A program made the position numbers and the translations under genes. A stretch of 42,535 nucleotides of DNA, taken from the NCBI RefSeq assembly GCF_001424385.1, contig NZ_LMPO01000006.1, positions 97,136 through 139,670 on the forward strand, read 5' to 3'. Under the pieces are notes generated by a model. The model did no database searches. It saw only the letters and a list, made by a program, of their open reading frames with translations, and had not been told where the DNA came from. This document shows positions 1-42,535 of this stretch, one piece after another. Numbering within the stretch: position 1 is the first letter of the stretch; every line of letters begins with the position of its first letter. The stretch is from Curtobacterium sp. Leaf183. GTDB lineage: Bacteria; Actinomycetota; Actinomycetes; Actinomycetales; Microbacteriaceae.

Positions 1-16
1 TCGTCCTGTGGCCGGG

Positions 17-715
17 TCAGCCGGCCAGGGCGGCGGCGCGCTCGGCGATCGGTGCGCCGAGCGACGCGCGCACGGCCTTGGTGAGCTCGTCGGCGAGCAC
101 CTCGTCCTCACCCTGCTCGACGCCGTCGAACACGGCCGTGACGACCTGTTCCGGCGTGTTCTTCGGGGCGTCGACCCCGTCGGTCATCGGGGTGTCCGTG
201 TAGCCGAGGTAGGCCCCGACGACCTGGACGCCGTCGCCCGCGAGCTCCATCCGGGTCGAGTCGGTGGCCGACCAGAGTCCGGCCTTCGAGACGCCGTACG
301 CCCCGCTGCCGGCCAGCCAGCTGAGGACCGAGGCGACGTTCACGACGGCACCATTTGAGCGTCGCAGCCCCGGAGCGAAGGCGCGGGTGACCAGCAGCGG
401 CCCGACCAGGTTCGTCTCGATCTGCGCTCGGATGTCCTCGAACGGGCCGTCGACCAGCCCACCCGGGCGCAGCTGGCCGGCGTTGTTGACGACGACGGTG
501 ACGTCGGCTGCCTCGGTCGCAGCGCGGGAGACGGACGCCTCGTCGGCGACGTCGAGCACGAGGGGGACGATGCGGGCGTCGTCCCAGTCGCGGGGACGGC
601 GCGCGGCGGCGTACACCTTCGTCGCACCGCGGTCGAGGGCCTGGCGCACGAACTCGGTGCCGAGTCCGCCGTTCGCTCCGGTGACCAGGACGATCTGTCC
701 TGCGAGTGTGGTCAT
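17..715 (-). CDS. SDR family oxidoreductase
   Basis: A 232-residue classical short-chain dehydrogenase/reductase, expected to be a cytosolic NAD(P)-dependent oxidoreductase. The cofactor glycine motif TGANGGLG lies at residues 12-19, NNAG at 77-80, and the catalytic Ser129, Tyr140 and Lys144 (YGVSK) are all present. The start at 715 follows a GGAAGGAA ribosome-binding site; an upstream ATG at 739 would add only an arginine-rich tail unlike the family. The gene is divergent from a TetR gene 93 bases away, so it is probably that regulator's target. The substrate cannot be read from the sequence. Confidence 0.9.
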   Translation of the reverse strand: MTTLAGQIVLVTGANGGLGTEFVRQALDRGATKVYAAARRPRDWDDARIVPLVLDVADEASVSRAATEAADVTVVVNNAGQLRPGGLVDGPFEDIRAQIETNLVGPLLVTRAFAPGLRRSNGAVVNVASVLSWLAGSGAYGVSKAGLWSATDSTRMELAGDGVQVVGAYLGYTDTPMTDGVDAPKNTPEQVVTAVFDGVEQGEDEVLADELTKAVRASLGAPIAERAAALAG

Positions 716-770
716 GGTGGGTTCCTTCCGTCGGCGCATCGGGTGATGCTGCTGGTGGAGGCAGCAATAT

Positions 771-778
771 GACCGGTC
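771..778. promoter_or_regulatory. Candidate TetR operator GACCGGTC
   Basis: A perfect 8-base palindrome in the 93-base divergent spacer between the SDR and TetR genes. Short GACCGGTC-centred palindromes are common TetR-family operators. The position would let one dimer control both genes. This is inferred from location and symmetry only. Confidence 0.4.
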
Positions 779-808
779 GTCTCATTCCCGGAGTGGGAAG
801 ATCGACAC

Positions 809-1387
809 ATGCCCAAGCCCAGCCTGCGTGACGCGATCGTCGACGCCGCCCTCGTCGAGTTCCACCAGCACGGGTACGCCGGCACCGGGGTCGCGTCGAT
901 CACGGGCGCAGCCGGGGCGCCGAAGGGCTCGTTCTACAACCACTTCCGGTCGAAGGCCGACCTGGCGATGGTCGTCGCGGACCGGTTCGCCGCGGCGTCG
1001 CCGATCGACGTCCTCGACGACCGTTCGGTGCCGCGCGCGCTGGACCGCATCACGGGCTACTTCGACGCCATGCTCGATCGTCTCGCCGGGATCGACTTCC
1101 GGTACGGGTGCCTGCTGGGCAACCTGGCGGTCGACACCGCAACGGACGAGCCGGCGGTGGCGGCGCACGTCGACGGCGTCTTCGACGCGTGGGTCCACCG
1201 GCTGGCGGACGTGGTCCGTCTGGCACAGGACCAGGGCGACGTGGCCGCCGACCGTGACCCGGTGCTCGTGGGCGCGCAGCTCGTCGACCTGTGGGAGGGT
1301 GCGGCGTTGCGCGCGAAGGCGCGGCGGGACGGTGACGTCACGAGGCGCGTGGTGACGGACGGGGTGCGGCGGCTGCTGGCGGGGTGA
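809..1387 (+). CDS. TetR/AcrR family transcriptional regulator
   Basis: A 192-residue TetR-type repressor. The N-terminal helix-turn-helix covers about residues 5-52, ending in the typical GSFYNHFRSKADL stretch (recognition helix and start of helix 4). The remaining ~140 residues form the helical ligand-binding and dimer domain, which is not conserved enough to name a ligand. It is divergent from the SDR gene and probably represses it and itself through the GACCGGTC palindrome. Its stop lies only 10 bases from the stop of the convergent monooxygenase gene, with no obvious terminator between them. Confidence 0.9.
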   Translation: MPKPSLRDAIVDAALVEFHQHGYAGTGVASITGAAGAPKGSFYNHFRSKADLAMVVADRFAAASPIDVLDDRSVPRALDRITGYFDAMLDRLAGIDFRYGCLLGNLAVDTATDEPAVAAHVDGVFDAWVHRLADVVRLAQDQGDVAADRDPVLVGAQLVDLWEGAALRAKARRDGDVTRRVVTDGVRRLLAG

Positions 1388-1397
1388 GGTCGCCCGC

Positions 1398-2768
1398 TCA
1401 GACCGTGGCGGTCGCCGTGGCGCGACGGTGCGCGGCGGCCGGGTGCGAACCGGGGAGCCGAGCCGGGCCTCCCGTCACCCGCTCGCGCAGCGTCTGGTCG
1501 TTCGTGTACCGCTCGGGCAGGCGACCGCGCTCGCGCAGCAGTGGCGTGACGTACGTGCCGAAGTCCCGCACCGTGTCGAACGAGTGGTACTGGCGCAGGT
1601 TGATCCCGTCGATCCCGTCGTCGTCGAGCCAGCCCTCGATCTGCTCCGTGACCGCCTCGGGGACGCCGGCGGCCCAGAACGCGCCGTGCCAGGCCTCGTT
1701 CACGCGGTCGAGCAGCTCGCCGACCGTCGCGTCGAGCGCGACGCGTCCGACCAGGCGCTCGCCGCCCTCGACACCCTCCGCCTCGAGCGCGTCGCGGACG
1801 GTCCGGCTGCGGGGGTGCGACAGGGCGTCGAAGGGGACGCTGCCGTGCACGAGCGGGCCCTCCTCGCTCGCGAAGGCACGGTACTGGGCCACCTTGTCCT
1901 CGACGTCGCGCTGGGTCGGCGCCGTGATGACGGCCGCCTGCGTGACGAACCGGACGTCGCCACGGTCACGGCCGGCTGCCTGCGCGGCGTCGCGGACGGC
2001 GTCAGCGGTGCGCTGTACGCCGTGGCCACCGGTGAAGACGACCTCGGCGTGCTGCCCGGCGCGCGCGATGCCGGCGGGGGAGCCCGTCGCCAGGAAGAGC
2101 GTCGGAGTGCGCTGCGACGACGGCTCGGACAGGTGCGGTCCGGCGACGCTGAAGTGCTCGCCCACGTGGTCGATCGGGTGCACCTTCGCCGGGTCGGTGT
2201 AGACGCCACGCTCGGCGTCCCGGAGCACGGCGTCGTCCTCCCACGAGCCCTCCCACAGCTGGTACACGACGTCGAGGTACTCGTCGGCGATCTCGTACCG
2301 GGTGTCGTGCGGGATCTCCGTCGCCAGGCCGAAGTTGCGGGCGGCGTTCGGCAGGTAGCTCGTCACGACGTTCCAGCCGACCCGGCCGTTCGTCAGGTGG
2401 TCGAGGGTCGACATGCGCCGGGCGAAGGCGAACGGCGGCTCGTAGCTGGTCGAGGCGGTGATGCCGAACCCCAGGTGCTCGGTCACCGCGGCCATCGCCG
2501 GCACGACGAGCATCGGGTCGTTGTTCGGGATCTGCAGCCCCTCGCGGAGCGCCGGTGCCGCTGATCCGCCGTACACGTCGTAGGCACCCAGGACGTCGGC
2601 GATGAAGACCGCGTCGAACTGCCCGGCCTCGGCGGTGCGCGCGAGCTCGGTCCAGTAGCGGATGTCCGTGTAGCGGTGCCGGTTGTTGCCGGGCAGGCGC
2701 CAGAGACCGTGGGTGATGTGCCCGACGCAGTTCATCTCGAAGACGTTGAGCAGGAGTCGCTTCGGCAT
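1398..2768 (-). CDS. NtaA/SnaA/DszA-type FMN-dependent monooxygenase
   Basis: A 456-residue luciferase-like flavin monooxygenase of the nitrilotriacetate/dibenzothiophene-sulfone subfamily. These enzymes use FMNH2 from a separate reductase to oxidise sulfur- or nitrogen-containing organics. Family landmarks include the N-terminal HGLWRLPGNNRHRYTD, FDAVFIADVLG, and the GRVGWNVVTSYLPNAARNFG flavin and substrate region. The last ~25 residues are Ala/Arg/Thr-rich and overlap a GGGCCTCCCGTC sequence resembling a local repeat. A TAGCCT box lies 6 bases before the ATG, suggesting a leaderless transcript. The substrate is unknown. Confidence 0.88.
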   Translation of the reverse strand: MPKRLLLNVFEMNCVGHITHGLWRLPGNNRHRYTDIRYWTELARTAEAGQFDAVFIADVLGAYDVYGGSAAPALREGLQIPNNDPMLVVPAMAAVTEHLGFGITASTSYEPPFAFARRMSTLDHLTNGRVGWNVVTSYLPNAARNFGLATEIPHDTRYEIADEYLDVVYQLWEGSWEDDAVLRDAERGVYTDPAKVHPIDHVGEHFSVAGPHLSEPSSQRTPTLFLATGSPAGIARAGQHAEVVFTGGHGVQRTADAVRDAAQAAGRDRGDVRFVTQAAVITAPTQRDVEDKVAQYRAFASEEGPLVHGSVPFDALSHPRSRTVRDALEAEGVEGGERLVGRVALDATVGELLDRVNEAWHGAFWAAGVPEAVTEQIEGWLDDDGIDGINLRQYHSFDTVRDFGTYVTPLLRERGRLPERYTNDQTLRERVTGGPARLPGSHPAAAHRRATATATV

Positions 2769-2774
2769 GTCCCG

Positions 2775-2780
2775 AGGCTA
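2775..2780 (-). promoter_or_regulatory. -10-like TAGCCT, leaderless start of the monooxygenase
   Basis: On the minus strand TAGCCT (TANNNT) is followed by six bases and then the ATG at 2768, so transcription would begin at or next to the start codon. No Shine-Dalgarno sequence is present. This is the usual layout of actinobacterial leaderless genes. Confidence 0.45.
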
Positions 2781-2835
2781 CGGACGGGCATCCACCGGTC
2801 GCGTGTTCGTGACCTCGTGTGTCATGCCCCGGCCC

Positions 2836-2841
2836 TAGGAT
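2836..2841 (+). promoter_or_regulatory. Candidate -10 box TAGGAT for the flotillin gene
   Basis: TAGGAT fits the actinobacterial TANNNT -10 pattern and lies about 60 bases before the flotillin ATG, within the 132-base divergent spacer shared with the monooxygenase. No clear -35 box was found, so the call is weak. Confidence 0.3.
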
Positions 2842-2900
2842 CGTCGCGGAACAACAGATGCAGCATCCCGGTGGGAGACCCACCGGACGAAGGGGGAGAC

Positions 2901-4349
2901 ATGTCGGCTCTGTTCGCACTGGGGGCGGTCCCGGTCATCATCGGCGCGGTCGTGGTCGTGGCGGTCATCGCGCTGGTCTACGCCAAGGCGGTGTACCGGA
3001 ACGCCGGCGCCGACGAGGCACTGATCATCACCGGCAAGCGCTCGCGCAAGGTCCAGAACGCCGACGGCACCGAGACCGTCGAGTCCGGCATCAAGGTCGT
3101 GCTCGGCGCCGGTGTGCTCGTGCGGCCCTTCTTCGAGAAGGTGGCGAAGCTCTCGCTGAGCTCGCGTGCGATCGACATCAACGTCAACGCGCAGGACTCC
3201 CGCGGTGTCACGATCGACGTCGAGGCGGTGGCGCTCGTCAAGGTCGGTGAGACCGATGCCTCGATCCGGGCGGCCGCGCAGCGGTTCCTCGGGCAGGAGA
3301 AGAAGATCGACGACTTCGCGCGCGAGGTCCTGTCGGGGTCGCTCCGCGCGTCGATCGGTGCCACCGACGTCTCGACCATCATCCGCAACCGCGACCAGCT
3401 GACGGTCGCCGTGCTCGACGTCGCCAAGGACGCACTGCACAGCCAGGGACTCGACGTCGACTCGTTCGAGATCAAGGGCATCTCGGACCGCAACGAGTAC
3501 ATCAGCGACCTCGGGCGCGCCGAGCGTGCACGGGTCCGTCTCGAAGCCGAGAACGCCGAGGCGCAGGCCGACCGCGAAGCCCGCGAGGCCCGCGCCCGTG
3601 CGGACCAGGCCATCGCCGAGGCCGAGAACACCCTGGCCATCCGTCGGGCGGCACTGCAGCTCGACGCCGACCGCGCCGGTGCCGAAGCTGCCGCGGCCGG
3701 CCCGCTCGCCCAGGCCCGCGCCTCGCAGGGCGTCGTCGAACAGGAGCAGATCACCGCGCAGAAGCGCGCCGAGCTCCGTCGAGCGGAGCTCGAGTCCGAG
3801 GTCAGCGCCGTCGCCGAGGCGGAAGCGCGGAAGACCCGGGTCGAAGCCGAGGCTGCGGCGGCCGCACAGGTCGAGACCGCCCGCGCGCAGGCCGAGGCCC
3901 GTCGCATCGCGGCCGAGGCCGTCGCCGCCGAAGCCCACGCCGAGGCCGAGGCGCGCAAGCTGGCGGCAGACGCGTCCCGCGCCGAGGGTGAGGCGATCGC
4001 CGACGCCATCCGCGCGAAGGGCCGCGCCGAGGCAGAGGCCACCAAGGCCCAGGCGGACGCCCTCGCCGACCACTCCGAGGCGGTCCTGCGCGTCAAGGCG
4101 CTCGAGACCCTGCCCGCCATCGCCCGCGAGCTGGCGGCACCGATGGGAGCGATCGACTCGCTGACGGTGGTCTCGTCGGACGGTGCCGGTTCGCTGTCCA
4201 AGAGCGTCGTCAGTCAGTTCAGCGAGGTCGACGCGCTGCTCGGGGCCACCGCGGGGTTCACGCTGAGCGACATCGTGAAGAGCACGACGACGGGTCAGGC
4301 CGCTGCCCGGGCCGTCGCGCGCGAGACGGCCGACGTCCCGGCCGACTGA
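2901..4349 (+). CDS. Flotillin (SPFH-domain membrane scaffold)
   Basis: A 482-residue flotillin. Residues 4-28 form a hydrophobic membrane anchor, the SPFH/PHB domain follows at about 35-200, and residues ~205-400 are a long Glu/Ala/Arg coiled coil with dense EAEA-type repeats, as in Bacillus FloT/YuaG. Such proteins form oligomeric scaffolds at the cytoplasmic membrane and organise functional membrane microdomains. ATG 2901 was chosen because AGGGGGAG lies just upstream and the membrane anchor starts there; longer reading of the frame crosses non-coding sequence. No NfeD partner is adjacent, unlike in many other genomes. Confidence 0.93.
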   Translation: MSALFALGAVPVIIGAVVVVAVIALVYAKAVYRNAGADEALIITGKRSRKVQNADGTETVESGIKVVLGAGVLVRPFFEKVAKLSLSSRAIDINVNAQDSRGVTIDVEAVALVKVGETDASIRAAAQRFLGQEKKIDDFAREVLSGSLRASIGATDVSTIIRNRDQLTVAVLDVAKDALHSQGLDVDSFEIKGISDRNEYISDLGRAERARVRLEAENAEAQADREAREARARADQAIAEAENTLAIRRAALQLDADRAGAEAAAAGPLAQARASQGVVEQEQITAQKRAELRRAELESEVSAVAEAEARKTRVEAEAAAAAQVETARAQAEARRIAAEAVAAEAHAEAEARKLAADASRAEGEAIADAIRAKGRAEAEATKAQADALADHSEAVLRVKALETLPAIARELAAPMGAIDSLTVVSSDGAGSLSKSVVSQFSEVDALLGATAGFTLSDIVKSTTTGQAAARAVARETADVPAD

Positions 4350-4354
4350 CCTGG

Positions 4355-4921
4355 CTAGCGGTCGTCGGACCTCGGGTGGCGGCGGTCGTCGGACCCCGGG
4401 TGGCGGCGCTCGTCGGCGGTGTCCTCGGTGTCGCGGCGGGTGTCCTCACCGGACCGCTGGCGCTGGTCGTCCGACACGCGTCGCTGCTCGGGCTCACGCT
4501 CGTGCTGGCGAGCGCTGCGCGGGTCGGCGTCGTGCCCGTCGGCGTCGTGCTGCTCGGGCAGGCCCTCGGCGAGTTCCGCGTCGTGGCGGTCACGGTTGGC
4601 CGCCATCCGCTCCTGCCAGACGATGCTGCGGGCAGCACCCTCGAGCACGTCGTCGACCGAGCGGCCGGTCTGGGCCGCCAGCGCGCCGCTCAGGCCGGCG
4701 GTCAGGGTCCCTCCGGCCGAGGCCAGTCGCTGCACGACTTCCTCTTGGCGGGGGGTCAGCGGTTCGTCGACCAGCCCGTCGACGGTCTCGCGGATGTTCT
4801 CCTCGCTGGCGTCGAGAGCTGCTTCGTCACCGGAGTGCAGCGCCGCCGCCTCACCGACGACGACGAGTCCGAGACGGGCGGCGTCCTCTTCGGGACGGGT
4901 GCTTGCGTGCTCGTCGCTCAT
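4355..4921 (-). CDS. Hypothetical acidic/charged protein with a DDRRHP tail repeat
   Basis: A 188-residue protein without a recognised domain. The first ~110 residues are mixed helical with a possible helix-turn-helix-like stretch (LTPRQEEVVQRLASAG). From ~115 on it is low-complexity Asp/Arg/Glu/His, ending in eight-residue repeats (DERRHPGS, DDRRHPRS, DDR). It ends five bases from the convergent flotillin stop. A TACGGT box seven bases before the ATG suggests a leaderless transcript of its own, although the ABC ATPase gene lies just upstream on the same strand. Function unknown. Confidence 0.7.
   Translation of the reverse strand: MSDEHASTRPEEDAARLGLVVVGEAAALHSGDEAALDASEENIRETVDGLVDEPLTPRQEEVVQRLASAGGTLTAGLSGALAAQTGRSVDDVLEGAARSIVWQERMAANRDRHDAELAEGLPEQHDADGHDADPRSARQHEREPEQRRVSDDQRQRSGEDTRRDTEDTADERRHPGSDDRRHPRSDDR
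4358..4405 (-). repeat. 24-base tandem repeat encoding the protein tail
   Basis: Two adjacent 24-base units (4358-4381, 4382-4405) differ at one base (T/C at position 15) and are followed by a partial third unit. They encode the eight-residue repeats at the C-terminus of the charged hypothetical protein. The length is a multiple of three, so copy-number change would keep the frame. Confidence 0.8.
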
Positions 4922-4928
4922 TGGGTGG

Positions 4929-4934
4929 ACCGTA
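4929..4934 (-). promoter_or_regulatory. -10-like TACGGT, leaderless start
   Basis: Minus-strand TACGGT is followed by seven bases and the ATG at 4921. No ribosome-binding site is visible in that gap, which fits a leaderless transcript of the charged hypothetical gene. Confidence 0.4.
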
Positions 4935-4991
4935 CGCGCGGGACCAGCGCGCTTCCTGGACAGGTGGGGGACCTGCTGCCGGACGGCCCCG

Positions 4992-5699
4992 TCACCGGGT
5001 GTGACGTCCACGCCGCCCGACGTGCAGCTGGACGGCGCCGACCGGCGCCGGCTGGTCGTCCGAGCGGCCGACCAGGACCACGCCGCCACGTGCTGCAGCG
5101 GCCTCGATCGCGACGTGGACGACCAGCACCGACGCGGGGTCGAGCTCGCTCGTGGGGTCGTCCAGCACGGTCAGCGACGCGCCCGTGACGAGCGCCCGTG
5201 CCAGGGCCACGCGCTGCTGCTGCCCGCCGGAGAGCTGCTCGGCGAGGTTGTCGCGGACGGCGCCGGGGACGCCGACGGCGTCGAGCGCGCTGACCACCGC
5301 CTCGCTGGTCGAGCTGTCACCGCGACCTGGGCCGGCATGGGCCAGGACGCCGAGTGCCACGTTCTCGGTGGCGGTCAGCGCGCCGAGCAGCCCGTGGTCG
5401 CGGGACATCGCGGCGACGGCCGGGACCGTGCCCGGGGGCGTCGGCGCCGGCGACGGGGCCGCGTCGTCGTCCAGCGTGACGGTGCCCTCGGTCTGCGTGC
5501 CGGACGGCACCGGGAGGAGCGGTTCCGACCCCGCGGCCCCGGCGACCTCGGCTGCGATCGCTGCCAGGACGGCGGAGACCTCGGCGCCGTCGCTGCCGGT
5601 CAGGACGGCGAGCGTCCCGGCAGGGAAGGTCCCGTCCAGCAGGAAGACCTCGCGGTCCCCGGTGCGGACGACGAAGCGGTCGAAGTGCAGGGCGCTCAT
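4992..5699 (-). CDS. ABC ATPase subunit with degenerate nucleotide site
   Basis: A 235-residue ABC-type ATPase whose signature motif LSGGQ (156-160) is intact but whose own nucleotide-binding elements are not. The Walker A position reads GSDGAEVS (35-42), with Val41 in place of the essential lysine. The Q-loop region reads MSRDHG. Walker B ends LDD (179-181), so the catalytic glutamate is Asp, and the H-loop reads GRSDD with no histidine. It can supply a signature motif but probably cannot bind or hydrolyse ATP normally in its own site. The ATG overlaps the stop of the partner ATPase by four bases; the partner has the reciprocal defects. Confidence 0.88.
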   Translation of the reverse strand: MSALHFDRFVVRTGDREVFLLDGTFPAGTLAVLTGSDGAEVSAVLAAIAAEVAGAAGSEPLLPVPSGTQTEGTVTLDDDAAPSPAPTPPGTVPAVAAMSRDHGLLGALTATENVALGVLAHAGPGRGDSSTSEAVVSALDAVGVPGAVRDNLAEQLSGGQQQRVALARALVTGASLTVLDDPTSELDPASVLVVHVAIEAAAARGGVVLVGRSDDQPAPVGAVQLHVGRRGRHTR

Positions 5700-6619
5700 C
5701 GGGCAGCCCCGCCCTGGCCCAGGAGATCGAGCCCCTCCGGGACGTCCCGTACCGCGTCGTCCGCGTGCCGGATGCGCAGCCCGCCCACGCCGTCCGGTTC
5801 GACCGTGACCAGGGAGCCGGTCGGCCAGTCCCCGCGCAGGTGCTGCGGGATCGGCACGGACCCGTCCGCGGCGACCACGGCACGGCGCCCCGACCCGGAG
5901 TCCTCCTCGCCGACGCGTCCGTCGCGCAGGTGGATCATCCGCTCCATCCGGCGGGCGACCCGTTCGTCGTGGGTGACGAGCAGCACCGCGATCCCCTCGC
6001 GGGTGGTCTCGTTGACGAGCAGGTCGAGCAGGTCATCACGGGCCTGGCCGTCCAACCGGCTGGTGGGTTCGTCCGCGAGCAGCAGCCGTGGGCGGGGAGC
6101 GAGGGCGACCGCGAGCGCGGTGGTCTGGCGGTGCGAGACCGACAGGTCGGCGACGGGGCGGTCGTCGTCCGGCACACCACCGGCCCGCAGGACACGGTCG
6201 CCGAGGGCGGTGTCCCGTCCGGGGACCCCACGGATCGACCAGGCGACGTTCGCCCGCGCCGACTCGTGTCCGATGAGGTTGACGTCCGCCCCCTGCAGCA
6301 TGAGCCCGAGCACGTCGCGGCGCAGCCGTTCCAGGTCGCGCCGGCCCGCCGTGCCGAGGTCCTGCTCGCCGATCGTCACCGTGCCGGCGCTCGGGCGCAT
6401 CAGGCCGGCCGCGATCGACAGCAGGGTCGACTTGCCCGAGCCGGAGGGACCGAGCAGGGCCACACGCTGCCCGGGCGGGACGGTCAGGTCGACACCCCGG
6501 AGTGCCGCGACGTCGACCTCGGCCTCGCGGTACACGTGCACGAGCCCCGCGGCGCGGAAGGCCGGGGCGACCGGCGTCCCCGGCGGAGTCGGGGTGGTCG
6601 GGGTGGTCGGGTCGCTCAC
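5696..6619 (-). CDS. ABC ATPase subunit with intact P-loop and degenerate signature
   Basis: A 307-residue ABC ATPase. Walker A GPSGSGKS (57-64), a Q-loop Gln near 109, Walker B LLLADEP (179-185) and the H-loop His217 are all canonical. The signature, normally LSGGQ or LSGGE, reads LSVSH (159-163). The first ~20 residues are Pro/Thr-rich and the last ~70 form an extension of unknown role. The GTG start at 6619 overlaps the permease TGA (GTGA) and follows GGAGG. With the neighbouring ATPase it should form a heterodimer with one working site. The FtsX-type permease upstream suggests lipoprotein, lipid, peptide or drug handling rather than solute import. Confidence 0.9.
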   Translation of the reverse strand: MSDPTTPTTPTPPGTPVAPAFRAAGLVHVYREAEVDVAALRGVDLTVPPGQRVALLGPSGSGKSTLLSIAAGLMRPSAGTVTIGEQDLGTAGRRDLERLRRDVLGLMLQGADVNLIGHESARANVAWSIRGVPGRDTALGDRVLRAGGVPDDDRPVADLSVSHRQTTALAVALAPRPRLLLADEPTSRLDGQARDDLLDLLVNETTREGIAVLLVTHDERVARRMERMIHLRDGRVGEEDSGSGRRAVVAADGSVPIPQHLRGDWPTGSLVTVEPDGVGGLRIRHADDAVRDVPEGLDLLGQGGAAR

Positions 6620-9600
6620 GAGTCGCCTCCGGTGGGCGGTGTCCTGGTCACGGCGCGGGCGATGACGACCGCAATGACGAGCGTGACGAGCACGGTCGCG
6701 GCCGTCACCACGAGCACGGCGACCGGCCCGACCGGGACGCCCATGGGCGGCACCGCCGCTGCGCGCAGCGGCAGCCGTGCCGCGGTCAGGAGGGTCGCGG
6801 CGGTCCCGGCGACGGCGCCGACCACGGCGGCGACCGCGGCAGGCAGGAACGTCTCGAGCAGGACTGCGCGCCGGAGTGCCCGCGGACCGAAGCCGGTCGT
6901 CCGGAGCACGGCGACGTCCTCCCGTCGGGCCCGCATGCCGATCGCACCGACCCCGGCGACGACGAGCAGCGTCAGGACGAGGGCGGCCCCGGCCAGCGGG
7001 AGACCGACGAGCGCACCGCGCACGCGGGGGTTGTGTTCCGCGGTGCGTTCGGCGTCCGCGAGCGTGCGGTGGCCGGTCACGGTGATCCCGTGTGATGCCA
7101 GGGCCGTCGTGACGCGGTGCTGGGCACCGGGCGCGACCCACACCTCGTGGTCGGCGCTCGTGCCGACGGGGTCGGACACGCGGCCGGCGGTGGACAGGTC
7201 CACCAGCGCGCCGTCGTCGAGGACCCGCGGCAGCGCCGGGGCCTTCCCGACGACCCGCAGGACGAGCGACTCGCCGTTCAGCCCGAGGCCGATCACCGCG
7301 CCGTCCACGCCCGCGAAGGGCTGCAGCGCGGTCGCGCGTCCGACGACTGCGGGGAGCGGTTCCGGGGCGTCCCGGGGCTGGATCGCCGGCGTGCCCTGAC
7401 CGCTGGGGTCCACCCACGAGACCCGGAGGCCGGCGCGTCGCTCGCTCAGCGTGGCGCTCGGGCCGCCGCTCGGCAGGCTGTTCTCGCCGATGCGGTTCCG
7501 CCACCGTTCCGGGTCGAGCCAGGACCGTCCGACCGTGGTCCCGTCGACGGCGATGTCCGTGATCGTGGCGCCCAGCCCGTAGGGGGTGGCCTCGGACGAG
7601 TGGCTCTGCAGCCCCAGCCAGACGAGTCGGCAGCCGTCGTCGCACGGCACGGAACCGGCGGGGCTGGTCAGGGTCCCGGCGCGGACTCCGCCGAAGTCCA
7701 CCCGGTGCCAGCCTCCGGCGGCCTGGACGACCGCGACCAGGTCGACGTCGTCCGGGGAGGCCGTGGTCACGTCCTGCGCCGCGGTGCCGTCCGGCGCGCC
7801 GACCTCCGCCAGCGTGACCGAGAGCTGGTCGCCGGTGACCCGGAGGGCCGTGCCGGTCGACGGCCGCAGGACCCGTTCCAGGGTCGCGACGTCACGCCCA
7901 CCCCAGGCCGGGTCCCAGGCGCTGACCGCCGCCAGTCGGGTGGTGTCGAGGGCGATGAGCCGGCCCACGCCCGCTCCGTCCGTCGTGCGCTCGACGGCCA
8001 TGGCCGACCGCCCGCCGGGGTCGGCGTCCCGCACTGCCTGCACGAACGACGTCCCCTCGTCGACCTGCACGTCGAGGACGCTCGCCGCGCCGAGGGTCGC
8101 CGCCGCCCGGTCGTCCGCCAGCCGGACGGCCAGCACGGCGGTCTGGCTGGACGACACCGCGAGGGCCACACCCAGGACGACCATGACGGCGGTGGTGAGC
8201 ACCGAGGGCGTCCTGGCGATGCGGCGCAGCACGAGCAGCTCGGTGAGGGAGCGCGCCGGGCGGGCAGCACGTCGCCGGACCACGGCGACCCCGACCCGGA
8301 GCGCGACCACCCCCAGCAGGATCGCGACGAGCGTCGGGGCCAGCAGTGCGACGCCGGGCCCGGAGATCCGCGGTTGGGTCACGACGGCCGCGATCCCCAC
8401 GACGGCCGCGATGACGGCGACGGCCTGCACGACGGCGCCGGTCCGGGACAGCGTCCGGGGTTCGGTGACCCGGCGGAGCAGGTCGACGAGGGGCAGCCGC
8501 GACGCCCGGGAGCTCGCGACCACGAGCGCGGTGAGCGACCCGACCAGTGACGCGCCCAGGGCGGCGAGCACGGGTGCCCGGAAGGGCTCGACCGCGGGCG
8601 CACCCCCACCGAGCAGCAGCGGTGTGCACAGGGCAGCCGCAGCGACGCCGACGACCGCTCCGACGGCTGCTCCCGCGACGGTCGCGATCACCGGTTCGAG
8701 CAGGACCGCGACGAGTCGTCGGCGTGCCGGGAGCCCGCGCAGCCGGGCGAGACCCCACTCGGCTGCCCGGGCCTGGCCGATCCGTCCGGCGACGACCCCC
8801 TGCGCGAACCACGCGAGCACGATCGCCTGCAGTGCCGCGACGGCGACGATCACGGTCGCTGCGTCGTTGCCGTCCGCGACCCGGTCGACCAGCACGTCGA
8901 TCCGTTGCTGGACCGATACGGCGGACTCGGCACCGTCCGCGCTCAGGGTGGCGTCACGGACGTCGGCCACGTCCTGCACCACCGCGGGGACGTCGTCGAG
9001 CCGCAGCCCCGGCCGCAGGGTCCGGACCGACCAGACGTTCCCCTCGAGCAGCAGCGTGTCGAACCCGCCGAGGGACATCACCAGGTCCGGGTCGGCGTCA
9101 CCGCCGCTGCCGAAGGCCTTGCCGACGCCGCCGGCGATCCGGCCCACCCGGGTGCCCGCGTCGTAGGTCCCGACCACGCGCACGGTGAGGGTCTTCTCCG
9201 GCACGGACATCACCGAGACGCGCAGCGCCGTGCCGGTGCTGAGCCCGGAGCCCGTCGCGGCGAGGACCTGGTCCGGTCCGGACGGGCAGGCGCCGCTGCG
9301 CAGCCCGAGCTCGCGGCAGTCGTTCGACAACCCGGCGAGCTGCACGGTGCTGGTCTGCGTCGGCGATGCACCCGGCACGGTGAAGGACACCGGGGCAGCG
9401 GACTCCGCCACGACGACCCCGGGCAGCCACCGTCGTGCGTTCGACGCCGAGGACGTGGTCGCGACGACCGCACCCTGCGCCTCGCTCAGCTGCTGGTAGG
9501 GGATCTCGGCCGACGCCGCGATCGACGTGCCCGTGACGCCGGCGCCGTCGAGGGCGTCGTCCAGCGTGGTCTGCTCGACGGCGCGCAGCAGCAGCGGGGC

Positions 9601-9690
9601 GAGGACCGAGACGACGGTCGCGACGAGGGCCAGGAGTGCGAGGACGACGGCGGCGGACGGTCGGCGACGGACACTGCGCGACCAGAACAC
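6616..9690 (-). CDS. Large FtsX-like ABC transporter permease
   Basis: A ~1024-residue membrane protein with duplicated FtsX/MacB-type architecture. It has an N-terminal membrane helix (~13-35) and an extracytoplasmic domain of ~230 residues. A cluster of helices follows, then a second hydrophobic set, a second large outer domain, and three C-terminal helices (FtsX domain). One chain therefore carries both permease halves, so one copy would pair with a heterodimer of the two downstream ATPases. GTG 9690 is preferred over GTG 9696 because AGGGGG then sits at normal spacing. First gene of the operon; substrate unknown. Confidence 0.88.
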   Translation of the reverse strand: MFWSRSVRRRPSAAVVLALLALVATVVSVLAPLLLRAVEQTTLDDALDGAGVTGTSIAASAEIPYQQLSEAQGAVVATTSSASNARRWLPGVVVAESAAPVSFTVPGASPTQTSTVQLAGLSNDCRELGLRSGACPSGPDQVLAATGSGLSTGTALRVSVMSVPEKTLTVRVVGTYDAGTRVGRIAGGVGKAFGSGGDADPDLVMSLGGFDTLLLEGNVWSVRTLRPGLRLDDVPAVVQDVADVRDATLSADGAESAVSVQQRIDVLVDRVADGNDAATVIVAVAALQAIVLAWFAQGVVAGRIGQARAAEWGLARLRGLPARRRLVAVLLEPVIATVAGAAVGAVVGVAAAALCTPLLLGGGAPAVEPFRAPVLAALGASLVGSLTALVVASSRASRLPLVDLLRRVTEPRTLSRTGAVVQAVAVIAAVVGIAAVVTQPRISGPGVALLAPTLVAILLGVVALRVGVAVVRRRAARPARSLTELLVLRRIARTPSVLTTAVMVVLGVALAVSSSQTAVLAVRLADDRAAATLGAASVLDVQVDEGTSFVQAVRDADPGGRSAMAVERTTDGAGVGRLIALDTTRLAAVSAWDPAWGGRDVATLERVLRPSTGTALRVTGDQLSVTLAEVGAPDGTAAQDVTTASPDDVDLVAVVQAAGGWHRVDFGGVRAGTLTSPAGSVPCDDGCRLVWLGLQSHSSEATPYGLGATITDIAVDGTTVGRSWLDPERWRNRIGENSLPSGGPSATLSERRAGLRVSWVDPSGQGTPAIQPRDAPEPLPAVVGRATALQPFAGVDGAVIGLGLNGESLVLRVVGKAPALPRVLDDGALVDLSTAGRVSDPVGTSADHEVWVAPGAQHRVTTALASHGITVTGHRTLADAERTAEHNPRVRGALVGLPLAGAALVLTLLVVAGVGAIGMRARREDVAVLRTTGFGPRALRRAVLLETFLPAAVAAVVGAVAGTAATLLTAARLPLRAAAVPPMGVPVGPVAVLVVTAATVLVTLVIAVVIARAVTRTPPTGGDS

Positions 9691-9706
9691 CGGCACCCCC
9701 TCGTGC

Positions 9707-9726
9707 GGTCGGCGTCAGCGCCGACC
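9707..9726 (-). terminator. Hairpin between kinase and ABC operon
   Basis: A perfect 8-bp stem (GGTCGGCG / CGCCGACC) with a TCAG loop in the 109-base gap between the APH-like gene and the permease, both on the minus strand. It could terminate the APH-like transcript or be an operator for the ABC operon. There is no T-tract. Confidence 0.4.
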
Positions 9727-9799
9727 TCGGCAGTCTGGCACAGGCGTCGCGACGTGCCGGCCAGCGGCGACCGGGGCGCGCGGAGCGGACGAACCGGGC

Positions 9800-10735
9800 T
9801 CACCCGTCCCAGCGGACGAGCAGCCACCGTGCCGCTGCCAGGGCCTCCGACCGCTGGAACGCACGGAGGGTCGGCATGTTCGGCGGAGCGGGCCGCGACG
9901 CCTTCTCGAAGAACGTGCCCGCGAGCCCGGCGAGCACCGCGTCGATCGACTCCGGTGTCAGGTCCGCGAACACCGGGTGCGTCGCCAGGTGGTGGTCCAC
10001 GTCGACGTCCTCGCCGCGCACCACCGCGTCGAGCAGGTACGTCAGCGCGTCCAGCCAGTGGGCGCCGACGCCGGCCCAGGGCCAGTCGACCACCCAGACC
10101 ACGCCCTCGCGGTCGACGAGCAGGTTGTCGGCACGGCAGTCGAGGTGCACGAGGTGGTCCCCGTCGACCGCTGCCGCAGCGTTCCGAGCGGCGGCGGCGA
10201 ACCGCGGTGCGACGTCGGCGACGTCGGCCGGGACCACTGCCGGCAGCCCGTCGGTGGTCATCCGGTCCCACGCGGCGAACTCCTCCGCCAGCTCGGACGA
10301 CACCCGCGGGAGGTCGGCGAGCGCGCCGGTGGCCACCGGCAGGGTGTCCAGCGCATCGAGCACGGCCGCGACGTCGCTGCCGTCGCGCGCGACGCCGGGG
10401 TGGCGCCCGTCGACGTCGTCGAGGACCAGCGCGATCCAGTCGTCACCGTCCACGACGGCGGTGAGCGACGCCCTGAGCCGGGGTGCCTGCACACCGGACG
10501 GCAGCGCGGAGACGACCCGGGCCTCCCGTTCGTGGAGTCCGAACCCGTCCGGGTTCCGCGGCCGCGACAGCGTCTTGACGAACGCCCGGGTGCCGTCCGC
10601 GGTCGTGACCCGGTCGGCGCCGCCGGGGGAGTACCCGCCCGCCTGTGACACGGCATCGACGACCGGGCCCCCGAGCACCTGCTCGACACGGCTCCGCAGG
10701 TCGGTCGGGACGTCGGCCCACGTGGTTCTCCCCAT
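9800..10735 (-). CDS. Aminoglycoside-phosphotransferase-like (APH) kinase
   Basis: A 311-residue protein kinase-like phosphotransferase of the APH/choline-kinase superfamily. The catalytic loop HLDCRADN (197-204, with Asp199 as base and Asn204) and the metal-binding DWPWAG (Asp217) are intact. An N-terminal lysine in AFVKTL (~54) is the likely ATP contact. The family phosphorylates small molecules (aminoglycosides, macrolides, homoserine, choline), and nothing here identifies the acceptor. A TACGGT box eight bases before the ATG suggests leaderless transcription. It is divergent from the drug exporter gene. Confidence 0.88.
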   Translation of the reverse strand: MGRTTWADVPTDLRSRVEQVLGGPVVDAVSQAGGYSPGGADRVTTADGTRAFVKTLSRPRNPDGFGLHEREARVVSALPSGVQAPRLRASLTAVVDGDDWIALVLDDVDGRHPGVARDGSDVAAVLDALDTLPVATGALADLPRVSSELAEEFAAWDRMTTDGLPAVVPADVADVAPRFAAAARNAAAAVDGDHLVHLDCRADNLLVDREGVVWVVDWPWAGVGAHWLDALTYLLDAVVRGEDVDVDHHLATHPVFADLTPESIDAVLAGLAGTFFEKASRPAPPNMPTLRAFQRSEALAAARWLLVRWDG

Positions 10736-10743
10736 GCCGTCCG

Positions 10744-10749
10744 ACCGTA
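10744..10749 (-). promoter_or_regulatory. -10-like TACGGT for the APH-like kinase
   Basis: Minus-strand TACGGT is followed by eight bases and the ATG at 10735. This matches the leaderless TANNNT pattern seen before several other genes in the window. Confidence 0.4.
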
Positions 10750-10792
10750 CCGGAGGGGGACCCTGAGGGGGCGTTCATCGTTGTGCGCTCAT

Positions 10793-10815
10793 GGCAACAT
10801 TGCGTTGCCCGCAAC
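10793..10815. promoter_or_regulatory. Upstream GTTGC/GCAAC operator cluster
   Basis: Two overlapping inverted repeats share the half-site GTTGC: GGCAAC-5-GTTGCC (10793-10809) and GTTGC-CC-GCAAC (10804-10815). They overlap the -35 box of the exporter promoter and use the same half-site as the larger palindrome at 10833, suggesting a second binding site for the same repressor. Confidence 0.55.
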
Positions 10816-10832
10816 ACTGCTCGTGATGTAAA
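10805..10832 (+). promoter_or_regulatory. Promoter of the DHA2 exporter gene
   Basis: A -35 box TTGCCC (10805-10810), a 16-base spacer and a -10 box TGTAAA (10827-10832), each matching four of six consensus positions. It lies between the two inverted-repeat operators, so a repressor bound there would block polymerase. Confidence 0.5.
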
Positions 10833-10849
10833 GTTGCAGAGTCTGCAAC
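10833..10849. promoter_or_regulatory. TetR-type operator, 17-base palindrome
   Basis: GTTGCAGAGTCTGCAAC is a perfect 8+1+8 inverted repeat immediately after the -10 box, covering the expected transcription start of the exporter. The TetR regulator encoded right after the exporter is the obvious candidate ligand, by analogy with many TetR-exporter pairs. Confidence 0.65.
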
Positions 10850-10892
10850 GAGGCGGACCGCATTCCACACGAACCGCTCCGAAGGACCTCCC

Positions 10893-13055
10893 ATGTCAAC
10901 TGCCACCGCACCAGTCCAGGTGTCGAGCGGGCGATCGTCGGCACCGGCCAGCACGCCGGGCAAGCCGATCATGTCGCACCGCCAGATCCTCCTCGTCATC
11001 TACGGCCTGATGGCGGGGATGTTCCTGTCCTCGCTCGACCAGACGATCGTCGGCACGGCGATCCGCACGATCGGCGACGACCTGCACGGGCTCGACCAGC
11101 AGGCCTGGGTCACGACCGCCTACCTCATCGCCAGCACCATCACGACCCCGATCTACGGCAAGCTCTCCGACGTCTTCGGCCGCCGCCCGCTCTACATCTT
11201 CGGCATCGCGGTCTTCATCCTCGGCTCGCTGCTGTCCACGCTGTCGACCTCGATGGTCATGCTCGCGGCCTTCCGCGCCTTCCAGGGCATCGGGGCCGGC
11301 GCACTGATGTCGCTGCCCCTCGCGATCATGGGCGACATCCTCGCCCCGCGTGAGCGTGCCAAGTACCAGGGGTACTTCCTGGCCGTGTTCGGCATCTCGA
11401 GCGTCATCGGCCCGCTCATCGGCGGTCTGTTCGCCGGTGCCGACCAGATCCTCTGGATCACCGGCTGGCGCTGGGTCTTCCTGGTGAACGTCCCGATCGG
11501 CGTGGGCGCGCTGCTCATGGTCATCGCGTTCCTGCACCTGCCGAAGTTCGGCGACGCCAAGGCGAAGCCGCGCATCGACTGGTGGGGTGCCACCGCGGTC
11601 ATCGCCACGCTCGTCCCGCTGCTGCTGGTCGCGGAACAGGGCCGCACGTGGGGCTGGGGCTCGGCGGCCGCGATCGCCTGCTACGTGATCGGCGCCGTCG
11701 GGCTCGTCACCTTCCTGGTCGTCGAGACGCTCATGAAGGACGACGCGATCATCCCGCTCAAGCTCTTCCGCTCGGGCGTCTTCTCGATGGCCACGATCCT
11801 CGGCTTCCTGGTCGGGTTCGCGATGTTCGGCGCGATGCTGACCATCCCGCTCTACCTGCAGATCGTCACCGGGCTGACCCCGACCGAGTCCGGCTTCGCC
11901 ACGCTGCCGATGATCGGTGGCCTGATGATCGCCTCGATCGCGTCCGGGCAGATCGTGGCCCGCACGGGGCGGTACCGGATCTTCCCGGTCATCGGCACCG
12001 CGTTCACCGCGATCGGGTACGTCTTCCTGACGTTCATGACGATCGACAAGCCGCTGTGGTTCCTGATGATCGGCATGTTCTTCATCGGGCTCGGCCTCGG
12101 CCAGCTCATGCAGAGCATCACGCTCGCCTCGCAGAACTCCGTCCAGCCGCGCGACATGGGTGTGGCCACGTCGTCGGCGACGTTCTTCCGCCAGATCGGT
12201 GGCACGCTCGGCACCGCGGTCCTGCTCTCGATCCTGTTCTCGGTGATGCCGGCGAACATCGTCAGCGCCACGGCGGACAAGGGCAACCTGACCGACGGAC
12301 TCGACGCCGCCCTCAACCCGACCGTCGCCTCGGCGAAGGCGAACCAGGGCGTCATGGACCAGATCTGGGACCCGATCGTCACGCCGGTCAAGCAGAACGT
12401 GGCGTCGGGCCTGCAGTCCGGCACCACCGCGGCGAAGCAGGCGGCCGACCAGGCCGTCACGCAGCAGGTCACCGCGGCCGTCCAGGCACAGGTCGCTGCG
12501 GGCACCGTGCCCGCGGCCGCCGCGCAGACGGTCATCGACCAGCAGGTCGCGGCCGCCACGCCGGCAGCCGAGTCCCAGGCGCTCGAGTCCGCCGCGACCA
12601 AGGCGCACGCCACGGTGCAGGACGGCGCGCTCGTCGTCGACTGGTCGAACGCCTCCGACCGCCGGTACTGGGTCGACCAGGTCGTGCCGTCGCTCGTCAA
12701 GCAGCTCGACAAGGGCACGGGGCCGTCCTCCGGTTCCAGTGCCGACACCAGCGACACGTCGTTCCTCAACGGCGCGGCACCGGCGCTGACCAGGCCGTTC
12801 ATGACCGGGTTCAACACCTCGGCCGTGACCGTGTACTGGGTCGGCCTCGGCGTGATCCTGCTGGCCTTCGTCCTCAGCTGGTTCTTCAAGGCGCCGCCGC
12901 TCCGCAAGAGCTCGGCCCTGCAGGAGCAGGCCGACGCCGACGGCACGGCGGACGACCTCGAGGTCCAGGCGGCCCAGGCCGCCACCACGATGGGCTCGCT
13001 CACGGCGCCGTCCACCGGTTCGGTCCCCGTCCAGCGGACCGGCTCGGCGAAGTAG
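10893..13055 (+). CDS. DHA2 family MFS drug exporter (EmrB/QacA type)
   Basis: A 720-residue proton-driven multidrug efflux protein with ~14 membrane helices. The first helix carries SSLDQTIVGTAI (DHA2 motif D1), the loop after helix 2 reads GKLSDVFGRRPLY (MFS motif A), and helix 5 carries GISSVIGPLIGG (motif C). Unusually, residues ~452-643 form a ~190-residue Ala/Gln-rich outer region between the last two helices, predicted largely helical. A GAAGGACC ribosome-binding site precedes the ATG. Two GTTGC/GCAAC operator sites flank its promoter and its presumed TetR repressor follows. The substrate is not predictable. Confidence 0.93.
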   Translation: MSTATAPVQVSSGRSSAPASTPGKPIMSHRQILLVIYGLMAGMFLSSLDQTIVGTAIRTIGDDLHGLDQQAWVTTAYLIASTITTPIYGKLSDVFGRRPLYIFGIAVFILGSLLSTLSTSMVMLAAFRAFQGIGAGALMSLPLAIMGDILAPRERAKYQGYFLAVFGISSVIGPLIGGLFAGADQILWITGWRWVFLVNVPIGVGALLMVIAFLHLPKFGDAKAKPRIDWWGATAVIATLVPLLLVAEQGRTWGWGSAAAIACYVIGAVGLVTFLVVETLMKDDAIIPLKLFRSGVFSMATILGFLVGFAMFGAMLTIPLYLQIVTGLTPTESGFATLPMIGGLMIASIASGQIVARTGRYRIFPVIGTAFTAIGYVFLTFMTIDKPLWFLMIGMFFIGLGLGQLMQSITLASQNSVQPRDMGVATSSATFFRQIGGTLGTAVLLSILFSVMPANIVSATADKGNLTDGLDAALNPTVASAKANQGVMDQIWDPIVTPVKQNVASGLQSGTTAAKQAADQAVTQQVTAAVQAQVAAGTVPAAAAQTVIDQQVAAATPAAESQALESAATKAHATVQDGALVVDWSNASDRRYWVDQVVPSLVKQLDKGTGPSSGSSADTSDTSFLNGAAPALTRPFMTGFNTSAVTVYWVGLGVILLAFVLSWFFKAPPLRKSSALQEQADADGTADDLEVQAAQAATTMGSLTAPSTGSVPVQRTGSAK

Positions 13056-13060
13056 GCACC

Positions 13061-13091
13061 CGGGGCCTCCCGCACCACGCGGGAGGCCCCG
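13061..13091 (+). terminator. 13-bp hairpin between exporter and TetR gene
   Basis: A perfect 13-bp stem (CGGGGCCTCCCGC with its complement, loop ACCAC) begins five bases after the exporter stop and ends 20 bases before the TetR GTG. No T-tract follows, so it may only partly terminate and keep regulator expression below exporter expression. Confidence 0.65.
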
Positions 13092-13111
13092 ACCTGCACC
13101 AGGAGCACCTC

Positions 13112-13720
13112 GTGAGCACCAGCACCAGCACCAGCACCGACAGCGAGTCCTGCGGGCTGCGGGAGCGCAAGAAGCAGCGCACCCGCCAGGCCATCCATGA
13201 GTCGGCCATGCGGCTGGTCACCGAGCGCGGACTCGCCGGCGTCACGGTCGAGGAGATCTGTGACGACGCGGGGGTCTCGCCGCGCACGTTCTTCAACTAC
13301 TTCCCGACCAAAGGCAACGCCGCGCTCGGGCTGGCCGCCGCGGCCGTGTCCGACCAGGCCCGCGCGGCCTTCACCGATGCCGAGGGCCCGCTGGTCGCAG
13401 ACCTGTGCGCCCTGGTCGCCCGCACCCTCGAACTGCCCACCGACCGCGGCAGCATGAAGGCGCTCGTGCAGGCCAGGCCGGAGATGGTCCCCACCATGCT
13501 GCAGTGGATGGCGGACGCCCGGGTCGCGGTGCACCGGGTGGCGTGCGAGCGCACCGACGCCGCCACCGCCAGCACGGCGGTCACGCTGGTCATGGCTGCG
13601 GTCATCGAGACCGCGCACCGAGCGGACGCTGACGCAGCCGACGCCCCCGACGCCTCCGACGCGTTCACGTCGCGGGTGCGCGCGGTCGTGCGCGAGATGG
13701 GCGTGCTCGCCGCGTCCTGA
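13112..13720 (+). CDS. TetR family regulator of the drug exporter
   Basis: A 202-residue TetR repressor. After a Ser/Thr leader (residues 1-10, alternating S and T) comes RERKKQRTRQAIHESAMRL and the helix-turn-helix VEEICDDAGVSPRTFFNYFPTK (approx. 45-66). The rest is the effector-binding domain, with an Ala/Asp-rich stretch near the end. The GTG start has AGGAG six bases upstream. It follows the exporter directly and probably binds the GTTGCAGA-type palindromes at the exporter promoter, being released by exported compounds. The hexanucleotide AGCACC repeated four times encodes the leader. Confidence 0.9.
   Translation: MSTSTSTSTDSESCGLRERKKQRTRQAIHESAMRLVTERGLAGVTVEEICDDAGVSPRTFFNYFPTKGNAALGLAAAAVSDQARAAFTDAEGPLVADLCALVARTLELPTDRGSMKALVQARPEMVPTMLQWMADARVAVHRVACERTDAATASTAVTLVMAAVIETAHRADADAADAPDASDAFTSRVRAVVREMGVLAAS
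13115..13138 (+). repeat. AGCACC x4 hexanucleotide repeat
   Basis: Four perfect AGCACC units right after the GTG start of the TetR gene encode alternating Ser-Thr. Expansion or loss would keep the frame and only alter the leader length. Confidence 0.85.
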
Positions 13721-13775
13721 GCTGGGCCGCGGCTGAGCGGCAGCGCGGCAGTGCGGCGGCGCGGCTGTGCAGCTG

Positions 13776-13849
13776 CGCCGAGTCTCGGCTCTGCGGACAG
13801 ATTGCGCCGTCCGGACGCCGCAGGATGTCCGCCTGGCCGAGACTCGGCG
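13776..13849. repeat. Compound inverted repeat
   Basis: Arms of 14 bases (13776-13789 and 13836-13849) are perfectly complementary, each containing the small palindrome CCGAGTCTCGG or its complement. After a 3x3 internal loop a second stem GCGGACA/TGTCCGC pairs 13793-13799 with 13826-13832. A CGTCCGGACG palindrome (13808-13817) sits in the loop. Confidence 0.8.
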
Positions 13850-13878
13850 GCGCCACCCCGCGTGGGCGGCACTGGGAT

Positions 13879-13932
13879 CGGCACCGGCACCGGCACCGGC
13901 ACCGGCACCGGCACCGGCACCGGCACCGGCAC
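13879..13932. repeat. (CGGCAC)9 microsatellite
   Basis: Nine perfect tandem copies of the hexamer CGGCAC in non-coding DNA. It is not a CRISPR array: the units are contiguous, without spacers. Such arrays can change copy number by slippage. Confidence 0.95.
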
Positions 13933-13933
13933 C

Positions 13934-13988
13934 GCCGCCGGACGGGAGGCGCGGCACCGGTCCGGCACCGAGCCTCCCGTCCGGCGGC
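13934..13988. repeat. 17-bp inverted repeat with CCGGACGGGAGGC arms
   Basis: Perfect 17-base arms (13934-13950, 13972-13988) separated by 21 bases. The arm sequence GCCTCCCGTCCGG recurs, with one change, in another intergenic hairpin at 36176-36223 and as single copies elsewhere, pointing to a dispersed palindromic element. Confidence 0.85.
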
Positions 13989-14020
13989 CACGCGCGTTCC
14001 GACCTGCCGCCTCGCGCTCG

Positions 14021-14081
14021 GTGGGTCGATTCGCGCATGGTAGGTCGGAACTTCCGCCTGAGCATGCGCGAATCGACTCAC
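14021..14081. repeat. 19-bp inverted repeat with nested stem
   Basis: Arms 14021-14039 and 14063-14081 are complementary over 19 bases with one G/T mismatch. The central segment contains a second stem around CGGAACTTCCG (14046-14056). The whole would form one long hairpin in DNA or RNA. A 16-base direct repeat CACGCGCGGAACGACC follows at 14082 and 14101. Confidence 0.8.
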
Positions 14082-14190
14082 CACGCGCGGAACGACCGGG
14101 CACGCGCGGAACGACCTGCCACGAGACGACACGTGCCAGTCATCGGACCGATTGCATCCGGAATCCGCGCTTTCGTCGTCAAAGAAGTGC

Positions 14191-14219
14191 TTGACGCCAC
14201 AGACATCCGATGTTTTGAT
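14191..14219 (+). promoter_or_regulatory. Promoter and operator of the fucose plus-strand operon
   Basis: A -35 box TTGACG (14191-14196), a 17-base spacer and a -10 box TTTGAT (14214-14219) lie ~45 bases before the dehydratase start. The operator-like AGACATCCGATGTTTT (14201-14216) fills the spacer and -10 and matches the palindrome found in the minus-strand fucose arm at 24441. This fits repression by the locus's FadR-type regulator. Confidence 0.6.
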
Positions 14220-14261
14220 GTCCTCGTTCGGTCGACGACGACCGGACGGGCAGGAGCAACG

Positions 14262-15602
14262 ATGAGCCGCATCACCGGTCTGCGGGTCCGCGACATCCGG
14301 TTCCCCACCTCGCGGGAACACGACGGATCGGACGCGATGAACCCCGACCCCGACTACTCGGCCGCCTACGTCGAACTCACCACCGACGCCCTCGACGGCC
14401 ACTCCGGATCCGCGTTCGTCTTCACGATCGGCCGCGGCAACGAGGTGCAGGAGGCAGCGATCGCCGCACTCCGCGGGCACGTCGTCGGCCGGGACGCCGA
14501 GGCGCTCCTGGCGGACATGGGCGGCACCTGGCGCAGCATGGTCCACGACTCGCAGCTGCGGTGGCTCGGCCCGGAGAAGGGCGTGATGCACATGGCGATC
14601 GGCGCCGTCGTGAACGCGCTCTGGGACCTGCGTGCCAAGCGTGCCGGGCAGCCGCTGTGGGCGCTGCTGGCGGACATGAGCCCGCAGGAACTCGTCGACC
14701 TGGTCGACTTCCGCTACCTCACCGACGCGATCACCCCGGACGAGGCCCTCGCCTTGCTGGAGCAGGCAGAGCCCCACCGTGCCGAGCGCCGGCGCACGCT
14801 CGAGCAGTCGGGCTACCCCGCCTACACGACCACGCCCGGGTGGCTCGGCTACGACGACGACAAGCTCGCCCGCCTGTGCCGCGAGGCGGTCGACGAGGGC
14901 TTCACCCAGATCAAGCTCAAGGTCGGCGGCGACGTCGACGAGGACGTCCGACGTCTGGGGATCGCGCGTCGGGTCGTCGGTCCGGACGTCAAGATCGCGA
15001 TCGACGCGAACCAGCGGTGGGACGTCGACGCCGCCGTGGCCTGGGTCGACCGGCTGCGGGAGTTCGACATCGCGTGGGTCGAGGAGCCGACGAGTCCCGA
15101 CGACGTCCTCGGGCACGCCGAGATCGCCCGCCGGATCGCCCCGATCCCGGTCGCGACGGGCGAGCACATGGCGAACCGGGTGATCGCGAAGCAGCTCATC
15201 CAGGCCGACGCCATGCGCGTGCTGCAGATCGACGCGACCCGGGTGGCCGGCGTGAACGAGAACATCGCGATCCTGCTGCTGGCCGCCAAGCACGGTGTCC
15301 GCGTCTGCCCGCACGCCGGCGGGGTCGGGCTGTGCGAGGCCGTGCAGCACCTGTCGATGTTCGACGCGGTGGCACTGACCGGGCAGCTCGAGGGCCGCTA
15401 CATCGAGTTCGTCGACCACCTGCACGAGCACTTCGTGACCCCGGTCGACGTGCACGGGGGCCGCTACTGGGTCCCGACCGCACCCGGGGGCGGCACCGAG
15501 ATGCTCGCCGACTCCCTCGACACGTACACCTACCCCGACGGTCCGGTCTGGGCGTCGACGTCCGCCGATGACCCGGTCCGCGACGCGGTCCGCGTCGCCT
15601 GA
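14262..15602 (+). CDS. fucD: L-fuconate dehydratase
   Basis: A 446-residue enolase-superfamily enzyme that dehydrates L-fuconate to 2-keto-3-deoxy-L-fuconate in the cytosol. The expected catalytic set is visible: KLKVG with Lys218 and Lys220, metal ligands Asp248 (IDANQRW), Glu274 (VEEP) and Glu301 (ATGEH), His351 (CPHAGG) and Glu382 (EGRYIEF). From memory, the catalytic Lys220/His351 numbering equals that of the characterised Xanthomonas campestris enzyme, which would mean near-identical layout. ATG 14262 follows CAGGAG. It leads the fucose operon; the next gene encodes a sugar-binding lipoprotein. Confidence 0.93.
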
Positions 15603-15654
15603 CCACCTCCCGAACACGACTCACATCCAGCACCACGACGAAGTGGAGACACCG

Positions 15655-16890
15655 ATGCAACGACGACTCATCGCGGGGCTCGCGGCAGCAGCTGCCGTGA
15701 CCCTCGTGCTGACGGGCTGTTCCTCCGGCAGCAGCGCCAGCGGCAGCCAGTCCAAGGACGCCATGACCTGGTCCATGTGGATCGCCGGGAAGGAGGACAA
15801 GGCCGCCTGGCAGAAGGTCGCCGACAGCGTGAAGAGCGAGGACGGCATCACCCTGACGATCCAGGGCGCCCCCTTCGAGAACTACTTCACGAAGCTCAGC
15901 ACGCAGTTGAGCGCCGGCAGTGCCCAGTGCGTCGTGAGCATGCAGTCGCTGCGCACGGCGAACTACACCGAGTCGCTGCTGCCGCTCGACGACCTGGCGA
16001 AGAAGGACGGCACGGACCTGTCCGCGTTCGACAGCACGGCGCTCGACGGCATGAAGGTCGACGGCAAGCTCTACGGCCTGCCCTACGACACCGGCCCCAT
16101 CATGATGTTCTACAACAAGGACCTGTTCCAGAAGGCCGGTGTGGACGAGCCGAAGCCGGGATGGACGACCGACCAGTTCGAGGCCGCTGGCGCCGCACTC
16201 AAGGCGAAGGGCATCACCGAGTTCGGCTCGACCGTCGGTGACCTGAACCTCGAGTCGATGGTCTACGGCTACAACGGCGGCCGGGTCATCACGAAGTCGG
16301 GCGGGATCGACGCGACGGACGCGAAGTTCGCGGATGGTCTGGACTGGCTCGGCAGCCTGGTCAAGAAGGGCTACGCCACCCAGGCCTCGTCGGATGCCTC
16401 GACCCCCAGCAACGACTTCGCCGCCGGCAAGGTCGCGATGTACACCGACGGCCCGTGGTCGCTGATCAGCCAGAAGGCCAAGGTGAAGTTCGACCTCGGC
16501 GTCACGACGCTGCCCTCCGGCACGTCCGGTCCGTCGACCTTCGCCGCCGGTTCCGGCTTCGGCATCTCGAAGCAGTGCAAGTACCCGGAGCAGGCGTTCA
16601 AGGCCGTCCAGACGATGACGAGCGAGAAGGTCCTGACGTCGCTCGCCGAACAGGGCCGTGCGTTCCCCGGTCGTACCGCGGCCCAGAGCGCGTGGTACTC
16701 GAGCGCCGGCATCCCGGGTGCCGAGGACGCGCTCAAGGCCGCCCTCGCGAAGTCGTCGCCGCTGCTCGGCAACAAGCAGAGCGACCAGCTGTCCCAGCTG
16801 TTCACGCAGTACGCGCTGCAGGCGGTGAACGGACAGTCCTCCGGCAAGGAGACCATGTCCTCGATCGCTGGCCAGCTCGGCAGCCAGTGA
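15655..16890 (+). CDS. Extracellular sugar-binding lipoprotein of a fucoside ABC importer
   Basis: A 411-residue family 1 solute-binding protein. The N-terminus is a lipoprotein signal (MQRRLIAGLAAAAAVTLVLTGC) with lipidation expected at Cys22, followed by a Ser/Gly linker. The mature part has the usual features, including GLPYDTGPIMMFYNKDLF and WSLISQ. It should capture L-fucose or fucosylated oligosaccharides outside the membrane and deliver them to the two permeases downstream. GTGGAGAC lies before the start. A 16-bp hairpin follows the stop and may stabilise or separate its mRNA. Confidence 0.92.
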   Translation: MQRRLIAGLAAAAAVTLVLTGCSSGSSASGSQSKDAMTWSMWIAGKEDKAAWQKVADSVKSEDGITLTIQGAPFENYFTKLSTQLSAGSAQCVVSMQSLRTANYTESLLPLDDLAKKDGTDLSAFDSTALDGMKVDGKLYGLPYDTGPIMMFYNKDLFQKAGVDEPKPGWTTDQFEAAGAALKAKGITEFGSTVGDLNLESMVYGYNGGRVITKSGGIDATDAKFADGLDWLGSLVKKGYATQASSDASTPSNDFAAGKVAMYTDGPWSLISQKAKVKFDLGVTTLPSGTSGPSTFAAGSGFGISKQCKYPEQAFKAVQTMTSEKVLTSLAEQGRAFPGRTAAQSAWYSSAGIPGAEDALKAALAKSSPLLGNKQSDQLSQLFTQYALQAVNGQSSGKETMSSIAGQLGSQ

Positions 16891-16896
16891 CCCGCT

Positions 16897-16945
16897 GACG
16901 GACTGGAGGATCTGCGCACGTCGTACGCCGATCCTCCAGTCCGTC
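16897..16945 (+). terminator. 16-bp hairpin after the binding-protein gene
   Basis: Perfect complementary arms GACGGACTGGAGGATC (16897-16912) and its reverse complement (16930-16945) with a 17-base loop. It lies between the binding protein and the permease genes of the same operon. Such stems often allow higher expression of the binding protein than of the membrane subunits. Confidence 0.65.
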
Positions 16946-16990
16946 CCACCCCACCACCGCAGACCGCGCGAACGACGAGGAGGTCGTCGC

Positions 16991-17959
16991 ATGACCACCA
17001 TCCAGGACCCACCGGCGCCGGCCGTCCCCGCCGTCGCCACCGCGGTGGCCGGCTCGGCCGCGCCGGGCAGGACCGGGGACGACGACGCCTCGGGCGGCCG
17101 CCGCTCGTGGTGGGGTGCCGCCTTCGCCGCTCCGCACTCGATCGGCCTCGTCGTCTTCACGGCGTTCCCGATCATCGCCTCGCTCGTCGTGAGCTTCATG
17201 AACTGGCCGACGCTCGGTGCGCGGTCGTTCGCCGGCATCGAGAACTACGTCCGGCTGTTCAGCGATCCGGTGTTCCGCACGGTCACGCTCAACACCGCGC
17301 TGTTCGTGGTGCTGTACGTGCCGCTGAACCTCGTGGTGTCGCTCGGGCTGGCCGCCTGGCTGACGCCGCGGATCGCCGGGCGCCACGTGTTCCGCGTGCT
17401 GTTCTTCATCCCGACCATCACGCCGATCGTCGCGAACGTCGTGGTCTGGCGGATGCTGTACCAGCCCGGCGGCGCGATCGACGCGTCCCTGCAGTCGACC
17501 GTGGGCGTGCACGCGCCGAACTTCCTGGCCGACGAGCACTGGGCGATGCTCGCCATCGTGGCGATGAGCGTCTGGCAGGGGTTCGGCTACAACATGCTGA
17601 TCTTCTCGGCCGCGCTCGACGGGGTGCCGGAGAACCAGATCGAGGCCGCGCAGCTCGACGGGGCCAACGCCTGGCAGACCTTCTGGGCGATCAAGTTCCC
17701 GCTCATCTCCCCGTCGGTGTTCTTCGCGACGATGATGACGCTGATCACCTCGTTCCAGGTGTTCGTGCAGCCCTTCGTCCTGACCAAGGGCGGACCGGGC
17801 ACGGCGACCGAGACCCTGGTGCAGTACATCTACAACACCGGCTTCCAGAACCAGCAGCTCGGACTCGCGTCCGCCGGCGCCTGGGTGCTGTTCGTCATCA
17901 TCCTCGGGATCACGGCCGTCCAGTTCCTCGGGCAGAAGCGGTGGGTGCACTATGAGTGA
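16991..17959 (+). CDS. Sugar ABC transporter permease (MalF/LacF type)
   Basis: A 322-residue inner-membrane permease of carbohydrate uptake class CUT1, with about six helices after a ~40-residue Ala/Pro-rich cytoplasmic leader. The ATPase-contact EAA loop is recognisable as EAAQLDGANAWQTFWAIKFP (approx. 217-236). It should form the transmembrane channel with the next gene's product. GAGGAGGTC lies before the ATG. The stop overlaps the next start by eight bases. Confidence 0.93.
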   Translation: MTTIQDPPAPAVPAVATAVAGSAAPGRTGDDDASGGRRSWWGAAFAAPHSIGLVVFTAFPIIASLVVSFMNWPTLGARSFAGIENYVRLFSDPVFRTVTLNTALFVVLYVPLNLVVSLGLAAWLTPRIAGRHVFRVLFFIPTITPIVANVVVWRMLYQPGGAIDASLQSTVGVHAPNFLADEHWAMLAIVAMSVWQGFGYNMLIFSAALDGVPENQIEAAQLDGANAWQTFWAIKFPLISPSVFFATMMTLITSFQVFVQPFVLTKGGPGTATETLVQYIYNTGFQNQQLGLASAGAWVLFVIILGITAVQFLGQKRWVHYE

Positions 17960-18869
17960 AGCGGTCCGCGGCCGTCTCGGCGCCACCACGTCGAACCGGA
18001 CGGTCAACCCCCGCTCCGTCGCACGGACCCGCTCCGCTCCGCGACCCGGGCGCGTCCGGCACGCGATCGGCTACGCGCTGCTCTGCCTCGTCGCGCTGCT
18101 GTTCGTCGCACCCCTGATCTACATGGTCGCGACGAGCCTGAAGCCCGCCGACCAGGTCTTCACGACGCCGCCGACGCTCTGGGGACGCTCGTTCGAGTGG
18201 GACAACTACGTGCAGGCGTTCACCTACCTGCCGTTCGCACGCTTCATCCTGAACGGGGTGTTCGTCGCCGCTGCCGGCACCGCGATCAACGTGGCCGTGG
18301 CCGTGCTCTCCGGGTACGCGTTCTCGCGGCTCCGGTGGCGCGGACGCAACACGGTGTTCCTGCTGTTCCTGGTCACGCTGATGATCCCGCAGGACGTCCT
18401 GGTCATCCCGATGTACGTGATGATGCAGGGCTTCGGGTGGGTGGACACGTTCCAGGCGCTCATCATCCCGTGGGCGTTCACCGCGCTCGGCGCGTTCCTC
18501 ATCCGGCAGTTCTTCCTGACCGTGCCGCAGGAGCTCGACGACGCCGCCCGGGTGGACGGCGCCGGACCGGTCCGCACCTTCTTCTCGGTGATGCTCCCGC
18601 TCGCACGGCCGACCACCGCGGTCCTGGCCGTGTTCTCGTTCATCTCCTACTGGAACTCGTTCCTGTGGCCCCTGGTCGTCGTCAACGACGTCGAGGCCCA
18701 CGGCACGATCCCGCTCGGTCTGCAGCAGTTCTTCGGACAGCAGGGCAGCGAGTGGAACCTCGTCATGGCCGCGTCGGTGATCTCGATGCTGCCCACCGTG
18801 ATCCTGCTGATCCTGCTGCAGAAGCACCTCGTCAAGGGCATCGTCACCTCCGGCCTCGGTGGCCGGTAG
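17952..18869 (+). CDS. Sugar ABC transporter permease (MalG type)
   Basis: A 305-residue partner permease of the CUT1 importer, with ~6 membrane helices starting near residue 37 and the EAA-like loop DDAARVDGAGPVRTFFSVMLP (approx. 196-216). Start ATG lies inside the previous gene's 3' end, indicating coupled translation. No ATPase gene follows, so the importer must use an ATPase encoded elsewhere. It is followed after 26 bases by the fucosidase gene. Confidence 0.93.
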   Translation: MSEAVRGRLGATTSNRTVNPRSVARTRSAPRPGRVRHAIGYALLCLVALLFVAPLIYMVATSLKPADQVFTTPPTLWGRSFEWDNYVQAFTYLPFARFILNGVFVAAAGTAINVAVAVLSGYAFSRLRWRGRNTVFLLFLVTLMIPQDVLVIPMYVMMQGFGWVDTFQALIIPWAFTALGAFLIRQFFLTVPQELDDAARVDGAGPVRTFFSVMLPLARPTTAVLAVFSFISYWNSFLWPLVVVNDVEAHGTIPLGLQQFFGQQGSEWNLVMAASVISMLPTVILLILLQKHLVKGIVTSGLGGR

Positions 18870-18895
18870 CCGCCCGAACCCCGAAAGGACCCTCC

Positions 18896-20221
18896 GTGAC
18901 CATCACCGCCCCCGCCGCGCCGCAGACCGCGACCGACGCCACCGGCCTGCCCGCCTGGTTCACCCACGACCGCTTCGGCATGTTCATCCACTGGGGCCTG
19001 TACGCCCTGCCGGCCCGGCACGAGTGGATCAAGAACCTTGAGTACATCACCGAGGACGCCTACCAGCGGTACTTCGACCACTTCGACCCGGACCTGTTCG
19101 ACGCGGCCGACTGGGCACGGCGCGCGCGGCTCGCGGGCATGAGGTACGTCGTGCTCACCACGAAGCACCACGAGGGCTTCTGCCTGTGGGACTCCGCGCT
19201 CACCGACTACAAGTCCACGAACACCCCCTTCGGCCGCGACATCGTGCGTGAGTTCGTCGACGCCGTCCGCGCCGAGGGGCTGAAGGTCGGCTTCTACCAC
19301 TCGCTCATCGACTGGCACCACCCGGACTTCACGATCGACGGGCACCACCCGCGGCGGGAGGACGGCGAGGCCGAGATCGCCCGGCTCAACGAGGGCCGCG
19401 ACATGGCCCGCTACCGCGAGTACCTGCACGGCCAGGTGTCGGAGCTGCTGACGGACTACGGGCAGATCGACTACCTGTTCTACGACTTCTCGTACCGCGA
19501 GGACGACCACCACGACGTCTGGGGCGGCAAGGGCCGCGAGGACTGGGGGAGCGAGGAACTGCTCGCGCTGACCCGTCGGCTGCAGCCCGGCATCATCGTG
19601 AACGACCGACTCGACATCCCCGGTGACATCGTGACGCCGGAGCAGTACCAGCCGGACAAGCCGATGGAGGTCGACGGTGTCCAGGTGCCGTGGGAGGCGT
19701 GCCAGACGCTGAACGGCTCGTGGGGCTACGACCGCGACAACCAGAACGTCAAGAGCGTCGACCTGCTGGTCCGCATGCTCGTCGACGGGGTGTCGAACAA
19801 CGGGAACATGCTGCTCAACGTCGGCCCGACCGGGCGCGGCGAGTTCGACGGGGTGTCCCGCGCGACGCTCGACGGGTTCGCCGACTGGATGCACCAGCAC
19901 GACCGCTCGGTGTACGGCGCCGGGCCGAGCGAGTTCCAGGCACCGCGGAACGCGGTGTACACGCAGCGGGGCAACCGGCTGTACCTGCACCTGTTCGCCT
20001 GGCCGTTCGAGCACGTCCACCTGGCCGGGCTGGCCGGCAGGGTCGAGTACGCGCAGCTGCTGAACGACGCGTCCGAGGTCTTCTTCCGCTCGATCGACCC
20101 GTCGGTCCGGGCGCTGACCACCGGCCTCGGTGGGCAGCCGGCCGGGACGCTCACGCTGACGCTGCCCATCCAGCGTCCGGACGTAGCGCTGCCCGTCGTC
20201 GAGCTGTTCCTTCGCGACTGA
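18896..20221 (+). CDS. GH29 alpha-L-fucosidase (cytosolic)
   Basis: A 441-residue glycoside hydrolase family 29 enzyme releasing L-fucose from fucosides. The N-terminal WFTHDRFGMFIHWGLYALPARHEW block and the VLTTKHHEGFCLWDS active-site loop are typical, and Asp197 in IDYLFYDFS is the expected catalytic nucleophile. No signal peptide is present, so it should act on fucosides imported by the ABC system. The GTG start 18896 follows GAAAGGA. The stop overlaps the mutarotase ATG (TGATG). Confidence 0.92.
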   Translation: MTITAPAAPQTATDATGLPAWFTHDRFGMFIHWGLYALPARHEWIKNLEYITEDAYQRYFDHFDPDLFDAADWARRARLAGMRYVVLTTKHHEGFCLWDSALTDYKSTNTPFGRDIVREFVDAVRAEGLKVGFYHSLIDWHHPDFTIDGHHPRREDGEAEIARLNEGRDMARYREYLHGQVSELLTDYGQIDYLFYDFSYREDDHHDVWGGKGREDWGSEELLALTRRLQPGIIVNDRLDIPGDIVTPEQYQPDKPMEVDGVQVPWEACQTLNGSWGYDRDNQNVKSVDLLVRMLVDGVSNNGNMLLNVGPTGRGEFDGVSRATLDGFADWMHQHDRSVYGAGPSEFQAPRNAVYTQRGNRLYLHLFAWPFEHVHLAGLAGRVEYAQLLNDASEVFFRSIDPSVRALTTGLGGQPAGTLTLTLPIQRPDVALPVVELFLRD

Positions 20222-20541
20222 TGCAGCGCATCCTCTCGCGCACCCGGCTCCGTGCGGGTCGCGAAGACGACTACGAGCGAGCGCACGCGTCCATCCCGCC
20301 GGCGCTCGTGGAACGCCTGCGGGCAGCCGGTGTCGCGAACTGGAGCATCTGGCGGGACGGTCAGGACCTGATCCACCTGATCGAGGTGTCGGACTACCGT
20401 GCCATGCGGCGGTCGCTGGCCGACGACCCGGTGAACGCCGACTGGCAGGCCGTGATCAACCCGCTGCTCGAGGCCGACGACGACTACTCCGGGAACGACG
20501 ACGGCGTGCCGCTGGTGTGGACGCTCGAAGGGCAGGCATGA
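20221..20541 (+). CDS. L-fucose mutarotase (RhaM/DUF718-like)
   Basis: A 106-residue small alpha+beta-barrel protein of the L-rhamnose/L-fucose mutarotase family, which interconverts alpha and beta pyranose forms. Landmarks are the N-terminal RTRLRAGREDDYERAHASIPP with His22, the GVANWSIWRDGQDLIHLIEV strand pair and the conserved C-terminal residues near PLVWTLEG. Its place between fucosidase and the fucose dehydrogenase-like gene suggests L-fucose as substrate. It overlaps its neighbours by one base upstream and four bases downstream. Confidence 0.87.
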   Translation: MQRILSRTRLRAGREDDYERAHASIPPALVERLRAAGVANWSIWRDGQDLIHLIEVSDYRAMRRSLADDPVNADWQAVINPLLEADDDYSGNDDGVPLVWTLEGQA

Positions 20542-21488
20542 GCGACGTGGAGTTCGACCGCGGACCGTTCTGGTTCGGTGGCGCCGGCATCGGGAACCTG
20601 CTGCGCGCGGTCACGGACGACGACGCCCGCGCCACGGTCGACGCGGCGTGGGACGTCGGGGTCCGCGGGTTCGACACGGCTCCGCACTACGGACTCGGGC
20701 TGAGCGAGCGGCGGCTCGGCGCGGCCCTCGCCGACCGTCCTCGCGGGGCCTACGCCGTCTCGACCAAGGTCGGTCGGCTGCTCGTGCCCGGCCCCGGTGA
20801 CGGCACGGACGACGACGGCTTCGCGGTGCCGAACGACGTCGTCCGGCAGTGGGACCCCACGCCCGACGGCGTGCGTCGCTCGCTCGACGAGTCACTCGGG
20901 CGGCTCGGGCTCGACCACGTCGACGTGGCGTACCTGCACGACCCCGACGTGTACGACCTGCACGCCGGGCTCACCCAGGCGCTGCCGGCGCTCGCCGCGA
21001 TGCGGGACGAGGGCGTCGTGCGAGCGGTCGGTGTCGGGTCGAACTCGGTCGCGGCGCTGTCCGACGCCGTCGACACCGGGCTGTGCGACGTCGTGATGCT
21101 CGCCGGGCGGTACACGCTGCTCGAACAGCCCGCGGCCGCGCTCGTCGCGACGTGTGCCGAGCGGGGGGTCGACGTGGTCGCGGTCGGGGTGTACAACTCC
21201 GGACTGCTCAGCCGTCCCCTGCCGGAGCCGGGGACCACGTACGACTACGCCCCGGCACCGGCCGAGCTCGTCGAGCGGGCACGGACGATCGCCGCCGTGT
21301 GCGACCGGCACGGCGTGACGCTGCCCGAGGCCGCGCTGGCCTTCCCCCGCCGGGCCGCGGCGGTCCGCACGATCGCGATCGGCGTGCAGTCGGCGGACCA
21401 GGTCCGCGAGAACGCCGCCCGTGCCGCCGCGACGATCCCCGAGGCGCTGTGGGAGGACCTGCGCGCCGAGGGGCTGCTGGCGAGCTGA
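20538..21488 (+). CDS. Aldo/keto reductase, probable L-fucose dehydrogenase
   Basis: A 316-residue (alpha/beta)8 aldo/keto reductase resembling D-threo-aldose 1-dehydrogenase and L-fucose dehydrogenase. The tetrad is Asp46, Tyr51, Lys77 and His134 (DTAPHYG, STKVG, AYLHDPD). It should oxidise L-fucose to L-fuconolactone with NAD(P)+, the first step of the non-phosphorylated pathway. ATG 20538 overlaps the mutarotase stop (ATGA). The specific substrate is inferred from the operon. A strong terminator hairpin follows. Confidence 0.88.
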   Translation: MSDVEFDRGPFWFGGAGIGNLLRAVTDDDARATVDAAWDVGVRGFDTAPHYGLGLSERRLGAALADRPRGAYAVSTKVGRLLVPGPGDGTDDDGFAVPNDVVRQWDPTPDGVRRSLDESLGRLGLDHVDVAYLHDPDVYDLHAGLTQALPALAAMRDEGVVRAVGVGSNSVAALSDAVDTGLCDVVMLAGRYTLLEQPAAALVATCAERGVDVVAVGVYNSGLLSRPLPEPGTTYDYAPAPAELVERARTIAAVCDRHGVTLPEAALAFPRRAAAVRTIAIGVQSADQVRENAARAAATIPEALWEDLRAEGLLAS

Positions 21489-21519
21489 GCAGTCGCGCGG
21501 GGGAGCGTCGCACCCCACA

Positions 21520-21559
21520 ACGAACAACGCGCCCCGTCAAGACGGGGCGCGTTGTTCGT
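21520..21559. terminator. Bidirectional terminator, 19-bp stem
   Basis: Perfect 19-base arms (21520-21538 and 21541-21559) with GCGCCCCGTC at the apex and A/T-richer ACAAC/GTTGT bases near the foot. It sits between the convergent AKR and GlsB/YeaQ-like genes and can serve both. Confidence 0.8.
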
Positions 21560-21590
21560 GTGCGGGCGCGATCCGCGCCGAGGGCAGTCC

Positions 21591-21866
21591 CTAGTTGCGT
21601 GCCCCACGACCCGCGAAGCGGGTGTAGAGGAAGAGCACGATGACGGCGCCGATGACGGAACCGATGATGCCGGCCGGCTGGAAGAAGCCGTCCATCGGGT
21701 CGTGCTGGAAGATCAGGAACCCGAGGAACCCGCCGACGAACGACCCGACGATGCCGAGCACGATGGTCATGAGGATCGAGATGCTCTGCTTGCCGGGGAT
21801 GATCAGACGCGCGAGGGCGCCGGCGATCAGTCCGATGATGATCAAGCTGATGATGAGACCGAGCAC
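21591..21866 (-). CDS. GlsB/YeaQ/YmgE family small membrane protein
   Basis: A 91-residue protein with three hydrophobic helices and glycine-rich turns (GLIAGALARLIIPG, GIVGSFVGGFLGFLIF, GIIGSVIGAVIVLFLYTRF), typical of transglycosylase-associated/YeaQ proteins. These are stress-linked membrane proteins whose biochemical role is unclear. GTG 21866 was chosen because AGGAGG lies six bases upstream; earlier in-frame codons give no family sequence. It seems unrelated to the flanking fucose genes. Confidence 0.88.
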   Translation of the reverse strand: MLGLIISLIIIGLIAGALARLIIPGKQSISILMTIVLGIVGSFVGGFLGFLIFQHDPMDGFFQPAGIIGSVIGAVIVLFLYTRFAGRGARN

Positions 21867-22013
21867 GGTGTCCTCCTGGTGGTGCGGTGATGGTGGTGCG
21901 TACGAAACGGCACTGGCAGATCGCCGGTGCCGGTCAGGATCCGATTGAACACGCTCATCGCCGGGTGCGCCCACATCCGCGCGGAGTGGACCGATGCAAC
22001 GCCGCCGCGCGGG

Positions 22014-22691
22014 TCAGTCGAGCGACCGCCGCAGCCACCGCTCGACGCCCTCGACGTGGGCCACGACGAGGGCCTGCACGAGCTGCGGGTCGCGGCGTCG
22101 GATCGCGTCCACGATGGCCGCGTGCTCGTCGAGCGTGCGCTGGACGGACCCGTTCTGGGTGAGGCCGCGCCACACCCGCACGCGCACGGTCTTGCTCGAC
22201 AGGGCGTCGAGCAGCCCGGACAGGTACTGGTTGCCGCCGATGCCCGCGATCGTGGCGTGGAACTGCAGGTCGTGGGCGACGAGGTCCTCGACCCCGGTGG
22301 TGTCGTCGACCGTCGCCATCAGCGTGGCGAGTTCGTCGATCTGCTGCTCCGACGCCCGGGCCGTGGCCAGCACGGCGGACGCGGGCTCGAGGATGCGCCG
22401 GACCTCGAGCAGGTCGACGAGCGATCGGTCGTGGTGCATGTCCACGACGAAGGACACCGCTTCGAGCAGTACCGAGGGCTCGAGCGACGTCACGTAGGTG
22501 CCGTCACCACGACGGACGTCGAGCACGCGCACGAGCTCGAGGGCCTTCACCGCTTCGCGCAGGCTGTTCCGCGACAACCCGAGGGACTCGCTGAGTTCCT
22601 TCTCCGGGGGCAGCCGTTGCCCGGGCGTCAGCTCACCCGTGACGATCATCTGCTGGATGCGCGCGATCGCGTCGTCGGTCAGCGAAGCCAT
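22014..22691 (-). CDS. FadR-subfamily GntR regulator of the fucose locus
   Basis: A 225-residue GntR repressor. The winged helix-turn-helix spans about residues 8-70 (GELTPGQRLPPEKELSESLG, SRNSLREAVKALE, GDGTYV). The C-terminal FCD ligand domain has candidate metal-binding residues in DLQFHATIAG and in a later EHAAIVDAI and HVEGV. It is the last gene of the minus-strand fucose arm and probably binds the AGACATCC-N-ATGTCT motif at both arms, released by a pathway sugar acid. GGAGGGAC precedes the ATG. A TATCGT box (22733-22738) could give it a promoter of its own. Confidence 0.9.
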   Translation of the reverse strand: MASLTDDAIARIQQMIVTGELTPGQRLPPEKELSESLGLSRNSLREAVKALELVRVLDVRRGDGTYVTSLEPSVLLEAVSFVVDMHHDRSLVDLLEVRRILEPASAVLATARASEQQIDELATLMATVDDTTGVEDLVAHDLQFHATIAGIGGNQYLSGLLDALSSKTVRVRVWRGLTQNGSVQRTLDEHAAIVDAIRRRDPQLVQALVVAHVEGVERWLRRSLD

Positions 22692-22773
22692 GGCAGTCCC
22701 TCCACCCGGCCACGCTCGGTCGGGACGGATCGACGATACCCGCACCGGGCCTCCCGGACGGGGAGCTCGACCA

Positions 22774-23517
22774 TCAGGCGGGCCGGAGCCGCAGGGCCTG
22801 CATCCCGCCGTCGACCGCCAGGTCGACACCCGTCGTCGAGGCCGCCATGGGGCTCGTCAGGTAGGCGACCGCCTCGGCGACCTCCTCCGGGGCGACGAGC
22901 CGTCCGTGCGGCTGCCGCGCCTCGAGCGCTGCGCGCTCGGCCGCCGGGTCGTCGGCACTGTCGAGCAGCCGGCCCACCCATGGGGTGTCTGCCGTGCCGG
23001 GGTTGACCGCGTTGACGCGGATGCCCTCGCGGAGGTGGTCCGCCGCCATGGCGCGGGTGAGCGCCGCGATCGCGCCCTTGGTCGCGGAGTAGAGCGCGCG
23101 CTGCGGCAGGCCGGCGGTCGCGGCGATCGAGCAGGTGTTCACGATGGAGGACCGGCCCGACTCCCGCAGGAACGGCAGGCAGGCCCGGGTCAGCCGGACG
23201 GCACCGAGCACGTTGACCTCGTACACGCGGCGCCACTCGTCGTCGGGGTTGTCCTCGACGGTGCCCTGCGCGCCGATGCCCGCGTTGTTGACGAGCACGT
23301 CGACGCCACCGAGGGCGTCCGCCGCCGCGGCGACGGCCGCGCGCACGGACGTGTCGTCGCTGACGTCACAGGTGAACGACGGGAAGTCGGCCGAGGGCTG
23401 CAGGTCGAGGACGGCCACGCTCGCCCCGCGGTCCCGGAGTGCCACCGCGATCGCGGCGCCGATGCCCGAGGCGCCACCGGTGACGACGGCGCGGAGCCCG
23501 TCGTGCGAGCCAGCCAT
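22774..23517 (-). CDS. SDR dehydrogenase, probable 2-keto-3-deoxy-L-fuconate dehydrogenase
   Basis: A 247-residue classical SDR with TGGASGIG (13-20), NNAG (77-80), Ser130, Tyr143 and Lys147. In the non-phosphorylated L-fucose pathway a dehydrogenase of this type oxidises 2-keto-3-deoxy-L-fuconate at C4 to the 2,4-diketo acid, using NAD+. The assignment rests on its tight coupling to the 2,4-diketo acid hydrolase gene (TGATG one-base overlap) and on the other pathway genes; the fold alone would not give the substrate. Confidence 0.87.
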   Translation of the reverse strand: MAGSHDGLRAVVTGGASGIGAAIAVALRDRGASVAVLDLQPSADFPSFTCDVSDDTSVRAAVAAAADALGGVDVLVNNAGIGAQGTVEDNPDDEWRRVYEVNVLGAVRLTRACLPFLRESGRSSIVNTCSIAATAGLPQRALYSATKGAIAALTRAMAADHLREGIRVNAVNPGTADTPWVGRLLDSADDPAAERAALEARQPHGRLVAPEEVAEAVAYLTSPMAASTTGVDLAVDGGMQALRLRPA

Positions 23518-24365
23518 CAGGCCGCACCCATCGTCTGGCGCTGGGTGCCGAGGCCGTCCGCGGTGAGCTCGACGACGTCGCCGGGCTGCAGGTACGGGGC
23601 GCCGCTGCCGAGGGCGACACCGGCGGGGGTGCCGGTGCTGATGACGTCACCCGGGTACAGGACCATGAACTGCGACAGGTAGTGCACGATCTCGGCCGGT
23701 CGGAAGATCATGTCCGCGGTCGAGCCGTCCTGACGGACCTCGCCGTTCACGGTCAGTCGCAGCGCCAGGTCGGCCGGGTCGATGGCGTCGGCAGTGACCA
23801 GCCACGGGCCCAGCGGGTTGAACGTCTCGCAGGACTTGCCCTTGTCCCACTGCCCGCCGCGCTCGATCTGGAACTCGCGCTCGGACACGTCGTTCGCGAT
23901 CGTGTAGCCGGCGATGTGCGTGGCGGCCTCGTCCTCGGACTCGCAGTAGCGCGCGGTGGTGCCGATCACGACGGCGAGCTCGATCTCCCAGTCGGTCTTG
24001 GCGCTCTTGCGGGGCACCAGCACCTCGTCGTCCGGGCCGATGACCGTCATCGGGTCCTTCATGAACACGATCGGCTCGGTCGGGATCTGAGCGCCGGTCT
24101 CGGCGGCGTGGTCGCGGTAGTTCAGGCCGATGCAGACGACCTTGCCGGGCCGGGCGACCGGGGCGCCGCGGCGCAGGGTGTCGGCGTCGGGCAGGACCCC
24201 GAGCTCGCCCGCGGCGATCGCGTCCCGCACGCGTGCGACGGGGTCGGCGGCCAGGAACGCACCGGTGATGTCGGCCGTGACCGGACGGAGGTCGTACGCC
24301 TGCCCGTCGGTGTCGTGGGCCACGGGGATCTCGTCGCCCGCCGGGCCGAGTCGTGCGAACCGCAT
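23517..24365 (-). CDS. FAH-family hydrolase, probable 2,4-diketo-3-deoxy-L-fuconate hydrolase
   Basis: A 282-residue fumarylacetoacetate-hydrolase-fold enzyme, expected to cleave 2,4-diketo-3-deoxy-L-fuconate to pyruvate and L-lactate. Family signatures are GLNYRDHAAE (80-89), FMKDPMTVIGPDD, the metal ligands Glu127 and Glu129 in DWEIEL, Asp159 in ANDVSEREFQ, KGKSCETFNPLGPWLV, and GDVISTGTPAGVALG. ATG 24365 was chosen because GAGGAACG lies just upstream; the 36 extra residues of the longest frame overlap the operator. First gene of the FAH-SDR-GntR transcript. Confidence 0.88.
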   Translation of the reverse strand: MRFARLGPAGDEIPVAHDTDGQAYDLRPVTADITGAFLAADPVARVRDAIAAGELGVLPDADTLRRGAPVARPGKVVCIGLNYRDHAAETGAQIPTEPIVFMKDPMTVIGPDDEVLVPRKSAKTDWEIELAVVIGTTARYCESEDEAATHIAGYTIANDVSEREFQIERGGQWDKGKSCETFNPLGPWLVTADAIDPADLALRLTVNGEVRQDGSTADMIFRPAEIVHYLSQFMVLYPGDVISTGTPAGVALGSGAPYLQPGDVVELTADGLGTQRQTMGAA

Positions 24366-24419
24366 CGTTCCTCGCTCTCCGCGCCGCGTCGATGCGGCGC
24401 ATGCGACCGTCCAGCCGCT

Positions 24420-24458
24420 GCGCGGTCGCTGTGACCGCGCAGACATCCTATGTCTGCG
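24420..24458. promoter_or_regulatory. FadR/GntR operator and adjacent inverted repeat
   Basis: A perfect 9+3+9 palindrome (24438-24458) has the core AGACATCCTATGTCT and overlaps the stop codon of the lactonase gene, 73 bases before the FAH start. Next to it GCGCGGTC-5-GACCGCGC (24420-24440) forms a second stem. The core matches the sequence in the plus-arm promoter at 14201, making it the best candidate site for the locus regulator. Confidence 0.7.
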
Positions 24459-25305
24459 GTGGGGCCGCGGCAAGGTAGACCCGCTCGGCGGTACGCCGGA
24501 ACACGGCGTCGCGCTCGTCGTCCGACAGGTCGGCGAGTGCGTCCGAAGCGGTCCGGAGCACCTCGGCGTAGTCGCCCTGCAGCGTGGAGACCGGCCAGTC
24601 CGAGCCGAACAGGGACCGGTCCGGGCCGAACGCCTCGACGACCTGTCGGGCGTACCGGGCGACAGGTCGCTCGCGCCAGTCGGTGCCCGCCTCGGTGACC
24701 AGGCCGGAGACCTTGCACAGGACGTTGGGTCGCGCGGCCAGGTCGTCCATCCGGGCGCGCCAGGCGATCGCGACGTCAGTGTCGTCGTGGGCGATGTCGG
24801 GCTTGCCGGCGTGGTCGAGGACGAAGACGCCGTCCGGGACCGCGTCGACGAGCGTCACCGCCGCCGCGTGTTCCCGATCGCGGACCAGCAGGTCGAACGG
24901 CATCCCTGCCGCGGCGAGCACCCGCACGCCGGCCACGACGTCGTCGCGCGCGAGCCAGTCGCGGTCGGGCTCGTCGTGCGCCAGGTGCCGGATGCCGACC
25001 AGCCGCGGGCCGCCCTCGCGCTCGAGGTCGACCAGCGCCGCGAGCCGGTCGACGACGTCGGGCGCGGTCAGGTCGACCCAGCCGACGACCCCGCCGACGG
25101 GGACGGGCTGCGTCAGGAGCCAGGCGGTCTCGTCCGGGTCGTGCACGGCCTGGACGGCGATCGTGGCCGTGACGTCGGTGCCGGCGACCGCTGCACGCAG
25201 GTCGTCGGCGTCGAACCGGCGCCGGATGGGGGCGACGGAGTCGTCCATCCACGGGTAGGCACGCTCGGACGGGTCCCAGAGGTGGTGGTGCGCGTCGACG
25301 ATCAC
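24448..25305 (-). CDS. Amidohydrolase, probable L-fuconolactonase
   Basis: A 285-residue amidohydrolase_2 (PF04909-like) protein with the N-terminal metal motif DAHHHLW (His6, His8), His165 in VLDHAGKP and Asp236 in FGSDWP. In L-fucose loci this family hydrolyses L-fucono-lactone to L-fuconate. The GTG start 25305 places the metal motif at the very N-terminus as usual; there is no ribosome-binding site. A CATGAT box six bases upstream suggests a leaderless transcript. A GGATGTCTG half-operator (25329-25337) lies just before that box. Confidence 0.88.
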   Translation of the reverse strand: MIVDAHHHLWDPSERAYPWMDDSVAPIRRRFDADDLRAAVAGTDVTATIAVQAVHDPDETAWLLTQPVPVGGVVGWVDLTAPDVVDRLAALVDLEREGGPRLVGIRHLAHDEPDRDWLARDDVVAGVRVLAAAGMPFDLLVRDREHAAAVTLVDAVPDGVFVLDHAGKPDIAHDDTDVAIAWRARMDDLAARPNVLCKVSGLVTEAGTDWRERPVARYARQVVEAFGPDRSLFGSDWPVSTLQGDYAEVLRTASDALADLSDDERDAVFRRTAERVYLAAAPPQT

Positions 25306-25311
25306 GTCGCC

Positions 25312-25337
25312 ATCATGCCCGACTCGTCGGATGTCTG
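25312..25337 (-). promoter_or_regulatory. Promoter of the lactonase gene with half-operator
   Basis: On the minus strand CATGAT (25312-25317) precedes the GTG by six bases. The half-site CAGACATCC (complement of 25329-25337) lies 11 bases further upstream, matching one arm of the palindrome at 24438-24458. The second arm is not conserved, so binding may be weak. Confidence 0.4.
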
Positions 25338-25389
25338 TCCGCCCGCGGGCCGGTCAGGTGCGGAGCTCGGGGCCGGACGCGCGTCGGGG

Positions 25390-25653
25390 TCAGACGACGC
25401 CGGACGCCTCGAGCTCGGCACGCAGTTCGGCGTCCGACGGCTCGACGAAGTGCGTGCCGTTCGGCAGCACCACGACGGGGATGTTCTTCCGTCCGCTGAT
25501 CGCCTCGGCGCGGGCGGCCGCCGACAGGTCCTGCTCGACGTCGACGTACGTGTAGTCGACCCCGAGCGAGTCGAGCAGCGCCTTCGAGCGCCGGCAGTCG
25601 CGGCACCAGTCCGCGCCGAACATGGTCACCTGGTCGAACGTCTCGTCGGTCAT
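25390..25653 (-). CDS. Glutaredoxin-like / mycoredoxin-type protein
   Basis: An 87-residue thioredoxin-fold protein with a CRDC active site (Cys17, Cys20) after MFGADW and a cis-proline motif IPVVVLPNG. Actinobacterial members of this size are mycoredoxins that reduce mycothiol-mixed disulfides. The usual mycoredoxin motif is CGYC or CPYC, so the charged CRDC puts this in the wider glutaredoxin-like group. A TACTCT box six bases before the ATG suggests leaderless transcription. Confidence 0.87.
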   Translation of the reverse strand: MTDETFDQVTMFGADWCRDCRRSKALLDSLGVDYTYVDVEQDLSAAARAEAISGRKNIPVVVLPNGTHFVEPSDAELRAELEASGVV

Positions 25654-25659
25654 GCAGAG

Positions 25660-25665
25660 AGAGTA
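25660..25665 (-). promoter_or_regulatory. -10-like TACTCT, leaderless start of the glutaredoxin-like gene
   Basis: Minus-strand TACTCT is followed by six bases and the ATG at 25653, with no Shine-Dalgarno sequence between them. Confidence 0.45.
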
Positions 25666-25735
25666 CGTCCGAGCCGTCCGGACCATTCCCGCACGGCTCG
25701 GAACGGGTCCGGCGCCACCGGGGCATCCTGGGCGG

Positions 25736-26716
25736 ATGAGCATGCCCGCCGACCTCCCCGTGGACCACCCGCACCACCGTCACGGCTGGTGGTGGAAGAC
25801 CCTGGTCGTCGGGTTCGTGCTGTGGGTCGTGACGATCGTCGTGACCGTGTACACGAGCAACACCAACCTGGTGCCGACGATCATCCTGCTCGGCAGCTTC
25901 CTCGTGCCGTTCACCGTGGTGCTGTTCGTCATCGAGCGGGTCACGGGCACGGTCAGCACGATGCAGCTCGTCACGGCGTTCTTCGTCGGCGGGATCCTCG
26001 GCGTGCTCGGCGCCTCCCTGCTCGAGTCGGACCTGCGTCAGGGTGCGCTGATCTACCTCGTGGTCGGCCTGGCCGAGGAGTTCGTCAAGGGCGTGCTGCT
26101 GGTCGTCGTCGGGTGGCGGGTCCGCCCCAAGACCGCGCGCCAGGGTGCCCTGCTCGGCGCGACGGTCGGTGCCGGGTTCGCCGCGTTCGAGTCGGCCGGC
26201 TACGCCTTCAACGCCGCGATCACCACCCGTGGCATCGACCTGGCGTCCCTGCTGCAGACCGAGGTGCTGCGCGCGATCCTGTCTCCCGTCGGACACGTGC
26301 TCTGGACGGCGATCCTCGGCGCGGTGCTGTTCGGCGTCGCGCACGGTCGCCCGCGCTTCCGGTGGACCTGGACCGTGCTCGTCACCTACGTCGTCGTCTC
26401 GGTGCTGCACGGACTGTACGACTCGAACTCGACCATCTCGACGGTGCTGGCCTTCCTGCTGACGGGCACGCCGCTGTCGGCCGCGCAGAACGGGGCGGTG
26501 CCGTCCTCCGTCGCCGGACTCGTGACCACGCTGTACCTGGTCGGGCTGGCGGTCGTGTCGGCCATCGGCGTCGCGGTGCTCATCGGCGTGCAGGTGCACT
26601 TCCGACGTCGCGCCCGCCGCCTCCCCGCCGAGTACACCGACGGCGCCGAGTACGCCGACCAGCAGCCCCGCGTCCCCGGCTGGCACGACGCACCCCCGCC
26701 ACACGCGCTGCGCTGA
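25736..26716 (+). CDS. PrsW family intramembrane metalloprotease
   Basis: A 326-residue multipass membrane protein. After a His-rich cytosolic start it has ~8 hydrophobic helices with the PrsW/CPBP-type motifs EEFVK (Glu114, Glu115, Lys118), FESAGY (151-156), His187 (PVGHVLW) and His225 (VLHGLYD). B. subtilis PrsW cleaves an anti-sigma factor within the membrane; in this genus the substrate is unknown. The soluble tail (~300-326) is Arg/Pro-rich. It is divergent from the glutaredoxin-like gene and 20 bases upstream of the AdoHcyase-like gene. Confidence 0.9.
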   Translation: MSMPADLPVDHPHHRHGWWWKTLVVGFVLWVVTIVVTVYTSNTNLVPTIILLGSFLVPFTVVLFVIERVTGTVSTMQLVTAFFVGGILGVLGASLLESDLRQGALIYLVVGLAEEFVKGVLLVVVGWRVRPKTARQGALLGATVGAGFAAFESAGYAFNAAITTRGIDLASLLQTEVLRAILSPVGHVLWTAILGAVLFGVAHGRPRFRWTWTVLVTYVVVSVLHGLYDSNSTISTVLAFLLTGTPLSAAQNGAVPSSVAGLVTTLYLVGLAVVSAIGVAVLIGVQVHFRRRARRLPAEYTDGAEYADQQPRVPGWHDAPPPHALR

Positions 26717-26724
26717 CCGAGCCC

Positions 26725-26730
26725 TACGCT
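26725..26730 (+). promoter_or_regulatory. -10-like TACGCT, leaderless start of the AdoHcyase-like gene
   Basis: TACGCT lies in the 20-base gap after the PrsW stop and is followed by six bases and the ATG at 26737, giving this operon its own probable leaderless promoter. Confidence 0.5.
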
Positions 26731-26736
26731 GGGACC

Positions 26737-28425
26737 ATGCCGCCGCGCTCCGACCCCGACACGCTGGCGTGGGCCTCGGCGGCCATCCGGCACCTGGCCC
26801 GGACGACCAACATGCTCGTCGCCGCACGGACCTTCCGCATCGTCGGCGGTGACCCGCGCGACGCCGCCGCGCTCGACACCCTGCTGACGGGCCTCGGCGC
26901 CCGGGCCGCCCGGTCCGACGACCTCGTCGACCAGCTGTGGTGCCTCGGCACCCCGGACCAGAGCGCCCTCGCGGTGGAGCAGGCCCTCGACCGCCCCCGC
27001 GGCCGCACCCTGCTCGTCGTCGACGCGGGCCGCCACGAGCCCGCCGTCGACGAGGACGCCTTCGGCCCGTTGACCCCCGCGCGGCCCGGCGTGCTCGGCA
27101 TCCCGATGACCGCTGACGACGTCTTCCTGGTCTCGACCGGTCGTGAGCCCGAGGACGACCCCGCCGCCGCTGCGCGGATGCGCTGGGCCCGCCGGAGCAT
27201 GCCGGTCTCCCGCGCCGTCGCGGCCGAGCTCCGCGAGCAGGGACTGCTGCGCGGCACCCGCGTCGGCGTCGCGATGGTGCTCGAACCGAAGACCGCCGTG
27301 CTGTCGCTGCTGCTGCGGGACGCCGGCGCCGAGGTCGCGGTGTACGCCCACGCGGACGAGACGGACGACGCGGTCGCCGACGAGCTCCGCCGAGCCGGCC
27401 TGCTCGTCTTCGCGGACAGCGCCGCGACCCTGCCCGAGCAGAAGGCCCTGGCGCTCGCGATGCTCGACACCCGCCCGCACGTCCTGCTGGACGACGGCGC
27501 GCACGTCATCCGACTCGCGCACCAGGAACGGCCGGACCTGCTCCCGACGATGCTCGGCGCGGCAGAGGAGACGACGAGCGGCCTGCGCCCCCTGCGCGTG
27601 CTGGCGGACCGGGGCGAGCTCGGCATCCCCGTGGTCGCCGTCAACGACGCCCGCACCAAGACCTCGTTCGACAACCGGTACGGCACCGGGCAGTCGACCG
27701 TGTTCGCGGCGCTCGACCTGGTCGACGGGCTGCGGTCCGGCACACACCGGGTGGTCCCGGGAGGCTCCGCCGTCGTCGCGGGGTACGGGCACGTGGGTGA
27801 AGGGGTCGCCCTGGTGCTCCGTGCGCTCGGCTTCCGGGTCACGGTCGCCGAGACGGACCCCGTCCGCGCCCTGCAGGCACGGTTCGCCGGCCACGCCGTG
27901 GCGCCGCTCGTCGATGCCGTCCGCGACGCAGCCCTGGTGATGAGCGCGACCGGCGTGCGCGACACGATCAGCGTCGCGGTGCTGCGGGCATGCGCCCCCG
28001 ATGCCGTCATCGCCGTGGCCGGGGGCGTCGACCAGGAGGTCGCGATCGACGCCGCGCTCGCCGCCGGCGCCACCCGCACCCCCGTCGGACCGAAGTGCGA
28101 GCGGTTCGCGTTCCCGGACGACGAGCACGGCGTCCTCGTGCTCGACGACGGCGGGTGCATCAACATCACCGCCGCCGAGGGCAACCCGATCGAGATCATG
28201 GACCTGTCCTTCGCCGTGCAGCTCGGCGCCGTCCGGATGCTGCTCGAGCGCGGCGACGAGCTCGACCGGGCCGTCGTGCCGGTCGACCCCGCGGTGGACG
28301 AGGCGACCGCCCGCGCGGCGCTGGCCGCGTTCGGCAGCCGAGCCGAGCCTCCCGTCCCGGTCGCAGCGCAGCCCGCAGCCCGCGAGCCGGACGTGCGGAC
28401 GACCCGCTTCGGGGACCCCGCGTGA
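26737..28425 (+). CDS. S-adenosylhomocysteinase-like protein with altered active site
   Basis: A 562-residue protein whose residues ~145-525 follow the AdoHcyase fold. It keeps MRWARRSMPV, LDDGAH, EETTSG, K308, FDN (311-313), YGTGQS and the NAD site GYGHVGEG (349-356). Relative to the human enzyme, three active-site histidines are replaced: His55 by Val181 (AMVLEPK), His301 by Gly430 (GGVD instead of GHFD) and His353 by Asn483 (EGNP instead of EGHP). A ~140-residue N-terminal domain and the missing C-terminal Lys/Tyr tail also differ. It may bind NAD+ and a nucleoside-like ligand but is unlikely to be an ordinary SAH hydrolase. It overlaps the deaminase-like gene by four bases (GTGA). Confidence 0.85.
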   Translation: MPPRSDPDTLAWASAAIRHLARTTNMLVAARTFRIVGGDPRDAAALDTLLTGLGARAARSDDLVDQLWCLGTPDQSALAVEQALDRPRGRTLLVVDAGRHEPAVDEDAFGPLTPARPGVLGIPMTADDVFLVSTGREPEDDPAAAARMRWARRSMPVSRAVAAELREQGLLRGTRVGVAMVLEPKTAVLSLLLRDAGAEVAVYAHADETDDAVADELRRAGLLVFADSAATLPEQKALALAMLDTRPHVLLDDGAHVIRLAHQERPDLLPTMLGAAEETTSGLRPLRVLADRGELGIPVVAVNDARTKTSFDNRYGTGQSTVFAALDLVDGLRSGTHRVVPGGSAVVAGYGHVGEGVALVLRALGFRVTVAETDPVRALQARFAGHAVAPLVDAVRDAALVMSATGVRDTISVAVLRACAPDAVIAVAGGVDQEVAIDAALAAGATRTPVGPKCERFAFPDDEHGVLVLDDGGCINITAAEGNPIEIMDLSFAVQLGAVRMLLERGDELDRAVVPVDPAVDEATARAALAAFGSRAEPPVPVAAQPAAREPDVRTTRFGDPA

Positions 28426-29753
28426 CCGAGACGACCGTCCACTCGGCGCGCATCGTCGTGCCGATGACCGCGCCGCCCATCGCCGACGGCGCCGTCGCGG
28501 TCCGGGACGGACGGATCCTGCACGTCGGCGAGCGCTCCTGGGTCGTCGACCAGCTCGACGGGTCCCCGTGGACCGAACGACGGTGGCGCGGTGCACTGCT
28601 GCCCGGCCTCGTGAACGCGCACTCGCACCTGCAGTACACCGGCATGGCGAGTGTCGGCCAGGGACGGTACGACGGGTTCGAGGACTGGGCTGCCGCGTTC
28701 AACGCCGTCTACGCCGACGAGCACGACTGGCGAGCCGAGGCCGCCGCCGGTGCTGCCCGGTCGATCGTCGCCGGTGTGACGAGCATCGCGGACATCGTCA
28801 CCGACATCGAGGCGGTCGACGCGCTCGCCGACGCGGGCCTCGGCGGCATCGCCTACTGGGAGGTGATGGACTGGGAGAACGCCGCCTGGCAGGCGCACGG
28901 CCGCGACCAGGTGCTCGACGAGCTCGAGCGCGTCCCGACCACACCGGGTGCCGGGCTGTCGCCGCACGCGCCGTACTCGCTCGACGTCGCCCCGCTGCTC
29001 GAGCTGCCCGACATCGTGCGCCAGCGCGGTCTGCGGCTGCACCTGCACCTGGGGGAAGCGGCCTTCGAGGGGGAGCGGTTGGCCGGGCCGGACACCACCG
29101 ACGAGCACGGGACCGACTGGCACCTGGCGAACGTGCCGTCCTTCCGGGCGATGCGGGCGCTCGGGTTCGGGGCCAGTGCGACCTCGTTCGTCGACCGGCT
29201 CGGGGTGCTCGGTCCGGACTGCCACATCGCGCACGGCGTCTACATGACCGCGGCCGACCGCGCCCTGCTCCGCGCCCGCGGCACCGCTGTCGCCCTGTGT
29301 CCCCGGTCGAACGCCGTCATCGGGCTCGACCCGCCGCCCGTCGCCGACTACCTGCGCGAGGGCAGCCCGATCGCGATCGGCACCGACTCGCTCTCCTCGT
29401 CGCCGTCGCTCGACCTGATGGCCGACGTCACCGCGCTGCACCGGGTCGCCCGGGCGCAGGGGTACGGCGACCGTGACCTGCACGAACGGCTGCTGTCGGC
29501 AGCGACGCTCGGCGGGGCGCACGCGATGGGCCTGGCGGTCGGTCCGGACCGGATCGGGCACCTGGCCGTGGGGGCCCGGGCCGACCTGGCGGTGTTCGAC
29601 GTCGACGCCCGGACGGTGCCCGACGCGCTCGCCGAACTCGTCGAGGACGGCGCGGGTCGCGCGGTCGCGACGGTCATCCGCGGGCGGGTCCGGGCGCAGG
29701 ACGGCCAGCCGCGCGCGCAGGACGGTCGGCCGGCGCCGGCCGACGCGGGATGA
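28422..29753 (+). CDS. ATZ/TRZ-type amidohydrolase, nucleoside-deaminase-like
   Basis: A 443-residue amidohydrolase of the group containing SAH/MTA deaminase, aminodeoxyfutalosine deaminase and TrzN. Metal ligands are HSH (His67, His69 in LVNAHSHLQ), a later His in HLHLGEA with the catalytic Glu, His in HGVYM and Asp in GTDSLSSSPS. It should remove an amino group from an adenine-like ring. Its GTG start overlaps the stop of the AdoHcyase-like gene, suggesting that deamination precedes or follows that protein's reaction on the same nucleoside. No menaquinone gene is nearby to favour futalosine. Confidence 0.87.
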   Translation: MTETTVHSARIVVPMTAPPIADGAVAVRDGRILHVGERSWVVDQLDGSPWTERRWRGALLPGLVNAHSHLQYTGMASVGQGRYDGFEDWAAAFNAVYADEHDWRAEAAAGAARSIVAGVTSIADIVTDIEAVDALADAGLGGIAYWEVMDWENAAWQAHGRDQVLDELERVPTTPGAGLSPHAPYSLDVAPLLELPDIVRQRGLRLHLHLGEAAFEGERLAGPDTTDEHGTDWHLANVPSFRAMRALGFGASATSFVDRLGVLGPDCHIAHGVYMTAADRALLRARGTAVALCPRSNAVIGLDPPPVADYLREGSPIAIGTDSLSSSPSLDLMADVTALHRVARAQGYGDRDLHERLLSAATLGGAHAMGLAVGPDRIGHLAVGARADLAVFDVDARTVPDALAELVEDGAGRAVATVIRGRVRAQDGQPRAQDGRPAPADAG

Positions 29754-29760
29754 TGGTGGC

Positions 29761-30237
29761 ATGGACGGGCAGATGGCACGACGGACGGTCGACGGCGAAC
29801 TGATCGAGTGGCTCGACGTCCCGAAGCGGGCGATGGCGCTCGGCATGGAACCGCACCCCGAGGGTGGCTGGTACGTCCGCACGTGGACCTCGCCCGCGAC
29901 GGTGTCGGTGCCCGGCGGCCAGCGACCCGCGGCGACGCTGATCCGCTTCCTGCTGCCCCCGGGCGAGGCGTCTGCGTGGCACCGGGTCACGAGCGACGAG
30001 ATCTGGATGTGGCACGGGCCGGACTCCGTCGAGCTGCAGCTCGGTGGATCGGGGGAGTCCCCGGAGCCCGGCGCGACGATCACCCTCGGACCGGACGCCG
30101 GGCGCGACCGGGTGAACGACGCGCAGGCGTTCGTCCGCGGCGGTGTCTGGCAGCGCACGCTCCCCGGCGAGGGCGAGGTGCTCCTGAGCTGCCTGGTGTC
30201 GCCCGGGTTCTCGTTCGAGGACTTCACACTGGCCTGA
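29761..30237 (+). CDS. DUF985 cupin domain protein
   Basis: A 158-residue single-domain cupin of the DUF985/Cupin_5 family. Hallmarks are MEPHPEGGWYVRTW, SAWHRVTSDEIWMWHG and the C-terminal LVSPGFSFEDFTLA. Yeast and plant relatives are small-molecule-binding beta barrels without an agreed activity. It begins seven bases after the amidohydrolase stop, so it is probably the third gene of that operon. An ATG at 29773 is a possible alternative start. A 40-base perfect palindrome follows two bases after the stop. Confidence 0.88.
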   Translation: MDGQMARRTVDGELIEWLDVPKRAMALGMEPHPEGGWYVRTWTSPATVSVPGGQRPAATLIRFLLPPGEASAWHRVTSDEIWMWHGPDSVELQLGGSGESPEPGATITLGPDAGRDRVNDAQAFVRGGVWQRTLPGEGEVLLSCLVSPGFSFEDFTLA

Positions 30238-30239
30238 GC

Positions 30240-30279
30240 GCACGCGCGTGCGACGTCGCGCGACGTCGCACGCGCGTGC
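30240..30279. terminator. 40-base perfect palindrome after the cupin gene
   Basis: Each 20-base half is the exact reverse complement of the other, with zero spacer. The halves are themselves built of palindromes: GCACGCGCGTGC (12 bases) and GCGACGTCGC (10 bases), each occurring twice. It begins two bases after the cupin stop codon and lies ~20 bases before the next promoter. A terminator is the simplest reading, but the absence of a loop and of a T-tract is unusual. Confidence 0.6.
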
Positions 30280-30297
30280 TGGTATCCCACCTGCCGG

Positions 30298-30303
30298 TAC
30301 ACT
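30298..30303 (+). promoter_or_regulatory. Candidate -10 TACACT for the amino-acid ABC operon
   Basis: TACACT (TANNNT) lies 37 bases before the GTG of the binding-protein gene, giving a short leader that contains GAAGG. No convincing -35 box is visible. Confidence 0.35.
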
Positions 30304-30340
30304 TCGTGCTGCCCCCCACCCCCTGCACGAAGGCCCGACC

Positions 30341-31162
30341 GTGACTCGATCGTTCCGTCTCTCCCTCGCCATCGCGACCACCGCCGTCGCCGCCCTCGCG
30401 CTCACCGCGTGCTCGGCCGGCGGCAGCTCGGGCTCGGACGGCACGGTGACCGACGGCAAGCTCACGATCGCGACCGGGCAGCCCGCGTACTCGCCCTGGG
30501 TCGAGGACAACAAGCCACAGTCCGGCAAGGGCTTCGAGTCCGCGGTGGCGTACGCCGTCGCGAAGGAGATGGGCTACGCGAAGTCCGACGTGGTGTGGAA
30601 GCGCAGCACCTTCGACAGCGCGGTCGCACCGGGCCCGAAGGACTGGGACCTCAACGTCCAGCAGTTCTCGATCTCGTCGCAGCGCAAGAAGGCCGTCGAC
30701 ATGTCGTCGCCGTACTACACGACGACCCAGGCCGTCGTGACGACCGAGAAGTCGAAGGCCGTCGACGACACCACGGTGGCGTCACTCAAGCAGGACACGA
30801 TCGGCGTCGCCGCCGGCTCGACGAGCATCACCAGCGTCAAGGACGTGCTCGGCGTGACCCCGCAGGTCTTCAACTCGAACGACGACGCCGTCCTGGCGCT
30901 CAAGTCCGGCCAGATCGACGCGATCGTCACCGACCTGCCGACCGCTTTTTACATGTCCGGCGCGCAGCTCGACGACGGCACCGTGTCGGCGCAGTTCCCG
31001 GCCGACGGCAAGGGCGACCAGTTCGGCTTCGTTCTGCCGAAGGACTCCGGCCTGACGAGCAAGGTCGACAAGGCCCTGAAGACGCTCGACACCGACGGCA
31101 CGCTCACCGCCCTGCAGAAGAAGTGGCTGTCGTCGGAGACGAACACGCCCGTGCTGAAGTAG
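30341..31162 (+). CDS. Polar amino-acid ABC transporter binding lipoprotein
   Basis: A 273-residue family 3 solute-binding protein. The signal peptide ends at the lipobox LTAC (Cys ~24) followed by a Ser/Gly/Asp linker. The mature part has KLTIATGQPAYSPWVEDN, FDSAVAPGPKDWDLNVQQFSIS, VVTTEKS and SGQIDAIVTDLPTAF, typical of glutamine/cystine/arginine binding proteins. It should capture an amino acid outside the membrane for the permease and ATPase encoded next. The GTG start 30341 follows GAAGG; the specific amino acid is not clear. Confidence 0.92.
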   Translation: MTRSFRLSLAIATTAVAALALTACSAGGSSGSDGTVTDGKLTIATGQPAYSPWVEDNKPQSGKGFESAVAYAVAKEMGYAKSDVVWKRSTFDSAVAPGPKDWDLNVQQFSISSQRKKAVDMSSPYYTTTQAVVTTEKSKAVDDTTVASLKQDTIGVAAGSTSITSVKDVLGVTPQVFNSNDDAVLALKSGQIDAIVTDLPTAFYMSGAQLDDGTVSAQFPADGKGDQFGFVLPKDSGLTSKVDKALKTLDTDGTLTALQKKWLSSETNTPVLK

Positions 31163-31167
31163 CCCGC

Positions 31168-32043
31168 GTGTCCGTCCCAGCCGGAGCGGGTCCGTCCCTC
31201 GCGCCCGCCCCCAGTCAGATCGAGCTCGAACGCCGGATCCACCGTCGGCAGCGCGGCCGTCGGTCGATCGCGGTGTCCGTCGTGTCGACGCTGGTCGTCC
31301 TGGCGGTCGTGTACTTCGGCGTCGTGAACACGCCGGGATGGGCCGCCGTCCAGCAGTCGTTCTTCGACCCGGGCGTCGCCGCCTCGACGTTCCCGGACAT
31401 CCTGCTCGGCCTGTGGCTGAACGTGCGGATCCTGTTCTTCGCGTCGATCGGCGTCGCGGTGTTCGGCACGCTGCTCGCCGTGGTGCGCGGGCTGCAGAGC
31501 CCGGTGTTCTTCCCGCTCCGCATGCTGGCCACCGGCTACACCGACCTGTTCCGTGGCCTGCCGCTCATCATCGTGCTGTACCTGGTCGGGTTCGGCCTGC
31601 CCGGACTCGGGGTCTTCCCCCGCCTGGCACCGGAGTTCTGGGGCACGATCGCGATCGTCCTGACCTACTCGTCGTACGTCGCCGAGGTGCTCCGGGCCGG
31701 CATGGAGGCCGTGCACCCCTCCCAGCGCCTGGCCGCCCGATCGCTCGGCCTGTCCCACACCCAGACGCTCCGGTTGGTCGTGCTGCCGCAGGCGATCCGC
31801 AAGGTGACCCCGGCGCTGATGAACGACTTCGTGTCGATGCAGAAGGACGTCGGGCTGGTGTCGATCCTCGGCGCCGTCGACGCCGTCCGGAGCGCCCAGA
31901 TCGCGCAGGCCGAGACCTACAACTTCACGCCCTACCTGGTAGCCGGGCTGCTGTTCGTCGTGATCAGCCTGCCGCTCATCCGCGTCACCGACGCCATCGC
32001 GCGGCGACAGCAGCGTCGCGAGCAGATCGGTGGCACCGTATGA
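31168..32043 (+). CDS. Amino-acid ABC transporter permease (HisM/GlnP type)
   Basis: A 291-residue permease with an Arg-rich cytosolic leader and ~5 membrane helices. The conserved segment GYTDLFRGLPLIIVLYLV and the ATPase-contact loop EAVHPSQRLAARSLGLSHTQ (approx. 180-199) are characteristic of the polar amino-acid uptake family. GTG 31168 lies six bases after the binding-protein stop. The stop overlaps the ATPase start (ATGA). Confidence 0.9.
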   Translation: MSVPAGAGPSLAPAPSQIELERRIHRRQRGRRSIAVSVVSTLVVLAVVYFGVVNTPGWAAVQQSFFDPGVAASTFPDILLGLWLNVRILFFASIGVAVFGTLLAVVRGLQSPVFFPLRMLATGYTDLFRGLPLIIVLYLVGFGLPGLGVFPRLAPEFWGTIAIVLTYSSYVAEVLRAGMEAVHPSQRLAARSLGLSHTQTLRLVVLPQAIRKVTPALMNDFVSMQKDVGLVSILGAVDAVRSAQIAQAETYNFTPYLVAGLLFVVISLPLIRVTDAIARRQQRREQIGGTV

Positions 32044-32789
32044 CGACCGAGACCGACGCACCCGTCCTCGAGCTGCGGGGCCTGCGCAAGTCGTTCGGCG
32101 ACCAGCAGGTCCTGCGCGGCATCGACCTCACCGTCGACCGTCACCAGGTCATCTGCGTGATCGGGGCGTCCGGATCGGGCAAGTCCACGCTGCTCAAGAC
32201 CGTGAACCTGCTCGAGGGCATCGACGACGGGCAGGTCTTCCTGCAGGGCTCGGACATCTCGGACCCCCGCGTGGACGTCGACGCCACCCGGGCCCGCATC
32301 GGCGTGGTGTTCCAGCAGTTCAACCTGTTCCCGCACATCACCGTGCTCGACAACGTCACGCTCGCGTCGCGGAAGGTGCACGGCGTCGACCGAGCGACCG
32401 CCGAGGCCACCGCGCGCCGGCTGCTCGACCGGATCGGCCTCGGCGAGTTCGCTGGGGCATACCCGGACCGGCTCTCCGGCGGGCAGCAGCAGCGCGTCGC
32501 CATCGTCCGTGCGATCGCGTCCGACCCTGAGCTGCTGCTGCTCGACGAGGTCACCAGCGCGCTCGACCCGATGCTCGTGGGCGAGGTCCTCGACCTGGTG
32601 CGCGAGCTCAAGCAGCAGGGCTCCACGATCCTGATGACCACGCACGAGATGCACTTCGCGCGGAACGTCGCCGACCGCATCGTGTTCCTGCACCGGGGTG
32701 AGGTCGTCGAGCAGGGGCCTCCCGCCGCGGTGCTCGACAGCCCGCAGCACCCGGCGCTGGTCGAGTTCCTGGCGCGCGTCGGCGCGTAG
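32040..32789 (+). CDS. Amino-acid ABC transporter ATP-binding protein
   Basis: A 249-residue ATPase of the GlnQ type with Walker A GASGSGKST, Q-loop VVFQQFNLFPH, signature LSGGQQQR, Walker B LLLLDEVTSALDP and H-loop TTHEM, all canonical. It energises uptake through the permease encoded just upstream. Its complete motifs contrast with the degenerate pair at 5-6.6 kb. Two long hairpins follow the stop. Confidence 0.94.
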   Translation: MTTETDAPVLELRGLRKSFGDQQVLRGIDLTVDRHQVICVIGASGSGKSTLLKTVNLLEGIDDGQVFLQGSDISDPRVDVDATRARIGVVFQQFNLFPHITVLDNVTLASRKVHGVDRATAEATARRLLDRIGLGEFAGAYPDRLSGGQQQRVAIVRAIASDPELLLLDEVTSALDPMLVGEVLDLVRELKQQGSTILMTTHEMHFARNVADRIVFLHRGEVVEQGPPAAVLDSPQHPALVEFLARVGA

Positions 32790-32804
32790 CCGCACCAGCC
32801 TGGA

Positions 32805-32839
32805 GGCCCGGTGCCGGTCCGCCGGACCGGCACCGGGCC
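32805..32839 (+). terminator. 16-bp hairpin after the amino-acid ABC operon
   Basis: A perfect 16-bp stem (GGCCCGGTGCCGGTCC with its complement) and a three-base loop, 16 bases after the ATPase stop. A likely terminator or transcript-end stabiliser, without a T-tract. Confidence 0.7.
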
Positions 32840-32862
32840 ACCCGGCTGGTTCCGACTGCACC

Positions 32863-32924
32863 CGCACAACGGAACGCAGTCCGCACCACGTGATCCCGTG
32901 GTGCGGACTGCGTTCGGTTGTGCG
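32863..32924. terminator. 28-bp hairpin between convergent genes
   Basis: Arms 32863-32890 and 32897-32924 pair over 28 bases with one mismatch around a six-base loop. It lies 18 bases before the stop of the convergent quinone oxidoreductase gene and can act in both directions. It is unusually long for an intrinsic terminator. Confidence 0.75.
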
Positions 32925-32941
32925 ACGGGGTGCGGTCGCCG

Positions 32942-33919
32942 CTACGGCGTGAGCAGCAGCTTGCCGATCACGTCGCCGCCGGCGATGCGACGGTGCGCCT
33001 CGGCCGCGTCCGCGAGGGGCAGCACCGCGTCGACGACCGGGCGGACGCTGCCGTCCTCGACGAACGGCCAGACGTGCTCGCGGACCGCTGCCACGATCTC
33101 CGCCTTCTCGGCGAGCGGCCGCGCGCGCAGCGTGGTGCCGCTGATCGTCGCGCGCTGCTGCATGAGCAGGCCGAACGGCAGCGTGGCCTCGGAGCCGCTG
33201 CCCGCCGCGATCACGGCCAGGTGCCCGTTCTTCGCGAGCACCTCGAGGTTGCGCTGCAGGTAGGCGGGTCCGACCACGTCGAGGACGACGTCGACCCCTT
33301 GGCCGTCGGTGAACTCCCGCGCACGGGCGACGAAGTCCTCGTCACGGTGGTCGATCACCAGGTCCGCACCGAGCTCCCGCGAAGCGGCCACCTTGCGGGC
33401 GCCGCCCGAGGTCGCGATCACCCGCGCACCGAGCGCCTTCGCCCACAGCACCGCGTGCGAGCCCATGCCACCGGTGCCACCGTGCACCAGGAGCGTCTGG
33501 CCGGGCCGGAGTCCCGCGACCATGCCGATGTTCGAGTACACCGTGCACGCCGCCTCGGGCAGCGCCGCGGCCTGCACCAGGTCGAGCCCGTCGGGCACCG
33601 GGAGCAGCTGCGACGCCGGGACGACTGCGAGCGTGGCGTACCCGCCACCGGCGAGCAGCGCGCAGACCCGGTCGCCGACGGCCCAGCCCTCGACGCCGGC
33701 GCCGAGGGCCCGGATCGTGCCGGACACCTCGAGCCCCAGGACGTCCGAGGCGCCGGGCGGCGGCGGGTAGTTGCCCTGGCGCTGCTGCAGGTCGGCGTTG
33801 TTCACGCCGGCTGCGGCGACCTCGACCAGGACCTCGCCGTCACCCGGCGTCGGGTCGGGGAGCTCGGAGAGGGTCAGGACGTGCTCGTCGCCCGGGGCGT
33901 CGAAGGTGATGGCGTGCAT
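32942..33919 (-). CDS. Zinc-free NAD(P)H quinone oxidoreductase (PIG3-like)
   Basis: A 325-residue medium-chain reductase. The N-terminus MHAITFDAPGDEHVLTLSE, AGVNNADLQQRQGNYPPPPG and LGLEVSGTI are typical of quinone oxidoreductases of the TP53I3/PIG3 type, and HGGTGGMGSHAVLWAKALGA is the NADPH-binding loop. No structural-zinc cysteine cluster is present. It should reduce quinones with NADPH in the cytosol. A TACCGT box seven bases before the ATG suggests leaderless transcription; the AKR gene starts a separate unit upstream. Confidence 0.92.
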   Translation of the reverse strand: MHAITFDAPGDEHVLTLSELPDPTPGDGEVLVEVAAAGVNNADLQQRQGNYPPPPGASDVLGLEVSGTIRALGAGVEGWAVGDRVCALLAGGGYATLAVVPASQLLPVPDGLDLVQAAALPEAACTVYSNIGMVAGLRPGQTLLVHGGTGGMGSHAVLWAKALGARVIATSGGARKVAASRELGADLVIDHRDEDFVARAREFTDGQGVDVVLDVVGPAYLQRNLEVLAKNGHLAVIAAGSGSEATLPFGLLMQQRATISGTTLRARPLAEKAEIVAAVREHVWPFVEDGSVRPVVDAVLPLADAAEAHRRIAGGDVIGKLLLTP

Positions 33920-33926
33920 GCCCTCG

Positions 33927-33932
33927 ACGGTA
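33927..33932 (-). promoter_or_regulatory. -10-like TACCGT for the quinone oxidoreductase
   Basis: Minus-strand TACCGT, seven bases, then ATG at 33919. The gap CGAGGGC contains a weak purine-rich stretch, so either leaderless or short-leader translation is possible. Confidence 0.4.
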
Positions 33933-33940
33933 CGCGGTGA

Positions 33941-34816
33941 CTACCCGGCCGCCTGCGAGCGGTCGAGCCGGTCGATCTCCTCGGGACGGAGCTTCACCGT
34001 GGCGGCGGTCACCGAGTCGAGGATCGACTGCGGCCGCGAGGCACCCGGGATCGGGATGACGACGTCGCTCTTCGCCAGCTCCCACGCCAGGGCCACGACC
34101 TGCGGGGTGACGCCGTGGGCCCGCGCCACCGTCGCGAAGTCCTGGTACGTCGTGCCGAGGTCGGACGCCCCGGCGATGCCGCCGAGCGGGCTCCACGGCA
34201 GGAACGCGATGCTCATCTCGTCGCAGAGCTCGAGCTCGGCCTCGCTCGACCGGAACGCCGGCGAGTACTGGTTCTGCACCGAGACCAGGCGGCCGTCCAG
34301 CACCTCGTTCGCCTGCCGGATCTGGTCGACGTCGGCGTTCGAGATGCCGGCCATCCGGATGACGCCCTCGTCGAGGAGCTCGGCGAGCGCACCGATCGAG
34401 TCCGCGTACGGCACGGCCGGGTCCGGGCGGTGGAACTGGTACAGCCCGATCGCCTCGACGCCGAGCCGCTTCGCCGAGGCCTTCGCCGCCTGCTTCAGGT
34501 ACGCCGGGTCGCCGTTCTGCGACCAGTTCCCGGCTTCGGGCCGCAGGTGCCCGCCCTTCGTCGCGATCAGCACGTCGTCCGCGACGCCGTGGTACTCCCG
34601 CACCGCGCGGCCGATCAGTTCCTCGTTGTGGCCGACCTCGTCGTGGCCGCCCAGGTGGTAGGCGTCCGCGGTGTCGATGAGGGTCACGCCCGCTTCGAGT
34701 GCGGCGTGGATCGTGGCGATCGACCGCCGTTCGTCGGGTCGTCCCTCGATGGACATGGGCATCCCGCCGAGGCCGATCGCGCTGACGTCGGTGTCGCCGA
34801 TGGTTCGCTGCTTCAT
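33941..34816 (-). CDS. Aldo/keto reductase
   Basis: A 291-residue aldo/keto reductase with Asp48, Tyr53, Lys87 and His129 (DTADAYHLGG, IATKGG, LYQFHRPDP) and the C-terminal cofactor segment IPIPGASRPQSILDSV. It should reduce or oxidise small carbonyl compounds with NADP(H). It is similar in fold, but not closely in sequence, to the fucose-operon enzyme. It lies 21 bases upstream of the quinone oxidoreductase gene on the same strand, so partial cotranscription is possible. Substrate unknown. Confidence 0.92.
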   Translation of the reverse strand: MKQRTIGDTDVSAIGLGGMPMSIEGRPDERRSIATIHAALEAGVTLIDTADAYHLGGHDEVGHNEELIGRAVREYHGVADDVLIATKGGHLRPEAGNWSQNGDPAYLKQAAKASAKRLGVEAIGLYQFHRPDPAVPYADSIGALAELLDEGVIRMAGISNADVDQIRQANEVLDGRLVSVQNQYSPAFRSSEAELELCDEMSIAFLPWSPLGGIAGASDLGTTYQDFATVARAHGVTPQVVALAWELAKSDVVIPIPGASRPQSILDSVTAATVKLRPEEIDRLDRSQAAG

Positions 34817-34897
34817 GTACCCAGCATGCGCCGGTGGTCCCGGGTGCGTTCAGGGTCGTGCGCGCCGGACGTCGGCCGACGACGGCTCTCGGCGACG

Positions 34898-36151
34898 TCA
34901 GGCTGCGCGGCGGGCCCAGGCCGGCGCGTGCTCGGGCAGCGGGCCGAACGCGATGCCGCGGGCGTAGAGACCGCGCACCGGCGGGACGTGCTCGGCGAGG
35001 AAGGCCGGCACCGCGGGCGGACCGTCCTGCAGCCGTCCCGCGAAGGCGCGCTCGAACACGACGCGGTGCAGGACCCGCTGGGCGCCCTGCACGATCGCCG
35101 CCGGGGGCTTGCGTCGCCGCTCGACCGCTGCCAGCGCGTGGTCCAGTGCACGTCCTCGGACCCCACCGACCAGCGCGGGCCCGAGGACCGCCGCCGTGGC
35201 GACCGCGTCCTGCACGGCCAGGTTGATCCCCACTCCGCCCGCCGGGGACATCGCGTGCGCGGCGTCCCCGATGCACAGGAACCCCGGTCGCCACCACCGC
35301 GCCAGTCGGTCCATCCGGACGTCGAGCACGTGCACGTCGTCCATCGACGCGATCGTGTCGACGCGGTCGGCGAAGTCCGGCCGGACCCGGGCGATGCGGG
35401 CCCGGAACGCCTCGATGCCCTCGGCCCGCAGCTGCGCGTCGGACCCCTTCGGTGCGAAGTACGCGACCTGGTGGTAGTCCGGGCGGGGGAAGCTCAGGAC
35501 CACGTCGCGTCCGTCGAACGCCGGCACGAGCGCCGTCTCCGCGTCGCCCGGCCGCCGCGGCACCCGGAACCACCACGTGTCGAAGGGGACCGGGAAGCTC
35601 CGCGGCCGCATGCCGGCCGCAGCGCGCAGGACGGACCCGCGCCCGTCGCATGCGACGACGAGGTCGGCGCGCAGCTCCTCGTGCTCGCCCCCGCCACGGC
35701 GCTGGTGCAGGTGCACACCGGCGACGACGCCGTTCTCGACGATGAGGTCGGAGGCGGCCTGCCCCATGACGATCGAGAAGGACGGCTCCTGTCGGGCGGC
35801 GTCGACGAGCATCGCCAGCAGGTCCCACTGCGGCACCATCGCCACGTGGTCGTACGGCGGCCGTAGGCGCGAGAAGTCGCCGAGCAGCACCGTCGACCCG
35901 TCCGCGCGCGGCAACGAGACGTCGTCGAGCCGGGACTGCGGCAACGCGCGGAAGCGCTCGCCGAGGCCGAGTTCGTCGAGCAGCCGGATCGTCGACGCGT
36001 GCACGGTGTCCCCGCGGAAGTCCCGGTTGAAGCCGTCGTGCCGCTCCACCACGCGGACGGCGACACCCGCGCGGGCGAGCAGCAGCCCGAGCACCACGCC
36101 CGCGGGTCCGCCACCCACGATCGCGACCGTCGTCCGGCTCACAAGCACCAT
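34898..36151 (-). CDS. FAD-dependent aromatic-type monooxygenase (UbiH/PHBH family)
   Basis: A 417-residue flavoprotein with GGGPAG (13-18) for FAD, an internal DG motif ACDGRGSVLR and the GDAAHAMSPAGGVGINLAVQDA motif near ~285. It is expected to hydroxylate an aromatic or polyketide-like substrate with NAD(P)H and O2. ATG 36151 is favoured by position of the FAD motif and by a TAGCGT box seven bases upstream, implying a leaderless transcript; GTG 36142 is also possible. It is probably monocistronic, so no pathway partner is visible. Confidence 0.9.
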   Translation of the reverse strand: MVLVSRTTVAIVGGGPAGVVLGLLLARAGVAVRVVERHDGFNRDFRGDTVHASTIRLLDELGLGERFRALPQSRLDDVSLPRADGSTVLLGDFSRLRPPYDHVAMVPQWDLLAMLVDAARQEPSFSIVMGQAASDLIVENGVVAGVHLHQRRGGGEHEELRADLVVACDGRGSVLRAAAGMRPRSFPVPFDTWWFRVPRRPGDAETALVPAFDGRDVVLSFPRPDYHQVAYFAPKGSDAQLRAEGIEAFRARIARVRPDFADRVDTIASMDDVHVLDVRMDRLARWWRPGFLCIGDAAHAMSPAGGVGINLAVQDAVATAAVLGPALVGGVRGRALDHALAAVERRRKPPAAIVQGAQRVLHRVVFERAFAGRLQDGPPAVPAFLAEHVPPVRGLYARGIAFGPLPEHAPAWARRAA

Positions 36152-36158
36152 GGAGCCG

Positions 36159-36164
36159 ACGCTA
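36159..36164 (-). promoter_or_regulatory. -10-like TAGCGT, leaderless start of the FAD monooxygenase
   Basis: Minus-strand TAGCGT, seven bases, ATG at 36151, with no ribosome-binding site. Confidence 0.45.
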
Positions 36165-36175
36165 CGCCCGCATGC

Positions 36176-36223
36176 ACCGGACGGGAGGCTCGTGGCGGCG
36201 CCGCACCGAGCCTCCTGTCCGGT
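36176..36223. repeat. 17-bp inverted repeat, second copy of the CCGGACGGGAGGC element
   Basis: Arms 36176-36192 and 36207-36223 pair over 17 bases with one G-T mismatch around a 14-base loop. Arm and part of the loop (GCACCGAGCCTCC) match the inverted repeat at 13934-13988, marking a repeated element. It lies between two minus-strand genes and may also terminate the upstream transcript. Confidence 0.75.
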
Positions 36224-36224
36224 G

Positions 36225-36256
36225 GTCCGTGCGTCCGTGCGTCCGTGCGTCCGCGC
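36225..36256. repeat. GTCCGTGC x3-4 tandem repeat
   Basis: Three perfect eight-base units and one with a single change (GTCCGCGC), next to the inverted repeat and just downstream of the small membrane protein stop. Non-coding on current evidence. Confidence 0.85.
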
Positions 36257-36263
36257 GACCGCG

Positions 36264-36707
36264 TCAGGCGATGCTGCTGCCCGGCGACGACGCCGGGGCG
36301 GAGTCCGCGGCGTCAGCGAACACGACGCCGCCCCACGTGACGCAGGCGATCGCCAGCACGAAGCCGACGGCGGCGATCCACCACGAGGTCCGCCGGCGGA
36401 TCCAGGCGCCGATCGCCAGGACGACCGTCGCGACGCCGACCACGAACGCGCCACCGACGGCGATCGCCGCACCGCCGAAGTACGCGCCGGGCGTGCACCC
36501 GGCGGCGGCGTTGCACGTCGCCGTCGCGGAGATCGTGGCGATCACGGCCACGATCGCGGCCAGGATCGTCAGGAGTGCACCGGCCGACAGCAGCAGGACC
36601 GTGGAGATCCGGTCGGCGAGCCTGCCGGCCGGGAAGAGCGTCGTGCCGCCGCGCTCCCACTGCGAGGGCGAGGACTGCGGGCCGGGCTCCGGCGCTGACC
36701 AGGTCAC
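36264..36707 (-). CDS. Small membrane protein of unknown function
   Basis: A 147-residue protein with a ~30-residue Pro/Ser-rich cytosolic start and four hydrophobic stretches (approx. 35-58, 76-100, 106-126 and a short one near 130). Two cysteines in ATCNAAAGC lie in the first outer loop and could form a disulfide. It resembles small uncharacterised membrane proteins common in Microbacteriaceae. It starts five bases after the CitE-like gene stop and is probably cotranscribed with it. Function not recognised. Confidence 0.75.
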   Translation of the reverse strand: MTWSAPEPGPQSSPSQWERGGTTLFPAGRLADRISTVLLLSAGALLTILAAIVAVIATISATATCNAAAGCTPGAYFGGAAIAVGGAFVVGVATVVLAIGAWIRRRTSWWIAAVGFVLAIACVTWGGVVFADAADSAPASSPGSSIA

Positions 36708-36712
36708 GGGCG

Positions 36713-37585
36713 CTACCGCGCTTCCACGCCGAAGGCCTCGGCGAGGCGCTGGATCTTCTGTGCACGGCCGAGTCGCGGCAGGTCGGAGCCGTCACGGATG
36801 ACGCGCCCACGGGCCTCGAAGTCGTCGAGGAAGTCCTGTGCCCAGGCCACGTCGGTCGACGTGGGGGAGATGACCTCGTTGATGACGGGCAGCTGGTCGG
36901 TGTCCAGGCACAGCTTGCCGGTGAGCCCGAGCGACACCGCGACCTGCGACTGCTCGCGCAGGATCGGGTGGGACGAGCCCACGGTCGGACCGTCGATCGG
37001 CCCGGGCAGGTCACCGACGCGAGACGCGACGACGAGCCGGGACCGCGGGTAGGCCATCGCGAGGGTGTCGGACGAGGTGCCGGTGTCGCGGCGGTAGTCG
37101 CCGCTGCCGAAGGCCAGACGGAACGCGCCCTGTGCCTTCGCGATCGACACGGACTCCTCGATGCCGACGGCCGACTCGACGAGGGCGATCACCGGGGTCT
37201 GGCCGCCGAGCCGGTGCCACGTGTCGGTGACCTGTGCCGGGCTCTCGGTCTTCGCGAGCATCACCCCGAGCAACCCGGGCAGCCCGCGGAGCTCCTCGAC
37301 GTCGTCCGCCCAGAAGTCCGTGGTGACGTCGTTGATGCGGACCCAGGCGTCGCCACCCCCGGTCAACCACTCGGCGACGGTCGAGCGGGCCGACGGCTTC
37401 ATCGCCGGGTCGACCGCGTCCTCGATGTCGAGGATGACCTGGTCGGCACGGGACCGCGTCGACGGCTCGAAGCGTTCGGACGCGGTGCCGGAGACCAGCA
37501 GCCAGGATCGCGAGATCTCGGCGGGGACCGATCGACGTCGGGACGGCGGGGTGGTGGGCGGGGCGGGGCGGTCGTCGATGGCCAT
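36713..37585 (-). CDS. HpcH/HpaI aldolase / citrate lyase beta (CitE-like) protein
   Basis: A 290-residue TIM-barrel CoA-ester lyase-like protein. Metal and substrate residues appear in VILDIEDAVDP (Glu55, Asp56), VMLAKTES, ALVESAVGIEE and AFGSGDYRRDTG. Stand-alone CitE-like proteins act on CoA esters such as malyl-, citramalyl- or HMG-CoA. No citrate lyase alpha or gamma subunit is nearby, so a true citrate lyase is unlikely. It is followed closely by the small membrane protein gene and is divergent from the DUF4011 gene. Confidence 0.88.
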   Translation of the reverse strand: MAIDDRPAPPTTPPSRRRSVPAEISRSWLLVSGTASERFEPSTRSRADQVILDIEDAVDPAMKPSARSTVAEWLTGGGDAWVRINDVTTDFWADDVEELRGLPGLLGVMLAKTESPAQVTDTWHRLGGQTPVIALVESAVGIEESVSIAKAQGAFRLAFGSGDYRRDTGTSSDTLAMAYPRSRLVVASRVGDLPGPIDGPTVGSSHPILREQSQVAVSLGLTGKLCLDTDQLPVINEVISPTSTDVAWAQDFLDDFEARGRVIRDGSDLPRLGRAQKIQRLAEAFGVEAR

Positions 37586-37685
37586 GCCACGTTGGTACCA
37601 CAGTCGGCGTCGGTCGAGCCTGCGCCGAGCGCCGCGGATTGCCCGAAACCTCGGTTCATTGCCAGAGAGGTGCGGTGCTTCCGCC

Positions 37686-37691
37686 TACAGT
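37686..37691 (+). promoter_or_regulatory. -10-like TACAGT for the DUF4011 gene
   Basis: TACAGT is followed by seven bases and an in-frame GTG at 37699, the leaderless pattern used elsewhere in the window. It supports 37699 as start over GTG 37738. Confidence 0.4.
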
Positions 37692-37698
37692 GGGCGTT

Positions 37699-40600
37699 GT
37701 GTGGCGTGCGGACAGGGTGACGGGCGGCGAGGGCGACGTGAACGACGACGTCCCGGCCGGCCAGAACCGCGCGCCCGGGGGCGACGTGCACCATGCGGGT
37801 GCGCGCGAGGACCACCGCGACGAGCAGGACGAGACGACGAGCACTCCCGACGCCACGACCGACGACACGACCGACGCCGACATGCTCCGTCCTGAGCTGC
37901 AGGTCACGAGCCCGCACGCGATCAGCCTCGGCGACCCGCGGCTCACGGCCACGAACGCCGCCGAGCCCGTCTGGGATGCCTGGCGCGCCCAGCTCGCCGG
38001 CGTCGGCGGCTCCAGCCCGCTCGTGCACTTCGCCGACCACCCCCGCGCCCGCATCGAGCTCTCCACCACGCACCCGGGCGGGCTCGCCCAGTTCATCACC
38101 GGCAAGACCACCCTGCTCTCCAGCCTGATCCGCGACGAGGTCGCCCTGCGCGCCGCTCGGATCGCCGCCGGGCACGTCGAGGCGAAGGGCACCGAGCTCG
38201 CCACCGTGCGCGGCATCGACGCCGTGAACCTCGGCATCGGCATGGCCGACTGGAAGTCCGGAGACGAGCAGTTCCGCGGTCCGGTGCTGCTCCGTCCGCT
38301 CGCGATCCGTCGCCACGGCCGCGACTTCGAGGTGCGGCTGCTCGGCGAACCCGTGCTCAACCCCGCGCTCGCCGACGCCCTGCGCGAGCAGTTCGGCGTC
38401 ACCCTCGACGCCCAGTCCTTCGTCGCGCTGGCGCAGCAGGACGGATCGTTCACGCCGAACCCGGTCATCGACCGCCTGCGCGGCCTGACGGCGCACATCC
38501 CCGGGTTCTCCGTCCACGCCCGGTTGGTCGTGTCGACGTTCGCCGAGGTCGCGTCCGGCCTGGTCGAGGACACGAAGGACCTCTCCCACCCGGTCCTCGA
38601 CGCCCTCGCCGGCAACCCGAGCGCCAAGTGGCAGGTCGAGCAGTCGTACCGCCCGGTCGAGCAGACGCCGTCGGACGAGCGCAGCCCCGACACCGACACC
38701 CTCCTGCTCGACGCCGACGACGAGCAGGAGAACGTGATCGCGCAGATCACCGCCGGCAACTCGATCGTCGTGAAGACGCTGCCCGGCACCGGCGGCACCC
38801 AGACGATCGTCAACGCGCTGGGTGGCCTGGTGGCCGCGAACAAGCGCGTCCTCGTGGTCAGCCCCCGTCGGGCCACGCTCCGGGGCATCGCCGCGCGGTT
38901 CGGCGAGGTGCAGCTGCCCGGCGTCGCCGTCACCCCCGCCACCCTGCGGCGAGACATCGTCCGCGCGATCGCCCGGAACGAGAAGGCGTCGCGGCCGAAC
39001 CTGCGTGAGGTCGACGACGCCCTGGTCCGGCTGCGCAAGGTGCTCACCGACTACCGCGGCGGCCTGACCAGGACCGACCCGCAGTTCGGCGTCAGTGTGC
39101 TCGACTGCCTGGTCGAGCTCTCGCGGCTCTCGCTGCTGCCCGTGCCGCCGTCGACCACCGCCCGCCTGTCCGGCCAGTCCGTCAGCGCGATGGTGACCGG
39201 CCGGTCGCGCGTCGCCGAGACCATGGTCAGCGCGGCGAACCTCGGCGAGTTCCGCTACGGCCCCGACGACTCGCCCTGGTACGGCGCGAAGTTCGCCTCG
39301 AGCGACGGTGCGCACCGCGCCCACAAGATCGCCCAGGACCTGCACGGTGGTGCCCTGCCGACGCTGCTGCAGCGCGCGCACGAGCTCATCGCGACCACGC
39401 GCATGCGGCAGTTCACGACGATCAACGAGCTCGGCATCTACCTGCGCCTGCTCACGGAGATCCGCGACACCCTCGACCGCTTCCTGCCCGTCGTGTTCGA
39501 CCGGTCGGTGTCCGAACTCGTCGCCGCCACCGCGCCGCGCGGCGAAGGTGCACCGATGTCGTCGACGAACCGTCGCCGGCTCAAGAAGCTCGCGCGCGAG
39601 TACGTCCGTCCGGGCGTGCACGTGTCCGACCTGCACGAGGCGCTCACCCGTGTGCAGCAGCAGCGCGTGCTCTGGCAGCGCTACGTCGCCGCAGGGGTCG
39701 CTCCCGAGGTCCCCACCGGCATCGCCGACGTGCAGGTGCAGTTCTCCAACGTGGTCGAGGACCTGGCGCGGCTCGACGAGCCCCTGGGCCGGTCCGACCG
39801 CGACGCGCAGCTCGCGAACATGCCCGTCGACGAGCTCCTGCCCTACATCGGTTCCCTCGCCGCCGAGTCCGACGTCCTGCACAACCTGCAGGAACGCACC
39901 GAGCTCATGCAGACCCTCCGCGACCTGCAGCTCGAGCCGCTCATCACCGACCTGGCGAACCGGCACGTCCCGGACACCCAGGTCCCCGCCGAGCTCGAGC
40001 TGGCGTGGTGGCAGTCGGCGCTCGAGACCATGCTCGAGTCCGACCGGGCACTGCTCGGCGCGAACACCGACATGCTCGACCGGGTCGAGGCCGACTTCCG
40101 GCTCGTCGACGACGCGCACGCCGCCGGGGTCTCCCAGGGCCTGGCGTGGCAGCTGGCCGAGAACTGGAAGGTCGGTCTCGTCGACTGGCCCGAGGAAGCC
40201 CTGGCGCTGAAGACCCAGCTCAAGGAGGGCGCGATCACCTCGCGCCTGCTGCAGGACTCCGCTCCGCACCTGTCCCGCGCCATCGCCCCGGTGTGGCTCG
40301 CCAGCCCCTACGAGGTCCCGCAGATCGCGGACACGATGCCCTTCGACACCGTGATCCTGGTCGACTCGGGCGCCGTCACGATCGCCGAGACGGTCGACGC
40401 CGTCCGCCGTGCCCGCCAGACCGTCGTGTTCGGTGACCCGGTCACGCAGACCCCGTCGCCGTTCCGCATCGCCGTCGACCCGGCACACCGCGCACTCCAG
40501 GTCGACGAGGAGACCCTCGACGCCCTGCACGCCGACTCCGCCCTCGCGAAGCTCTCGACGCTGCTGCCGACCCTCTCGCTCACCACCTCGTACCGCGCCG

Positions 40601-41583
40601 GCGGCGAGGACCTCGCCGAACTCGTGAACCGCCGCTTCTACGGCGGCCGCATCGAGTCGCTGCCGTGGGCCGGGTCCTTCCTCGGGCACGGGTCGATCGC
40701 GCTCGACTACGTCAGCGACGGCAAGGCCGTGCCGGACCCCGAGTCCGGAGCGGTCGAGAGCGTCGACGCCGAGGTGGACCGCGTCGTCCGGCTCGTCATC
40801 GACCACGCCCGCACCCGTCCGACCGAGTCGCTCATGGTGATCACCGCGTCGGCCAAGCACGCGGTCCGGGTCGAGCAGGCCGTCCTCACCGCGGCGCAGG
40901 GCCATAAGGACCTGACCGAGTTCGTCATCGGCGACCGCGCCGAGCCGTTCATCGTCGCCACGCTCGAGCAGTCCGTCGCGCAGAGCCGTGACCGCGTCGT
41001 CTTCTCGATCGGCTACGGCCGGACCCCGCACGGCCGCGTGCTGCGTGACTTCGGGCCGCTCGGCAAGCCCGGTGGAGAACGCCTGCTGGCAGTCGCGATG
41101 ACCCGGGCGCGCCGCTCCATGGTGATCGTCACGTGCTTCCAGCCGTCGGACATCGAGGCCGAGCGCATGGGCCACGGCACCGTCGCGCTGGCCGAGATCC
41201 TGGCCGAGGTGCGCGCCCGCACCACCGCCGAGTACGTGCCGGACGACTCCGACCCGCTGCTCGTCGACCTGGCGCGTCGTCTGGAGATGCGCGGGATCCC
41301 CGTCGCGCTCGGACACCGCGGCAAGCTCGGCCTGGTCGCGGCACACGGCGGGGTCTGCGTGACGATCGAGACCGACGCGTCGCTCGTGCGGGGCTCGCTG
41401 CGCGAGTCCTTGCGGCTCCGGCCCGAGGTGCTCCGTCGCCTCGGCTGGCACTACGTCCGCGTGCACGCGTTCCAGCTGTTCTCCGACCCGGACCGGGTGG
41501 CCGACACCGTGACTGCCGTGCTCGGCGTCGACCGTGGTGCCACGCAGGAGATCTCGATCCCTCCGATTCCCGCCCGCCGATGA
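37699..41583 (+). CDS. DUF4011/SF1 helicase-like/Vsr-like protein with degenerate ATPase motifs
   Basis: A 1294-residue protein (1281 if GTG 37738 is used). After a ~60-residue acidic disordered start comes a DUF4011-like region (approx. 75-320), ending with the LGIGMADW and NPALADALREQFG stretches. A superfamily 1 (Upf1-like) helicase core follows. Walker A reads LPGTGGTQT (361-369), with Gly366 for the catalytic lysine; Walker B reads ILVDSGAV (886-893), with Ser890 for the glutamate. Motif III-like GDPVTQ (912-917) and motif VI MTRARR (1134-1139) are kept. The last ~110 residues resemble the Vsr/MTES_1575 nuclease domain (VLRRLGWHYVRVHAFQLF) with altered acidic residues. Relatives with this architecture are linked to phage defence. 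The frame is intact, so it is probably a functional pseudo-enzyme. Confidence 0.85.
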   Translation: MWRADRVTGGEGDVNDDVPAGQNRAPGGDVHHAGAREDHRDEQDETTSTPDATTDDTTDADMLRPELQVTSPHAISLGDPRLTATNAAEPVWDAWRAQLAGVGGSSPLVHFADHPRARIELSTTHPGGLAQFITGKTTLLSSLIRDEVALRAARIAAGHVEAKGTELATVRGIDAVNLGIGMADWKSGDEQFRGPVLLRPLAIRRHGRDFEVRLLGEPVLNPALADALREQFGVTLDAQSFVALAQQDGSFTPNPVIDRLRGLTAHIPGFSVHARLVVSTFAEVASGLVEDTKDLSHPVLDALAGNPSAKWQVEQSYRPVEQTPSDERSPDTDTLLLDADDEQENVIAQITAGNSIVVKTLPGTGGTQTIVNALGGLVAANKRVLVVSPRRATLRGIAARFGEVQLPGVAVTPATLRRDIVRAIARNEKASRPNLREVDDALVRLRKVLTDYRGGLTRTDPQFGVSVLDCLVELSRLSLLPVPPSTTARLSGQSVSAMVTGRSRVAETMVSAANLGEFRYGPDDSPWYGAKFASSDGAHRAHKIAQDLHGGALPTLLQRAHELIATTRMRQFTTINELGIYLRLLTEIRDTLDRFLPVVFDRSVSELVAATAPRGEGAPMSSTNRRRLKKLAREYVRPGVHVSDLHEALTRVQQQRVLWQRYVAAGVAPEVPTGIADVQVQFSNVVEDLARLDEPLGRSDRDAQLANMPVDELLPYIGSLAAESDVLHNLQERTELMQTLRDLQLEPLITDLANRHVPDTQVPAELELAWWQSALETMLESDRALLGANTDMLDRVEADFRLVDDAHAAGVSQGLAWQLAENWKVGLVDWPEEALALKTQLKEGAITSRLLQDSAPHLSRAIAPVWLASPYEVPQIADTMPFDTVILVDSGAVTIAETVDAVRRARQTVVFGDPVTQTPSPFRIAVDPAHRALQVDEETLDALHADSALAKLSTLLPTLSLTTSYRAGGEDLAELVNRRFYGGRIESLPWAGSFLGHGSIALDYVSDGKAVPDPESGAVESVDAEVDRVVRLVIDHARTRPTESLMVITASAKHAVRVEQAVLTAAQGHKDLTEFVIGDRAEPFIVATLEQSVAQSRDRVVFSIGYGRTPHGRVLRDFGPLGKPGGERLLAVAMTRARRSMVIVTCFQPSDIEAERMGHGTVALAEILAEVRARTTAEYVPDDSDPLLVDLARRLEMRGIPVALGHRGKLGLVAAHGGVCVTIETDASLVRGSLRESLRLRPEVLRRLGWHYVRVHAFQLFSDPDRVADTVTAVLGVDRGATQEISIPPIPARR

Positions 41584-41636
41584 GCACGCCGGATCAGCAT
41601 CCCTCCGTGCCCACGGTGGGCCCCGCCCGCCGATGA
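41580..41636 (+). CDS. Possible 18-residue linking ORF
   Basis: ATG 41580 overlaps the DUF4011 gene stop (ATGA) and its own stop overlaps the next ATG (41633) the same way. A 17-base direct repeat CCCGCCCGCCGATGAGC occurs at both junctions (41570 and 41623). It may be only a translational bridge or a duplication scar; there is no family evidence for the peptide. Confidence 0.3.
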   Translation: MSTPDQHPSVPTVGPARR

Positions 41637-41911
41637 GCCGGCGGGCCTCCCGGCCCGCTGGACCGGTCACACCGGACACGGACCAGCTGGTCGGGTCGTG
41701 GACGCGAGCCGACGACGTGGCCGTGCCCGAGCCTCCCGGCGGTCCTGTGGGGACCACGCACCGGTCAGGAGGGCCGGATCGCCCACGCAGGCGGGTCACG
41801 ACCCAGCCGGTGCCGGGGTCGGACCCCACCCCGCCTCCGGAGCCGCGGCGGCACGACCGCGGGGAGAACGACGCCCGGCTGCTCGGCGACCGGCCTCCCC
41901 ACTGGGGGTAG
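41633..41911 (+). CDS. Small Pro/Arg-rich hypothetical protein
   Basis: A 92-residue protein, mostly disordered (Pro, Arg, Gly, Asp), ending in ENDARLLGDRPPHWG. Short actinobacterial proteins with a similar Arg-Pro-Pro-His-Trp end are common, which supports a real gene. It is coupled through ATGA junctions to the DUF4011 gene and ends 35 bases before the phosphatidyltransferase. Function unknown; the first part overlaps GCCTCCCGG repeat-like sequence. Confidence 0.6.
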   Translation: MSRRASRPAGPVTPDTDQLVGSWTRADDVAVPEPPGGPVGTTHRSGGPDRPRRRVTTQPVPGSDPTPPPEPRRHDRGENDARLLGDRPPHWG

Positions 41912-41912
41912 G

Positions 41913-41918
41913 TACCCT
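41913..41918 (+). promoter_or_regulatory. Candidate -10 TACCCT for the phosphatidyltransferase
   Basis: TACCCT lies two bases after the stop of the small ORF and 28 bases before ATG 41947, giving a ~22-base leader with a weak GAAAG ribosome-binding site. Confidence 0.35.
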
Positions 41919-41946
41919 GGAGGTCCGACCTCGACGAAAGCACGTG

Positions 41947-42535
41947 ATGACCGACTCCGCCCTGCGGCAGCGCCCCGACTGGCAGACCTGGCCGAACCTG
42001 ATCACGCTGGTGCGGTTCCTGCTCATCCCGGTCTACGTGGTGCTCGTGGTGCAGGGGCACCCGGGGTGGGCGCTCCTGTCGCTCGTGGTGCTCGGCGTGT
42101 CGGACTGGGCCGACGGGTTCATCGCGCGCAAGTTCGACCAGGGCTCGAAGCTCGGCAAGGCACTCGACCCGATCGCCGACCGGTTGGCGATCATCGCGAT
42201 CGTGCTGTCGCTCGTGCTGGTGGGCCTGTTGCCGTGGATCGTCGTCGTGGTGATCGTCGCGGTCGATGCCCTGCTCGCCGTGCTGTCGAGCGTCTGGTTC
42301 GGGGGTGACCCGGACCTCGACGTGTCGTGGACCGGCAAGATCCGCTCCGCGCTGCTGTTCGTCGGCCTGCCCGTCCTGCTCTTCTCGTCGACCGCCTGGG
42401 CGTCGGAGCATCCCTGGATCCGGATCACCGCGCTCGTCCTCGTGTGGCTCGGCACCGCCGGGCACCTGCTCGCCGGCGCGCAGTACGTCGCTGCGATGGT
42501 GCGCAAGCGCCGCAGCCGCGCGGTCCGCGCCGCCT
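41947..42535 (+). CDS. CDP-alcohol phosphatidyltransferase family protein (3' end cut by window)
   Basis: At least 196 residues, open to the window end. The CDP-alcohol motif is complete in the second helix region: DWADGFIARKF followed by GKALDPIADR (approx. 53-79), with the metal and substrate aspartates. About six membrane helices are predicted, starting with NLITLVRFLLIPVYVVLVV. Such enzymes transfer a phosphatidyl group from CDP-diacylglycerol to an alcohol such as glycerol-3-phosphate or inositol phosphate. The Arg/Lys-rich tail suggests the stop is close. The acceptor is not determined. Confidence 0.9.
   Translation, partial: MTDSALRQRPDWQTWPNLITLVRFLLIPVYVVLVVQGHPGWALLSLVVLGVSDWADGFIARKFDQGSKLGKALDPIADRLAIIAIVLSLVLVGLLPWIVVVVIVAVDALLAVLSSVWFGGDPDLDVSWTGKIRSALLFVGLPVLLFSSTAWASEHPWIRITALVLVWLGTAGHLLAGAQYVAAMVRKRRSRAVRAA

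Follow-up and report, generated by a model that had tools for sequence, protein, structure and literature searches.

Gene organization of the cluster

The stretch of Curtobacterium sp. Leaf183 DNA analysed here (the window, 42,535 nucleotides) carries a gene for a relative of S-adenosylhomocysteine (SAH) hydrolase (SAHH), followed by likely deaminase, cupin and importer genes. The features are as follows.

26737-28425, + strand: gene for the SAHH-like protein (562 aa, ATG start)
26737..27156, + strand: extra N-terminal domain (residues 1-140), a degenerate second SAHH-type cofactor (Rossmann) domain without the GxGxxG motif
27157..28425, + strand: SAHH-like core (residues 141-562), in which V181/G430/N483 replace H55/H301/H353
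28422..29753, + strand: likely deaminase of the amidohydrolase family (GTG start, 4-base overlap with the SAHH-like gene)
29761..30237, + strand: DUF985/Cupin_5 protein (PF06172; Pfam 123.6 bits against a cut-off of 25)
30240..30279, no strand: perfect inverted repeat with 18-bp arms and a 4-base loop, between the cupin and importer genes (z -4.6 against shuffles)
30341..31162, + strand: solute-binding protein of an ABC importer (SBP_bac_3, amino-acid type, by Pfam typing)
31273..32043, + strand: ABC permease (best NCBIfam score to a cystine permease, below cut-off), a conserved neighbour
32040..32789, + strand: ABC ATPase, GlnQ/TcyN-like (below equivalog cut-offs), a conserved neighbour

The 4-base overlap and the adjoining DUF985 cupin gene, both described in an earlier sequence-only reading, were seen at these positions. 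Curtobacterium-named proteins among the matches listed were 79-86% identical to the SAHH-like protein. That reading had also proposed a search for a second, canonical ahcY; the genome does encode a separate AhcY (L001) with all three active-site histidines. The inverted repeat is a possible terminator or attenuator. An Rfam scan of the window and six loci gave no family at gathering score, and riboswitches near the cluster were not found.

Loss of the active-site histidines

The SAHH-like protein has the SAHH fold, comprising a substrate-binding and a cofactor-binding domain, and passes the NF004005 profile (333 against 275 bits). It was aligned to the solved Thermotoga maritima and archaeal enzymes, and the alignment was unambiguous around the three sites of interest. 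Human His55, His301 and His353 correspond to Val181, Gly430 and Asn483, which bears out the loss of all three active-site histidines claimed from the sequence alone. The H-L-E-x-K-T-A motif is changed to V181-L-E-P-K-T-A, A-G-H-F to A-G-G430-V, and D-G-H-P to E-G-N483-P. The core retains E183/K185, D253, E278/T279, K308, D312/N313 and GxGxxG.

Searching 299 Microbacteriaceae genomes with the whole protein led to 56 family loci, some genomes being counted twice. Position 181 was V in 49, F in 3, I in 3 and L in 1, and His in none (0/56); Gly stood at 430 in 56/56 and Asn at 483 in 55/56. When these loci and the window were reduced to 35 non-redundant members (<95% identity), V/I/L was found at 181 in 35/35, Gly430 in 35/35 and Asn483 in 34/35, and the 3′-oxidation residues were kept in 34-35 of the 35, with L059 as the exception. 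Adding named genomes to the whole-protein-search loci raised the set to 99 non-redundant members; the added genomes were retrieved with two peptide patterns, and one of these is biased towards V/I at 181. A sequence was counted as a member if it had Gly at 430 or was at least 40% identical to the window protein; L059 alone entered by the Gly rule, and the incomplete L133 was left out of the residue counts. Position 181 was V in 79, F in 13, T in 4, I in 2 and L in 1 of the 99, with no His, while Gly at 430 was found in 99/99, Asn at 483 in 97/99 and Phe at 431 in 0/99. The gate Gly300-His301-Phe302 is absent from the family, and histidine loss is a family trait. The NAD+ site and the Lys/Asp/Asn residues, also claimed to be kept, were confirmed (GxGxxG, Lys186 and Asp190 in 99/99, Asn191 in 98/99), and Glu156, Thr157 and Asp131 (SAHH numbering) were each kept in 98. 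The base-binding pair is of the E/K type (Glu 98, Lys 99), leaving the HxExK fingerprint of S-inosylhomocysteine (SIH) hydrolases (SIHH) incomplete, with H in 0/99. His256 lies at the Asp134 site in 86/99 and Arg259 is present in 98/99. Ser takes the place of His256 in the tandem forms and in those of Rathayibacter; a conserved replacement histidine was sought, and none is invariant, the frequent His256 being lost in several branches.

In mouse SAHH, Glu156 and Asp190 are described as holding the 2′-OH, Thr157 and Lys186 the 3′-OH, and His55, Asp131 and His301 the 5′-OH (PMC4647836). His55 is the proposed base activating the water that adds to the 3′-keto-4′,5′-didehydro intermediate, Asp131 supplies the C4′ proton, and His301 serves in intermediate stabilisation and the gate flip (PMC4647836). 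The same source describes SAHH as very conserved, with Gly-His-Phe identical across SAHHs of various species. Because it is the main chain of His353 that touches the base (PMC4647836), replacement of this residue is probably less consequential than the loss of His55 and His301. Set against these roles, the lost part is the 5′ acid/base and gate pair, and the kept part the C3′ redox residues, the NAD+ site and Asp131. Source databases annotate the relatives as adenosylhomocysteinase, a name that is probably wrong for these proteins. Among the papers listed in searches of the open-licence PMC literature, none looked to treat this family.

The extra N-terminal domain and histidine-complete twins

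The extra N-terminal part of about 140 residues, noted earlier as an addition, is real and folds confidently. Its presence stands; as an unrelated add-on it does not, being a degenerate second SAHH cofactor domain. Two loci are arranged otherwise, the histidine-less gene being immediately preceded by one for a histidine-complete hydrolase: L055 of genome G069, and a plasmid recorded under the name Roseateles sp. XES5 (L187). HxExK, the gate His and His353 are all present in the upstream twin. Sugar-type ABC genes and the deaminase gene follow the pair, together with a nucleoside hydrolase gene in XES5. Within the 64 loci of the neighbourhood survey, a histidine-complete copy adjoins the histidine-less protein (hereafter the variant) only in L055. 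Profile scores of the N-terminal domain and of the histidine-complete copy were compared and gave no clear assignment of descent. Of 72,556 plasmid records searched, 2 matched the SAHH-like protein (E<=1e-50), the match from Paenibacillus being histidine-complete; the deaminase matched one record, that of XES5 bearing the histidine-less copy.

Linkage to the likely deaminase, distribution and phylogeny

Among the 299 Microbacteriaceae genomes, 48 held the deaminase family (E<=1e-60), 48 the SAHH-like family (E<=3.4e-66) and 47 both (Fisher 1.2e-52), with one exception each way. This co-occurrence combines two 299-genome draws, one per family, matched by shared genome handles. The variant cut-off was placed at an observed gap, the next match (8.8e-61) being the histidine-complete copy of G069. 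In the genome with a variant and no deaminase (G024, locus L059), Asp131, Glu156, Thr157 and Asn191 are all changed, and the copy reads as a decayed one. In G093, the lone deaminase gene has MetNIQ-like genes and a monooxygenase gene of the NtaA/DmoA family as neighbours.

The deaminase gene lay downstream on the same strand in 60 of the 64 loci, was fused to the variant gene in 2 (L052 and L118) and was uncalled at that threshold in 2. The fusions belong to two lineages, and the 4-base overlap recurred in 33 of the 60 downstream cases. At a looser threshold, a deaminase homologue was found somewhere in 63 loci, the cupin in 48, and an amino-acid-type binding protein with a permease in 51. These 64 loci include some genomes twice, from two collections. 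In all, 74 family loci were read, the window included; in the 10 outside the count, the gene caller had missed the SAHH-like gene (8, recovered by protein-to-DNA search) or shortened it (L050), or the score was sub-threshold (L058). In Rathayibacter, Mycobacterium, Mycolicibacterium and Nocardia loci, an ECF-like gene block (Pfam-checked in L041 and, for its substrate component, in L127) separates the variant from the deaminase. The idea that the SAHH-like/deaminase pair is a unit is upheld: the pair is conserved, and occurs together in 47/48 genomes with two fusions.

By record names, the family reaches beyond Microbacteriaceae into Mycobacterium, Mycolicibacterium, Nocardia, Demequina, Schaalia and Actinomyces; no Streptomyces was among the matches listed, of which 80 loci were kept from named genomes. 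In a class-level sample of 296 genomes, a member-like score was obtained for the window's own genome only (598 bits; next 352), and the homologues aligned from the best 29 of 83 other genomes with a match had all three histidines in 29/29. A tree was built from 69 of the 99 members, 13 group (ii) paralogues and 16 canonical enzymes, without archaeal enzymes or histidine-complete twins; in it the family was one side of a 100/100 branch. The 13 group (ii) sequences are 31-38% identical to the window protein and have His55 and His301, but Asp131 is replaced by Asn and Asp190 by Glu in 13/13. By Pfam, their locus L063 holds IclR, adenosine deaminase, PTS IIA and IIB and nucleoside hydrolase genes, and L062 holds nucleoside hydrolase, pyrimidine phosphorylase, cytidine deaminase and Bmp/BPD_transp_2 ABC importer genes. 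Given the gene content of L062, L063 and the variant loci, both branches sit among purine- or nucleoside-related genes in the loci typed.

A conserved organosulfur context was also considered and rejected. An alkanesulfonate-monooxygenase-like gene (below cut-off) follows the cassette in Mycolicibacterium L127, and other relatives of these monooxygenases were found only in L151, in L133 and 24 kb away in the window. Because they are so few, this context was given little weight.

Likely deaminase, cupin and importer

The gene downstream of the variant had been read as an SAH/nucleoside-deaminase-type amidohydrolase. Its family membership holds (PF01979, 128.1 bits against a cut-off of 25), while the curated deaminase models are not reached: it scored 39 of 779 bits against the SAH/MTA deaminase model NF012037 and 111 of 522 bits against the 5′-deoxyadenosine deaminase model, both far below cut-off. 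His67, His69, His209, Glu212, His271 and Asp322, which we take to be candidate metal ligands, were invariant in 21 aligned sequences. A profile search places the protein in one family with 4dyk, 4gbd and 4f0r (MTA/SAH deaminase), 7lkj (aminofutalosine deaminase) and DR_0824 (2imr), but it differs from the known amidohydrolase nucleoside deaminases in falling far under the curated cut-off of every deaminase model listed. PDB relatives of the cupin include 3loi/3lzz. The entry 3LZZ is a GDP complex of this cupin family (PMC11594714), which by analogy would fit a nucleoside role for the cupin here.

The importer type varies by lineage (amino-acid ABC, ECF, sugar ABC and one MFS gene nearby) and is therefore no guide to the substrate. 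In 54 binding proteins from family loci, Arg115, Thr161 and Asp198 were at least 95% conserved, and presumably they correspond to the amino-acid backbone-binding sites of the family with which they align. This conservation, together with a permease nearest to cystine permease, makes an amino-acid-bearing nucleoside such as SAH a plausible ligand.

Proposed mechanism and alternatives

Genes 26737-32789 are conserved as an actinobacterial cluster, and we tentatively propose that its importer, its likely deaminase and an SAHH relative predicted to be of lyase type would act on nucleosides. The parts of this proposal differ in strength. A functional nucleoside module is highly probable and a redox-competent enzyme is probable, while a lyase working without hydration, as predicted from the residues, is put forward more tentatively still. 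The importer would likely bring in an adenine nucleoside, perhaps SAH-like, which the likely deaminase would turn into its hypoxanthine form. The E/K motif marks SIH-preferring enzymes (PMC10978960), and its presence is as expected if deamination precedes. The variant would oxidise the 3′-OH with its bound NAD+; following the published SAHH mechanism, E156, T157, K186 and D190 would hold the 2′/3′-OH and permit this oxidation, and D131 would handle the C4′ proton. His55 and His301 would normally hold and activate the water adding to 3′-keto-4′,5′-didehydroadenosine, with His301 as the gate. Since the redox and C4′ residues are kept and the 5′ part is lost, we infer 3′-oxidation and elimination without hydration. 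The remaining chemistry would be oxidation and C4′ deprotonation with departure of a good leaving group, for example a thiolate, the 5′ substituent being expelled without water addition. The products would be a 4′,5′-didehydro-5′-deoxyinosine and the released 5′ group, which for SAH as substrate would be homocysteine. Scavenged purine nucleosides are thereby predicted as likely to be broken down by the variant, stopping short of normal hydrolysis. A changed form of the methanogen SAH deamination and hydrolysis, as had been suggested, fits the E/K motif and the deaminase pairing; plain SIH hydrolysis is not what the residues predict. The fuller proposal is doubtful: a new enzyme type on the SAHH scaffold, combining a nucleoside-thioether lyase on deaminase-made hypoxanthine nucleosides with a pseudo-heteromer whose histidine-complete twin would have shrunk to a single cofactor domain.

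The alternatives were weighed against the same data. An ordinary AhcY backup recycling SAH might be suggested by the database name and the NF004005 score, and 5 of the 48 variant-bearing genomes had neither canonical AhcY (E<=1e-60) nor LuxS (G082, G197, G047, G202 and G005; G082 and G197 also hold a group (ii)-like copy, 33% identity). However, AhcY was present in 29 and LuxS in 14 others, giving one or the other in 43/48, the catalytic histidines are lost family-wide, and the deaminase tie holds in 47/48. The module does not track the SAH route, and this speaks against a housekeeping function. General SAH recycling is unlikely and a backup AhcY very improbable, although the variant may recycle SAH in the five genomes. 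It is unlikely that the variant is a true hydrolase of SIH or of a related nucleoside thioether in which His256, Arg259 or a water network stands in for His55/His301. Such hydrolysis would account for the motif of SIH-preferring enzymes (E and K in 98 and 99 of 99; PMC10978960) and the frequency of His256 and Arg259, and an inosine product would match the nucleoside hydrolase encoded in the XES5 operon, but the tandem and Rathayibacter forms have no His256.

A step less likely again is NAD+-dependent base release, in which 3′-oxidation would lead to hypoxanthine loss from C1′ with the 5′ group uninvolved. Losing the 5′ residues would then be cost-free, and in one study of many SAHHs free nucleobase was a side product in all set-ups (PMC10978960); yet nucleoside hydrolase genes are already present in the XES5 operon and in both group (ii) loci that were typed, and Asp131, serving C4′, is kept in 98/99. 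Just as improbable is a non-catalytic partner, which would bind nucleoside and NAD+ and regulate or scaffold the deaminase like animal AHCYL proteins. The loss of histidines essential elsewhere, the deaminase fusion, the extra N-terminal domain and the histidine-complete copy upstream in two loci would agree with such a role. It sits poorly with the retention of Lys186, Asp190, Asn191, Glu156 and Asp131 in 98-99 of 99 members, with the restriction of an adjoining histidine-complete copy to L055 among 64 loci, and with the finding that the sole copy with these residues altered sits in a deaminase-less genome.

For the elimination that we propose, the closest caution comes from AgmF of angustmycin A biosynthesis, an SAHH-like dehydratase stopping at the alkene, in which H56A and H299A abolish activity (PMC8599513). 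Because AgmF needs both histidines, the case for elimination is unsafe for poor leaving groups; where water is expelled, at least, elimination itself can depend on these histidines. In the variant, His256 might serve as an alternative acid/base.

Comparison with known systems

The variant shares with AhcY/SAHH (EC 3.3.1.1) the fold, the NAD+ site and the equivalents of Glu156, Thr157, Lys186, Asp190, Asn191 and Asp131. It differs in the absence of His55, His301 and His353, in E/K replacing the T/E(Q) base motif and in the extra degenerate cofactor domain, and a canonical AhcY is encoded separately in the genome. Its closest solved structures are of the SIHH type (EC 3.13.1.9; Methanocaldococcus jannaschii, Pyrococcus furiosus and T. 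maritima), with which it has in common the E and K of HxExK and an association with a likely nucleoside deaminase. Unlike SIHH, it has Val, Phe, Thr, Ile or Leu for the H of HxExK, Gly for the gate His, and a cluster with importer and cupin genes. The amidohydrolase partner in 47/48 variant genomes is a candidate counterpart of the SAH deaminase that accompanies SIHH, with the NF012037 score given above. In the study of PMC10978960, the Streptomyces SAHHs tested do not cleave SIH, and its authors suggest that other enzymes may metabolise it.

AgmF is likewise an SAHH relative with bound NAD+, whose product keeps the new double bond. Its essential set is His56, Asp129, Lys184, Asp188 and His299 (PMC8599513). 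AgmF retains and requires H56 and H299, whereas in the variant the Asp and Lys equivalents are kept and both His are lost. A large family without the water-handling histidines yet with intact redox residues is a natural experiment on separable parts of the mechanism, and it points to a possible nucleoside-scavenging route in Microbacteriaceae and the six further genera named above.

AHCYL1/IRBIT-type proteins have an SAHH-like core with an extra N-terminal part and a suspected non-hydrolase role, and in these respects the variant resembles them. The variant differs in that its extra part is an SAHH cofactor domain and its gene is clustered with that of a likely deaminase.

Distribution of the SAHH-like and deaminase genes

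The deaminase and the SAHH-like gene were also found apart. The deaminase of genome G093 was present without an SAHH-like partner (L184 7259-11228) and lies next to genes for a MetNIQ-like importer and for a monooxygenase of the NtaA/DmoA family. No deaminase match was found in genome G024, which carries the SAHH-like family member L059; this protein is altered at the equivalents of Asp131, Glu156, Thr157 and Asn191 (SAHH reference numbering). Histidine-complete and histidine-less SAHH-like genes were observed in tandem, each pair apparently forming one operon:

L055 (genome G069), 7032-9559: tandem pair
L187 (plasmid filed as Roseateles sp. XES5), 6652-9164: tandem pair

In the second paralogue group (L061-L073), Asp131 is replaced by Asn and Asp190 by Glu, with His55 and His301 retained, and nucleoside-salvage genes surround the gene in both loci typed by Pfam (n = 2).

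Other features of the window

30240-30279: perfect inverted repeat, 18-bp arms, between the cupin and importer genes
37717-41583: open frame of 1288 aa
15697-25305: sugar ABC importer, alpha-L-fucosidase, FAA hydrolase and Amidohydro_2 genes

The repeat could act as a terminator or attenuator for the operon's first part. The 1288-aa frame matched no Pfam family at E<=1e-10. The gene set at 15697-25305 suggests a fucose-use cluster.
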